DNA of 36,336 nt, taken from positions 1-36,336 of the forward strand of contig JAGXNQ010000011.1 of assembly GCA_019894955.1 (NCBI GenBank), given 5' to 3'. The DNA is from Promethearchaeota archaeon (GTDB taxonomy: Archaea; Asgardarchaeota; Lokiarchaeia; Sigyniarchaeales; SOKP01). This document shows positions 1 through 36,336 of this stretch, one piece after another. Both the position numbers and the translations under genes were made by a program. The first letter of the stretch is position 1; each line of letters starts with the position of its first letter. The notes under the pieces are model-generated. The model saw nothing but the letters and a program-made list of their open reading frames with translations, searched no databases and had not been told where the DNA came from.

Positions 1-265
1 CAATAGCTTCATAATCTTCAACAAATGGTCGGACGGTAGTGGTCGAAATTCTATCATCACATTGTCTTAATACCGTGATTGCTTTCCAAGTAAGTTCTTT
101 CCCTTCAGTTCGTGCTTTTAATTCAAGCATTTGACCTAAAAATTTTGCTTCATTTAGAGATCTTGGAGGTTGACAACAACCATCACAACCTGCGATTAAT
201 ATTTTTTTATAGTCTTTAACCATCTCGTAAATTTCTGCTATATCTTTTAATTCGGTAATAATCAT
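1..265 (-). CDS. metV: MetV-like methylene-tetrahydrofolate reductase C-terminal/zinc-binding family protein (3' part outside window)
   Basis: The first 88 codons are visible and the gene runs off the left edge. The peptide has a short helical lead, then KKILIAGCDGCCQPPRS (Cys-rich loop where MetV proteins carry their C-x2-C-x3-C type motif), and later AITVLRQCDDR, a phrase typical of the family. ATG at 265 is preceded by AGGAG at 276-280, a good ribosome site. It follows hdrB by 72 nt on the same strand, so it is probably the next gene of the hdrACB operon. In acetogens MetV partners MetF and an HdrABC-MvhD complex to reduce methylene-THF. MetF may lie just beyond the window; this is inferred. 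Identification is from short motifs and context only, so a related Cys-rich electron-transfer protein cannot be excluded. Confidence 0.72.
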   Translation of the reverse strand, partial: MIITELKDIAEIYEMVKDYKKILIAGCDGCCQPPRSLNEAKFLGQMLELKARTEGKELTWKAITVLRQCDDRISTTTVRPFVEDYEAI

Positions 266-337
266 TTTCGTTTATCTCCTAATTACTTTTTCTCACTTTT
301 TTAATTTTAAATTATTTTGAGTAAAAAAATCTCATGA

Positions 338-1225
338 TTAGGTTGTTAATTTTTCAATTAACTTATTTGGCTTAACAGCTCTATTCATCAAGCTGAGATC
401 TTCTAATTTTACACCTAAAGCTATTGCCATCATTTCAGCTAAATATAAAACGGGAATATCTAATGTTTTACCTGTTTTACGTGCTGCGATCTTCTCCTTC
501 CGATCATATTGGGTTGTACAAGCTGGACATACTGCTATTAAAGAATCAACTTCTTCTTCGAGCTCACATAATTCTGTCATTTTGTCTTCTACTAATTTTT
601 CACCAATTTCATCTTGTAAACGGGCGCAAAAGCCACAACATTCTAATTTATTAGCAAATTCAACAGTTTTTGCTCCTAAATTTTGAATTATTATATCAAT
701 TTTTTCGGGTTTTTCTGGATGATCAAATTGCATTATTTTACTTGGTCTAATCAAATGACATCCATAATGTACGGCAATATTCATATCATCTAATGGTCTC
801 ACAATTGAACTCTTTATTTTGTCTAACCATTCAGGTTGACTAAATATTTCGACAAAATGATATACTTTTACTTTACCAGAATAAGTGTAATTAATCTTTT
901 TCAGGATAACATTGATTTTTTTAAGATATTCCTCATCCTCTTCTAATAGGACGCTAACTGTCTTCAATGTTTCGAAACAACCAGAACAAATCGTCAAAAT
1001 GTCTAAGCCCATTTTTTCTGCGATCGCAAGATTTCTTGCTCCTAATGCCACCCACGTATCCATATTCAAAGATTGTAATGATACTGGTTCTGGACAACAA
1101 CTAACGCCTTCCATTTCTGTCAGTTTTAAGCCTAAAATTCCTGCAACATCCCGAAAAGCTTTCTCTAGATGAGGTGATTTCAGGGGTATATTACATCCTG
1201 GAAAAAAGGCATATGATTTCTCCAT
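338..1225 (-). CDS. hdrB: Heterodisulfide reductase subunit B (CCG-domain protein)
   Basis: 295 aa, the usual size for HdrB. Two CCG domains are visible: C11, C43-C44 and C80/C83 in the first, and C156, C196-C197 (ECCGFC) and C233/C236 in the second. In characterised HdrB these cysteines bind two noncubane [4Fe-4S] clusters at the disulfide-reducing site. There is no membrane anchor, so it should be the soluble, cytoplasmic form. ATG at 1225 has GGAGG just upstream and lies 2 nt after the hdrC stop, so the two are translationally coupled. With hdrA-mvhD and hdrC it should form a bifurcating Hdr complex. The physiological substrate need not be CoM-S-S-CoB, because the gene after it is MetV-like and not a methanogenesis gene. 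Confidence 0.93.
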   Translation of the reverse strand: MEKSYAFFPGCNIPLKSPHLEKAFRDVAGILGLKLTEMEGVSCCPEPVSLQSLNMDTWVALGARNLAIAEKMGLDILTICSGCFETLKTVSVLLEEDEEYLKKINVILKKINYTYSGKVKVYHFVEIFSQPEWLDKIKSSIVRPLDDMNIAVHYGCHLIRPSKIMQFDHPEKPEKIDIIIQNLGAKTVEFANKLECCGFCARLQDEIGEKLVEDKMTELCELEEEVDSLIAVCPACTTQYDRKEKIAARKTGKTLDIPVLYLAEMMAIALGVKLEDLSLMNRAVKPNKLIEKLTT

Positions 1226-1227
1226 AT

Positions 1228-1758
1228 TTATTTATCCTCCTTATTTTTTGCAAGTTCACCTAACCCAGTTTCTTCAATTATAAATCTAATTTCTTCTAAA
1301 TCAGGCGGTACAATCTGTGGTAATCCCATTTTATTTCTTCTTCTATCAATGTTATCTTTTAAGCCACCAGTATAAGGAACAACAAATCCATTATTGTAGA
1401 TAGTTACTACAGTGCTTGAATACTCTTTAGGGACTGTACCTTCTTTCACGGCCATATTTCGGAGAAGAGCTAAGATAAATGAATAATCTACATTTTTTGG
1501 ACATCTTTCAGTACACCTATGACATAAAGAACAAGTCCAGATCGCTTGACTTGAAAGAACTTCATCCCTTAATCCTAAAAGGCATGACGCAACAACTCGA
1601 TGAGGTTGCATATCCACGTATTCAGTCACAGTACATCCAGAGGAACAAACTCCGCATTGTATACATTTTAAAAGTGATTTTGCTCCTACTTTTTCGCTTA
1701 TTTCGTACCGAAATTTGGTATCTAGATCTGATGCATTTTTTTTTACCATTTCTGTCAT
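1228..1758 (-). CDS. hdrC: Heterodisulfide reductase subunit C, 2x[4Fe-4S]
   Basis: 176 aa iron-sulfur protein. Two complete CxxCxxCxxxC-P type cluster motifs are present: C32/C35/C38/C42 (CIQCGVCSSGC) and C76/C79/C82/C86 (CSLCHRCTERCPK). HdrC passes electrons between the flavin subunit HdrA and the HdrB active site. Length and spacing match the soluble HdrC family. ATG at 1758 begins 3 nt after the hdrA stop, with GGAGG inside the end of hdrA, and hdrB follows immediately, so the three are co-transcribed. Nothing is missing from the cluster ligands. Confidence 0.93.
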   Translation of the reverse strand: MTEMVKKNASDLDTKFRYEISEKVGAKSLLKCIQCGVCSSGCTVTEYVDMQPHRVVASCLLGLRDEVLSSQAIWTCSLCHRCTERCPKNVDYSFILALLRNMAVKEGTVPKEYSSTVVTIYNNGFVVPYTGGLKDNIDRRRNKMGLPQIVPPDLEEIRFIIEETGLGELAKNKEDK

Positions 1759-1761
1759 TAT

Positions 1762-4700
1762 TTATGCTCCCTCCTTAGCTTTTTCTTTTTTGGGTTCAAT
1801 TTTATCACCAGTTTTAGGAATTGGTCCTAATTCTTTAACTTGATTCACAAATTGAGTAACAACTTGAGAGAATTTTTTTCCTTCACTTGCAGAAACCCAT
1901 TCTAAATGATATCGTTTGGGATTAATCCCAACCTTCTCAAGTAGTTCGTGGACTTCATTAAATCGTCTCAACATATCATAATTACCTTCTAAATAGTGAC
2001 AATCTCCAATATGACATCCTCCTATAAATACTCCATCAGCACCTTCCAAAAATGCTTGTAAAATGAAGCTTTTTGGGATTCTACCCGTACACATTACTCG
2101 AATTGGTCTAATATTAGTTGGATATTGAAACCTACTCACTCCACAAGTATCAGCCCCTGCATAACTACACCAATTACATAAGAAAGCAACTATTCTTGGA
2201 CGTTCATCTAAAAAGTCTCCCCTTGTAGCTTCTTTGATCATGGGATAAATTTGATCATCTGAAAAGTGACTCATTGTGATTGCACCAGCGGGACATGCCG
2301 CTGAACAATCTCCACAACCCTTACATAACAATGGATTTGATTCAGAAACCAATATGTCATTATCAAAATTTACACCAATGGCTCCAAAATTACATACTTC
2401 TTCACATTTTTGACAAGCTATGCATAAAGCGGGATCTACGATAGAAAATAAAGGCTCGGCCTCAACTTCTCCTGAAATAAGAGGTATTAATGCATGTGCT
2501 GCAGCACCTCTTCCTTGAGAGATAGAATCAGATATCCCTTTAGGTCCATGACATGTTCCTGCTAAATAAATTCCATCCGTTGCAAAATCCACTGGTCTGA
2601 GTTTAACATGTGCTTCCAAGAAATACCCATTTTGATCTCTGGCACACTTAATTTGTTCACCCAAAGCTTTGGTATCATAAGGAATTAATGGTGTTGATAA
2701 AACGACTTTATCAGCTTCAATTGTAAGATCCGTTTGAGTTAAGATATCTTTAACGTTGATATTTAATTTATCATTTGTATTGTCAAGTATGGGGTAATCA
2801 TTAAATCTTATATAGTTGACATTTTCACGGGCTTTCCAGTAATAAAGTTCCTCATCTGTTCCTACGCGAATATCTCGATATAAAACATATATATTTGAAT
2901 TCGGATATTTTTCCTTAACATATAAAGCATGTCGAATGGATTCAGAACAACAAATTAATGAACAATAAGTTACACCATTAGCTCCTTCAGGTTGTCTTGA
3001 ACCTACACATTGGATAAAGACAAGAGTTTCTCCATCTTTTAATTCATCATCCTTAAGTTTCTCGGACAACTCGAGTTGAGTCATGACATTTTCATTCTTT
3101 CCATAATCATACCATCCAACTGGTTTATACTCATAAGCTCCTGTCGCTATTAATATTACCCCTACGTTCAAATTATCAATTTTCTCATCCTTATTCTTGA
3201 CTTTTACATTGAAATTACCGATTGATCCTTTAATTTCAGCTATTTCAGAATTTAAATAAGTAGTGATATTTTTCATACCATTGAATTCGTGCAATCGATC
3301 ATCTAAAAACTGTTTAGAATCAATTTTATCAAAATTAATTTTATATATCAGATTCAGTTGACCACCCAGTTTATCCTCTTTTTCAACAAGATGAACTTTG
3401 AAACCTTTTTTGGCTATTTCCATTGCTGCACTTATTCCAGCGACTCCACCACCTACCACTAAAGCTTCGGGGACCACACTACCCTTGATTTTATATTCAG
3501 CTTTTTGAGCAGTTACTCGTGCAACTCCCATCCTAATTAAATCTTTAGCTTTATCAGTAGCTCTTGGATTATCATGCATGTGAACCCAGGAATCTAATTC
3601 GCGAATACTTACGAAATTAAAAAGATATTCATTTAACCCTGCTTCTCTAATCGTTTTTTGAAATAATGGTTCATGTGTTCTTGGTGTACAAGCTGCTACC
3701 ACAACTCTATTTAGATTTAATTCTTTAATCTTTTCTTTAACAATATCCTGAGTTAGTTGTGAACAACTATATTTATTTTCCATGGAGAATACTACATTAG
3801 GTAGTTTTTTCGTATATTCTACCAAGCTTGGGACATCCATATAGCCAGCAATGTTAATTCCACAACGACAGATAAACACTCCAATTCTAGGCTCATCTCC
3901 TGGTTTGACCGATATTAATGGTGGTAGAGAGATTTCCCTTTCTTCAGCACTTAGAGGTACAGCATGATTAGCTGCAAGAGCAGCAGCAGCGCCTGCTTTT
4001 GCTACTGAATTGGCAATATCATCAGGTGATTGACATGAGCCAGTCACATAAATTCCATCTCTTGTAGAACGAAGATCTTCAGTAGAAGCATTAGTTTTAA
4101 AAAAACCAAATTCATTTTGTTCAATATCTAAAATCTCGGCTAATTTTCCAGCATCCTTTCTAGGGATTACCGCATTTGCAAGTACAACTAGATCAAATTC
4201 ACTGGTTTCTACATCTCCAGTATCAAGATTTGCATGTTTCACATATAAATTATGATTTTTTGGATTTTCACGAATATCTCCTGGTATTCCTCTGTAATAA
4301 ATTAAACCATATTCATTCTTAGCTCGTTCAATGAACTCTTCTTGATTTTTTCCTATTATCCTTATATCATTAAAAAAGATTGTCACGTTAGTATCAGGGG
4401 AGTGTTCTCTAGTGACCACTCCTTCTTTTGTCTGATACATGCAACAAAATTTTGAACAATAAGAACATAAATCTTCATTCCTTGAACCTACGCAACTGAT
4501 AAATGCAACATTATGTACGTGTTCCTTATCTGAAGGACGAATCAACTCTCCTTCAGTAGGACCTGAAGCACTTAAAAGTCTCTCATATTGCATTGCTGTA
4601 ATGACATTTGGATATTCACCATAATGATACCGATCTAAAACTACAGGATCTAATTGATCAATTCCTGTCGCAACAATAATCGACGATACATCATATCCAA

Positions 4701-5247
4701 CAACTTCATCTTTCATTTCCCAATTAATAGCACCAGCTTCACATTCTTTTTCGCATAATTGACAGGCTCCTTTCGTCAAATAAAGACATTTTTCTGCATC
4801 AATTACAGCTTTACGCGGTACTGCTTGCGGAAAAGGAATATATATTGCTGTTCGATTACCCATACCTTCTTCAAATTCAGAAGGTATTTTTTTCATTGGG
4901 CACTTTTCAGAACAAGCTCCACAACCCGTACAACTATCCCAATCAACATACTTTGCTTTCTTTAAAACCTTTACACTGAAATTCCCAGGCTCTCCGGTAA
5001 CTTCTTGAACTTCTGAGTATGGAATTAGTTCGATATTTGGATGTCTAGATGATTCAACCATCTTGGGAGCTAATATACATATGGAACAATCTAATGTGGG
5101 AAATGTCTTATCGAGTTGTGCCATTCTACCCCCTACAGAAGAGGTTTTCTCCACTAAAATCACCTTATATCCTTGATCGGCTAAAGTAAGAGACGCTTCT
5201 ATACCCGATATTCCTGCTCCTATTACCATAATATTACTATTTGGCAT
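1762..5247 (-). CDS. hdrA: Tandem HdrA flavoprotein fused to MvhD
   Basis: 1161 aa, far longer than the roughly 650 aa of methanogen HdrA. Residues 1-450 form one HdrA-like flavoprotein unit: FAD loop GAGISG (10-15), ferredoxin ligands CTGCGACSEKCP (106-117), a second Cys group at 154-169, and SCVGSR plus CSYCSKFCC near 251-269. Residues 453-1000 form a complete second HdrA: N-terminal CRCGINIAG (460-468), a second FAD loop GGGVAG (599-604), CVGSR (747-751) and two C-terminal [4Fe-4S] motifs (942-953 and 975-985). Residues about 1017-1140 are an MvhD domain with FLCNWCSYAGADTCG and a later GCHIGDCHY. MvhD normally docks Hdr to a hydrogenase or another electron donor, so the protein should accept electrons and bifurcate them by flavin. 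The positions used for selenocysteine in some relatives are Cys here. It is the first gene of the operon. Confidence 0.93.
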   Translation of the reverse strand: MPNSNIMVIGAGISGIEASLTLADQGYKVILVEKTSSVGGRMAQLDKTFPTLDCSICILAPKMVESSRHPNIELIPYSEVQEVTGEPGNFSVKVLKKAKYVDWDSCTGCGACSEKCPMKKIPSEFEEGMGNRTAIYIPFPQAVPRKAVIDAEKCLYLTKGACQLCEKECEAGAINWEMKDEVVGYDVSSIIVATGIDQLDPVVLDRYHYGEYPNVITAMQYERLLSASGPTEGELIRPSDKEHVHNVAFISCVGSRNEDLCSYCSKFCCMYQTKEGVVTREHSPDTNVTIFFNDIRIIGKNQEEFIERAKNEYGLIYYRGIPGDIRENPKNHNLYVKHANLDTGDVETSEFDLVVLANAVIPRKDAGKLAEILDIEQNEFGFFKTNASTEDLRSTRDGIYVTGSCQSPDDIANSVAKAGAAAALAANHAVPLSAEEREISLPPLISVKPGDEPRIGVFICRCGINIAGYMDVPSLVEYTKKLPNVVFSMENKYSCSQLTQDIVKEKIKELNLNRVVVAACTPRTHEPLFQKTIREAGLNEYLFNFVSIRELDSWVHMHDNPRATDKAKDLIRMGVARVTAQKAEYKIKGSVVPEALVVGGGVAGISAAMEIAKKGFKVHLVEKEDKLGGQLNLIYKINFDKIDSKQFLDDRLHEFNGMKNITTYLNSEIAEIKGSIGNFNVKVKNKDEKIDNLNVGVILIATGAYEYKPVGWYDYGKNENVMTQLELSEKLKDDELKDGETLVFIQCVGSRQPEGANGVTYCSLICCSESIRHALYVKEKYPNSNIYVLYRDIRVGTDEELYYWKARENVNYIRFNDYPILDNTNDKLNINVKDILTQTDLTIEADKVVLSTPLIPYDTKALGEQIKCARDQNGYFLEAHVKLRPVDFATDGIYLAGTCHGPKGISDSISQGRGAAAHALIPLISGEVEAEPLFSIVDPALCIACQKCEEVCNFGAIGVNFDNDILVSESNPLLCKGCGDCSAACPAGAITMSHFSDDQIYPMIKEATRGDFLDERPRIVAFLCNWCSYAGADTCGVSRFQYPTNIRPIRVMCTGRIPKSFILQAFLEGADGVFIGGCHIGDCHYLEGNYDMLRRFNEVHELLEKVGINPKRYHLEWVSASEGKKFSQVVTQFVNQVKELGPIPKTGDKIEPKKEKAKEGA

Positions 5248-5283
5248 TTTTCTTCAGTTTTTTTTTTTTTTTCTTCTTACTAA

Positions 5284-5300
5284 ATTACTACATTAGTAAT
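5284..5300. promoter_or_regulatory. Perfect inverted repeat ATTACTA-CAT-TAGTAAT upstream of hdrA
   Basis: Two 7-nt arms separated by 3 nt, 37-53 nt before the hdrA start. A minus-strand TATA-like box at 5350-5357 would place transcription start near 5325-5330, so the repeat would sit in the early transcribed leader. It could be an operator for a dimeric repressor. The regulator is unknown. Confidence 0.4.
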
Positions 5301-5412
5301 GAATTAACGATCAAAAAAAAAAGATATTGTTAATTCCAGTAAGATATAACTTTATAATGAGTATTAATGACTATTTCATATTTAAATTTTGCATGTAATG
5401 TGCGAATTTAAC

Positions 5413-5455
5413 AATTTTTTGCGTCATTTGATCAATTTTTCGCAGTTTTTGATCA
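5413..5455. repeat. Imperfect tandem direct repeat, 21-nt period, ending in TTTGATCA
   Basis: Two copies of roughly AATTTTT-GCG/CGC-...-TTTGATCA. The TTTGATCA octamers start at 5427 and 5448, 21 nt apart (two helical turns). A related TTTTTGATC lies in the opposite orientation at 5309-5317. The spacing would put two bound proteins on the same face of the helix upstream of hdrA. Function is inferred. Confidence 0.35.
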
Positions 5456-5746
5456 TCTTATTTCGGAAAAAAAGCCCATTTCAGTAATGTTCATTTATGG
5501 GAGTTTTTCCTCTTAAAGGAATGATGACAAAATAGTATATCTAAATTCATATTTCCTTTTCAATAATCTCAAATTAACTTTTTTAGAAATTATATCTTGT
5601 AATTCCCTTTTTCCCCAAGAAAAAAAGTCCAATCTAATCGACTTTTTCACGTGATAAAGAAAATTTGAGAGAGTGAGAGCAAATTTATAAATGTAGATTA
5701 ATTTATTTCATATATAAAAAAGAAGAAAATTATTTGTCGATATCTT

Positions 5747-5769
5747 TTATAAAACGGGGTTATAAAACG
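5747..5769 (+). promoter_or_regulatory. Duplicated TATA-like element TTATAAAACG
   Basis: The decamer TTATAAAACG occurs at 5747-5756 and again at 5760-5769, separated by GGG. Either copy resembles an archaeal TATA box. They lie about 150 nt before the GTPase start, so a transcript from here would have a long leader. A closer promoter may also exist. Confidence 0.3.
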
Positions 5770-5872
5770 TTATTGATTAAACATAAGATTGCGATCATCT
5801 TTCATTGATAATTTCATATTATCTAGGTATTCGATTAATTTTTATCTAAAAGAATGTAATTACAACATAATA

Positions 5873-5885
5873 AGTGTGAAACACT
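5873..5885. promoter_or_regulatory. Small inverted repeat AGTGT-GAA-ACACT before the GTPase gene
   Basis: A 5-3-5 perfect inverted repeat lies 20 nt before the AGGTGA ribosome-binding site at 5905-5910. It may be an operator or a short leader hairpin. Arms of this length can arise by chance in AT-rich DNA. Confidence 0.25.
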
Positions 5886-5916
5886 AATAGAATCCGACAA
5901 AAATAGGTGAATTACG

Positions 5917-6597
5917 ATAAAGGTATGCGTTTGTGGTCCATTGAGATGTGGTAAATCAACATTAATTAGTCATTTTGATGAAAAAGCCCTCAATGTTGAG
6001 GCAAAAGCGAGAGACAACAATTATTACACGGTTGGCATGGACCTCGGGATAGTTAAATTGAATGGATTTGATGTGTTTCTATTTGGAACACCAGGATTGT
6101 TAAGATTTAAAGTAATGAGAGATGTTATAGTACAAGGTACTGATGGGATCATTTTCATGTTTGATGCTGCCCATCCGGATAAGGACGAAGATGGGCTCAT
6201 AATTCTTAATGCCGTGAGAAAGCTTTTAATGCCTGAAACCCCAATAGTATATTTAGCAAATAAACAGGATATTGCAGGAGCTAGGCATCCGGAAATCGTC
6301 CGTTCCCAAAATTATTTACCATCGGATGCGGTTATATTCCCAACTACCACAAGAACTGGTGAAAATTTAGAAGAAGCATTAAAATATATTGTTAACCAAA
6401 TATATGATAATTATTCTTCACTACTTAAGGTGCTAAGAACTTACGAATCAGATATTGAAGGTCTTGCTAAAAAATTAGATAAAGATAATATCCAGATGCG
6501 AGATTTGTTAAATAACTTAGAAATAAAGAGATTTATTGACGTGGATCGATTTAATAGAACTTTTAAAGTTCGCGAAGGTATGAAGCTCTTAATGTGA
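5917..6597 (+). CDS. Small GTPase of the MglA/SRPRB-like (COG2229-type) family, probable ATA start
   Basis: 226 aa if read from ATA at 5917. The G1 loop is GPLRCGKS (7-14), the G2 threonine is in YYTVG (about 38), G3 is FGTPG (56-60) and G4 is ANKQD (114-118), with TTTRTGEN near the G5 position. The GTPG variant of DxxG is typical of this bacterial/archaeal GTPase group related to MglA and the SRP-receptor beta family. The C-terminal 60 residues are helical and charged. The start is unusual: the first ordinary start in frame, TTG at 5941, would cut the P-loop glycine away, and a stop lies at 5908-5910. Only ATT, ACG and ATA are available. AGGTGA at 5905-5910 sits at normal distance from ATA. 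Partner and pathway are unknown. Confidence 0.85.
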   Translation: MKVCVCGPLRCGKSTLISHFDEKALNVEAKARDNNYYTVGMDLGIVKLNGFDVFLFGTPGLLRFKVMRDVIVQGTDGIIFMFDAAHPDKDEDGLIILNAVRKLLMPETPIVYLANKQDIAGARHPEIVRSQNYLPSDAVIFPTTTRTGENLEEALKYIVNQIYDNYSSLLKVLRTYESDIEGLAKKLDKDNIQMRDLLNNLEIKRFIDVDRFNRTFKVREGMKLLM

Positions 6598-6606
6598 TTA
6601 ATGTAG

Positions 6607-6633
6607 AAAAAATGACCTCATTTTTTGAAAAAA
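6607..6633. terminator. Bidirectional hairpin between convergent genes
   Basis: A perfect 9-nt inverted repeat AAAAAATGA-CC-TCATTTTTT (6607-6626) overlaps the pckG stop and follows the GTPase stop by 9 nt. TTTTTT-G-AAAAAA (6621-6633) adds a second symmetric run. T runs on both strands suit archaeal oligo-T termination in both directions. Confidence 0.45.
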
Positions 6634-8531
6634 TCATTTGGAAAGATAACATCTTTTCCTTTATCATTCATTAACTGAATTAAATCATTTTTCTGTTTAT
6701 TAAGAAGAGTCCATATAAATTCTGGTATGTCTTTTTCAGCTTTGAACATTTTTTCCATTCGTTCTAATTTTGCCAAAATATTTTTTATTCTTATTGAAAA
6801 TTGCTCGATATAATCAGTTTCTGAATATAATTTTCCTAATTCAAGATCAAATAAATTCTTCAAATCTTCATATAATGGAATGTATCCAATTGGTGTTATA
6901 ATTGCTTCAAAATCACCCTGAGTTCTCCCTTCTGCCCATATTATCCATATTTTCTTATCAAGTATTCCATTCAAGTACTTTCCGTCTTCATTTTTCAGAA
7001 AGTAGTTGGTAGAAAACACTTTTGGGCAATATTTTAATTCTTTTCCAAACTTCTCATGGTTTTTTAGATATTTTCCTAAAGGTACAACTAAGAAATCAAG
7101 ATTAGCCATGGGGTTTGATTTTCTCACTCCTTCCGCTCCGATTGTTGCAGATGTGGTTTCAGATTCAATAGTTGCTCCGAGATATATTCCGTGTTCCCAA
7201 TTTAAACTTTGTAATATTGGGGGCATAGTATCTGAATCTCGTCCACCATAAAATATACCATGAAGGGGAACTCCCTCCGGATCCTCAAGTTTGTCATCGG
7301 TATTAGATAATTCGCTTAATCTTATCGTGTATCTTGCATTAGGATGAGCAAATGGAATTGAATTTCCATTTTCATCTGCTTTGTTTGCTTTCCAATGGCC
7401 AGAAAAATTCATTCCTTCTTTAGGGTTATCTTTACCCATACCTAACCAGTATGAATCTCCATCTTTAATTAAAACATTAGAAAAAATTGTTTCACGGGGG
7501 GTTGTAAGAGCTTCATATATAACAGGATCATCAATTTGATTTACATCTTTTATAATTCCAAAGATGCCTTTTTCAATATTGGCAGCATGAGCAAATCCAT
7601 CACCCCAAGAACGTAGATAAGCAATATCATCACCAACTATTTGTTGACCGGGTAACATGGCTGTGGACGTTTTTCCACAAGCACTAGGATATGCACCTGC
7701 AAAATAACTCACTCGGTTTTTTCCTTTTGGACAAACTCCCATTATGAAGTAATGCTCTGTTAGCCAATCTTCATTATTTGCTTTATGAATAGCCAATCTG
7801 AGGGCTAATTTTTTTAAACCTAAACTATTGCCAGCATATTGATTATTAACAGAAAGAACCCTAGATTCTTTTAAGTCCACGTATATTCTTCGATTCTTTA
7901 GGTTTTTAGTAACAGGTGGATCCCCTGTTAGTTCTCCAGCTGAATGGATGAAATAAAAGAAATCTTCTGAGTTATTTAATTTTTTGAATTCTTCATATCC
8001 CGCTCGATACAATAAATCTTCTGAATGGGCTACATATAGTGAATCTGTGAGTTGAAGAGAGAGAATAGAGAATTTCGAGTTTTTAGGACCAAGGCAGAAA
8101 AATCTAATAATACATTCTTTCCCTTTCATACAACCCTCCATTATTTTCAGGATTTCTTCTAATCCTTCCTCCCTGTCAATAGTGTTCAACGCTGGTGGTT
8201 TATAACCTCCTTTAGGGATTAAAATCTTTGTATTTCCTTTATCCCTTGCTTGATCATGATTAGACATTGTAACAAATCCATCAAAATGAACTGTGTGCCC
8301 ATTTATATTTAACTTGGATTCCTCATGCTTTTTAACCACATTTTGCCTTACATACGTAATATCTTCTTCAGAATCAGAGACAACAGTAAGTTTGCTAGGA
8401 TTGCACAAATCCACAAATTGATGAATTATGTGCAATACTTTTTTATTATTTAACTCATTTAATTTCTCAAAGTCTGTTTCTGAAAGTAGTCCTCTGGTTA
8501 CATACCCCTCTATTTCCTTTAGATAATCCAT
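6618..8531 (-). CDS. pckG: Phosphoenolpyruvate carboxykinase (GTP)
   Basis: 637 aa, full length for the GTP-dependent enzyme. The kinase loop ACGKTST (284-290) follows FAGAYPS, as in the family's PSACGKT motif. HSAGELTGDPP (196-206), the GDDIAYLR stretch (300-307) and GRDSDTMPP (in the C-terminal half) are also characteristic. The enzyme interconverts oxaloacetate and PEP with GTP/GDP and is cytoplasmic, giving gluconeogenesis or anaplerosis. Variant residues near KGIFGIIKD (321-329) resemble archaeal members more than animal ones. ATG at 8531 has a GCTGAT element 4 nt upstream. An inverted repeat and TATA-like box lie upstream (8559-8595), suggesting its own regulated promoter. It ends against the convergent GTPase gene. 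Confidence 0.94.
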   Translation of the reverse strand: MDYLKEIEGYVTRGLLSETDFEKLNELNNKKVLHIIHQFVDLCNPSKLTVVSDSEEDITYVRQNVVKKHEESKLNINGHTVHFDGFVTMSNHDQARDKGNTKILIPKGGYKPPALNTIDREEGLEEILKIMEGCMKGKECIIRFFCLGPKNSKFSILSLQLTDSLYVAHSEDLLYRAGYEEFKKLNNSEDFFYFIHSAGELTGDPPVTKNLKNRRIYVDLKESRVLSVNNQYAGNSLGLKKLALRLAIHKANNEDWLTEHYFIMGVCPKGKNRVSYFAGAYPSACGKTSTAMLPGQQIVGDDIAYLRSWGDGFAHAANIEKGIFGIIKDVNQIDDPVIYEALTTPRETIFSNVLIKDGDSYWLGMGKDNPKEGMNFSGHWKANKADENGNSIPFAHPNARYTIRLSELSNTDDKLEDPEGVPLHGIFYGGRDSDTMPPILQSLNWEHGIYLGATIESETTSATIGAEGVRKSNPMANLDFLVVPLGKYLKNHEKFGKELKYCPKVFSTNYFLKNEDGKYLNGILDKKIWIIWAEGRTQGDFEAIITPIGYIPLYEDLKNLFDLELGKLYSETDYIEQFSIRIKNILAKLERMEKMFKAEKDIPEFIWTLLNKQKNDLIQLMNDKGKDVIFPNDFFKK

Positions 8532-8558
8532 TAAAATCAGCTATGAAATATTATTCAG

Positions 8559-8595
8559 ATATAAAAAAAATTGAAAAGCAATTTAAATGCTTTTC
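8559..8595 (-). promoter_or_regulatory. Predicted pckG promoter with upstream inverted-repeat operator
   Basis: On the minus strand a TATA-like TTTTATAT (8566-8559) would start transcription near 8536, giving a very short leader before the pckG ATG at 8531. Directly upstream of it lies GAAAAGCA-ATTTAAA-TGCTTTTC (8573-8595), an 8-7-8 perfect inverted repeat. Its position next to the TFB site fits a repressor or activator site for gluconeogenesis. Confidence 0.45.
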
Positions 8596-8702
8596 TATCC
8601 ATGAAGGGGGAAAAAGTGTGGAAGAATTAAAACTATATACTAGTTATTTAAATTATCAAGAAAAAAAAGATATAATAAAAAAGAGTACTTATGAAAGGTT
8701 CT

Positions 8703-10271
8703 TTAGGAACCTTTTGCATTAATGATCCGATCTACTCGTAAAATTAGATTTGCTAATCCACTACCAGACTTAATGACATGTTCGATTAAAGCAGCAGGCT
8801 CTATTATGCCTTTTTCGTAATTATTGCCAATAGAATTGGTTAATGTATCAATGCCAACCCATTTATCAGCATCAGACTTATGAGCTGCTCGTAAATCAGT
8901 CATATTTTCAATCTCATCTAGTCCGGCGTTTTTGATCAATGTTTTAGGGATTTCTTCAAGAGCAAGAGCGAAAGCGGTGATAGCTAATTGTTCTTTGCCA
9001 CTAATTTCATTGGCATATTCTCTTAAATGTTTAGCTAATTCGATGTATATAGCACCCCCACCAGCAACAACCTTCTTAGTATCAGTGACTTTTGCAACAA
9101 CAGATAAAACATCATGCAATGTTACTTCTGTCGTGCTAAGAATTTTATCTAAACCACCTTTCAACAAGATAGAAACAGATTTGGGATTCTTACACCCTGT
9201 GAATTGCGTGTATTCATTCTTGTCGATTTTTTGGAACTGTATGCTTTCAGCATAACCCAACTCATTTTCACTTAAAGAAAAGAGATCATCGATTCTTTTA
9301 GCTCCAGTGGCTTTAGTAACTGCTTTAATATCACTGTCTCCCAAATTTTTAATCGCAGCGATTCCTTCTCTTGCTAAAAATGCACCAAATTTATCTGAAA
9401 TATCTTTATTGTTGACAACCATATTTACTCCTAAATCTTTGAAGATTTTAAGGTAATCATGCAATATTTTTTCTTCTTGATCTAGGAATTTCTGTATATC
9501 AGCAGGATTAGTAATGCGAATTTCTCCAGAAATTTCTGTTTTAACCACATCCAATTTCTTCCTAATGACAGCGATTTTAGCATTCTTAACGATGTCAGGC
9601 ATCATGGCATTTACTTTTTCCTTTTCAATATAGACTCCATTGATCAGTTCTGTATCTTTGAGTGATTTTCCAGGAGCCTTAACTATTTTTACGTTTCCAA
9701 CTTTAGAAAAAGTACTACCTTCTTCTTTTATGAGATTTACTGCTTTAACAGCGATTTCTGCGAAAAATTCTTTTAAGCCCATAACGTCTTTGGAATTCAT
9801 TGCTGTGATTGCAACTTTTTTCAAGATTTCTTCATCATCTGCGGAGATGTTTTCAGCGATTTTATCCACAATTGAAAGAGCTTTTTTAGCTGCTAAATGA
9901 AATCCATGTGTAATGGGTTTAGGATGAATATTTTGTTCGATTAGTTCCAGTGCATTTGCTAATAATTGAGCAGCAAAAATGACAGCAGATGTGGTCCCAT
10001 CGCCTATATCATCATCTATTGATTTAGCGACGTTTACCATCATATTTGCGGCCACATTTTCAATACTCAAGCTTTTCAAGATTTCAGCGCCATCGTTTGT
10101 AATTGTTACATCACCAGTTCCATCAACAAGCATTTTGTTCATTCCTTTTGGTCCAAGTGTTGATCTAACAGTTTCTGTTATCGCCATCATTGCATTAATA
10201 TTTTGCATTCTTGCTTCTTTTTCCTTAGTTTGCTCAGTTCCTTCCCTTAATATCAATATTGGAACAGACAT
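8703..10271 (-). CDS. thsA: Thermosome subunit (group II chaperonin)
   Basis: 522 aa. The ATP-site motifs TLGPKGMNKML (38-48) and DDIGDGTTS (87-95) are intact, and a VVAGGGAIYIELAKHL stretch lies in the second half of the equatorial domain. The protein folds client polypeptides in an ATP-driven double-ring complex without a GroES cap. It lacks the long Gly-rich tail seen in some thermosomes and ends in IINAKGS. ATG at 10271 is supported by AGGTGA at 10278-10283 on the minus strand. It is a stand-alone gene with its own TATA-like element. Other subunits of a hetero-oligomer may be elsewhere; the subunit letter is arbitrary. Confidence 0.96.
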   Translation of the reverse strand: MSVPILILREGTEQTKEKEARMQNINAMMAITETVRSTLGPKGMNKMLVDGTGDVTITNDGAEILKSLSIENVAANMMVNVAKSIDDDIGDGTTSAVIFAAQLLANALELIEQNIHPKPITHGFHLAAKKALSIVDKIAENISADDEEILKKVAITAMNSKDVMGLKEFFAEIAVKAVNLIKEEGSTFSKVGNVKIVKAPGKSLKDTELINGVYIEKEKVNAMMPDIVKNAKIAVIRKKLDVVKTEISGEIRITNPADIQKFLDQEEKILHDYLKIFKDLGVNMVVNNKDISDKFGAFLAREGIAAIKNLGDSDIKAVTKATGAKRIDDLFSLSENELGYAESIQFQKIDKNEYTQFTGCKNPKSVSILLKGGLDKILSTTEVTLHDVLSVVAKVTDTKKVVAGGGAIYIELAKHLREYANEISGKEQLAITAFALALEEIPKTLIKNAGLDEIENMTDLRAAHKSDADKWVGIDTLTNSIGNNYEKGIIEPAALIEHVIKSGSGLANLILRVDRIINAKGS

Positions 10272-10277
10272 TAATTT

Positions 10278-10321
10278 TCACCTATATTTCTCATGATTTA
10301 TTTTTTATTATTATTATAAAT
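10278..10321 (-). promoter_or_regulatory. Thermosome promoter and ribosome-binding site
   Basis: A minus-strand TATA-like ATTTATAATA (10321-10312) would place the transcript start near 10290. AGGTGA (10283-10278) lies 6 nt before ATG. This gene gives the clearest view of the Shine-Dalgarno sequence used in this genome. Confidence 0.5.
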
Positions 10322-10490
10322 TCATTAATTTTCTGGATTTTAAGAATTTTATGATTTAGGGATCTTTAAAAATCCTCTTGTCTATTATCATTAGAAATGC
10401 TCCGATTATAAAAAATAAGAAGAAAATGATAGAATATCCATTTTTTATAATCAAAATAAATAATTAGCTAAATTGGTATCTTTAGTTACT

Positions 10491-10892
10491 ATGAAAGAAA
10501 CAGAAGATAAGAATAAAGATGACGAATGGCGCAAGAAACTGACTAAAGAGCAATATCAGGTATTGCGAAATAAAGGCACTGAACGTCCATTCACGGGAGA
10601 GTATTGGGATAATCGTGAGAAAGGAGATTATGTTTGTGCTGGATGTGGAGCACTTTTATTTGATTCTGAGACGAAATTCGACTCGGGATGTGGTTGGCCA
10701 AGCTTCTACAGCCCTAAAGATGAAAAAAACATTGAATCTAAAAAAGATCGAAGTTTGGGTATGTCTCGTGAGGAAGTTTTATGTAAAAAGTGTGGTGGTC
10801 ATCTGGGTCATGTATTTAAGGATGGTCCGAAACCAACCGGCCTAAGATATTGCATAAATTCAATTTCTTTAGATTTTAAAAAAACGAATTAA
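10491..10892 (+). CDS. msrB: Peptide-methionine (R)-S-oxide reductase MsrB
   Basis: 133 aa from ATG at 10491; a TTG 18 nt upstream is in frame but adds only a nonconserved lead. Zinc ligands are C49/C52 (CAGC) and C98/C101 (CKKC). The catalytic cysteine is C121 in [23 protein letters not shown] and GGHLGHVF are the family's conserved phrases. The enzyme reduces methionine-R-sulfoxide in proteins using thioredoxin-type reductants, repairing oxidative damage in the cytoplasm. No signal peptide is present. It is a single gene, convergent with the LysR regulator. An MsrB in an otherwise anaerobic-looking genome suggests occasional oxygen exposure (inference). Confidence 0.95.
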
Positions 10893-10946
10893 AAAGGAAT
10901 AAAGTAAAAACTCTTTTTTGAAATTTCACAAAATAGCAGATTCAAG

Positions 10947-11837
10947 CTATTTAGATAAAGTATCCCAGAATTTCTTCTTTAGAATTGAAAGCGCTTTATT
11001 TTTAGGTTTTATAAAAAAAATGTCGCGAGATGTAATAGTTGGATATTCTTCAATTTCTAAAAATGTAATAAGATTTGCATTCACGGCTTTTTGTGCAATT
11101 GTCTCACTTAGAACAGAAACATAATTAGATTCAGAAATTGCAGATATTATGGAATCGTTATTATCCATGGCTAATTTAATTTCTAACTTATTATTTTCGA
11201 GAAAATTATGTTCGAAAATATCGCGAGTTCCTGATCCCTTCTCTCTACTAATAAATGGGAATTTTAATAATTCCTTAAAAGATATGCTTTTATTCTTTTT
11301 TGCAAGTTCATGGTTAGGAGAACATATAAACTTTAAGTTTTCTTCTCCAATTTTGATAGCTTCAAAATTTTCTTCTTTATATCCCATATAACTTCCAATA
11401 CCAGCAAAATCAACCTGGTTTTTGGTGATTAGATCGAGGGAATGCTCAGAATTATTGATCATTATTTTAAAATTAGCATGGGGATATTGTTCTCCGAATT
11501 GAGCAATAAATTTAGGTAAAATATGTGACCCCGGAAGTGTTGAAGCTGAAATGATTATATCTTCAGTGATTTTATCACTAAATTGTGCTAATTTTTCCTT
11601 GCTTTTATCATATAATTCTATGATTCCTTTAGCATATTCAAGGAATATAGTACCTTCCTCGGTTAATTCAAATTTTCGAGTTGTTCTATTGATTAATTTA
11701 ATATCTCCATAATCACTCTCTATCTGTGAAATACGATGAGATAATGTACTTTGAGACGTTTTTAAAATATTAGCAAGTTTAGAAAAACTTTTTAACTCTT
11801 CGAGAAGGATAAAAGTCCTTAAAAATTCAATATTCAT
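10947..11837 (-). CDS. LysR-family transcriptional regulator
   Basis: 296 aa, standard LysR length. The N-terminal 60 residues form the winged helix (FLRTFILLEELKSFSKLANI, SQSTLSHRISQIE, INRTTRKFELTEEG). The rest is a type-2 periplasmic-binding-protein fold that senses a small molecule. LysR proteins are common in bacteria and patchy in archaea, so transfer from bacteria at some point is plausible. It is divergent from the dsrE-tusA pair with 122 nt between starts, the classic arrangement for a LysR controlling its neighbour. Inferred role: regulation of sulfur-relay genes. The effector is unknown. Confidence 0.92.
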   Translation of the reverse strand: MNIEFLRTFILLEELKSFSKLANILKTSQSTLSHRISQIESDYGDIKLINRTTRKFELTEEGTIFLEYAKGIIELYDKSKEKLAQFSDKITEDIIISASTLPGSHILPKFIAQFGEQYPHANFKIMINNSEHSLDLITKNQVDFAGIGSYMGYKEENFEAIKIGEENLKFICSPNHELAKKNKSISFKELLKFPFISREKGSGTRDIFEHNFLENNKLEIKLAMDNNDSIISAISESNYVSVLSETIAQKAVNANLITFLEIEEYPTITSRDIFFIKPKNKALSILKKKFWDTLSK

Positions 11838-11898
11838 ATTTAAATAATCAAAATCTGGACCATTTGTTAATTTATCGATATTCTTAATAAATGAATAC

Positions 11899-11914
11899 GA
11901 AAAAATTAATATAT
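11899..11914 (+). promoter_or_regulatory. Probable promoter for dsrE-tusA
   Basis: The purine-rich GAAAAA followed by ATTAATATAT resembles an archaeal BRE plus TATA box. Transcription would begin near 11935, followed by a short leader containing TAGGATT twice (11934-11940 and 11943-11950 region) before ATG 11960. It lies in the LysR/dsrE divergent gap, so a LysR site may overlap it. Confidence 0.35.
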
Positions 11915-11959
11915 GCCCTCATTTAGTTTTATATTAGGATTAGTAGGATTAAAATAAAA

Positions 11960-12319
11960 ATGTCTAAAAAAGCGAAAGTATTTACTATTGCAATTGGCTC
12001 AAGTCAATATACAAAAGAAAGACCTTATACTTTACTTAGATTTGCCTATACTGCTTTATTGGAAGGCCATAAAGTCAACATATTTTTAGTGGAAGATGGT
12101 ATTTGGGTTGGAAAAAAGGGTCAAAACCCAAAAAATTATGATAATGTAGGAAAATGGTTAGTAGATGTAATTAATGAAGGGGCAGAAGTACTTGTCTGTG
12201 GAGTATGCATGAAAGCTCGAGGAATGTCAGAAGAGGAATTATTACCGGGATGTGCCAAGACTACGATGAATGGTTTTTTAGATATGTGCGTGAATGCAGA
12301 TAGTGTAATATTTTGTTGA
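11960..12319 (+). CDS. DsrE/DsrF-like sulfur-relay protein
   Basis: 119 aa, the size of a single DsrE domain. The N-terminal beta strand KVFTIAIGSS and the strand-turn VNIFLVEDGIWVGKKGQ are typical of the family. Five cysteines are present; C80 and C83 (VLVCGVCMKARG) occupy the usual reactive region, with C98, C110 and C119 further on. DsrE-type proteins accept and pass on persulfide sulfur. It is followed 10 nt later by a TusA-like gene, and the two are probably co-transcribed. In characterised systems DsrE and TusA exchange sulfur, serving tRNA thiolation, molybdopterin or dissimilatory sulfur metabolism. No dsrAB or hdr-like sulfur-oxidation genes lie beside it, so the direction of sulfur flow cannot be told. 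Confidence 0.85.
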   Translation: MSKKAKVFTIAIGSSQYTKERPYTLLRFAYTALLEGHKVNIFLVEDGIWVGKKGQNPKNYDNVGKWLVDVINEGAEVLVCGVCMKARGMSEEELLPGCAKTTMNGFLDMCVNADSVIFC

Positions 12320-12329
12320 AAACTAAAAG

Positions 12330-12566
12330 GTGGTTAAAATAGTAGAATTAAAAGTTTTAGATTGTTCAGATCTTGTTTGCCCTTTACCGGTAGCTAAGAC
12401 AAAAAAGATGCTTAATTCAATGCAAAATAGTGAAATTCTTGAGGTTAAAGGCGATTTTAGTGAAGCAGGTGAAAATATTAAAAGATTTGCAGAATCTCAT
12501 GGGCATAAAGTTGTCGAATTTAAGTTAGAGGGAGAAAATTACTCAATCATCATCAAAAAGAAGTGA
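12330..12566 (+). CDS. tusA: TusA/SirA-family sulfurtransferase
   Basis: About 75-78 aa. The signature CPLPVAKTKK follows DLV, with the active-site cysteine in CPxP. The remaining sequence has the alternating strand/helix pattern of the TusA fold, ending in a lysine-rich tail. TusA carries sulfur as a persulfide between cysteine desulfurase or DsrE and an acceptor. I give the GTG at 12330 as the outer start, but that GTG lies inside the ribosome site GGTGGT (12329-12334). The more natural start is ATA at 12339, 4 nt after the site, giving a protein that begins M-V-E-L-K-V-L-D-C. It is paired with dsrE and convergent with the Lrp gene, ends 9 nt apart. Confidence 0.88.
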   Translation: MVKIVELKVLDCSDLVCPLPVAKTKKMLNSMQNSEILEVKGDFSEAGENIKRFAESHGHKVVEFKLEGENYSIIIKKK

Positions 12567-12575
12567 TTACTCTTA

Positions 12576-13070
12576 TCATACAACTAAAATCGAGGACGTA
12601 TTCTTATATTCCTTTAGAACCATATTAGATGTAGTTTTTGTAACCCATTCTTCTTCGTTGATAGACCTTATAAAATCGTGAACATCTTCAGGTTCTTTAA
12701 ATCTACAAATTAACGCTGCAGATTGCTCACCAGTAGTGTGAAAAATCGAACACACTTCTGGTTTCTCCTTAAATCCTTCTAAAATTTCTGAAGTATGCTT
12801 ACCATCAATTTGAACCCGAATGAGAAAAGTAAATTTATATCCAAGCTTAATATTATTGAGATTAAGGGTATATCCTTCTATAATTTGATTCTCCTCAAGC
12901 TTTGAGATTCTATTATGGATAGTTCCTATAGATATACCCAACTCTTCTTGTATTACTCTATAAGATGTTTTTGCATTTTTCTGCAGAATTCTAATTATAT
13001 CTCTATCAATAGAATCAAGTGACTTTTCCTTTTTCACATTTTTTTTTTGATTTGGATTTGTAGGTACCAT
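12576..13070 (-). CDS. Lrp/AsnC-family transcriptional regulator
   Basis: 164 aa. After a basic 15-residue lead comes the winged helix (LDSIDRDIIRILQKNAKTSY, then SIGTIHNRISKLEENQIIEGYT) and then the C-terminal RAM domain (residues about 75-150), which oligomerises and often binds amino acids. Lrp/AsnC proteins are the commonest archaeal regulators and usually act near their own promoter or on amino-acid genes. ATG 13070 lies close to a TATATAA-like sequence. Specific targets cannot be inferred from the neighbours. It converges on tusA. Confidence 0.93.
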   Translation of the reverse strand: MVPTNPNQKKNVKKEKSLDSIDRDIIRILQKNAKTSYRVIQEELGISIGTIHNRISKLEENQIIEGYTLNLNNIKLGYKFTFLIRVQIDGKHTSEILEGFKEKPEVCSIFHTTGEQSAALICRFKEPEDVHDFIRSINEEEWVTKTTSNMVLKEYKNTSSILVV

Positions 13071-13237
13071 TATATAACCCTTAAGTAGTAATAACGAAAT
13101 AACAATATATTATATTTTGAAAAATATTTAAAGCCTACCTTGAAACGTGAAAAAGTATTAAAAAAGTTTTATTTTCTTGAAAAATCTAAATCTGAATTTA
13201 AAAGGGATATTCCGAGAATTCCTAAATTTTATACAAA

Positions 13238-14392
13238 TTATTTAATTTTTTCATTTATGATTGATTTCAGATCAATCTTCTCCTTGAGTAGATAATCGTC
13301 TAGTACGTCTTTTGCCTTTTCTCTTTGCTCTTGGTGTGTTTTAAGGAATTTATTAATCTTTTCTATGAGATCACCTTTACACTCTCCGCATAAAAGATCT
13401 CCACCAGTACATCTTGTTTGAATATTTCTAATTTCATCATCATCTAAAGTGAAAAGCATGAAATGATATTTATACACTGAACAGATTGAAGGATTTCCGC
13501 CTAATTCTCTTTGTATTTTTGCACTTGCTTGTCCACCTGTGAATGCATTATTTACTTTTTTTTTTACCATATCCGGAGTATCTATTGTGAAGATAGCAGT
13601 ATGTTCTACAGAAGCTGACATTTTTCCTCCTTGTTGAAGACTTGGTAGAAATATGCATTGTATAGAGGCAGGTTTGTAATAACCAAGTTTTGGTAATACG
13701 TCTCTTGATAGACGAAAATGAGGATCTTGATCTACAGCGTGAGGGATTATGCAAGGAACATTCTTCTTTTCAATAATACTTTTAATTATAGCTGGAACAG
13801 TTTGGATACTTGTATAAAAAATTTGTCCAATATTTGCGCTATTAGTCAATCCAAAAGTTGCTTTAATAGTAGAGTAAGTTATTTTTTTAGCAATATGTAA
13901 TGCATTTTTATAGAGAGTACCTGCAAGATCAATATCTGAAAAGATAAAGGTCTTTTTTGGATCAAATCCTAGAGCAATAATATCTAATGCATTCTCATAT
14001 GAGTATTTATAAGCATCTTCCAATGATAGGGAGGGATTAAATAGAAATTTCTCATCGTCTGTTAATTGAAACCACAATTCCACATCAAATTTATCTTGAA
14101 GCCACTTTGTAAAAATCCAAGGCATAACGTGACCTAAATGTATATTTCCAGAGGGACCTCTTCCTGTATATAGATAAAAGGGATTTCCTTTTTTATATTC
14201 ATCTAATATCCAATTCAGATCTCTATGAGCAAAAAAGATTTTTCTTGTTAGAAAGGGATGAATTTCATTTGTAATTTCCTTCAAATAAGACAATAACTTG
14301 TCGTCAATTGGTTCTATTCCAAACTCTTGTATTAATTGATCATAATCTACTTCTCCACTTACTTCCCACGGAGTAACAATAAAATTAGGCAT
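13238..14392 (-). CDS. trpS: Tryptophanyl-tRNA synthetase
   Basis: 384 aa from ATG 14392. The archaeal/eukaryotic TrpRS phrase VTPWEV is at residues 6-11, the HIGH-type motif HLGH at 85-88, TDDEKFLF at 111-118, and the KMSAS loop at 257-261 (GGKMSAS). It joins tryptophan to tRNA-Trp in the cytoplasm. The open frame continues up to a TTG at 14503, adding 37 basic residues, but this extension has no family counterpart and contains a TATA-like TATATAAT. ATG 14392 is preceded by GCTGAT, the same element as at pckG, so I prefer it. A CxECK pair (TCGGDLLCGECKG-like region near the C-terminus) may bind zinc. Confidence 0.95.
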   Translation of the reverse strand: MPNFIVTPWEVSGEVDYDQLIQEFGIEPIDDKLLSYLKEITNEIHPFLTRKIFFAHRDLNWILDEYKKGNPFYLYTGRGPSGNIHLGHVMPWIFTKWLQDKFDVELWFQLTDDEKFLFNPSLSLEDAYKYSYENALDIIALGFDPKKTFIFSDIDLAGTLYKNALHIAKKITYSTIKATFGLTNSANIGQIFYTSIQTVPAIIKSIIEKKNVPCIIPHAVDQDPHFRLSRDVLPKLGYYKPASIQCIFLPSLQQGGKMSASVEHTAIFTIDTPDMVKKKVNNAFTGGQASAKIQRELGGNPSICSVYKYHFMLFTLDDDEIRNIQTRCTGGDLLCGECKGDLIEKINKFLKTHQEQREKAKDVLDDYLLKEKIDLKSIINEKIK

Positions 14393-14594
14393 TAGCTTAT
14401 CAGCAGTAATTTTCAAATTATTTTTATTTGATAATCTTTCCTTTTTTTTAGGTTTTAGGGTTTTTAGCCAATTATATATCCTTCTTATACAACCCAAAAA
14501 CAAATAAAAATATGTTCGTTCTTAGTAGATATCGCGAGAGGAAATTTGTAGAGATTAAAAAGAAATATAAAAAATACTTCAGAATAAATTAATC

Positions 14595-15524
14595 TTAGGT
14601 TAAAAGCGGCGTTAATATTTTTTCAATTGCATTTAGAAAATCAGTAAACTTTTCTAGAAATTCATCTTTTAGTGATTCTTTAATAATAACTGATATAAAT
14701 AGTGAATTTTCAGCAATTTTTAATCGGTGAAGATATGAAAGCAAGTTTGCTCCAACATTGGAGAAATTATAATCAGCTTCGTACGATTCCTCTAACATTC
14801 TTTTAAGTAAAAAGAGATGATGCTTAATAGATTCTATGAGTTCAGTATAAAGATCAAGTTCGACAAACTCGCTATAATATTCACTAATTATAATTCCATT
14901 TTTATCAAAAACAATCAAAGAGGAGCAATTAAACTCATTTAAATATTTTTCCAATAGTTCTGAGAGATCATAAAATTTATCATCAAAGATAGACAAACCA
15001 TATGAAATCAATTGTACAATAGAAATTATATCATAGATTGATGTTAGTTGGAATAATATCTTAACAGATGGATATTTTTGGCTAATTCCTTCTTTTAAAT
15101 CATTAATAATGCTGATAGTCTTCTCTTTCCCCCTGATTTCTGGATCGTATTTATGAAATGAAATAATTAAAGGAATATCCAATTTATTTTTCATAAAATG
15201 ATGTAAAATGGAATCTAAATATTCCAATGATATATTAAATCTTTCTTCATCTTGGATATCTATAATATATACCATTAAATCAGTTCCTGCGAAATAAAGA
15301 TCTTGTTTCTTCTTGTATAACTCTCGAAACTTAGTCTGTCCACCCATATCCCAAAAAACTATTCGATTTTTTAAAAATTGGGTCGCATGGTATTCCACTC
15401 TAATGGTGGGTTTGAGTGAGACGATCTCTTTATCAAAATCATACTTCTTATCTAACGCTGTTAAAATTGAAGTTTTACCCGCGTTATCTAGTCCAGCAAT
15501 AATTACTTTGAAAAATTCTTCCAT
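14595..15524 (-). CDS. Rag/Gtr-Arf-like GTPase with C-terminal roadblock-like domain
   Basis: 309 aa from ATG 15524; the frame opens 19 codons earlier but the preceding residues are not conserved. G1 is GLDNAGKT (11-18), identical in style to Arf. G3 is WDMGGQ (58-63). G4 is HKYD (124-127), the variant used by Rag GTPases (HKxD) instead of NKxD. G5 is TSIYD (161-165), close to the Rag TSIWD. Residues about 185-305 form a second domain starting LIVFDKNGIIISEY, characteristic of roadblock/longin-type dimerisation domains, which Rag proteins also have. Rag GTPases act as obligate dimers on membranes in eukaryotic nutrient sensing. The archaeal role is unknown. No lipidation signal is obvious. 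It lies upstream of trpS on the same strand with 202 nt between them. Confidence 0.88.
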   Translation of the reverse strand: MEEFFKVIIAGLDNAGKTSILTALDKKYDFDKEIVSLKPTIRVEYHATQFLKNRIVFWDMGGQTKFRELYKKKQDLYFAGTDLMVYIIDIQDEERFNISLEYLDSILHHFMKNKLDIPLIISFHKYDPEIRGKEKTISIINDLKEGISQKYPSVKILFQLTSIYDIISIVQLISYGLSIFDDKFYDLSELLEKYLNEFNCSSLIVFDKNGIIISEYYSEFVELDLYTELIESIKHHLFLLKRMLEESYEADYNFSNVGANLLSYLHRLKIAENSLFISVIIKESLKDEFLEKFTDFLNAIEKILTPLLT

Positions 15525-15751
15525 AAATTTCACGACAATAATTTTAAGATTCTTGGTTATTTTCGAACTTTTTAATATCAAGTAAAATTCATTATTTTTA
15601 ATCTTATGGTCTTCACGTTTAGAAACAAGATCACGCGTATTCTTTAGATAATATTCCAGTGTTAATCACGAGTCATATAAATAACACTCTCATTTTAATT
15701 AAGCAGCTTTTTTTATATCGTCAATTGAATTAATTTAGGAAGGTATAAAGA

Positions 15752-15976
15752 ATGGAAAGCAAAAAAAACAATTTTTTACAATATTTAGAATATCAAATTA
15801 GCATCAAGAATAGAAGTGAGCAATTTATTAGAAAAATCCCTTCATTTGAGTCACAAATAAATGATAAAAACTCAAAAATTATTAAAATGATTGATGAGTT
15901 TGATGATATTCGCCGCAGAGAAGTTTATACATTATTGGTTGAAGAATTCACAAATGTAATTCAAAAGAAGAAATAA
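15752..15976 (+). CDS. Small charged helical protein, unknown
   Basis: 74 aa, not recognised. It is rich in Lys, Glu, Asn and Ile, predicted almost wholly helical, without cysteines, signal peptide or membrane segment. The start is well supported: AGGAAGGTAT lies 5 nt before ATG 15752. It is divergent from the Rag-like GTPase, with 227 nt between starts, and convergent with yjbQ (3 nt between ends). A phrase such as DEFDDIRRREVYTLLVEEF could be an interaction helix. Functional linkage to the GTPase is possible but unproven. Confidence 0.65.
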   Translation: MESKKNNFLQYLEYQISIKNRSEQFIRKIPSFESQINDKNSKIIKMIDEFDDIRRREVYTLLVEEFTNVIQKKK

Positions 15977-15979
15977 AAA

Positions 15980-16402
15980 TCATTCTCCAATAATTTGGCA
16001 ATAAATTGTCCGATTTCGAGGTTTTTCGTCAAATTCACAGAAGACAATCTGTTGCCAAGTGCCTAGAATTAACTTTCCTTTGTGAATAGGAAAAGTTTCA
16101 GATGTTTTAATAAGAAAACTTCTCACATGACCTGAACCATTATGGTCTCCCCAAGTTCTATGATGCTTATAATCATATTTATATGGTATAATTTTTTCTA
16201 AAAATTCATTTATATCATTCTGAACCAATCCAGGTTCATATTCAATCGTTGTAATGGCACCAGTGGATCCAGCAATGTGAACGTTAACAATTCCATCGGT
16301 TATATCACTATTGTTAACAGCATTTTGCACTTGAGTAGTTATATCTATTATATCACAAAATGGATTTGATTTTATCTCAAAAGTTTTTAATGTAACTGTC
16401 AT
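15980..16402 (-). CDS. YjbQ/UPF0047-family protein (secondary thiamine-phosphate synthase-like)
   Basis: 140 aa, full length for the family. Conserved phrases are present: HIAGSTGAITTIEYEPG (residues about 43-59), a His-rich DYKHHRTWGDHNGSGHVRS (76-94) and the LGTWQQIVFCEFD end strand (113-125). Bacterial YjbQ has weak thiamine-phosphate synthase activity; the true role in most organisms is unclear. The His cluster suggests a metal or phosphate site. It is a single gene with its own upstream region, divergent from the unknown 140-aa gene at 16524. Confidence 0.9.
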   Translation of the reverse strand: MTVTLKTFEIKSNPFCDIIDITTQVQNAVNNSDITDGIVNVHIAGSTGAITTIEYEPGLVQNDINEFLEKIIPYKYDYKHHRTWGDHNGSGHVRSFLIKTSETFPIHKGKLILGTWQQIVFCEFDEKPRNRTIYCQIIGE

Positions 16403-16523
16403 TTTAAATAACTCAATTTAAAATTCTTTTTATTATAGAAAGTAAATACATATGAAAAGTTTTTTCAGAGATAATCCCCATATAATATTATCAACGTAAT
16501 TGATACGAACTAGCTGAAAAAAT

Positions 16524-16946
16524 ATGTCCGACGATAGACTAAAAAAATTCTTAAAGAAAATTCATGACCCAAAAAATGATATTCCTCTTTATACTACATT
16601 AATTGTACGGCCAGGCAAGAAAATAGTTGACTTTAAAATAAAAAAAGAAGTTGCTAATATCTTGCGTGTTATAGCTCATGATGAAAAAAAAGCAGGGTGG
16701 TTCGTTCATTCATTTCATATTCCCATCAAAAATTTGGGATTATCTCCAGATTCCAAAGATCAAGAAATCCTACACGTTCTAACCAATCCAATTAAAATAC
16801 CCACCAAACCAACTAAAGACTTTGTTGAAGATATTCTCAGAAAATATATAGATATTTTACCAGAAAAAGGGCGTCATTTTTTTAAAACTCAGCGATATAA
16901 GAAGAAAAAAGAAATGCAAACAGGTGTTAAATTAAAAGGATTTTAG
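16524..16946 (+). CDS. Unknown 140-aa basic protein
   Basis: Not recognised. The protein is basic with a strongly lysine-rich end (TQRYKKKKEMQ) and a central alpha/beta-looking section (LYTTLIVRPGKKIVDFKIKK, then ILRVIAHDEKKAGWFVHSFHIPI). It has no cysteine, no membrane span and no signal peptide. The start is supported by an AGCTGA element 6 nt before ATG 16524. It sits tail to tail with trmI (8 nt) and head to head with yjbQ (121 nt). The basic surface suggests RNA or ribosome binding, but this is only a guess. Confidence 0.7.
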   Translation: MSDDRLKKFLKKIHDPKNDIPLYTTLIVRPGKKIVDFKIKKEVANILRVIAHDEKKAGWFVHSFHIPIKNLGLSPDSKDQEILHVLTNPIKIPTKPTKDFVEDILRKYIDILPEKGRHFFKTQRYKKKKEMQTGVKLKGF

Positions 16947-16954
16947 CTTATCTA

Positions 16955-17821
16955 TCACTCTTTTAATGGCATCCCATCTAAGGATACTTTTTCAAAATTT
17001 TTTGGTTTTCTCTCTCTATATGGATTTTTTATTTCTAAAACCTTCCTTCCTATTGTGATGTATCCTGTATGACCAATCATTCGTACTTGAGGTCTGGTAG
17101 CATTCTCTTTTACTTGCATGGTTCGTTTAATCAATTCATAAGTGTAGATCTCTGTGAAATCATTCTTTTGTAAGGCAAAAGTAGTTTTTTTCACTTGTTC
17201 TATCGTCGGGGAAAAAGAGACCAGAGTTCCTGAAAATTTTAAGTAGTTTTTTATTTTTGAAATTGCCATCCATGGTTGAGGCATATCTAATATAATCGAA
17301 TCGACATTTTCATGGCCCAATTCGTCTTCTAGAATATCACCATGATTAATTGAAACAAATTCTTGTAAATTTAGACGCATGACATTTTTCTTCGCAGTCC
17401 GCAAACTCTTTTCTCTAATGTCATATGAATAGACATGACCATTTGGTTGCACATAAGTTCCTAATATACACGATAAAGCTCCAGAACCGCATCCGGCTTC
17501 AATGACTGTGCTACCGGGCCTAATTCCAGAATACATGATGATAAGGCCAGCATCTTCAGGATAGATGATTTGCGTTTTTCTAACCATATAAATTACATAA
17601 TCAGAAGGTAAAGGTTCTAACACATAGAATTTGTAGCCTTGCGTTTCATGTGGATGTGAAAATACAACAGTACCAAATGCTTTTCCTATCAAATCGTCGA
17701 ATTTGACGATACCTCTATGGGAATGAAATTCTTTTCCTTTTTCTACTTGAACAAGCCATCTTCTTCTTTCGTCTAGGATTAAAAAAACAAGATCATTATC
17801 TCGTATTAGTTTATTGCTCAT
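16955..17821 (-). CDS. trmI: tRNA (adenine-N1)-methyltransferase TrmI (positions 57/58)
   Basis: 288 aa. An N-terminal beta domain (residues 1-75, with IVKFDDLIGKAFGTVV) precedes a Rossmann methyltransferase. Motif I is VIEAGCGSGALS (106-117), the ribose-binding acid is in YSYDIRE (132-138), and motif IV is ILDMPQPW (177-184), the DxPxPW form typical of TrmI. RPQVRMIGHTGYI near the C-terminus is also family-like. Archaeal TrmI makes m1A57 and m1A58 in the T-loop of tRNAs. ATG 17821 is likely close to the transcript start because a TATA box lies about 33-42 nt upstream, so the mRNA is nearly leaderless. A perfect 12-nt palindrome lies between them. Confidence 0.93.
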   Translation of the reverse strand: MSNKLIRDNDLVFLILDERRRWLVQVEKGKEFHSHRGIVKFDDLIGKAFGTVVFSHPHETQGYKFYVLEPLPSDYVIYMVRKTQIIYPEDAGLIIMYSGIRPGSTVIEAGCGSGALSCILGTYVQPNGHVYSYDIREKSLRTAKKNVMRLNLQEFVSINHGDILEDELGHENVDSIILDMPQPWMAISKIKNYLKFSGTLVSFSPTIEQVKKTTFALQKNDFTEIYTYELIKRTMQVKENATRPQVRMIGHTGYITIGRKVLEIKNPYRERKPKNFEKVSLDGMPLKE

Positions 17822-17837
17822 CTTTTATTGATATTTA

Positions 17838-17863
17838 ACTAAATTTAGTACTACTATTTATAG
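17838..17863 (-). promoter_or_regulatory. trmI promoter with palindrome between TATA box and start
   Basis: On the minus strand CTATAAATAG (17863-17854) is a good archaeal TATA element for trmI. ACTAAATTTAGT (17838-17849), a 12-nt perfect palindrome, lies 5 nt downstream and overlaps the region where RNA polymerase would load. It could be a repressor site, or chance in AT-rich DNA. Confidence 0.4.
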
Positions 17864-18069
17864 AATAATGCTTTAAGTTTTTAAAAATGATTGATTTTGC
17901 CGCTATACTCTAATTTTTCTAAGCATTCTTTTCTTGACAAAGATGTCTTTAGAGGGAGAAAAAATCTCATTTTTAAAATTAATGCAAAAAATATAAAATA
18001 AATGGACAATTGAAATACTTAATTATTTAGTTTAATCTTCTTTATAATTACTCTATTAAGATTCTGTTT

Positions 18070-18996
18070 ATGAGTAAAGAAAACAATAGTGCATCTCAAC
18101 CCCCTAGGAACTCATTTCAAGGATTACAACTCCAGATTGAAGATTTTCGAGAAAAAAGGGATGATTTGAACAAAAAAACAAAGGAATTCATTACGAGATT
18201 ACAAGAGATCGATACAGAGATCGATAATTTGCTTAAAGTATCCAAAGAAAATTACAAAAAGAAAAGAGACTATTGGAATAGTAAGGTTAAATTGCTCAAA
18301 GAAAAAAAGAATGAGTATAAATCGATTCTTGACTCTTGCATGGAGGAGCGAAAAGCTCTACAGAAAGATTTCAGAAAAGATAAAAAACCCAAAAATAATT
18401 TCTCATCCATCAAGCAAATTGAACGTAAAATTGAGAATCTTGAAAGAACTATTGAAACTGAAAAATTGGATATTTCTGAAGAAAACTCGATTATTGATAA
18501 AATTGGGGAATTGACAGAAGCAAAACAAGAATACATGTCAGAACAGAAAAATTCTGAAGTATTTAAAATCGACCGTAAAATTCAGATAGTTAAAATCAAT
18601 CTTAACAAGATCTACGAACAATTATCCAAATGGTCGAATAAGTCTCAAAATTATCATTCAAAACTCCAAGAAGTCTATGATCGGATAAATGAACTGAAAG
18701 AAAAGAAGAAGAAAACAGAAGAAGAGTTAATTGATAACAAGAAAGCTGCTGATGCTTATCATGAACAATTCTTAAAGGTCATGAACCAGAGGAAATCTAC
18801 GTCCAAGAAGAGAGGCTCCCAAAATCGGAATAATAAACCTGAGCGATTTCAGAAACCGTATAGATATAATAAAGAAAAGAATGACGCACTCCAAAAAATG
18901 AAAGATGACAAATTAGCTACTGCCTTGGAAAAGCAGAAAGCAGGAAAAAGATTAAATCTGTATGAGGCCCGATTGATCTTGGAATCAAGGAATTAA
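18070..18996 (+). CDS. Archaeal coiled-coil protein (COG1340-like)
   Basis: 308 aa. Residues about 18-245 are almost uninterrupted heptad-like helix rich in Lys, Glu, Asn and Gln, as in the widespread archaeal coiled-coil family COG1340, which shows distant similarity to eukaryotic Bfr1. The C-terminal part has a basic, Gln/Asn/Arg-rich linker (250-275) and ends with NLYEARLILESRN, a short conserved-looking helix. No signal peptide or membrane anchor. The family is thought to bind RNA or ribosomes, but this is not established. ATG 18070 has no clear ribosome site. It is a single gene followed by a hairpin. Confidence 0.8.
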   Translation: MSKENNSASQPPRNSFQGLQLQIEDFREKRDDLNKKTKEFITRLQEIDTEIDNLLKVSKENYKKKRDYWNSKVKLLKEKKNEYKSILDSCMEERKALQKDFRKDKKPKNNFSSIKQIERKIENLERTIETEKLDISEENSIIDKIGELTEAKQEYMSEQKNSEVFKIDRKIQIVKINLNKIYEQLSKWSNKSQNYHSKLQEVYDRINELKEKKKKTEEELIDNKKAADAYHEQFLKVMNQRKSTSKKRGSQNRNNKPERFQKPYRYNKEKNDALQKMKDDKLATALEKQKAGKRLNLYEARLILESRN

Positions 18997-19298
18997 TTTT
19001 AACGCTTTCTTATATGACTAATACTATATAAGTTTAAATTTTCTCAATAAAGAGTATTATTGATAATTTTTTAGATCATTATTTATCACTCTTAATAGAG
19101 ATTCTATAGGAGTCATATTATCAGCAATTTATAATCCTAACGATGAATAATCAATTAAAACCTAAAACAACTTGTTTTAATATACATGGAGTCTTGATTA
19201 TTAAAATTTGATTAAATTTATTGGTTCGATTTATTTCTTTATACTAATTTGATTTAAAATTGTTTTTTAAGATGAATTATCTTATTAATTTACAATAA
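18997..19298. other. AT-rich intergenic region before SHMT
   Basis: 302 nt without a credible gene; the longest ATG-started frame is 22 codons. A hairpin follows the upstream gene (19009-19032). The sequence GGTTCGATT near 19223 recalls a tRNA T-loop, but no paired stems surround it. The SHMT promoter must lie here, though no single TATA box stands out. Confidence 0.5.
19009..19032 (+). terminator. Hairpin after the coiled-coil gene
   Basis: CTTATAT - 10 nt - ATATAAG starts 13 nt after the stop codon and is followed by a T-rich run. The stem is AT-rich and weak. Confidence 0.3.
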
Positions 19299-20645
19299 TT
19301 GAAAGGTGATGTTATAATTAAGAAAATTATTGCTGAAATTCGAGAGAATTTAATGGAGCATCACGACTGGTTTAGTAAGTCGATACCGTTAATCGCCTCA
19401 GAAAATATCACGAGTCCCGCTGTTGATGAAGCTTGTAATACTGACTTCAGCCACCGATATGCTGAAGGATGGCCGAAAGAAAGAGTATATGCAGGATGTC
19501 GCTACATTGATAAAGTAGAAGAAATTTGTATGGATTTGGCGAATCAATACTTTAGATCAACTCATGCTGATGTTCGACCAATTTCTGGAGTAGTAGCTAA
19601 CTTGACAATGTATAATGCATTAACTTCAGATAATAATGGGAAAATGTGTTGCATGTCAATTATACGAGGAGGGCACATATCACATGGTCCAAGATTTGCG
19701 AAGAGTGGAAGAGAAATTTTTGGAACTGCTGGAACTACAAGAGGTTTAAATATTGAATATCTTGCTTTTGATAATGATGAGATGAATTTAGATATAGATA
19801 AATCAGCAAAAATCATTAGAGATTTCAAACCCGAATTAGTACTTTTTGGGGGTTCTGTATTTTTGTTTCCCCATCCAGTAAAAGAACTCGGTGATGTTGC
19901 TAAGGAAGTGGGAGCGTATGTGGGGTATGACGCGGCTCACGTTGCTGGTTTAATAGGATCAGGATATTTTCAAGATCCTCTAAGAGAGGGGGCAGATGTA
20001 ATGACACTTAGCACTCATAAAACCCTTCCTGGACCTCAACATGGTACATTAGTTTCGAACAGAGAGGATTTGGTGGATAGATTAAAATCATGTGCCTTTC
20101 CAGCACTTTTGTCAAATCATCATTTACATAATGTAGCTGGTTTAGCTATTGCTTATGCTGAAATGCTAGAATTTGGAAAAGAATATCATAAAAAAATAAT
20201 TGATAATGCTAAGGCTCTTGGTCAAGCTTTAAATGAGAGAGGTTTATCAGTTTTAATGGAACATAAAGGTTTCACAGAATCTCATCAAATTTTAGTTGAT
20301 GTTGCAGAATATGAAAAATCCATCGGTTTAGGTGGCGATATAGAAAAATTATTGGAATCGAGTAACATAATATTAAATAGAAACTTACTTCCACGTGATC
20401 TCACTGAAGGAAGGCATTATCAAAACCCAGGTGGTTTGAGAATTGGAACTTCTGAAGTTACCAGATTAGGGATGGGAAAAAGTGAAATGGTAGATATTGC
20501 TGAATTCATAAAAAAAATCATACTTGATAAGAAAGATCCCAAAAAGGTAAAGGAAGAAGTTATTGAATTTCGAAAAGCTTTCCAAGAAATCCATTATTGT
20601 TTTGATAGACCTAATAAAGCATACGAATACTTGAAATTTTATTGA
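19299..20645 (+). CDS. glyA: Serine hydroxymethyltransferase, archaeal type
   Basis: About 443-448 aa. The PLP lysine is in STHKTLPGPQHG (K241 counted from the TTG), the PLP-ring aspartate in YDAAHVAGL (210-218), and LIASENITSP (31-40) and HRYAEGWP (52-59) are classic SHMT phrases. FGGSVFLFPHPV and the end EYLKFY match archaeal enzymes, which often use tetrahydromethanopterin derivatives rather than THF. The enzyme interconverts serine and glycine and feeds or drains C1 units. I give TTG 19299 as the outer start, but AAAGGTGAT lies after it, and ATA at 19314, 3 nt after GGTGAT, gives a better-placed initiator and a natural N-terminal length. A hairpin follows the stop. Confidence 0.95.
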   Translation: MKGDVIIKKIIAEIRENLMEHHDWFSKSIPLIASENITSPAVDEACNTDFSHRYAEGWPKERVYAGCRYIDKVEEICMDLANQYFRSTHADVRPISGVVANLTMYNALTSDNNGKMCCMSIIRGGHISHGPRFAKSGREIFGTAGTTRGLNIEYLAFDNDEMNLDIDKSAKIIRDFKPELVLFGGSVFLFPHPVKELGDVAKEVGAYVGYDAAHVAGLIGSGYFQDPLREGADVMTLSTHKTLPGPQHGTLVSNREDLVDRLKSCAFPALLSNHHLHNVAGLAIAYAEMLEFGKEYHKKIIDNAKALGQALNERGLSVLMEHKGFTESHQILVDVAEYEKSIGLGGDIEKLLESSNIILNRNLLPRDLTEGRHYQNPGGLRIGTSEVTRLGMGKSEMVDIAEFIKKIILDKKDPKKVKEEVIEFRKAFQEIHYCFDRPNKAYEYLKFY

Positions 20646-20651
20646 TATTTT

Positions 20652-20673
20652 TTCTCTATTTTTTTATAGAGAA
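20652..20673 (+). terminator. Hairpin after SHMT
   Basis: TTCTCTAT - TTTTTT - ATAGAGAA, perfect 8-nt stem with a six-T loop, 6 nt after the glyA stop. It separates glyA from the rpo3 ribosomal cluster. Confidence 0.45.
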
Positions 20674-20750
20674 CAGAAAAATTTATCTAAAATAGCATAT
20701 TCCATATATTATTCATTTATATTGCATAATATTTTAGGTTTCTAACTAAT

Positions 20751-21587
20751 ATGAGTTCTCTTAAGCTTGATATAATCGATAAGGATGAACATAATCTCAA
20801 GTTCATTGTAGAAGGGGTTTCTATCGAAATAATAAATGCTATTAGAAGGATTATGCTTACAGAAATCCCCGTAATGGCAATTGATGAAGTAATTATCTTA
20901 AAAAACGATAGTCCACTTTATGATGAGATTATAGCTCATCGTTTAGGATTAATTCCATTAACGACAGATTTAGATACATACAAAATTCCAGAAGAATGTG
21001 AATGTGAAGGAAATGGTTGTGCACTTTGCCAAGTATCATTAACTTGTGAAATAAGCAATTCAACAAACTCTTCTTTAGATATATATTCTGGAGATCTTAT
21101 CTCAAATGATCCTAAGATTATACCAGTAAATCCAAAGATACCTATTGTAAAAATTGATAAAAATGATAAAGTTATCATTGAAGCATATGCTATTTTAGGA
21201 AAAGCCATGGATCATGCAAAATGGCAAGCTGTATCGAATATTGCTTATCGAAATTATCCTGTTATAGAATTTAATGAAAAAGATATGAAAGATCCTGATG
21301 TCAATAGTCTAATCGTCCGGATGTGTCCTGAGAAGCTATACGAATTAAGCAGTAATAAAGGATTAAAGTTGAAGAATGACTATTGGAAATCCTGCACTCT
21401 TTGTAAATCTTGCGAGAGTAATTCTGATAAAATTAAAGTATCCCAAAAAGAGAATGTGTATATAATTACTGTAGAAAGTGATGGTGTATTGCCTTTCGAC
21501 GTTCTCTTCAAGAAAACATTTGAGATATTTTTTGAAAAAATTGATGAATTTATTACAAAATTAGAGGACCTCAAGATAGAGACTTGA
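20751..21587 (+). CDS. rpo3: DNA-directed RNA polymerase subunit Rpo3 (RpoD) with iron-sulfur domain
   Basis: 278 aa. The N-terminal dimerisation half has GVSIEIINAIRRIMLTEIPV (residues 22-41) and IIAHRLGLIPL (60-70), the alpha-like signature. A Cys-rich insert CECEGNGCALC (83-93) plus C99 may bind metal. The D3 domain keeps four cysteines, C192 (MCP) and C215/C218/C221 (CTLCKSC), enough for one cubane cluster; the second ferredoxin cluster present in some archaea is absent. Rpo3 pairs with Rpo11 to nucleate polymerase assembly. It heads a group with rpl18e, rpl13 and rps9, a conserved archaeal order, although rps13, rps4 and rps11, which usually precede it, are missing here. Confidence 0.96.
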   Translation: MSSLKLDIIDKDEHNLKFIVEGVSIEIINAIRRIMLTEIPVMAIDEVIILKNDSPLYDEIIAHRLGLIPLTTDLDTYKIPEECECEGNGCALCQVSLTCEISNSTNSSLDIYSGDLISNDPKIIPVNPKIPIVKIDKNDKVIIEAYAILGKAMDHAKWQAVSNIAYRNYPVIEFNEKDMKDPDVNSLIVRMCPEKLYELSSNKGLKLKNDYWKSCTLCKSCESNSDKIKVSQKENVYIITVESDGVLPFDVLFKKTFEIFFEKIDEFITKLEDLKIET

Positions 21588-21623
21588 ATAATCAAAAATT
21601 TATTAAAATATTATAAATTTAAG

Positions 21624-21632
21624 TTTATATAT
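21624..21632 (+). promoter_or_regulatory. Possible internal promoter before rpl18e
   Basis: TTTATATAT in the 77-nt gap between rpo3 and rpl18e is positioned about 33 nt before ATG 21665, so the ribosomal genes may have their own transcript start near 21650. Read-through from rpo3 is equally possible. Confidence 0.35.
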
Positions 21633-21664
21633 TAATTACACCACCGTAATACGAGAGAAAAAAA

Positions 21665-22021
21665 ATGAGCCACCAGAGCAAAGGGCCTAGTAACTTTTAT
21701 CACAGGAAACTAGTAAGAGAACTTTGGAAGACTAAGAGAAGGATATGGAAAAAATTATCTAAAAAAATAGCCAGTCCAAGAAGTAATAGTATAGAAGCTA
21801 ATCTCTACAGGATAAATAAGAAAACTAATGTTAATGATGTCATTGTCATTCCGGGTAAGGTATTAGGTATTGGTGAATTAAATCATAAATTAACAATAGC
21901 TTGTTTGGAGTGTTCAACCTCTGCAAAGAAGAAAATTGAGCAATCAGGGAGCAAAATATTAACAATTAATGAATTATTAGAACAAAATCCAGAAGGAAAA
22001 AACATTAAAATCTTTTACTAA
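21665..22021 (+). CDS. rpl18e: Large-subunit ribosomal protein L18e
   Basis: 118 aa, usual size for archaeal L18e (eukaryotic eL18 homologue). The stretch VIVIPGKVLGIGELNHKLTI (about residues 60-79) is the family core, and the end has SGSKILTINELLEQNPEGK as expected. The N-terminus is basic with many Arg/Lys for rRNA contact. It sits between rpo3 and rpl13, its standard archaeal location. rpl13 follows in 17 nt with a clear ribosome site. Confidence 0.96.
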   Translation: MSHQSKGPSNFYHRKLVRELWKTKRRIWKKLSKKIASPRSNSIEANLYRINKKTNVNDVIVIPGKVLGIGELNHKLTIACLECSTSAKKKIEQSGSKILTINELLEQNPEGKNIKIFY

Positions 22022-22038
22022 AAGGAAAGTGAGAAGGA

Positions 22039-22509
22039 ATGCAGGAATATCAATTAATAGATGCTACTGATAAGATTTTGGGACGTCTTTGTAGTCAAAT
22101 TGCCAAAAAAGCATTATTAGGAGAAAAAATAGTAGTTATAAATGCAAAATATGCAATAATAAGCGGTACTAAACTAAATATTCATAATAAATATTTAGAA
22201 AAACTGAACATTAGCACTGCTACTAACCCCCGACGTGGTCCTTTTTGGCCAAGAAGACCTGATACCTTCATGAGAAATGTTATTAAAAAAATGCTTCCCC
22301 GAAAGAAATTAAGAGGTAAAGAAGCTTTAAAGAGAGTTCATGTCTATATCGGAGACATTCCTGATCGATTTCAACCTAGGTATCAGAAATTAATACCAGA
22401 TGACATTCCTAATTCTAACAAGAATAGACTTTCATACTATAATAAATACATTACTTTAGAAAATCTTTGTACTCGAATTGGGTGGAACAACAAGGAAGTG
22501 GAGGCGTAA
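22039..22509 (+). CDS. rpl13: Large-subunit ribosomal protein L13
   Basis: 156 aa. The start IDATDKILGRLCSQIAKKAL (residues 7-26) is the L13 signature; RRGPFWPRRPDTF and IKKMLPRKKLRGKEAL are typical archaeal phrases. It binds 23S rRNA early in large-subunit assembly. GGAAAGTGAGAAGGA precedes ATG 22039. rps9 starts 5 nt after its stop, with GGAGG (22500-22504) inside the end of this gene, indicating translational coupling. Confidence 0.97.
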   Translation: MQEYQLIDATDKILGRLCSQIAKKALLGEKIVVINAKYAIISGTKLNIHNKYLEKLNISTATNPRRGPFWPRRPDTFMRNVIKKMLPRKKLRGKEALKRVHVYIGDIPDRFQPRYQKLIPDDIPNSNKNRLSYYNKYITLENLCTRIGWNNKEVEA

Positions 22510-22514
22510 AAAAG

Positions 22515-22931
22515 ATGTCAGAAAAAATTAAATATATTCAATCTGCAGGAAAGAGAAAAACAGCTATTGCCAGAGCTACGTTAGAATTTCCTGCAAAAGG
22601 TCAAATTAAAATTAATAATATTCCCTTAGAGATATACGAACCAGAAATTGGAAGATTAAGGATTAACGAAGTATTGGAAGTTGTTACCCATCCTAAACTT
22701 GAAAAGTGTGATATTTCAGTCAAAGTAAAAGGCGGGGGAATAATGAGCCAAACTGATGCTGTTCGAATTGCTATAGCAAAAGCTATAAATAAATTTATTG
22801 GTACAAAGACAATTGAAAAAACCTTTCGAGAATATGATGAATCTCTTCTTTCTGGTGATTCTAGAAGAACTGAACCAAAACACTTTGGTGGTAGGAAAGC
22901 TAGAGCAAGACGCCAAAAATCATTTAGATAA
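22515..22931 (+). CDS. rps9: Small-subunit ribosomal protein S9
   Basis: 138 aa. IQSAGKRKTAIARATL (residues 8-23), VKGGGIMSQTDAVRIAIAKA and the basic end GGRKARARRQKSFR define S9, whose C-terminal Arg contacts P-site tRNA. The frame opens 48 nt earlier at 22467 inside rpl13, but ATG 22515 has GGAGG at 22500-22504 and gives the family N-terminus, so the longer form is rejected. In many archaea rpo10 follows; here a convergent aroA does, so the cluster ends. Confidence 0.97.
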   Translation: MSEKIKYIQSAGKRKTAIARATLEFPAKGQIKINNIPLEIYEPEIGRLRINEVLEVVTHPKLEKCDISVKVKGGGIMSQTDAVRIAIAKAINKFIGTKTIEKTFREYDESLLSGDSRRTEPKHFGGRKARARRQKSFR

Positions 22932-22945
22932 TTTCTTGATAAAAT

Positions 22946-24268
22946 TTATTCTATATCTAATTTTGCACCTAATCCTATCATATCTTGGATAAAATCAGGA
23001 TATGAATCTTGAAAAATTTCAGCATTTTTAATTCTGGATCTAGATCTCGCATGTAATGCTGCAATAGTAAACGCCATAGCTATTCTATGATCATTTTCGT
23101 GGTCTATAGTTGTTCCTTCAAGATTATTACAATGATGTATTACGAGGTTTTCTTCATTATATTCTACTTTTACTCCCATTTTTTTCAATTCTCGCATCAT
23201 TACCTTAATTCTGTCACTTTCTTTATATTTTAGAGTAGATATATTATAAAGAATTGTTTTAGAAGTAGCAAAAGCACCTATTATGCATAAAATTGGAAAA
23301 AGATCAGGAATCCCATTACAATCTATTTCAATTCCCTTTAAAACATTTTTATTTAAACTTCCTCTTACAGTAAGCGAACCTTGAGTTCCATTTATCTCTA
23401 TATCAGCACCCATTTCTTGGAGAATCTTGATAAATCTTTTATCTCCTTGGGGTTTTTCAAAATCTAAATTTTTAATGATAACATGAGAATCAGCAGGGGA
23501 AGTGAGAACCGCAGCAATAATAAAAGCGATTGATGAGAAATCTCCAGGTACGGTAAATTCAGTTGCCTGCATTCGTTGAGGATTAGAAATATGATAATTA
23601 GCAGTATTATCTTCATTTAAAATTTCTTCTACCTGAACTCCAAAAGAGTTTAATACATCAAGTGTAATTTCTATATAAGGATGAGATGAAAGAGGTGTTT
23701 CTACATTAATCTCAACATAGTTACTATTCCCACATGGAATTATAGGACTTATCATTAAGAGAGCAGAAATAAACTGTGAACTTATATGTCCAGGAATATG
23801 AGTAATATTACATTTTTCCTCTTTTCTTTCAATATGAAGGGTATTATTAGAAATATCATAGATTGCTCCAAAATTTTTCAAAGAATTTAATAATGGAAGA
23901 ATTGGTCGATTTCTCACAAAAAACTCACCAGTAATAGTAACTCCACCATCTATTAACAAAGATAGGGCACTAAAAAATCGTATGCTTGAACCCGAATTCT
24001 TACAATCTAAAAGGAACTCTTTTTGTTTTAACAATTTAGTTTTATTTTCAACTTTATAATAGTTTTCTTCTAGTTTATCTATTTTTACACCAAAAGATCT
24101 CAATCCATCTAAAGTAATTTTAACGTCTCCAGAAGTTAGAGGATTTTTAATTATGCTTTGTCCATTAGCTAGACTAGCTACTAAAAAAGCTCGATGAGAA
24201 TAGCTTTTTGAGGGAGGGGCTTTAATTTCACCCTGAAGTAGATTGGTTGGGTTTATGTTTAAATTCAT
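22946..24268 (-). CDS. aroA: 3-phosphoshikimate 1-carboxyvinyltransferase (EPSP synthase)
   Basis: 440 aa. APPSKSYSHRAFLVASLANG (17-36) holds the PEP/shikimate lysine and the SKSxxxR signature; NSGSSIRFF, PGDFSSIAFIIAA, KYKESDRIKVM and DHRIAMAFTIAAL are the other conserved segments. It catalyses the sixth shikimate step, from shikimate-3-phosphate and PEP to EPSP. ATG 24268 is preceded by GAGATGA. It is divergent from aroC, the next enzyme of the pathway, with 94 nt between starts that must hold both promoters. Confidence 0.96.
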   Translation of the reverse strand: MNLNINPTNLLQGEIKAPPSKSYSHRAFLVASLANGQSIIKNPLTSGDVKITLDGLRSFGVKIDKLEENYYKVENKTKLLKQKEFLLDCKNSGSSIRFFSALSLLIDGGVTITGEFFVRNRPILPLLNSLKNFGAIYDISNNTLHIERKEEKCNITHIPGHISSQFISALLMISPIIPCGNSNYVEINVETPLSSHPYIEITLDVLNSFGVQVEEILNEDNTANYHISNPQRMQATEFTVPGDFSSIAFIIAAVLTSPADSHVIIKNLDFEKPQGDKRFIKILQEMGADIEINGTQGSLTVRGSLNKNVLKGIEIDCNGIPDLFPILCIIGAFATSKTILYNISTLKYKESDRIKVMMRELKKMGVKVEYNEENLVIHHCNNLEGTTIDHENDHRIAMAFTIAALHARSRSRIKNAEIFQDSYPDFIQDMIGLGAKLDIE

Positions 24269-24362
24269 CTTTTCATCTCATAGATTTAATAATTCATAAA
24301 AAAGAATTAATAAAATATCAAAGTAATTAATTAATCATTATATAGTTCATATGTGATATTCA

Positions 24363-25463
24363 TTGGCTGATAACTCTATCGGGAAGCGCTTTAGAATCAC
24401 GTCCTTTGGTGAAAGTCATGGGAAAGTGATAGGTATAATAATTGATGGTATTCCAGCTGGTATGGAATTCGATTTAAATTTAATTCAAAAAGAACTTGAA
24501 CTACGAAGACCTGCTCAATCAGAGATAACATCTCCTCGATTTGAGAGAGATATTGCTAAACCTTTATCAGGAATATTTAATGGAAAAACTACGGGAGCAC
24601 CTTTATGTCTGATAATTGAGAATGAAGATTTTAATTCCTCAAAATATGATCAAGTAAAACTTAGACCATCTCATGTTGATTATGTTGCATTGAGAAAATT
24701 TGGCGGATTTGCGGATTATAGGGGTTCTGGGAGGTTTTCGGGAAGGATAACTGCAGGTTTTGTTATAGCAGGTGCAATAGCAAAACAACTTCTTAAGTTA
24801 AGGAATATCTCAATTTTTTCATATACGAAAAGTATTGGAAAAATATTTGATGATAAGGATTACAGTATAGAAAATGAAGAAGATTTGTTACGAATTAGGG
24901 AAGAATCGCCAGTAAGAGCCCTTAATCCTGAGTTATCAAAACTTATGGAGCAAAAAGTTAAATCCGTTATGAAAAATAAAGATTCAATAGGGGGAACCAT
25001 AAAATGCATGGTTCATAATTTCCCATCAGGAATAGGAGGTCCAATTTTTAATAGTCTTGAATCCAACCTAAGCAAAGCGATATTCTCAATTCCTGCTGTT
25101 AGGGGTATTGAATTTGGTATGGGTTTTAATGCTTCATTAATGAAAGGTTCTGAACACAATGATCCTTGGATTTATGATAACGAGGAATTAAAAACCACTA
25201 AAAATGATTCTGGAGGTATTATTGGTGGAATTTCAACGGGTATGCCCATAGAATTCAATGTAGCTATCAAACCAACTCCTAGTATAGGAATTTCTCAACA
25301 ATCTGTAAATATTAAAACTAGAGAAAATATCAGCATTAAGATTGAAGGAAAACATGATCCCTGCATTGTACCCAGAGCTATTGTCGTGGTAGAAGCCATG
25401 ACGGCTATATCATTAGTAGATTTTTTATTGTTAGAAGGAAAAATTCCTTCCATCCTAAATTAA
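24363..25463 (+). CDS. aroC: Chorismate synthase
   Basis: 366 aa. FRITSFGESHGKVIG (residues 9-23) and RGSGRFSGRITAGF (118-131 region) are the N-terminal and RxSGR signatures; GKHDPCIVPRA near the C-terminus is conserved too. It converts EPSP to chorismate using reduced FMN. TTG 24363 is chosen because GTGAT lies 6 nt upstream and because the resulting MADNSIGKRFRI is the normal N-terminus. The gene is divergent from aroA and followed after 10 nt by a Gfo/Idh/MocA gene, probably in the same transcript. Confidence 0.96.
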   Translation: MADNSIGKRFRITSFGESHGKVIGIIIDGIPAGMEFDLNLIQKELELRRPAQSEITSPRFERDIAKPLSGIFNGKTTGAPLCLIIENEDFNSSKYDQVKLRPSHVDYVALRKFGGFADYRGSGRFSGRITAGFVIAGAIAKQLLKLRNISIFSYTKSIGKIFDDKDYSIENEEDLLRIREESPVRALNPELSKLMEQKVKSVMKNKDSIGGTIKCMVHNFPSGIGGPIFNSLESNLSKAIFSIPAVRGIEFGMGFNASLMKGSEHNDPWIYDNEELKTTKNDSGGIIGGISTGMPIEFNVAIKPTPSIGISQQSVNIKTRENISIKIEGKHDPCIVPRAIVVVEAMTAISLVDFLLLEGKIPSILN

Positions 25464-25473
25464 AGGGAATTAA

Positions 25474-26910
25474 ATGAAATTACCAATAAAAGCTATATTA
25501 ATTGGAGCAGGAAACCGGGGAATGACTGTTTACGGTCAATATGCCCTTGAAAATAAAGAAAAATTGAGATTTGTTGCTGTAGCTGAACCTATATCTTCGA
25601 GATTAGAGAAATTTGCATCGTTACATGATATCCCTCAAGAATTATGTTTCAATACTTGGGAAACCTTGCTCGTTAAAGAAAAGTTAGCAGATGTTGCCTT
25701 TATTTGTACTCAAGATCAACTTCACATTGAACCTACTATTATGGCTTTAGAAAGAGGTTACCATATTCTGCTGGAAAAACCAATGGCTCACACTCTTGAT
25801 GGATGTATTAACATAATCAAAAAAGTGGAAGAAACAGGTAATATATTAGGAATTGGACACGTTTTAAGATATACGGATTTTTTCTCGAAAATTTATCATA
25901 CTATTAAACAAGGTCTGTTAGGTGAAATAATTAATATTTCTCACAGGGAAAATGTAAGCTGGTATCATATTGCTCACAGCTTCGTACGTGGAAATTGGAG
26001 AAAGATTGAAGAATCGTCCCCAATGATCTTAGCAAAATGTTGCCACGATTTAGATATACTTTTCTGGTTAGTTGGTTCTCAACCAAAAAAAATTAGTTCC
26101 TTTGGAAGTTTAAAACATTTTAAGCGAGAAAATGCTCCAGGAGGTGCTCCTGATTTTTGTGTTGAAGGATGTCCGATTGAGAATTCTTGCTTATATTATG
26201 CCCCCAGAATATATATTGAAATAGAGCCTATTCTACAAATTTTACAACATAGTCAAAAGAAGTTTTATAAATTTGCTTCAAATTTACTGAGAAATCATCC
26301 TAGATCTTTAAAAAAATTATCAAAAATTATTAAATCATTAAAACCGTTAGTGAATTGGAAAGATTGGCCAGTCGAGCCCATGTACTTTGGGCAACCTGAG
26401 GAAAGTGTACAAGATTACTCAAATGAAGCGAGAATGGCGATATTAAAGCGTAGCCCTTATGGAAGATGTGTTTATAAATGCGATAATGATGTTGTAGATC
26501 ATCAAATAGTGAATATTGAATTTGAAAATGATGTGACCGCTTCTTTAACGATGCATGGGTTTAGTGATCGGGAAGGCCGTACTTTAAGGATTGATGGGAC
26601 AAAAGCTACTTTGATTGGAGAATTCGGTGATTCATATCAACAGATTTTGCTAAGAGATCATTATTCTCCCTCTGAGGAAACAATTTTCAAAATGGATTTA
26701 TCTTCAGACTCATCAGGTCATGGAGGAGGTGATTATGTTCTTATCGAGAAATATATTGATGCGATACTCGATCCGAATAATCCCCAACCTTTAACAAATG
26801 CTCGTGAAAGCATGGAGAGCCACTTGATGGCGTTTGCTGCAAATGAATCCCGTTTAAATGGAAAAGTAATTAATATAAAAAACTTTCGTGAACAAGCTGG
26901 ATATGAATGA
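25474..26910 (+). CDS. Gfo/Idh/MocA-family oxidoreductase
   Basis: 478 aa, longer than typical members (about 350). The NAD(P) loop is GAGNRG (11-16), the catalytic-lysine motif is EKPMA (101-105), and a substrate-side motif is AKCCHDLDIL (187-196), in place of the usual GxHxxD. VSWYHIAHSFVRGNW (161-175) marks a subgroup. A Cys-rich insert, CVEGCPIENSC (229-239) followed by a second Cys pair later, might bind metal. Such enzymes oxidise sugars, inositols or related compounds with NAD(P); the substrate here is unknown. It follows aroC by 10 nt but there is no known biochemical link. Confidence 0.88.
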   Translation: MKLPIKAILIGAGNRGMTVYGQYALENKEKLRFVAVAEPISSRLEKFASLHDIPQELCFNTWETLLVKEKLADVAFICTQDQLHIEPTIMALERGYHILLEKPMAHTLDGCINIIKKVEETGNILGIGHVLRYTDFFSKIYHTIKQGLLGEIINISHRENVSWYHIAHSFVRGNWRKIEESSPMILAKCCHDLDILFWLVGSQPKKISSFGSLKHFKRENAPGGAPDFCVEGCPIENSCLYYAPRIYIEIEPILQILQHSQKKFYKFASNLLRNHPRSLKKLSKIIKSLKPLVNWKDWPVEPMYFGQPEESVQDYSNEARMAILKRSPYGRCVYKCDNDVVDHQIVNIEFENDVTASLTMHGFSDREGRTLRIDGTKATLIGEFGDSYQQILLRDHYSPSEETIFKMDLSSDSSGHGGGDYVLIEKYIDAILDPNNPQPLTNARESMESHLMAFAANESRLNGKVINIKNFREQAGYE

Positions 26911-26992
26911 AAAATTATTTTAGGTAATTTTATTACAATATAAGTTCATAAGTATAATATATCACGACTACTAATTTGACGTAAGTGAAATT

Positions 26993-27217
26993 ATGGATAA
27001 TAAGATAAATACTGGAAAGGATTTTATGAAATTTTTCCAAACCAAAGGAGACTATCTTGTTGAGCTATCTGAAAACCATTTTAAGAACAAAGAATATGAG
27101 AAAGCTATGGAGCTTCTGAATCAAGCGTATTCAAATTACGTGAAATGTAAGAATACTGAAGATGCTGAGAAAACTAAGAAAAAGTATTTAGAGATTAAGA
27201 ATAACTATTTGAAATGA
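26993..27217 (+). CDS. Small TPR-like helical protein, unknown
   Basis: 74 aa, no recognised family. The middle (HFKNKEYEKAMELLNQAY, 31-48) resembles one tetratricopeptide helix pair with the usual small/large residue spacing, flanked by charged helices. AGTGA lies 5 nt before ATG 26993, and TATA-like elements (AAGTATAATATA) lie upstream, so it seems to have its own promoter. An FmdE-family gene follows 65 nt later. A single TPR unit suggests a small adaptor; this is inference. Confidence 0.6.
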   Translation: MDNKINTGKDFMKFFQTKGDYLVELSENHFKNKEYEKAMELLNQAYSNYVKCKNTEDAEKTKKKYLEIKNNYLK

Positions 27218-27282
27218 TTGGTTTAAAATTTTTGATGATGATTAAAAACAAGAACAAAACTCCCTGAAAAGGATTGATAAAA

Positions 27283-27810
27283 ATGGAAATAAGCGAATTA
27301 ATGAAAAAAGCAACGATTTTTCACGGACATATTTGTCCAGGAGTCGCTATTGGAGTATTAGTTGCAAAATATGCTATTGAAAATGGATTTGAACATTCTC
27401 CAGATGAGGAACTCGTTGCGATTGTAGAAAATGATAATTGTAGTGTGGATGCTATACAAGCATTATTGGGGACTACTTTTGGGAAAGGAAATTTAATTCA
27501 TCGAGATTACGGTAAAAATAACTTTACTATTTTTAGTAGAAAAACAGAAAAAGGTGTAAGATTATCTTTAAAGAGTACATTTGGTGATAAAAAGAAAACT
27601 ACTAGAGATGAAAAAGTTAAATTATTATTAGAATCTAAACTCGAAGACATATTCAATATAGAAGAGGTAGAGTATAACCCCCCTCCAAAAGCTCAAATAG
27701 AAGAATCTATAACATGCGATATTTGTAAAGAATTAACGATGAATTCAAGAATGATAGATTATCAAGAGAACAAAATGTGCATTCCTTGTTATCAAAAATT
27801 TAAAAAGTAA
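27283..27810 (+). CDS. FmdE-family protein with C-terminal zinc finger
   Basis: 175 aa from ATG 27283 (a TTG 9 nt earlier is in frame but AAAGGA sits before the ATG). FHGHICPGVAIG (13-24) and C53 in NDNCSVDAIQALLG (50-63), then TFGKGNL, are the FmdE signature, with His/Cys metal ligands. A treble-clef-like tail has CDIC (145-148) and CIPC (166-169). FmdE is encoded with formylmethanofuran dehydrogenase in methanogens but is also found alone; its function is not settled. Here no fmd/fwd subunits are adjacent. It overlaps transcriptionally with the GNAT gene 5 nt later. Confidence 0.88.
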   Translation: MEISELMKKATIFHGHICPGVAIGVLVAKYAIENGFEHSPDEELVAIVENDNCSVDAIQALLGTTFGKGNLIHRDYGKNNFTIFSRKTEKGVRLSLKSTFGDKKKTTRDEKVKLLLESKLEDIFNIEEVEYNPPPKAQIEESITCDICKELTMNSRMIDYQENKMCIPCYQKFKK

Positions 27811-27815
27811 TAAAT

Positions 27816-28262
27816 ATGATTATTCGAGAATTTTCTGAAGGTGACTTAGATGAGATCACTTCATTGATGGAACAACTTTGCTTATTAAAAGGAAAAGATT
27901 TTGATGAAGAAAGATGGAGAAAAAGTTTGACTGAAAGAATGTTAACAAATTCACAATCTAATGTTATTGTTGCTTTCGATGAAAAGAGTAATCCCGGTGT
28001 TTTAGGTATGGCACAATGTTCCGTTAAGAATTCAGGCAATGGGCTTAAATTTGGATATGTTTCGAATTTAATTGTACTAGAAGATAAAATGAGAAGCGGA
28101 ATAGGAGAGTTGTTAATGAGAAACGCAGTTGATTATTTTAAGAGTAATCACATTCAATCAATAAGATTAGCTCTTATTCCTAATTTAGATAAAGCAGCAA
28201 CAATATTATTTACAAAATTAGGATTTCAAGACATCCTTCATATTTATGAACTTAAAATTTGA
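27816..28262 (+). CDS. GNAT-family N-acetyltransferase
   Basis: 148 aa, single GNAT domain. Motif A is the strand VSNLIVLEDKMRSGIGELLM (residues about 87-106), with R-SGIG as the acetyl-CoA pyrophosphate loop; the later NLDKAATILFTKLGFQD is motif B. It should transfer an acetyl group from acetyl-CoA to an amine; the substrate (small molecule or protein N-terminus) cannot be told. It follows the FmdE gene by 5 nt and is probably translated from the same message. Confidence 0.88.
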   Translation: MIIREFSEGDLDEITSLMEQLCLLKGKDFDEERWRKSLTERMLTNSQSNVIVAFDEKSNPGVLGMAQCSVKNSGNGLKFGYVSNLIVLEDKMRSGIGELLMRNAVDYFKSNHIQSIRLALIPNLDKAATILFTKLGFQDILHIYELKI

Positions 28263-28352
28263 AAGAGAAAAATAAAGTATATTTCTTTTGATTAATTATA
28301 TTAATTGAGAGTATGTTATGGTCATAACAACACTTATAGAAATGAGAAATTT

Positions 28353-29558
28353 ATGATAAAGAATATTTCAGAAGGTTGTACATTATTGGTTCAAGGTCCT
28401 ACACGAGTTGTTTTAGTGGAGGGAAAGATCGAAGTTTTTGGCAAGATTTTTGTTCCTGAAAAAATGGAAAAAAATAATGTAATAATCGTACCAGGCGCAA
28501 ATGTTTATCCTATCTATTCAATTGAATCCTCTAAATTAGACGTTTATACTAATAATAAGAATAATTTGTTAGAAATAGAAGAAAATAGCATCATTAAAGA
28601 ATGGGAAGATATAAAGGATAAAGTTCTAGAGGAAATAAAAAAGAGAGGTGAACTAAATCCATTAAAAGTAATGGTGTTAGGAATAAGTGGAGGGAAAACT
28701 GCTTTAATTAAATATTTAGCAAACAATGTATTAAAAGCAGGATACAAAGGAGGGTATCTTGATTCAGATTTGGGTCAACAAATGATGTATCTTCCTACAA
28801 CTCTAAATATTGGTGAAATAAAGGATTATATAATTTCAAGTGAAGATATCCAGACTGAAGAAACTATATTCATAGGGAGTACATTTCCCAAATCGAATTT
28901 TAAATTCATTGTTGCTCATTCTTGTAATAGTTTAATTGATAATTATCTAGAAAATCATAAAGATACTAACATTATATTAATCGATAGTGATGGTTGGATA
29001 AAAACTGAGGCGGGAATCGTTTATAAGAATTATTTCATAGAAACTATTGATCCAGATATTATCATTGTACTTCATGATGACAATATTGAAGAATTAAAAG
29101 AGATTGAGAAAACAGCCTCTAAATCAAAAAAGAGAAAGATATTTCTAATTAAACAGGAGAACAAGTATTTTTATGAAAAGGACAAGGAAGAAAGAAGATT
29201 TTTAAGACAAAGCCAATTTGCGAAAGTTTTAGAAAATTATAGAAAAATATCCATACCCTTAAAAGATATAAAATTCATTAAAATGGATTTTGATATGGAA
29301 AACAACACGTTAATTGAACAGGAAATTAATGTTGGGGGTTTAATTAACTTACCTTATCATTATGTAATAATTTCATTAATGACAGAAGATTCCAAATTAA
29401 TCAAAATTGGTTTACTCTTTGTAATTAATCTCGAGAAAAAATATATCTTATTCTTTTCAGATTTGAACTATAAGGAACAATCACAAGTGAAGAAAATTGT
29501 TCTTGGTAGTTTGAGATTAAGCACAAAGGGCAATCATCAAGGCTATTTATATATATAA
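28353..29558 (+). CDS. Clp1/Grc3-like polynucleotide 5'-kinase
   Basis: 401 aa from ATG 28353; the open frame begins 48 nt earlier at TTG, without conserved residues. An N-terminal beta-rich section (GPTRVVLVEGKIEVFGK, 15-31) is followed by a P-loop NTPase domain with DSDLGQ (137-142), the Clp1/Grc3 signature, and a C-terminal beta section ending LGSLRLSTKGNHQGYLYI. These enzymes phosphorylate 5'-OH RNA ends and act in tRNA splicing or RNA repair. The Walker A loop is odd: GISGGKT has one residue fewer between the first Gly and GKT than the usual GxxxxGKT. Activity is therefore uncertain; a regulatory Clp1-like role is possible. Confidence 0.8.
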   Translation: MIKNISEGCTLLVQGPTRVVLVEGKIEVFGKIFVPEKMEKNNVIIVPGANVYPIYSIESSKLDVYTNNKNNLLEIEENSIIKEWEDIKDKVLEEIKKRGELNPLKVMVLGISGGKTALIKYLANNVLKAGYKGGYLDSDLGQQMMYLPTTLNIGEIKDYIISSEDIQTEETIFIGSTFPKSNFKFIVAHSCNSLIDNYLENHKDTNIILIDSDGWIKTEAGIVYKNYFIETIDPDIIIVLHDDNIEELKEIEKTASKSKKRKIFLIKQENKYFYEKDKEERRFLRQSQFAKVLENYRKISIPLKDIKFIKMDFDMENNTLIEQEINVGGLINLPYHYVIISLMTEDSKLIKIGLLFVINLEKKYILFFSDLNYKEQSQVKKIVLGSLRLSTKGNHQGYLYI

Positions 29559-29650
29559 ATTGCTAATCTCATTCTTTATTGTTATTTATTTATACAAAAA
29601 GATATAACTATATTCATCTTAAATTCACTATATCTGAGCCTTAATTATAG

Positions 29651-31105
29651 GTGATTTCTTTAGAAGAGAATTTATTTACTAAATTTCTAAATTTGATGTC
29701 TAAGAATATTACAGAGTCAGATTTAGAATTGGTTAAATTAGGAGAATCTTTAGGTCTTAATTTAATATCATTTGCTGATTTAAGGCAGTCACAAGATGAT
29801 TCTTTTATAGATGGAGTACGATCTGAAGCACTAAAGAAGTTAAAAAATAAAAAATGTAATAATATATCTCAACAAGACACTTTTTACGCTGGTAGTATTG
29901 ACTTCATGGTAAGTGATACTAATAATGATAAAAAATTTTTTCTCTTAGAAACTAATGGAGGTTCACATCGAGGACTTTCAATTCTAACAACAAAACAACA
30001 AGAAATGCTTTATCAGGGTTATTACCAAGCAATTAAAAATGCTATTCAACAAAAAAAGCAAGAAACTGAAAAAATTCTTATACTTATTGGTCTACCGGTT
30101 GATGACAGACTGATTCATGAAAAAGTTATTATGATTGAGTACTTAAGAAAAAGATTGAAAAAGAAAGGATTTTCTTTAAAAATTTTTAATATAGATAATT
30201 ATGATCCTAATCACAAAGCAGAACTCATCTTTCTCGTGGCGGATTATAATCAAATTTCAGCCTATATTTCTTATAGTAATAATTGGGTTAAATTTAAGGA
30301 AGAAAATGTGCAAGTTTTAATTGGAGATGGTATAGCAAGGCGATTTAATGATAAAACGTTTAATTCCCATGTAATTAATAACTATAGAGAAATTAAAACC
30401 GTAATCGTAAATCCTATTTTTAAAATAACGGATGATAAATCTTTGACATATTTAGCTAGCTTTTTTACTAAAAATCTTCTCAGCAAATTTAACTTAAAGC
30501 ATTTGATGTTCACAAAATGTTTTTCAGAAGGAGATTTAATACAGAAATTATTATTCCTGATTAAAAAGGAACAGAAATCTTTCATCATAAAACCAAATGG
30601 AGGTTCTGGAGGATCAGGAGTTTTAGTTGTCTCTAAAAGTCAAAATAAAAAAAATATCATAAGAATTATAAATGAAAGTCAAGAAGAATTCTATGATAAA
30701 TTTGGAGATCAACGAAATCCTTTTCCTTATACTATCCAAGAGTTAGCAGATTTTTGTTTAATTAATTGGAGAGGTGAAAAACACACTTATGATTTAAGGA
30801 TTTATGTTGCTCAAATAAGTGGGATTATCCAACCAATTGGGGGATTAGCAAGAATTTCTCGTGGTTCTTACATAAATGGAGAAAAAAAACAAGAATTTGT
30901 TGTTAACTTAAGTGGTTTTAATGGCCAGATTGAGGTTACCAGAGGACTTGGTTTTTCAAAACCTAATGCAAACATACTTAATTTACAGCAGAAAGATTTC
31001 GTTGACTTATTTTGCATAAGTTGCATTATTTTTAGAAATATTATCAATAATTACGAAAAAATTATCACATTTTCAAATTGGGAGAAAATTATTAAATTTC
31101 ATTGA
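29651..31105 (+). CDS. ATP-grasp-fold protein, function unknown
   Basis: 484 aa. LLETNGGSHRGLS (98-110) lies in the N-terminal half. IIKPNGGSGGSGVLVV (312-327) is the nucleotide-binding Gly-rich loop with its lysine, IQEL (362-365) the adenine/ribose acid, DLRIYVAQI (381-389) and RISRGSY plus FVVNLSGFNG (400-425) the metal-binding end. Together they indicate an ATP-grasp ligase. The large N-terminal domain is unlike the common families. ATP-grasp enzymes join a carboxylate to an amine or thiol through acyl phosphate; the substrate is unknown. The start is uncertain: GTG 29651 sits inside the AGGTGATT ribosome site, and the first clear ATG is at 29696. It overlaps the next, convergent gene by 7 nt. 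Confidence 0.72.
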   Translation: MISLEENLFTKFLNLMSKNITESDLELVKLGESLGLNLISFADLRQSQDDSFIDGVRSEALKKLKNKKCNNISQQDTFYAGSIDFMVSDTNNDKKFFLLETNGGSHRGLSILTTKQQEMLYQGYYQAIKNAIQQKKQETEKILILIGLPVDDRLIHEKVIMIEYLRKRLKKKGFSLKIFNIDNYDPNHKAELIFLVADYNQISAYISYSNNWVKFKEENVQVLIGDGIARRFNDKTFNSHVINNYREIKTVIVNPIFKITDDKSLTYLASFFTKNLLSKFNLKHLMFTKCFSEGDLIQKLLFLIKKEQKSFIIKPNGGSGGSGVLVVSKSQNKKNIIRIINESQEEFYDKFGDQRNPFPYTIQELADFCLINWRGEKHTYDLRIYVAQISGIIQPIGGLARISRGSYINGEKKQEFVVNLSGFNGQIEVTRGLGFSKPNANILNLQQKDFVDLFCISCIIFRNIINNYEKIITFSNWEKIIKFH

Positions 31106-31284
31106 TTGTAAATACTAATAATTTTAGGATTTTTATCATTGTTAATTTCCATACAACCTACATGGAAATACTGTTTTTTTAATCCTAAGAACTTCCCATT
31201 AATCATATTTCCCAATGTGAAATGGTAAGTTTTGTCTAGATCTTTTTCTAAGATTGTCTGCTTACAAATTTGGCAATAATTCAT
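31099..31284 (-). CDS. Small CxxC...HxxC zinc-finger-like protein
   Basis: 61 aa. C4-x2-C7 and H41-x2-C44 (YFHVGC) form a four-ligand set, with 33 residues between. This C2HC spacing and the aromatic before the His resemble PARP-type zinc fingers more than the common C4 ribbons. The start is supported: GGTGAT lies 5 nt before ATG 31284 on the minus strand. No membrane or signal region. It overlaps the ATP-grasp gene by 7 nt and shares no obvious operon partner, although the alpha/beta hydrolase lies upstream on the same strand, 70 nt away. A DNA- or RNA-end-binding role is conceivable but unproven. Confidence 0.62.
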   Translation of the reverse strand: MNYCQICKQTILEKDLDKTYHFTLGNMINGKFLGLKKQYFHVGCMEINNDKNPKIISIYNQ

Positions 31285-31354
31285 TTTAAATCACCATAAA
31301 TTTGATTATTGTCTAGATTAAATTATATAAACCAAACAAAAAGGAGTTTAAACT

Positions 31355-32377
31355 TTAGTTTGAATTAGATTCAAGAAATTTTAATGAACGTCCAACCAAA
31401 ATCAGTTCATTTTTTTTATGAGTATGACCTCCTTTATTTATAACCAACCTGTTTTTCTCGGGGATATTGAGCACTTCGGAGTTTTCCTCAAAATTTATCA
31501 TTTTAATAATTCTATCATTTCTAGCATGAATTAGCAATACCCTGTTGGATAAAATTTTCCATTTTTCTTCAGAAATAAGCTTTTTGATTTGACTTATCAT
31601 AATTGAAGGAGATAATTTTCGATTTTCCTCATATTTTGGAAAAAGTTTTACACCCTTCAAAAAATAGCTTAGCATGACAATGACATTAAATCTTGGTAGA
31701 TTTTTTCTGTAATTAGAAATGGCGGAGATAGCTATTATTTTGTCGATCGTCTCATTGTTGAATCCCCCACATAATGTAGTTAATGCTCCAATACTAAACC
31801 CTACGCAACAAATCCTTTTTTTATTTAGTTCGTTATTCATTGAAACCCATTTTATAATTTTTTCAAAATCTTCAATCCTTTTCAAGAACTGACTTCTTCT
31901 TCCGACATTCTTTGATTTTCCAGTTCCCCTAGCATCATAAGATAGGATCACATATCCAAGTTGAACAAAAGGAAGAAAATAATTCTGAAGTGATTCTTTC
32001 GTATCAGAAAATCCATGAGTTATTATTATTATTGAATTTTTTTTATCTACTAGTTTTTTATCTTCTGACGATACAATTAGAGTGGCTATTTCTCTTTTCT
32101 TATTTCTTACTCTGTCTACCTCAATCCTTTCGATATTTGACTCATAATCTTTAAGTGTTAGGGAAATCCATCTATCATACCATAAATCTGCAAAACTCCA
32201 ATATATTTCGAAGGGTGTATATATTATCAAGAATGTTGTGGTAGATAGGATAAAGCAAGGTAAAAAAGGATTCCCGAAAATATTCTGATTCACATTCCAT
32301 ATTAACATACTAAAAATGAGATCGAAATAGATTAAGATGCTCCGTTTCAGATTCTTTGTGATTATAATAACCACCAA
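31355..32377 (-). CDS. Membrane-anchored alpha/beta hydrolase
   Basis: About 336-340 aa. Two hydrophobic segments (residues about 14-28 and 37-56) form an N-terminal membrane anchor. The hydrolase part has the oxyanion THGFSDTKES (120-129), the nucleophile elbow GFSIGA (193-198, S195), an acid at D288 (HARNDRI) and a histidine at H318 (GGHTH): a complete triad. YDARGTGKS fits the serine-aminopeptidase/monoglyceride-lipase type. Likely an esterase or lipase acting at the membrane; the side is unknown. TTG 32377 is the outer start, but it and the next GTG lie within the ribosome site; GGTGGT (32375-32370) is 4 nt from an in-frame ATA (32365-32363), the preferred start. Confidence 0.86.
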   Translation of the reverse strand: MVVIIITKNLKRSILIYFDLIFSMLIWNVNQNIFGNPFLPCFILSTTTFLIIYTPFEIYWSFADLWYDRWISLTLKDYESNIERIEVDRVRNKKREIATLIVSSEDKKLVDKKNSIIIITHGFSDTKESLQNYFLPFVQLGYVILSYDARGTGKSKNVGRRSQFLKRIEDFEKIIKWVSMNNELNKKRICCVGFSIGALTTLCGGFNNETIDKIIAISAISNYRKNLPRFNVIVMLSYFLKGVKLFPKYEENRKLSPSIMISQIKKLISEEKWKILSNRVLLIHARNDRIIKMINFEENSEVLNIPEKNRLVINKGGHTHKKNELILVGRSLKFLESNSN

Positions 32378-32436
32378 TAATTTTTTATTATATTTTTAAA
32401 ATAAAGAATAAAAAAGGGTTGATTAATTCAAGATAT

Positions 32437-32757
32437 CTATTTTTTTGCTTTATCAGGAGGGCATCCGAAATCATTCCGAACATTACATTCCCGTTTACTT
32501 GAACTACCAGTACAAGGGACGCATTTAGCTTTCCGAAGTAATGCTTCTACTTCACTGATTTCATAACCAAACTCTTCTTCCTCAGTTTCATCTGCTAGCA
32601 TATCATCTTCGATTTCATTCAGATCATAAATCAAATCTTCTTCCAAATTATCTTTCTCATCATATAAATCGATGACTTCATCTCCATCTTCATCATTTTT
32701 CCCCACTGGAATATCATCATCTTCTGGTTCGGTTACTATTATCTTCTTTTTAGCCAT
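32437..32757 (-). CDS. Acidic protein with Cys-containing tail, unknown
   Basis: 106 aa from ATG 32757. Residues about 9-70 are extremely acidic (runs of Asp/Glu such as NDEDGDEVIDL and ETEEEEFGYE), low complexity, probably disordered. The last 36 residues contain C79-x2-C82, C91 and C99 (KCVPCTGSSSKREC, then FGCPP), a likely zinc site. AGTGAG lies 4 nt upstream of the ATG. No known family was recognised. An acidic arm with a folded C-terminal zinc knob could be a chaperone-like or DNA-mimicking factor; this is speculation. It stands between a hydrolase and the DNA methyltransferase. Confidence 0.68.
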   Translation of the reverse strand: MAKKKIIVTEPEDDDIPVGKNDEDGDEVIDLYDEKDNLEEDLIYDLNEIEDDMLADETEEEEFGYEISEVEALLRKAKCVPCTGSSSKRECNVRNDFGCPPDKAKK

Positions 32758-32868
32758 TAAACTCACTATTCTCTAAATTTGAAATTGTTGATATAAGATA
32801 AAATGATATTATAAAATTTAGATTTTATTATTATTTAAAATTCTTTGAATTAATAGAAAATGAATTTT

Positions 32869-34878
32869 TTAAAGAGATAGTACTTTCATAATATCTTCAC
32901 TTTCAATCACTTTTGTATAAAGTATAGTAATTTCTCTCATAATCTCTTCTATTTCATTTAAGTTATAAAATTCATAATTTGCTATATCAAAATGAGGAAA
33001 AGGGTATTTAAATTCGATTACAGGAAAAAAATCTTTTGAATTCAAGATGAGATTAAGTTCCTTGCATTTATGATTGTTTAAATATAGTTCTTCTACTAAT
33101 GCATTAGTTAACACTTCGAAAAAATTAATTAGCTTCTCAATATCTTCTAATTTTATTTTATCATTCTTAATTAATTCATGATAATCATATCTTAATTGGT
33201 GCAAAAAATGGTTTATTCTACCAATATTAGAAATGGAAGATGGAAAATCATTTGGGATTGGTATTCGTTTTATAAAACTACCATTATATCTGAGATAACT
33301 CCCTGCCATATGGAGACTTTGATATAGTGTATTAAAAACATTATTTATAATTTCAGAGTTCATAATAGCTAACAAACAAAAGTAATCGTTAGTTGAAAAT
33401 GATTTTATAATAACTTGGTATAATCCTGTTATGTTGACATATATTCCAGGGTCATAAACCCACGTTAATTCTTTTGCTATTTCTCTAAAGATTAATTTTT
33501 CTGATTGGAGTAATTTCCACTTATCGTTATACTTATCTTGATAAGTAAAATAAGATATTTTTATATTATTTTTTGCGATCCTGATGAATTTATTAAATTT
33601 TATATGATATTTTCCAAGATTTCCCGTACCGATGAGAAGCAAATCTTGATAGGTTTTCTTTTTTTCTAGTATATTATTAAAATGTTCGGCCCATTTTATA
33701 AATCCAAATGGTCTATATGTTATTTTTAAATCCAGGAATTTTTCAAGTAATGAGTTATAGTTATCAAATAAAAAATTTACTAAATCGATATCTCCAGATA
33801 AAGGAATCACATAGGCAGGCAAATTCTTGAGAGAATATTGAGATCTCTTTTGCCATGTATCTTTTTGCTGATCTATAGTGTCTAATCTAATAAAATCAAA
33901 TAAATTTTCTTCTATAAGAGGCTTAATCTTGAGAGATATGATTATAGGGTAAGCTGCTGTTGCTTTAAATATGGAAAGGGAAGATATATCAATGATTTGT
34001 TTAATAATTGTATCATAAACTATTTTTTTCCGAATTTTAATTCCATAATCTGCTGCCAAAAACTTATTAGTTATAAGGAAGGATAAGTATCCTTGATTTT
34101 GATTGAGCAATTCCATAGATTTTTCAATAAACAGTATAGACAAGTCATATAGCTTATAAGCGCTGTCAAATATCTTTAATTTACTTTTATACTCTGTATC
34201 TTCAATTTTTTTATTCTCTATGTACGGAGGATTTCCTAGAATAATATCAAATGGCTTAATATTAAATTCTAGTAGATAATCAGAATGAAATATCTGGAAA
34301 TTCAGATTAGAATTCTCAATTATCGACGTGATATTATCTTGTTTATTCAGTTCTCGTAGTTCTAAATCTGAGTGTAAAAACCAAATCAACAATCTTGCTT
34401 TCGTTGCTAATTGAGCATTTTTCTCAATTTCTACACCATAAATATTATTTTCTATTATATGTCGTTTTATTTCCTCTAGTGAAAGATTACAAGATAAAAT
34501 CTCATATAATTCAAGCAACAAATTAGCCACACTTAACAAAAACCTGCCAGAACCACAGCTTGGATCCAAAATCTTCATTTGAGATAAATGTTTCAATACT
34601 AAATTTTTAGTCCCCTCTTCTTGCTTCATAAGAAACGTCAATAAAGATAACTTATCGAATTGGAGCGTAAAGCTACTTGGTAACCACGCCATTTCCTTAA
34701 TTTTATCTCTAAAATAAATTTTGAATATATTATTGGTCATGAAATCGGAGATATTTTGAGGAGTATAAACAATTCCATTTTTCTTGTTCCTATTTTGATT
34801 TTGAAGCTTTTCTTCTTCATGTTTTTCGATGAAATCTCTAAGGTATATGAAATCATTCTCCATTGGTTTCTTTTTCAT
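32869..34878 (-). CDS. N6-adenine DNA methyltransferase with TaqI-like specificity domain
   Basis: 669 aa. GIVYTPQNISDF (about 35-46) is the motif X region, ILDPSCGSGRF (103-113) motif I, YGVEIE motif II, and FDIILGNPPYIE (210-221) motif IV with catalytic NPPY. Residues about 390-570 show the TaqI-type target-recognition pattern (GTGNLGKYHIKF, then GSYLRYNGSFIKRIPIPN). It should methylate adenine at N6 in a specific site. There is no room for an N-terminal nuclease, and no separate endonuclease gene is adjacent, so it appears solitary. I prefer ATG 34878 to the TTG one codon earlier. It is divergent from the PPP phosphatase. Confidence 0.88.
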   Translation of the reverse strand: MKKKPMENDFIYLRDFIEKHEEEKLQNQNRNKKNGIVYTPQNISDFMTNNIFKIYFRDKIKEMAWLPSSFTLQFDKLSLLTFLMKQEEGTKNLVLKHLSQMKILDPSCGSGRFLLSVANLLLELYEILSCNLSLEEIKRHIIENNIYGVEIEKNAQLATKARLLIWFLHSDLELRELNKQDNITSIIENSNLNFQIFHSDYLLEFNIKPFDIILGNPPYIENKKIEDTEYKSKLKIFDSAYKLYDLSILFIEKSMELLNQNQGYLSFLITNKFLAADYGIKIRKKIVYDTIIKQIIDISSLSIFKATAAYPIIISLKIKPLIEENLFDFIRLDTIDQQKDTWQKRSQYSLKNLPAYVIPLSGDIDLVNFLFDNYNSLLEKFLDLKITYRPFGFIKWAEHFNNILEKKKTYQDLLLIGTGNLGKYHIKFNKFIRIAKNNIKISYFTYQDKYNDKWKLLQSEKLIFREIAKELTWVYDPGIYVNITGLYQVIIKSFSTNDYFCLLAIMNSEIINNVFNTLYQSLHMAGSYLRYNGSFIKRIPIPNDFPSSISNIGRINHFLHQLRYDYHELIKNDKIKLEDIEKLINFFEVLTNALVEELYLNNHKCKELNLILNSKDFFPVIEFKYPFPHFDIANYEFYNLNEIEEIMREITILYTKVIESEDIMKVLSL

Positions 34879-34973
34879 CAAGTAATCGCAACTTTATTAG
34901 GAATGGGCATCTAATTTATTATAATTAGAGTATATTATATATTTTCCTTCCTTTCATTTAGGTGTTTTTTTAT

Positions 34974-35882
34974 ATGGTTGATAAATCTTGGTTAATGAAG
35001 TTAGTTCAAAACCCCTTTCTCATATCCTCTTTAAAATTTGAAGAAATTTACCAGATTTTATTTAGAGTATATGATATTTTTAGGGAAGAAAATTTTATAA
35101 TTGAGATAAATTCGCAAAATATTGAAGATTTTGGATATGTTATTGGGGATATCCATGGAAATCTACAATCATTAAATTATTATACCAAATTAATTCAAGA
35201 AAAAAATCCAAAATTTGTTGTTTTTTTAGGAGATATTGTTGATAGGGGACCATATCAATTGGAGTGTTTAATATTAATCTTCGCATTAAAAATCTTATTC
35301 CCTCAAAAAGTTTTCCTACTAAGGGGAAATCATGAAACTATAGAGATGAACAAACAATATGAATTTTATAATCTAATTCTAACGAAATTTCATCAACTAA
35401 GTAAATTTGATTCGATTTTAATGGTTTATGAAGTTTTACCACTATGTTGTATTATTAATACAAAAATCCTGTGTGTTCATGGAGGTATTTCAAATAATTT
35501 CAATGTTATTAAACAGCTTAAAAATCGTAAAACGGGTAATAACACAAATTTGACAAATATTTTAAGAGATTCAATGTTTCAAATGATGTGGAACGATCCA
35601 AAAGAAGGTATCCAAGGATTTTCAAGTAGTTATAGAGGAGAGGGGATTAATTTCTTTGGTAAAGATGTTTTTATTGATTTTATAGAGAAAAATAACTTGA
35701 GATACCTCATACGATCTCATGAATGTTTTAGTGAGGGATATAGATGGTTTTTTAATAAAAGATTACTTTCAATCTTTTCCTCTTATAATTATCATGGTAC
35801 TCTAAACCCGAATCCCGCATCTTATGCTATTATTAGAGGAAACGAGATCAACCCTAAGAATGTAAAAATACTAAATGATTAA
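34974..35882 (+). CDS. PPP-family serine/threonine protein phosphatase, eukaryote-like
   Basis: 302 aa from ATG 34974; AGGTG (34960-34964) lies 9 nt upstream. The whole metal site is present: GDIHG (58-62), GDIVDRG (86-92), RGNHE (117-121), HGG (169-171) and RSHE (247-250). The order and spacing follow PP1/PP2A rather than bacterial phosphatases, including MMWNDP, FGKDVF and the C-terminal FSSYNYHG in place of SAPNYC; the Cys of that loop is replaced. It removes phosphate from Ser/Thr with two metal ions. No targeting signal. Kinase partners are not in the window. The end overlaps the next convergent gene by 12 nt. Confidence 0.92.
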   Translation: MVDKSWLMKLVQNPFLISSLKFEEIYQILFRVYDIFREENFIIEINSQNIEDFGYVIGDIHGNLQSLNYYTKLIQEKNPKFVVFLGDIVDRGPYQLECLILIFALKILFPQKVFLLRGNHETIEMNKQYEFYNLILTKFHQLSKFDSILMVYEVLPLCCIINTKILCVHGGISNNFNVIKQLKNRKTGNNTNLTNILRDSMFQMMWNDPKEGIQGFSSSYRGEGINFFGKDVFIDFIEKNNLRYLIRSHECFSEGYRWFFNKRLLSIFSSYNYHGTLNPNPASYAIIRGNEINPKNVKILND

Positions 35883-36311
35883 TTCAGGGAATAATTGCAC
35901 GATTTCTGGAAAAGTTTTAATATACTCTTTCCATCTATCACGGGTATCTAATTCCTTAGTTAACATTTGAGAATTTATTAAATTTTCCGTGGGAATATAC
36001 AAAAAAGCTTTAATTTTGTTCCCAGACTTTAACTCAACTGGAATCTGAATACGTTCAAATAAACCTAAATGAACACCTTCATAATTATCGAGTTGAATCA
36101 ATTCCACTTGAGTTACATCAAATTTTAACGCCCAAAATGAATCGGTTGAAGAAAATACAATAGGGAACCAATAATTTGGAGGAAATACCCTAGAATAATT
36201 GCTTACTAAACAAGGTTCCACATTTTGCTTATCTTTCCAATGCCCCCGAGTAATAAATGTTCCATACCCAATTACAGAAAAATCTTTTTTATGATTATAA
36301 TCAGAACTCAA
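35871..36311 (-). CDS. Gamma-glutamylcyclotransferase/AIG2-like protein (start may lie beyond window)
   Basis: About 146 aa from TTG 36311. VIGYGTFITRG (14-24) is the substrate-loop motif of the GGCT fold (usually YGSN or YGTL), and LDNYEGVHLGLFERIQIPV (73-91) holds the catalytic-type glutamate (YEG) and the strand after it. Such proteins cyclise gamma-glutamyl amines or open cyclic amides; some have unknown roles. The frame stays open to the right edge, with no ATG and no ribosome site, so the true start may be outside. It overlaps the phosphatase end by 12 nt. The exact substrate is unknown. Confidence 0.72.
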   Translation of the reverse strand: MSSDYNHKKDFSVIGYGTFITRGHWKDKQNVEPCLVSNYSRVFPPNYWFPIVFSSTDSFWALKFDVTQVELIQLDNYEGVHLGLFERIQIPVELKSGNKIKAFLYIPTENLINSQMLTKELDTRDRWKEYIKTFPEIVQLFPELII

Positions 36312-36336
36312 GATGGATACTTTTACATTATTTGTG

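Follow-up and report, generated by a model that had tools for sequence, protein, structure and literature searches.

Enzymes of the MetVF-Hdr kind are already known from Moorella, Sporomusa and Ca. Syntrophoarchaeum. In Moorella thermoacetica, the 6S-type MetFV-HdrABC-MvhD methylene-THF reductase is reported to form a complex (Mock et al. 2014, as described in PMC5861303, PMC8515935 and PMC9430772). For Sporomusa ovata, pull-down assays showed physical contacts of HdrA, HdrB and MvhD with MetF and of MetV with HdrA (PMC9430772). The Lokiarchaeal complex proposed here is predicted from its genes.

Lokiarchaeota are related to the archaeon from which eukaryotes descend. A gap has been reported at the Mer step of their H4MPT Wood-Ljungdahl pathway: a typical mer is missing from all six Loki-3 genomes, and Mer-like paralogues were proposed as candidates for the step (PMC8027215).

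We analysed a window of 36,336 nt, which is an entire contig (C22) of a Lokiarchaeota genome in 244 contigs that is 88% complete. Based on its gene content, we consider it on balance probable that the product of the operon found there is a soluble methylene-pterin reductase, MetVF-HdrABC-MvhD, similar in kind to the 6S enzyme of Moorella. In this Lokiarchaeota family, it would stand in for the F420-dependent Mer of the H4MPT Wood-Ljungdahl pathway. Since the operon is conserved across Lokiarchaeota and the usual archaeal enzyme is absent, it may be the missing link of the CO2-fixing acetyl-CoA pathway. It thus offers the Mer step, and putatively the missing mer of Loki-3, a candidate that is concrete, conserved and open to testing, a proposal that is new here; no description of the operon in Asgard archaea was found in the open-access papers searched.

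Organization of the operon

The operon occupies positions 1-5247 of the window on the minus strand, in the order hdrA-mvhD fusion, hdrC, hdrB and the 5' part of metV (Table 1). The initial annotation had described these genes as one tight run, and this was borne out by the family matches and by the intergenic gaps of 3 nt (hdrA-mvhD/hdrC), 2 nt (hdrC/hdrB) and 72 nt (hdrB/metV). The TATA-like element upstream of hdrA is conserved in part among relatives; when a conserved regulator site was sought in this region nothing else was found, and the element itself is weak in AT-rich DNA. No hydrogenase gene lies within the hdrA-hdrC-hdrB-metV operon. This, together with the 1161-aa fusion, rules out an ordinary methanogen HdrABC-MvhADG. 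Contamination was also ruled out as the source of the operon, the same operon being present in dozens of Lokiarchaeota MAGs.

Table 1. Features of the hdr-metV operon and of a supporting C1 gene in the window
Feature	Position	Strand	Evidence
hdrA-mvhD fusion with two HdrA units, 1161 aa	1762..5247	-	HdrA2 model, 1183 bits
hdrC, 176 aa	1228..1758	-	TIGR03288/TIGR03290 pair for HdrB/HdrC, score under equivalog cut-off
hdrB, 295 aa, two cysteine-rich CCG domains	338..1225	-	CCG domain; TIGR03288/TIGR03290 pair, under equivalog cut-off
metV 5' part, 88 codons, open at window edge (contig end)	2..265	-	
TATA-box-like element TTTAAATAT, about 130 nt upstream of hdrA	5378..5386	-	weak evidence, AT-rich DNA
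GCDGCCQPPR motif of MetV, residues 26-35	161..190	-	marks Hdr-linked MetV
HdrA unit 1, residues 1-440, thioredoxin-reductase-like FAD domain	3928..5247	-	alignment to 5odc_A
Inserted ferredoxin domain of unit 1, 8 Cys, residues 106-169	4741..4932	-	alignment to 5odc_A
Bifurcating-flavin signature residue E222, counterpart of E356 in 5odc HdrA	4582..4584	-	kept in 44/44 homologues
Bifurcating-flavin signature residue K274, counterpart of K409 in 5odc HdrA	4426..4428	-	kept in 44/44 homologues
HdrA unit 2, residues 441-1010	2218..3927	-	alignment to 5odc_A and homologues
MvhD (FlpD, PF02662) domain	1825..2193	-	FlpD/MvhD match, 176 bits
glyA (SHMT), outside the operon	19299..20645	+	archaeal SHMTs 4bhd/4uqv closest solved relatives

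As the window is a complete contig, there is no sequence to its left within the assembly. In profile searches, the 88-aa metV stub by itself gave no Pfam or NCBIfam match. However, in relatives the same gene continues as a MetV of 231-236 aa with the MTHFR C-terminal domain PF12225 (99.5 bits, NGPCGG present), the window holding only the N-terminal 88 residues, so that its earlier assignment as metV stands. In these genomes metF (PF02219) directly follows metV with a median gap of 0 nt, as had been anticipated, and is usually followed by an Lrp/AsnC-type regulator. The operon-linked metF is absent from the assembly under study because the contig ends in metV; the sole MetF found there belongs to a stand-alone metV-metF pair on another contig (C181). 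This second type of MetVF, beside the Hdr-linked one, refines the initial annotation.

The two types differ in the N-terminal domain of MetV. The motif CxGCxQPPR is present in all 52 Hdr-linked copies and in none of the 38 stand-alone copies, and mean identity in this domain is 76% among the former, 58% among the latter and 26% between the two classes. Such a private motif and identity contrast would be expected of a docking surface. This signature of the Hdr-linked N-domain is new here; the PDB holds no solved MetV relative.

The HdrA-MvhD fusion

The fold search with the HdrA fusion confirmed the HdrA fold, with 5odc_A as the best match; its AlphaFold model has a mean pLDDT of 75, with residues 42-57 below 50. 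By alignment to 5odc_A, unit 1 has the inserted ferredoxin domain and lacks the N-terminal domain and the C-terminal ferredoxin domain. Its Cys57 corresponds to Cys197 of 5odc HdrA, in a pattern that is invariant across 26 type A homologues except for one gap. Unit 2 has the N-terminal Fe-S domain (Cys460/462/495/520) and the C-terminal ferredoxin domain (8 Cys), and its FAD domain is devoid of Cys197 and of the inserted ferredoxin, S728/R772 replacing E/K. The cysteine pattern is thus complementary between the units, and the E/K signature, which serves as a rule of thumb for bifurcation, is found in one of the two TrxR-like flavin domains. Relative to 5odc_A, neither unit has an insertion corresponding to a GltD-like NAD(P)H-binding domain. 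The likeness to the acetogen MetFV-HdrABC-MvhD complex noted earlier is upheld by both the gene content and the two-flavin HdrA.

Based on this anatomy, the double HdrA would fold as an internal pseudo-dimer, in which Cys57 of unit 1 may complete the Fe-S cluster in the N-terminal domain of unit 2. Unit 1 would also hold the only bifurcating FAD with the signature residues. The electron donor, probably a NiFe hydrogenase and possibly a formate dehydrogenase, would dock at the MvhD domain, the presumed docking site, and deliver electrons to the bifurcating FAD. One electron would pass through HdrA/HdrCB to the MetV clusters and on, by way of the MetF flavin, to methylene-H4MPT; free ferredoxin is presumed to be reached through the inserted ferredoxin domain.

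Could the HdrA module simply relay electrons from ferredoxin or a hydrogenase to MetVF without coupling? Indeed, in Clostridium ljungdahlii a stand-alone MetFV works directly with reduced ferredoxin (PMC8515935), the Moorella enzyme has a second electron acceptor that is still given as unknown (PMC5861303), and one of the two flavins has S728/R772 in place of the signature residues. However, the other flavin retains E and K in all 44 homologues, each of which also has an intact inserted ferredoxin domain (8/8 Cys in 44/44 full-length homologues), and a mere relay could do without two flavins, HdrBC and MvhD, which makes this explanation distinctly unlikely.

The bifurcating reaction would be reversible, with confurcation upon methyl-group oxidation. 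The complex might then be mainly oxidative, methyl-H4MPT from acetyl-CoA or methyl substrates being oxidised together with reduced ferredoxin, and H2 or formate passing to a syntrophic partner. Hdr complexes can work in both directions, 54 of the 58 genomes searched have NiFe hydrogenases, which in several family genomes share contigs with Mch or Mtd, and for ANME-1 it was proposed that electrons derived from MetF undergo confurcation (PMC9012536). On the other hand, CO2 assimilation by Loki-3 was seen by isotope probing (PMC8027215), and the sequence is compatible with either direction. We regard a mainly oxidative role as possible but somewhat doubtful; it agrees with the reductive reading in everything except direction.

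Linkage among relatives and apparent exchange of the Hdr engine

The hdr genes lie directly upstream in 52/52 informative Hdr-type metVF loci, and the Hdr-linked MetV type is found in 51 of the 61 family genomes. A chance neighbourhood is ruled out by this linkage and by its conservation in dozens of genomes. Other Asgard families (loci L179 and L180) also have metV and hdrA as neighbours, in different gene orders.

In one Lokiarchaeota clade, the Hdr engine appears to have been replaced behind the same MetVF (AU p = 6e-7), an exchange that is described here for the first time. The exchanged engine consists of tandem hdrA', hdrA'' and mvhD with a double hdrA, E/K being kept in both units. We put forward, as a realistic but tentative possibility, the combined proposal that in the Lokiarchaeota methyl branch of the H4MPT Wood-Ljungdahl pathway Mer is replaced by an electron-bifurcating HdrABC-MvhD-MetVF, and that in one clade the entire Hdr engine gave way to another, in which as many as four bifurcating flavins carry the signature. 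If true, no MetVF-Hdr enzyme linked to H4MPT would have been known before, and a bifurcating complex would have had its engine exchanged. The contrasts between the two MetVF classes and between the two Hdr engines yield clear sequence markers (CxGCxQPPR in MetV, the E/K pattern in HdrA) for annotating such complexes elsewhere.

C1 pathway genes and the pterin substrate

Canonical Mer (TIGR03555 over its curated cut-off) was found in 0/37 family genomes, in a search where methanogen controls passed the cut-off, as did the true Mer of class-level relatives; Mer-like paralogues of the family reached up to 167 bits, below it. Fhs was likewise found in 0/37 genomes, whereas Mch is present in 36, Mtd in 33 and a full-length CdhC in 30. 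With neither canonical Mer nor Fhs, and with Mch and Mtd nearly throughout, we infer that MetVF reduces methylene-H4MPT; the complex would then fill the F420-dependent Mer step. FolD is present in 34 genomes, which means that C1 units are carried on folate too and that either pterin is a possible substrate. The SHMT of the window is archaeal, as annotated (462 bits for 4bhd/4uqv, whereas the next solved relative scores 213). The mixed folate/methanopterin metabolism suggested initially is thus retained in part: the genome has Mch and Mtd for H4MPT and FolD for folate, but the absence of Fhs and of any Mer over the cut-off makes the CO2-reducing branch the H4MPT one, which the Hdr-linked MetVF more likely completes than it runs a folate pathway. 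Helarchaeota G053 and G054 have both Mer and Hdr-linked MetVF, which is therefore not simply a Mer substitute.

Methylene-H4MPT lies at about -320 mV, and bifurcation from H2 is near break-even there. Methylene-H4F, at -200 mV, is energetically easier for bifurcation (PMC5861303), and the Moorella and Sporomusa enzymes work on H4F (PMC9430772). The same complex might then act on methylene-H4F made through SHMT/FolD, the H4MPT step being left to the stand-alone MetVF that is present or to a divergent Mer-like protein; FolD is widespread, as seen above. This substrate seems rather unlikely, given that Fhs is found in none of the family genomes, that the H4MPT genes Mch and Mtd are near-universal and that the Hdr-linked type is missing from 3/4 Mtd-negative genomes (two nearly complete ones of genus g3 and one more; tail probability 0.016, relatedness uncorrected). 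Stand-alone MetVF or the Mer-like paralogues (at most 167 bits) could also perform the H4MPT step. If the Hdr-linked complex acts on methylene-H4MPT, the Mer step would turn from an F420-linked reaction into a site of energy coupling.

Comparison with known systems

In Moorella, metV and metF adjoin hdrA, hdrB, hdrC and mvhD as in Lokiarchaeota, HdrA likewise has two TrxR-like flavin domains with the unit devoid of the N-terminal domain first, and the class is separate from the 2S MetFV. The Moorella HdrA has a GltD-like NAD(P)H domain (1487 aa) and E/K in both flavins, whereas the Lokiarchaeal protein (1161 aa including MvhD) has no such domain, has E/K in one flavin, keeps the inserted ferredoxin domain and is fused to MvhD; its MetV N-domain is distinct and its host has H4MPT genes and no Fhs. 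The GltD-like domain is absent in Sporomusa and is therefore not defining for the 6S class. The Sporomusa ovata HdrCBA-MvhD-MetVF also has two flavin domains with E/K in one alone, but it has a separate mvhD and no inserted ferredoxin domain in HdrA, and it is membrane-linked through an unknown partner (PMC9430772).

The MetFV of Ca. Syntrophoarchaeum, an archaeon of another lineage, is clustered with HdrA and MvhD and predicted to replace Mer; the cluster was mentioned without dissection, leaving HdrBC, the MetV signature and engine replacement undescribed (PMC9012536). In the published MetF tree the Asgard MetF falls in a group of uncultured archaea (PMC9012536), so that the label "bacterial-type" given to the reductase in the initial annotation is loose. 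The methanogen HdrABC-MvhADG (5odc) has homologous HdrA, HdrB, HdrC and MvhD, but a single HdrA of about 650 aa per chain in a symmetric dimer, the hydrogenase subunits MvhAG and a heterodisulfide acceptor. Finally, in the fused HdrA3/HdrA4 of ANME, Cys197 and the N-terminal domain are complementary between the two units as they are here; in ANME the N-domain unit comes first, whereas in Lokiarchaeota the Cys197 unit precedes it (PMC9012536).

The hdr-metVF operon

The window is the entire contig C22 of an assembly that is 88% complete in 244 contigs; those of its near relatives that carry a name are Ca. Lokiarchaeota MAGs. From position 5247 to the contig end, its minus strand carries an operon in which hdrA-mvhD, hdrC, hdrB and metV are separated by only 3, 2 and 72 nt. 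The metV stub of 88 aa, which the initial annotation had taken for a MetV-like subunit, gave no match in a Pfam search, being too short, but shares 74-85% identity with the N-terminal end of the family's MetV (231-236 aa). In relatives, the full-length MetV has the MTHFR C-terminal domain PF12225 and metF (PF02219) is directly next to it.

Coordinates of the genes of the window and of individual loci in other contigs
Feature	Position	Strand	Remarks
hdrA-mvhD	1762-5247	minus	HdrA2 model, 1183 bits; C-terminal MvhD (FlpD) domain
hdrC	1228-1758	minus	two-cluster ferredoxin-like protein
hdrB	338-1225	minus	CCG domains
metV, first 88 codons	2-265	minus	open at contig end
Ras/Arf/Gtr-like small GTPase	5941-6597	plus	
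Ras/Arf/Gtr-like small GTPase	14595-15581	minus	long C-terminal extension
FmdE-domain protein	27274-27810	plus	PF02663, 122 bits
Eco57I/TaqI-like DNA methyltransferase	32869-34881	minus	with specificity domain
calcineurin-like phosphatase (PF00149)	34962-35882	plus	resembles eukaryotic-type PPP Ser/Thr phosphatases
L023 (own genome G000:C181)	11102-14446		stand-alone metV-metF, then dihydrolipoyl-dehydrogenase-like gene
L041 (G043:C253)	2-682		MetV with linked-type motif GCDGCFQPPR, no hdrA upstream; neighbouring gene Lrp-like, on the other strand
L134 (G047:C26)	2-2951		mer directly upstream of metV-metF
L135 (G057)	8670-19000		metVF, mer and an hdrA-mvhD/hdrC/hdrB-like set within ~10 kb

Elsewhere in the window, the family of the FmdE-domain protein is named after the formylmethanofuran dehydrogenase operon, the small GTPases are typical of Asgard archaea, and no restriction gene was recognised adjoining the methyltransferase.

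Conservation of the linkage

By scanning named genomes with a linked MetF, we collected 54 loci of the linked type. All 52 with upstream sequence have hdr genes directly upstream of metV: 34 have or fit the order of the window, hdrAA-hdrC-hdrB-metV-metF (26 visible in full), a second order with a split hdrA occurs in 16, and hdrA-metV-metF in two. An Lrp/AsnC-type gene, a candidate regulator of the operon, directly follows metF in 49 of the 54 loci (among L061-L112). Among 214 genomes of the phylum, the linked MetV N-domain (>150 bits) was found in 51 of the 61 genomes listed for the window's family and in four others at order or class level. In other Asgard families a related N-domain (CDGCxGIYxxGG) also adjoins hdrA in different gene orders, such as hdrA unit 1-hdrA unit 2/mvhD-metV-metF in L179 and metV-hdrAA-hdrC-hdrB in L180. 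That the metV-hdrA adjacency is kept despite rearrangement argues for a joint function.

Two classes of MetVF

The source genome also encodes a stand-alone metV-metF (contig C181), and both classes coexist in the majority of relatives. All linked MetF except that of the Helarchaeota locus L113 group in a single clade (SH-aLRT 99). The MetV classes diverge most in the N-domain, where the motif CxGCxQPPR is present in 52/52 linked and 0/38 stand-alone proteins; mean identity there is 76% within linked, 58% within stand-alone and 26% between classes, against 69%, 77% and 50% in the C-domain. The linked N-domain may therefore be a surface docking to HdrA. In alignments, E24, D116 and Q197 (numbering of the L024 MetF), which we take to match the catalytic residues of E. 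coli MTHFR, are invariant in both classes. As in L023, several further Lokiarchaeota loci have a dihydrolipoyl-dehydrogenase-like gene close to the stand-alone metVF; for the 2S MetFV of C. ljungdahlii, DLDH was tried as a partner with no success (PMC8515935).

The HdrA fusion and a proposed mechanism

In our alignment of the HdrA fusion with 5odc_A, an HdrA of solved structure, no N-terminal domain is present in unit 1 (residues 1-440). This unit retains C57 as the equivalent of Cys197, the full set of eight cysteines in the inserted ferredoxin domain, and E222/K274 at the positions marking bifurcating flavins. Unit 2 (residues 441-1010) carries the N-terminal Fe-S domain (Cys460/462/495/520) and a C-terminal ferredoxin domain with 8 Cys; its FAD domain has neither the Cys197 equivalent nor an inserted ferredoxin domain, and bears S728/R772 at the E/K positions. 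These features are nearly invariant across 26 window-type homologues. An AlphaFold model (mean pLDDT 75, pTM 0.79, low confidence around C57) has the HdrA fold, with 5odc_A as best match. An internal heterodimer was proposed for ANME HdrA3/4 (PMC9012536); the complementary loss between units fits this idea, with the unit order reversed here.

By homology to HdrABC-MvhADG (5odc) and acetogen MetVF-Hdr, electrons would enter at MvhD and be split at the FAD of unit 1, one branch going to ferredoxin via the inserted ferredoxin domain and the other via HdrA/HdrCB and then MetV to MetF. The potentials are -414 mV for H2, about -500 mV for ferredoxin and about -320 mV for methylene-H4MPT, so that this reaction is near equilibrium and could run in either direction. 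With methylene-H4F (-200 mV, PMC5861303) as acceptor, it would be clearly downhill. Because of these energetics we retain folate rather than H4MPT as substrate of the linked MetVF, as a rather unlikely alternative.

Exchange of the Hdr module

In the 16 loci of the second order (L087, L090-L104), (hdrC-hdrB-)hdrA'(431 aa)-hdrA''(555 aa)-mvhD(256 aa)-hdrAA(1153 aa) stands upstream of metV in place of hdrAA-hdrC-hdrB. Their MetF (~75% identity to the reference) resembles the window type and shares one clade with it. Their HdrAA, in contrast, has just 46-49% identity to the window type and groups with an unlinked Helarchaeota HdrA; a tree constraint uniting both Lokiarchaeal types was rejected (AU p = 6e-7). 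The E/K signature is also kept in hdrAA unit 2, hdrA' and hdrA''. Taken together, the trees and this pattern indicate that MetVF was kept while its electron-input module was exchanged; the signature flavins, one in the window type, number up to four here. In four of the 16 loci hdrBC was not seen beside the module, nor next to metV in L113 and L179. This would point to HdrA rather than HdrB as the subunit that contacts MetV directly, although hdrBC may lie elsewhere.

Pterin pathway context

Across 37 family genomes, the window's included, we found Mch in 36, Mtd in 33, FolD in 34 and full-length CdhC (>150 bits) in 30; Fhs was found in none, and none has a canonical Mer above the cut-off (348.7 bits; best Mer-like score 167 bits). 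The source genome has matches for Mch, Mtd, FolD and NiFe-hydrogenase; full-length CdhC was not found in its assembly. The closest solved relatives of the window's SHMT are 4bhd/4uqv, the M. jannaschii enzyme, which works with H4MPT. Typical mer is missing in 6/6 Loki-3 MAGs, for which a distant COG2141 protein was proposed (PMC8027215); the hdr-metVF operon is an alternative candidate for this step. True Mer occurs in class-level relatives, among them Helarchaeota, for which it has already been published (PMC6478937), and the presence of both Mer and linked MetVF in genomes G053 and G054 counts against a simple replacement. L134 and L135 show that Mer and MetVF can adjoin. Linked metV is missing in three of the four Mtd-negative family genomes (tail probability 0.016, not adjusted for kinship among the genomes or for their incompleteness): G025 and G033 (genus g3) and G011 lack Mtd and linked MetVF and keep Mch, a possible joint loss.

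Comparison with known systems

In the open-access literature searched, we found neither an Asgard hdr-metVF operon nor the MetV signature nor the module exchange described. Enzymes of this kind are already known in Moorella and Sporomusa, and for Ca. Syntrophoarchaeum a MetFV/HdrA/MvhD cluster has been mentioned. Moorella and Sporomusa HdrA have the same unit order as that of the window (PMC9430772); the window HdrA is without the NAD(P)H domain of the Moorella protein and, unlike that of Sporomusa, keeps the inserted ferredoxin domain.

Follow-up and report, generated by a model that had tools for sequence, protein, structure and literature searches.

A Rag-like GTPase with a predicted roadblock tail forms a conserved, syntenic family in Lokiarchaeia

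Introduction

Rag-like GTPases and roadblock fusions were already noted for Lokiarchaeum in a genome reanalysis of 2016, which PMC4917890 summarises. The Rag-like GTPase-roadblock proteins of Prometheoarchaeum MK-D1 have been described as well, many of them having been annotated as Arf before; for the order GTPase-roadblock an insert in switch II was reported, and one Rag-like pair encoded in an operon was modelled as a heterodimer (PMC10933270). The title of PDB entry 8yl2 presents LokiRagO as a homotetrameric RagA-like small GTPase of Lokiarchaeota. A statement in PMC12554972, citing Vargova 2025, holds that ArfR and Arf are robustly separated from Rag.

The gene described here is found on a contig of 36,336 bases that makes up the whole window and that belongs to a genome of 2.77 Mb with 88% completeness. 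The Rag-like GTPase gene occupies positions 14595..15524 on the minus strand and encodes 309 amino acids plus a stop codon (14595-14597); an open reading frame check of the plus strand across 14595-15524 found stops throughout.

Gene identification and sequence motifs

The ATG at 15524 is the conserved start: among the 22 orthologues whose 5′ end is complete, 21 have an ATG at the aligned position. The GTPase is genuine, with match scores far above chance: Pfam Arf matches residues 5-145 with 79.4 bits, above its cut-off, Gtr1_RagA matches residues 6-217 with 70.7 bits (cut-off 22), and the best match in a PDB sequence search is 8yl2, LokiRagO (E 5.7e-32, residues 6-302).

The motif mixture that was noted when the sequence was read on its own, GLDNAGKT together with HKxD and TSIxD, is indeed found in the open reading frame as GLDNAGKTS, HKYD and TSIYD. 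The first of these is the G1 motif or P-loop (residues 11-19, 15468..15494, minus strand like all features of the gene), with a mean conservation of 98% across orthologues. The G2 region LKPTI (residues 37-41, 15402..15416) contains T40, and the G3 motif WDMGGQ (residues 58-63, 15336..15353) the catalytic glutamine Q63, both invariant among orthologues. The segment running from switch II into strand 4 (residues 64-88, 15261..15335) has the length typical of Rag, 25 residues as compared to 21-22 in Arf and Ras, and both G4 (HKYD, residues 124-127, 15144..15155) and G5 (TSIYD, residues 161-165, 15030..15044) are of the Rag type. Alignment of 22 orthologues showed that the P-loop, G4, G5 and the catalytic glutamine are all conserved; outside the nucleotide motifs the most conserved part is residues 166-181 (0.95), comprising helix 5 and the linker that leads to the tail, with a second peak in tail helix alpha2 (0.87). 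An Arf-type amphipathic N-terminal helix is absent, only MEEFF preceding K6 of the first strand behind the conserved start, and the 309-residue protein carries no C-terminal cysteine.

Phylogenetic position

The GLDNAGKT P-loop and the slightly higher Pfam score for Arf than for Gtr1_RagA could suggest that the protein belongs to the Arf family (ArfR), or that it stands between Arf and Rag as the sequence-only reading had proposed, having retained the P-loop of Arf and gained a roadblock tail. A G-domain tree of 77 sequences was used to place the protein. It comprised the window family, the Rag-like, Arf-like and Ras-like proteins of its own and other Asgard genomes, LokiRagO and LokiRagM as given in the PDB search output, and human RagA and RagC and yeast Gtr1, whose sequences were verified against the PDB. 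Human ARF1, ARL1 and ARL3, SAR1, HRAS and RAB1A served as yardsticks only. All Rag sequences, the window protein included, are split from all Arf and Ras sequences by a branch with support 100/99, and the Rag branch is still recovered at 99/98 once the alignment columns that cover P-loop, switch II and G4 are removed and the alignment is ended before G5. In approximately unbiased (AU) tests a union of the window family with eukaryotic Arf/Arl was rejected (lnL 117 worse, p 3.6e-87). A position outside all other Rags, as their sister, was not rejected (p 0.225) and speaks for an intermediate.

Characters that are independent of a tree point in the same direction. Switch II, counted between the glutamine of G3 and the acidic residue in strand 4, comprises 24-27 residues in 42/42 Rag rows and 21-22 in 35/35 Arf/Ras rows, without overlap and with 25 in the window protein; HKxD occurs in 35/42 Rag rows and 0/35 others, and all 17 Arf rows have NKxD where the window protein has HKYD (the rows in these counts are not independent, eight being orthologues of the window gene). 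The spacing from the P-loop lysine to G3 is 41 in the window protein and RagA/RagC/Gtr1 as compared to 36 in eukaryotic Arfs, although the values of this measure overlap between the groups. The P-loop pattern GL[DN]xxGK[ST] is found in 26/42 Rag, 11/17 Arf and 0/18 Ras rows; being ordinary among Asgard Rag-like proteins, it is therefore no marker of an intermediate. In the sequences compared, the combination of an Arf-like P-loop with Rag motifs is plainly common among these proteins.

An Arf/Rag intermediate is rejected on the basis of the tree, the AU test and the length of switch II, also in view of the missing N-terminal amphipathic helix, and we consider any reading as an Arf-family or intermediate protein highly improbable. 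By these comparisons the window GTPase is a member of the Rag side, as the noted Rag-likeness had implied. Given an unrooted tree, the shared P-loop may or may not descend from a common ancestor of Arf and Rag.

Within Rag, the window family is placed in an Asgard group that contains no eukaryotic Rags (96/88; 89/75 without the motif columns), and AU tests rejected a clade with RagA/Gtr1 (p 5.7e-5) as well as one with RagA/RagC/Gtr1 (p 0.003). These results argue against genuine orthology to eukaryotic RagA/Gtr1 combined with nutrient sensing through a Ragulator-like roadblock scaffold. Such a role would fit the Rag motifs, the roadblock tail, the RagA-like catalytic glutamine, the stand-alone roadblock proteins that the genome encodes, including an adjacent pair on contig 205, and the neighbouring aminoacyl-tRNA synthetase gene; that neighbour, however, lies in convergent orientation in most genomes and has been exchanged for a different type, and sequences from other Asgard families (L104, L105, L106 and L121) are nearer to the eukaryotic Rags. 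We hold orthology to RagA/Gtr1 to be very unlikely. The gene was earlier suggested to bear on the origin of nutrient-sensing GTPases; because the union with RagA/Gtr1 is rejected, it has little direct to say about the origin of the eukaryotic Rags. L104-L106 and L121, which lie nearest to RagA/Gtr1 in the tree, if with weak support (80 to 85), are better candidates for that question.

The C-terminal domain

The C-terminal domain (residues 182-309, 14598..14981) had been expected from sequence to be roadblock-like, as in Rag/Gtr, and structure prediction agrees. AlphaFold2 modelling of the tail alone (residues 178-309, 23 sequences) gave a pLDDT of 87.2 and a pTM of 0.82, with the elements in the order helix, two strands, helix, three strands, helix, as is typical of roadblock/LC7 domains. 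Longin domains start with strands, and a longin tail is ruled out by the element order, with the helix first (a-bb-a-bbb-a), and by Foldseek. The top Foldseek matches in the PDB are all roadblock: MglB is found first (TM about 0.6), followed by the C-terminal domains of RagA, RagC and Gtr, LAMTOR-Rag and Asgard roadblock structures, with TM-scores of 0.5-0.65 at 4.4-6 Å rmsd that indicate the same fold and no close kinship.

A profile of the tail matched a profile of other Loki Rag-like tails, those of the LokiRagO type included, with a probability of 96% over 110 columns, and gave no match to stand-alone roadblocks, to RagA/Gtr1 tails or to a G domain. Sequence-profile searches with the tail alone found no Pfam family and no PDB roadblock. 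Because of the predicted structure and the match to other Loki Rag tails, we assign the tail as a roadblock domain, as modelled. Its most conserved helix, alpha2 (residues 223-245, 14790..14858), is a likely dimer interface by analogy with known roadblock dimers and solved Rag structures. The model of the entire protein reaches a modest pLDDT of 68.5; compared by fold to the PDB, it retrieves LokiRagO 8yl2 best and then almost only Rag/Gtr chains (RagA, RagC, Gtr1, Gtr2).

Conservation and gene neighborhood

Orthologues with 53-80% identity are present in 23/24 genomes of the genus (counting that of the window) and in 12/13 other genomes of the same Lokiarchaeia family, or 35/37 overall; none was found in G016, which is incomplete, and G030. 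Outside this family only matches of 30-39% identity were obtained; of the two inspected, L161 and L162, neither shows the neighbourhood on its short contig. The order UPF0047 - GTPase - TrpRS is maintained across the family, and in nearly all genomes the GTPase gene is single copy and has no operon partner. In one relative (L044) tandem copies that are 68% and 57% identical to the window GTPase are located at 5004-5930 and 6402-7322 and possibly form a hetero-pair.

The adjoining tryptophanyl-tRNA synthetase gene (TrpRS, 13238-14503) is present in nearly every relative (L039-L062, L163, L165, L166). The TrpRS at this locus is of two types, about 31% identical to each other: a Pyrococcus/eukaryotic-like type in the window and seven relatives, and a type similar to Aeropyrum 3a04 in 19 relatives. 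Both the type and the orientation of the gene have changed while its locus stayed the same, a pattern that suggests repeated replacement in situ. An operon of TrpRS with the GTPase is ruled out, because the TrpRS gene is convergently oriented in most genomes and its type has been exchanged. An operon with a roadblock partner was rejected too. Head to head with the GTPase gene, an unlisted open reading frame of 74 amino acids (MESKKNNFLQYLEYQI...) is found on the plus strand at 15752-15976; L040 and L050 have similar small open reading frames at the corresponding position.

Other GTPases and roadblock proteins of the genome

The search for roadblock proteins that had been suggested for this genome yielded 11 Robl_LC7 matches, mostly short stand-alone frames. 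Two stand-alone roadblock genes lie side by side on contig 205 (L066, 1501-1755 and 1938-2192), encoding one protein of 95 and another of about 116 amino acids, possibly a heterodimer. A search of the genome for NPR2 gave no match, but its control likewise matched nowhere, so the negative carries no weight. Eight Rag-like paralogues are encoded in the same genome. L004 (contig 43), with a switch II of 27 residues that resembles RagA, and L003 (contig 231) are other Rag-like genes there. The window itself harbors a second small GTPase gene (5941-6597) with a weak Ras/Arf match, the P-loop GPLRCGKS and a G3 motif GTPGL that lacks the catalytic glutamine. An in-frame TGA occurs just before its P-loop with no preceding ATG, GTG or TTG, so its start is unusual or the gene is broken.

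Possible function

The window protein is very probably a Rag-like GTP/GDP switch of a Lokiarchaeia-specific orthologous family, most likely one that associates with itself through its roadblock tails. It would bind GTP and GDP and pair, similar to Rag/Gtr, with itself or a paralogue through the tails, so that a single roadblock platform would carry two G domains; switch I/II would change shape when GTP is bound or hydrolysed, and the docking partner would change with it. Judging from the biology of Rag/Gtr, LokiRagO and MglB, alpha2 may serve as the dimer interface and the linker may couple the nucleotide state to the platform. Since the protein has neither an N-terminal helix nor a C-terminal cysteine or lipid site, membrane contact, if any, would be made via partners, and the roadblock proteins of the same genome possibly localise the GTPase. 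A nutrient-sensing role is borrowed from the eukaryotes and would hold only by analogy.

A variant of the self-associating switch is that the tail pairs mainly with something other than itself, either a different Rag-like paralogue or the stand-alone roadblock proteins, in an obligate heterodimer like that of RagA/RagC. Heterodimers are formed by the eukaryotic Rags and by Gtr1/Gtr2, the MK-D1 operon pair was modelled as one (PMC10933270) and L044 has its tandem copies; in nearly all genomes, however, the gene is single copy without an operon partner, and LokiRagO is a homo-tetramer by the title of 8yl2. On balance we find an obligate heterodimer possible but rather unlikely. Less probable still is a near-universal, single-copy Rag family specific to Lokiarchaeia that would branch off as the sister of all other Rags and act as a homodimeric sensor; if true, it would show what Rag signalling looked like before RagA and RagC split and before Ragulator existed.

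With this gene the Asgard repertoire gains a well-conserved and syntenic Rag-like family. In Asgard genomes a GLDNAGKT P-loop taken by itself is poor evidence of affinity to Arf, and switch II length and HKxD provide simple sequence tests to distinguish Rag-like from Arf-like proteins where the P-loop misleads.

Comparison with known systems

Among known proteins LokiRagO (PDB 8yl2) aligns with both the G domain and the C-terminal domain over residues 6-302 and shares a P-loop of this kind (GLDNSGKT), HKFD and the Rag-length switch II, but it is only about 28-29% identical to the window protein and represents a paralogous subfamily; its nearest relative in the window's own genome is L001 (contig 228) and not the window gene. 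LokiRagM (PDB 8zla, 9m28), a monomeric Rag-like GTPase of Lokiarchaeota, has a similar G domain with GLNYAGKT, HKID and TSIYN, but identity is about 22% and the sequence match stops soon after the G domain, at residue 219. The Rag-like GTPase-roadblock fusions of Prometheoarchaeum MK-D1 have the same architecture and switch II insert and were likewise described as Rag-like yet close to Arf, whereas they belong to another organism and no orthologue of the window family is shown there (PMC10933270).

Eukaryotic RagA/RagC and Gtr1/Gtr2 correspond to the window protein in architecture, HKxD, TSIxD, switch II length class and the G1-G3 spacing of 41; unlike it they have another P-loop, are heterodimeric and Ragulator-bound, and a joint clade with the window family is rejected. 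Arf and ArfR GTPases share the GLDxAGKT P-loop and WDxGGQ, but possess NKxD, a short switch II and an N-terminal helix, lack a roadblock tail and lie on the opposite side of the main branch. Rag-like GTPase-roadblock fusions of Loki archaea are already known (PMC10933270), with solved structures (8yl2, 8zla, 9m28), and the window GTPase is a further orthologous family within this known Rag-like kind rather than a missing link between two eukaryotic families.
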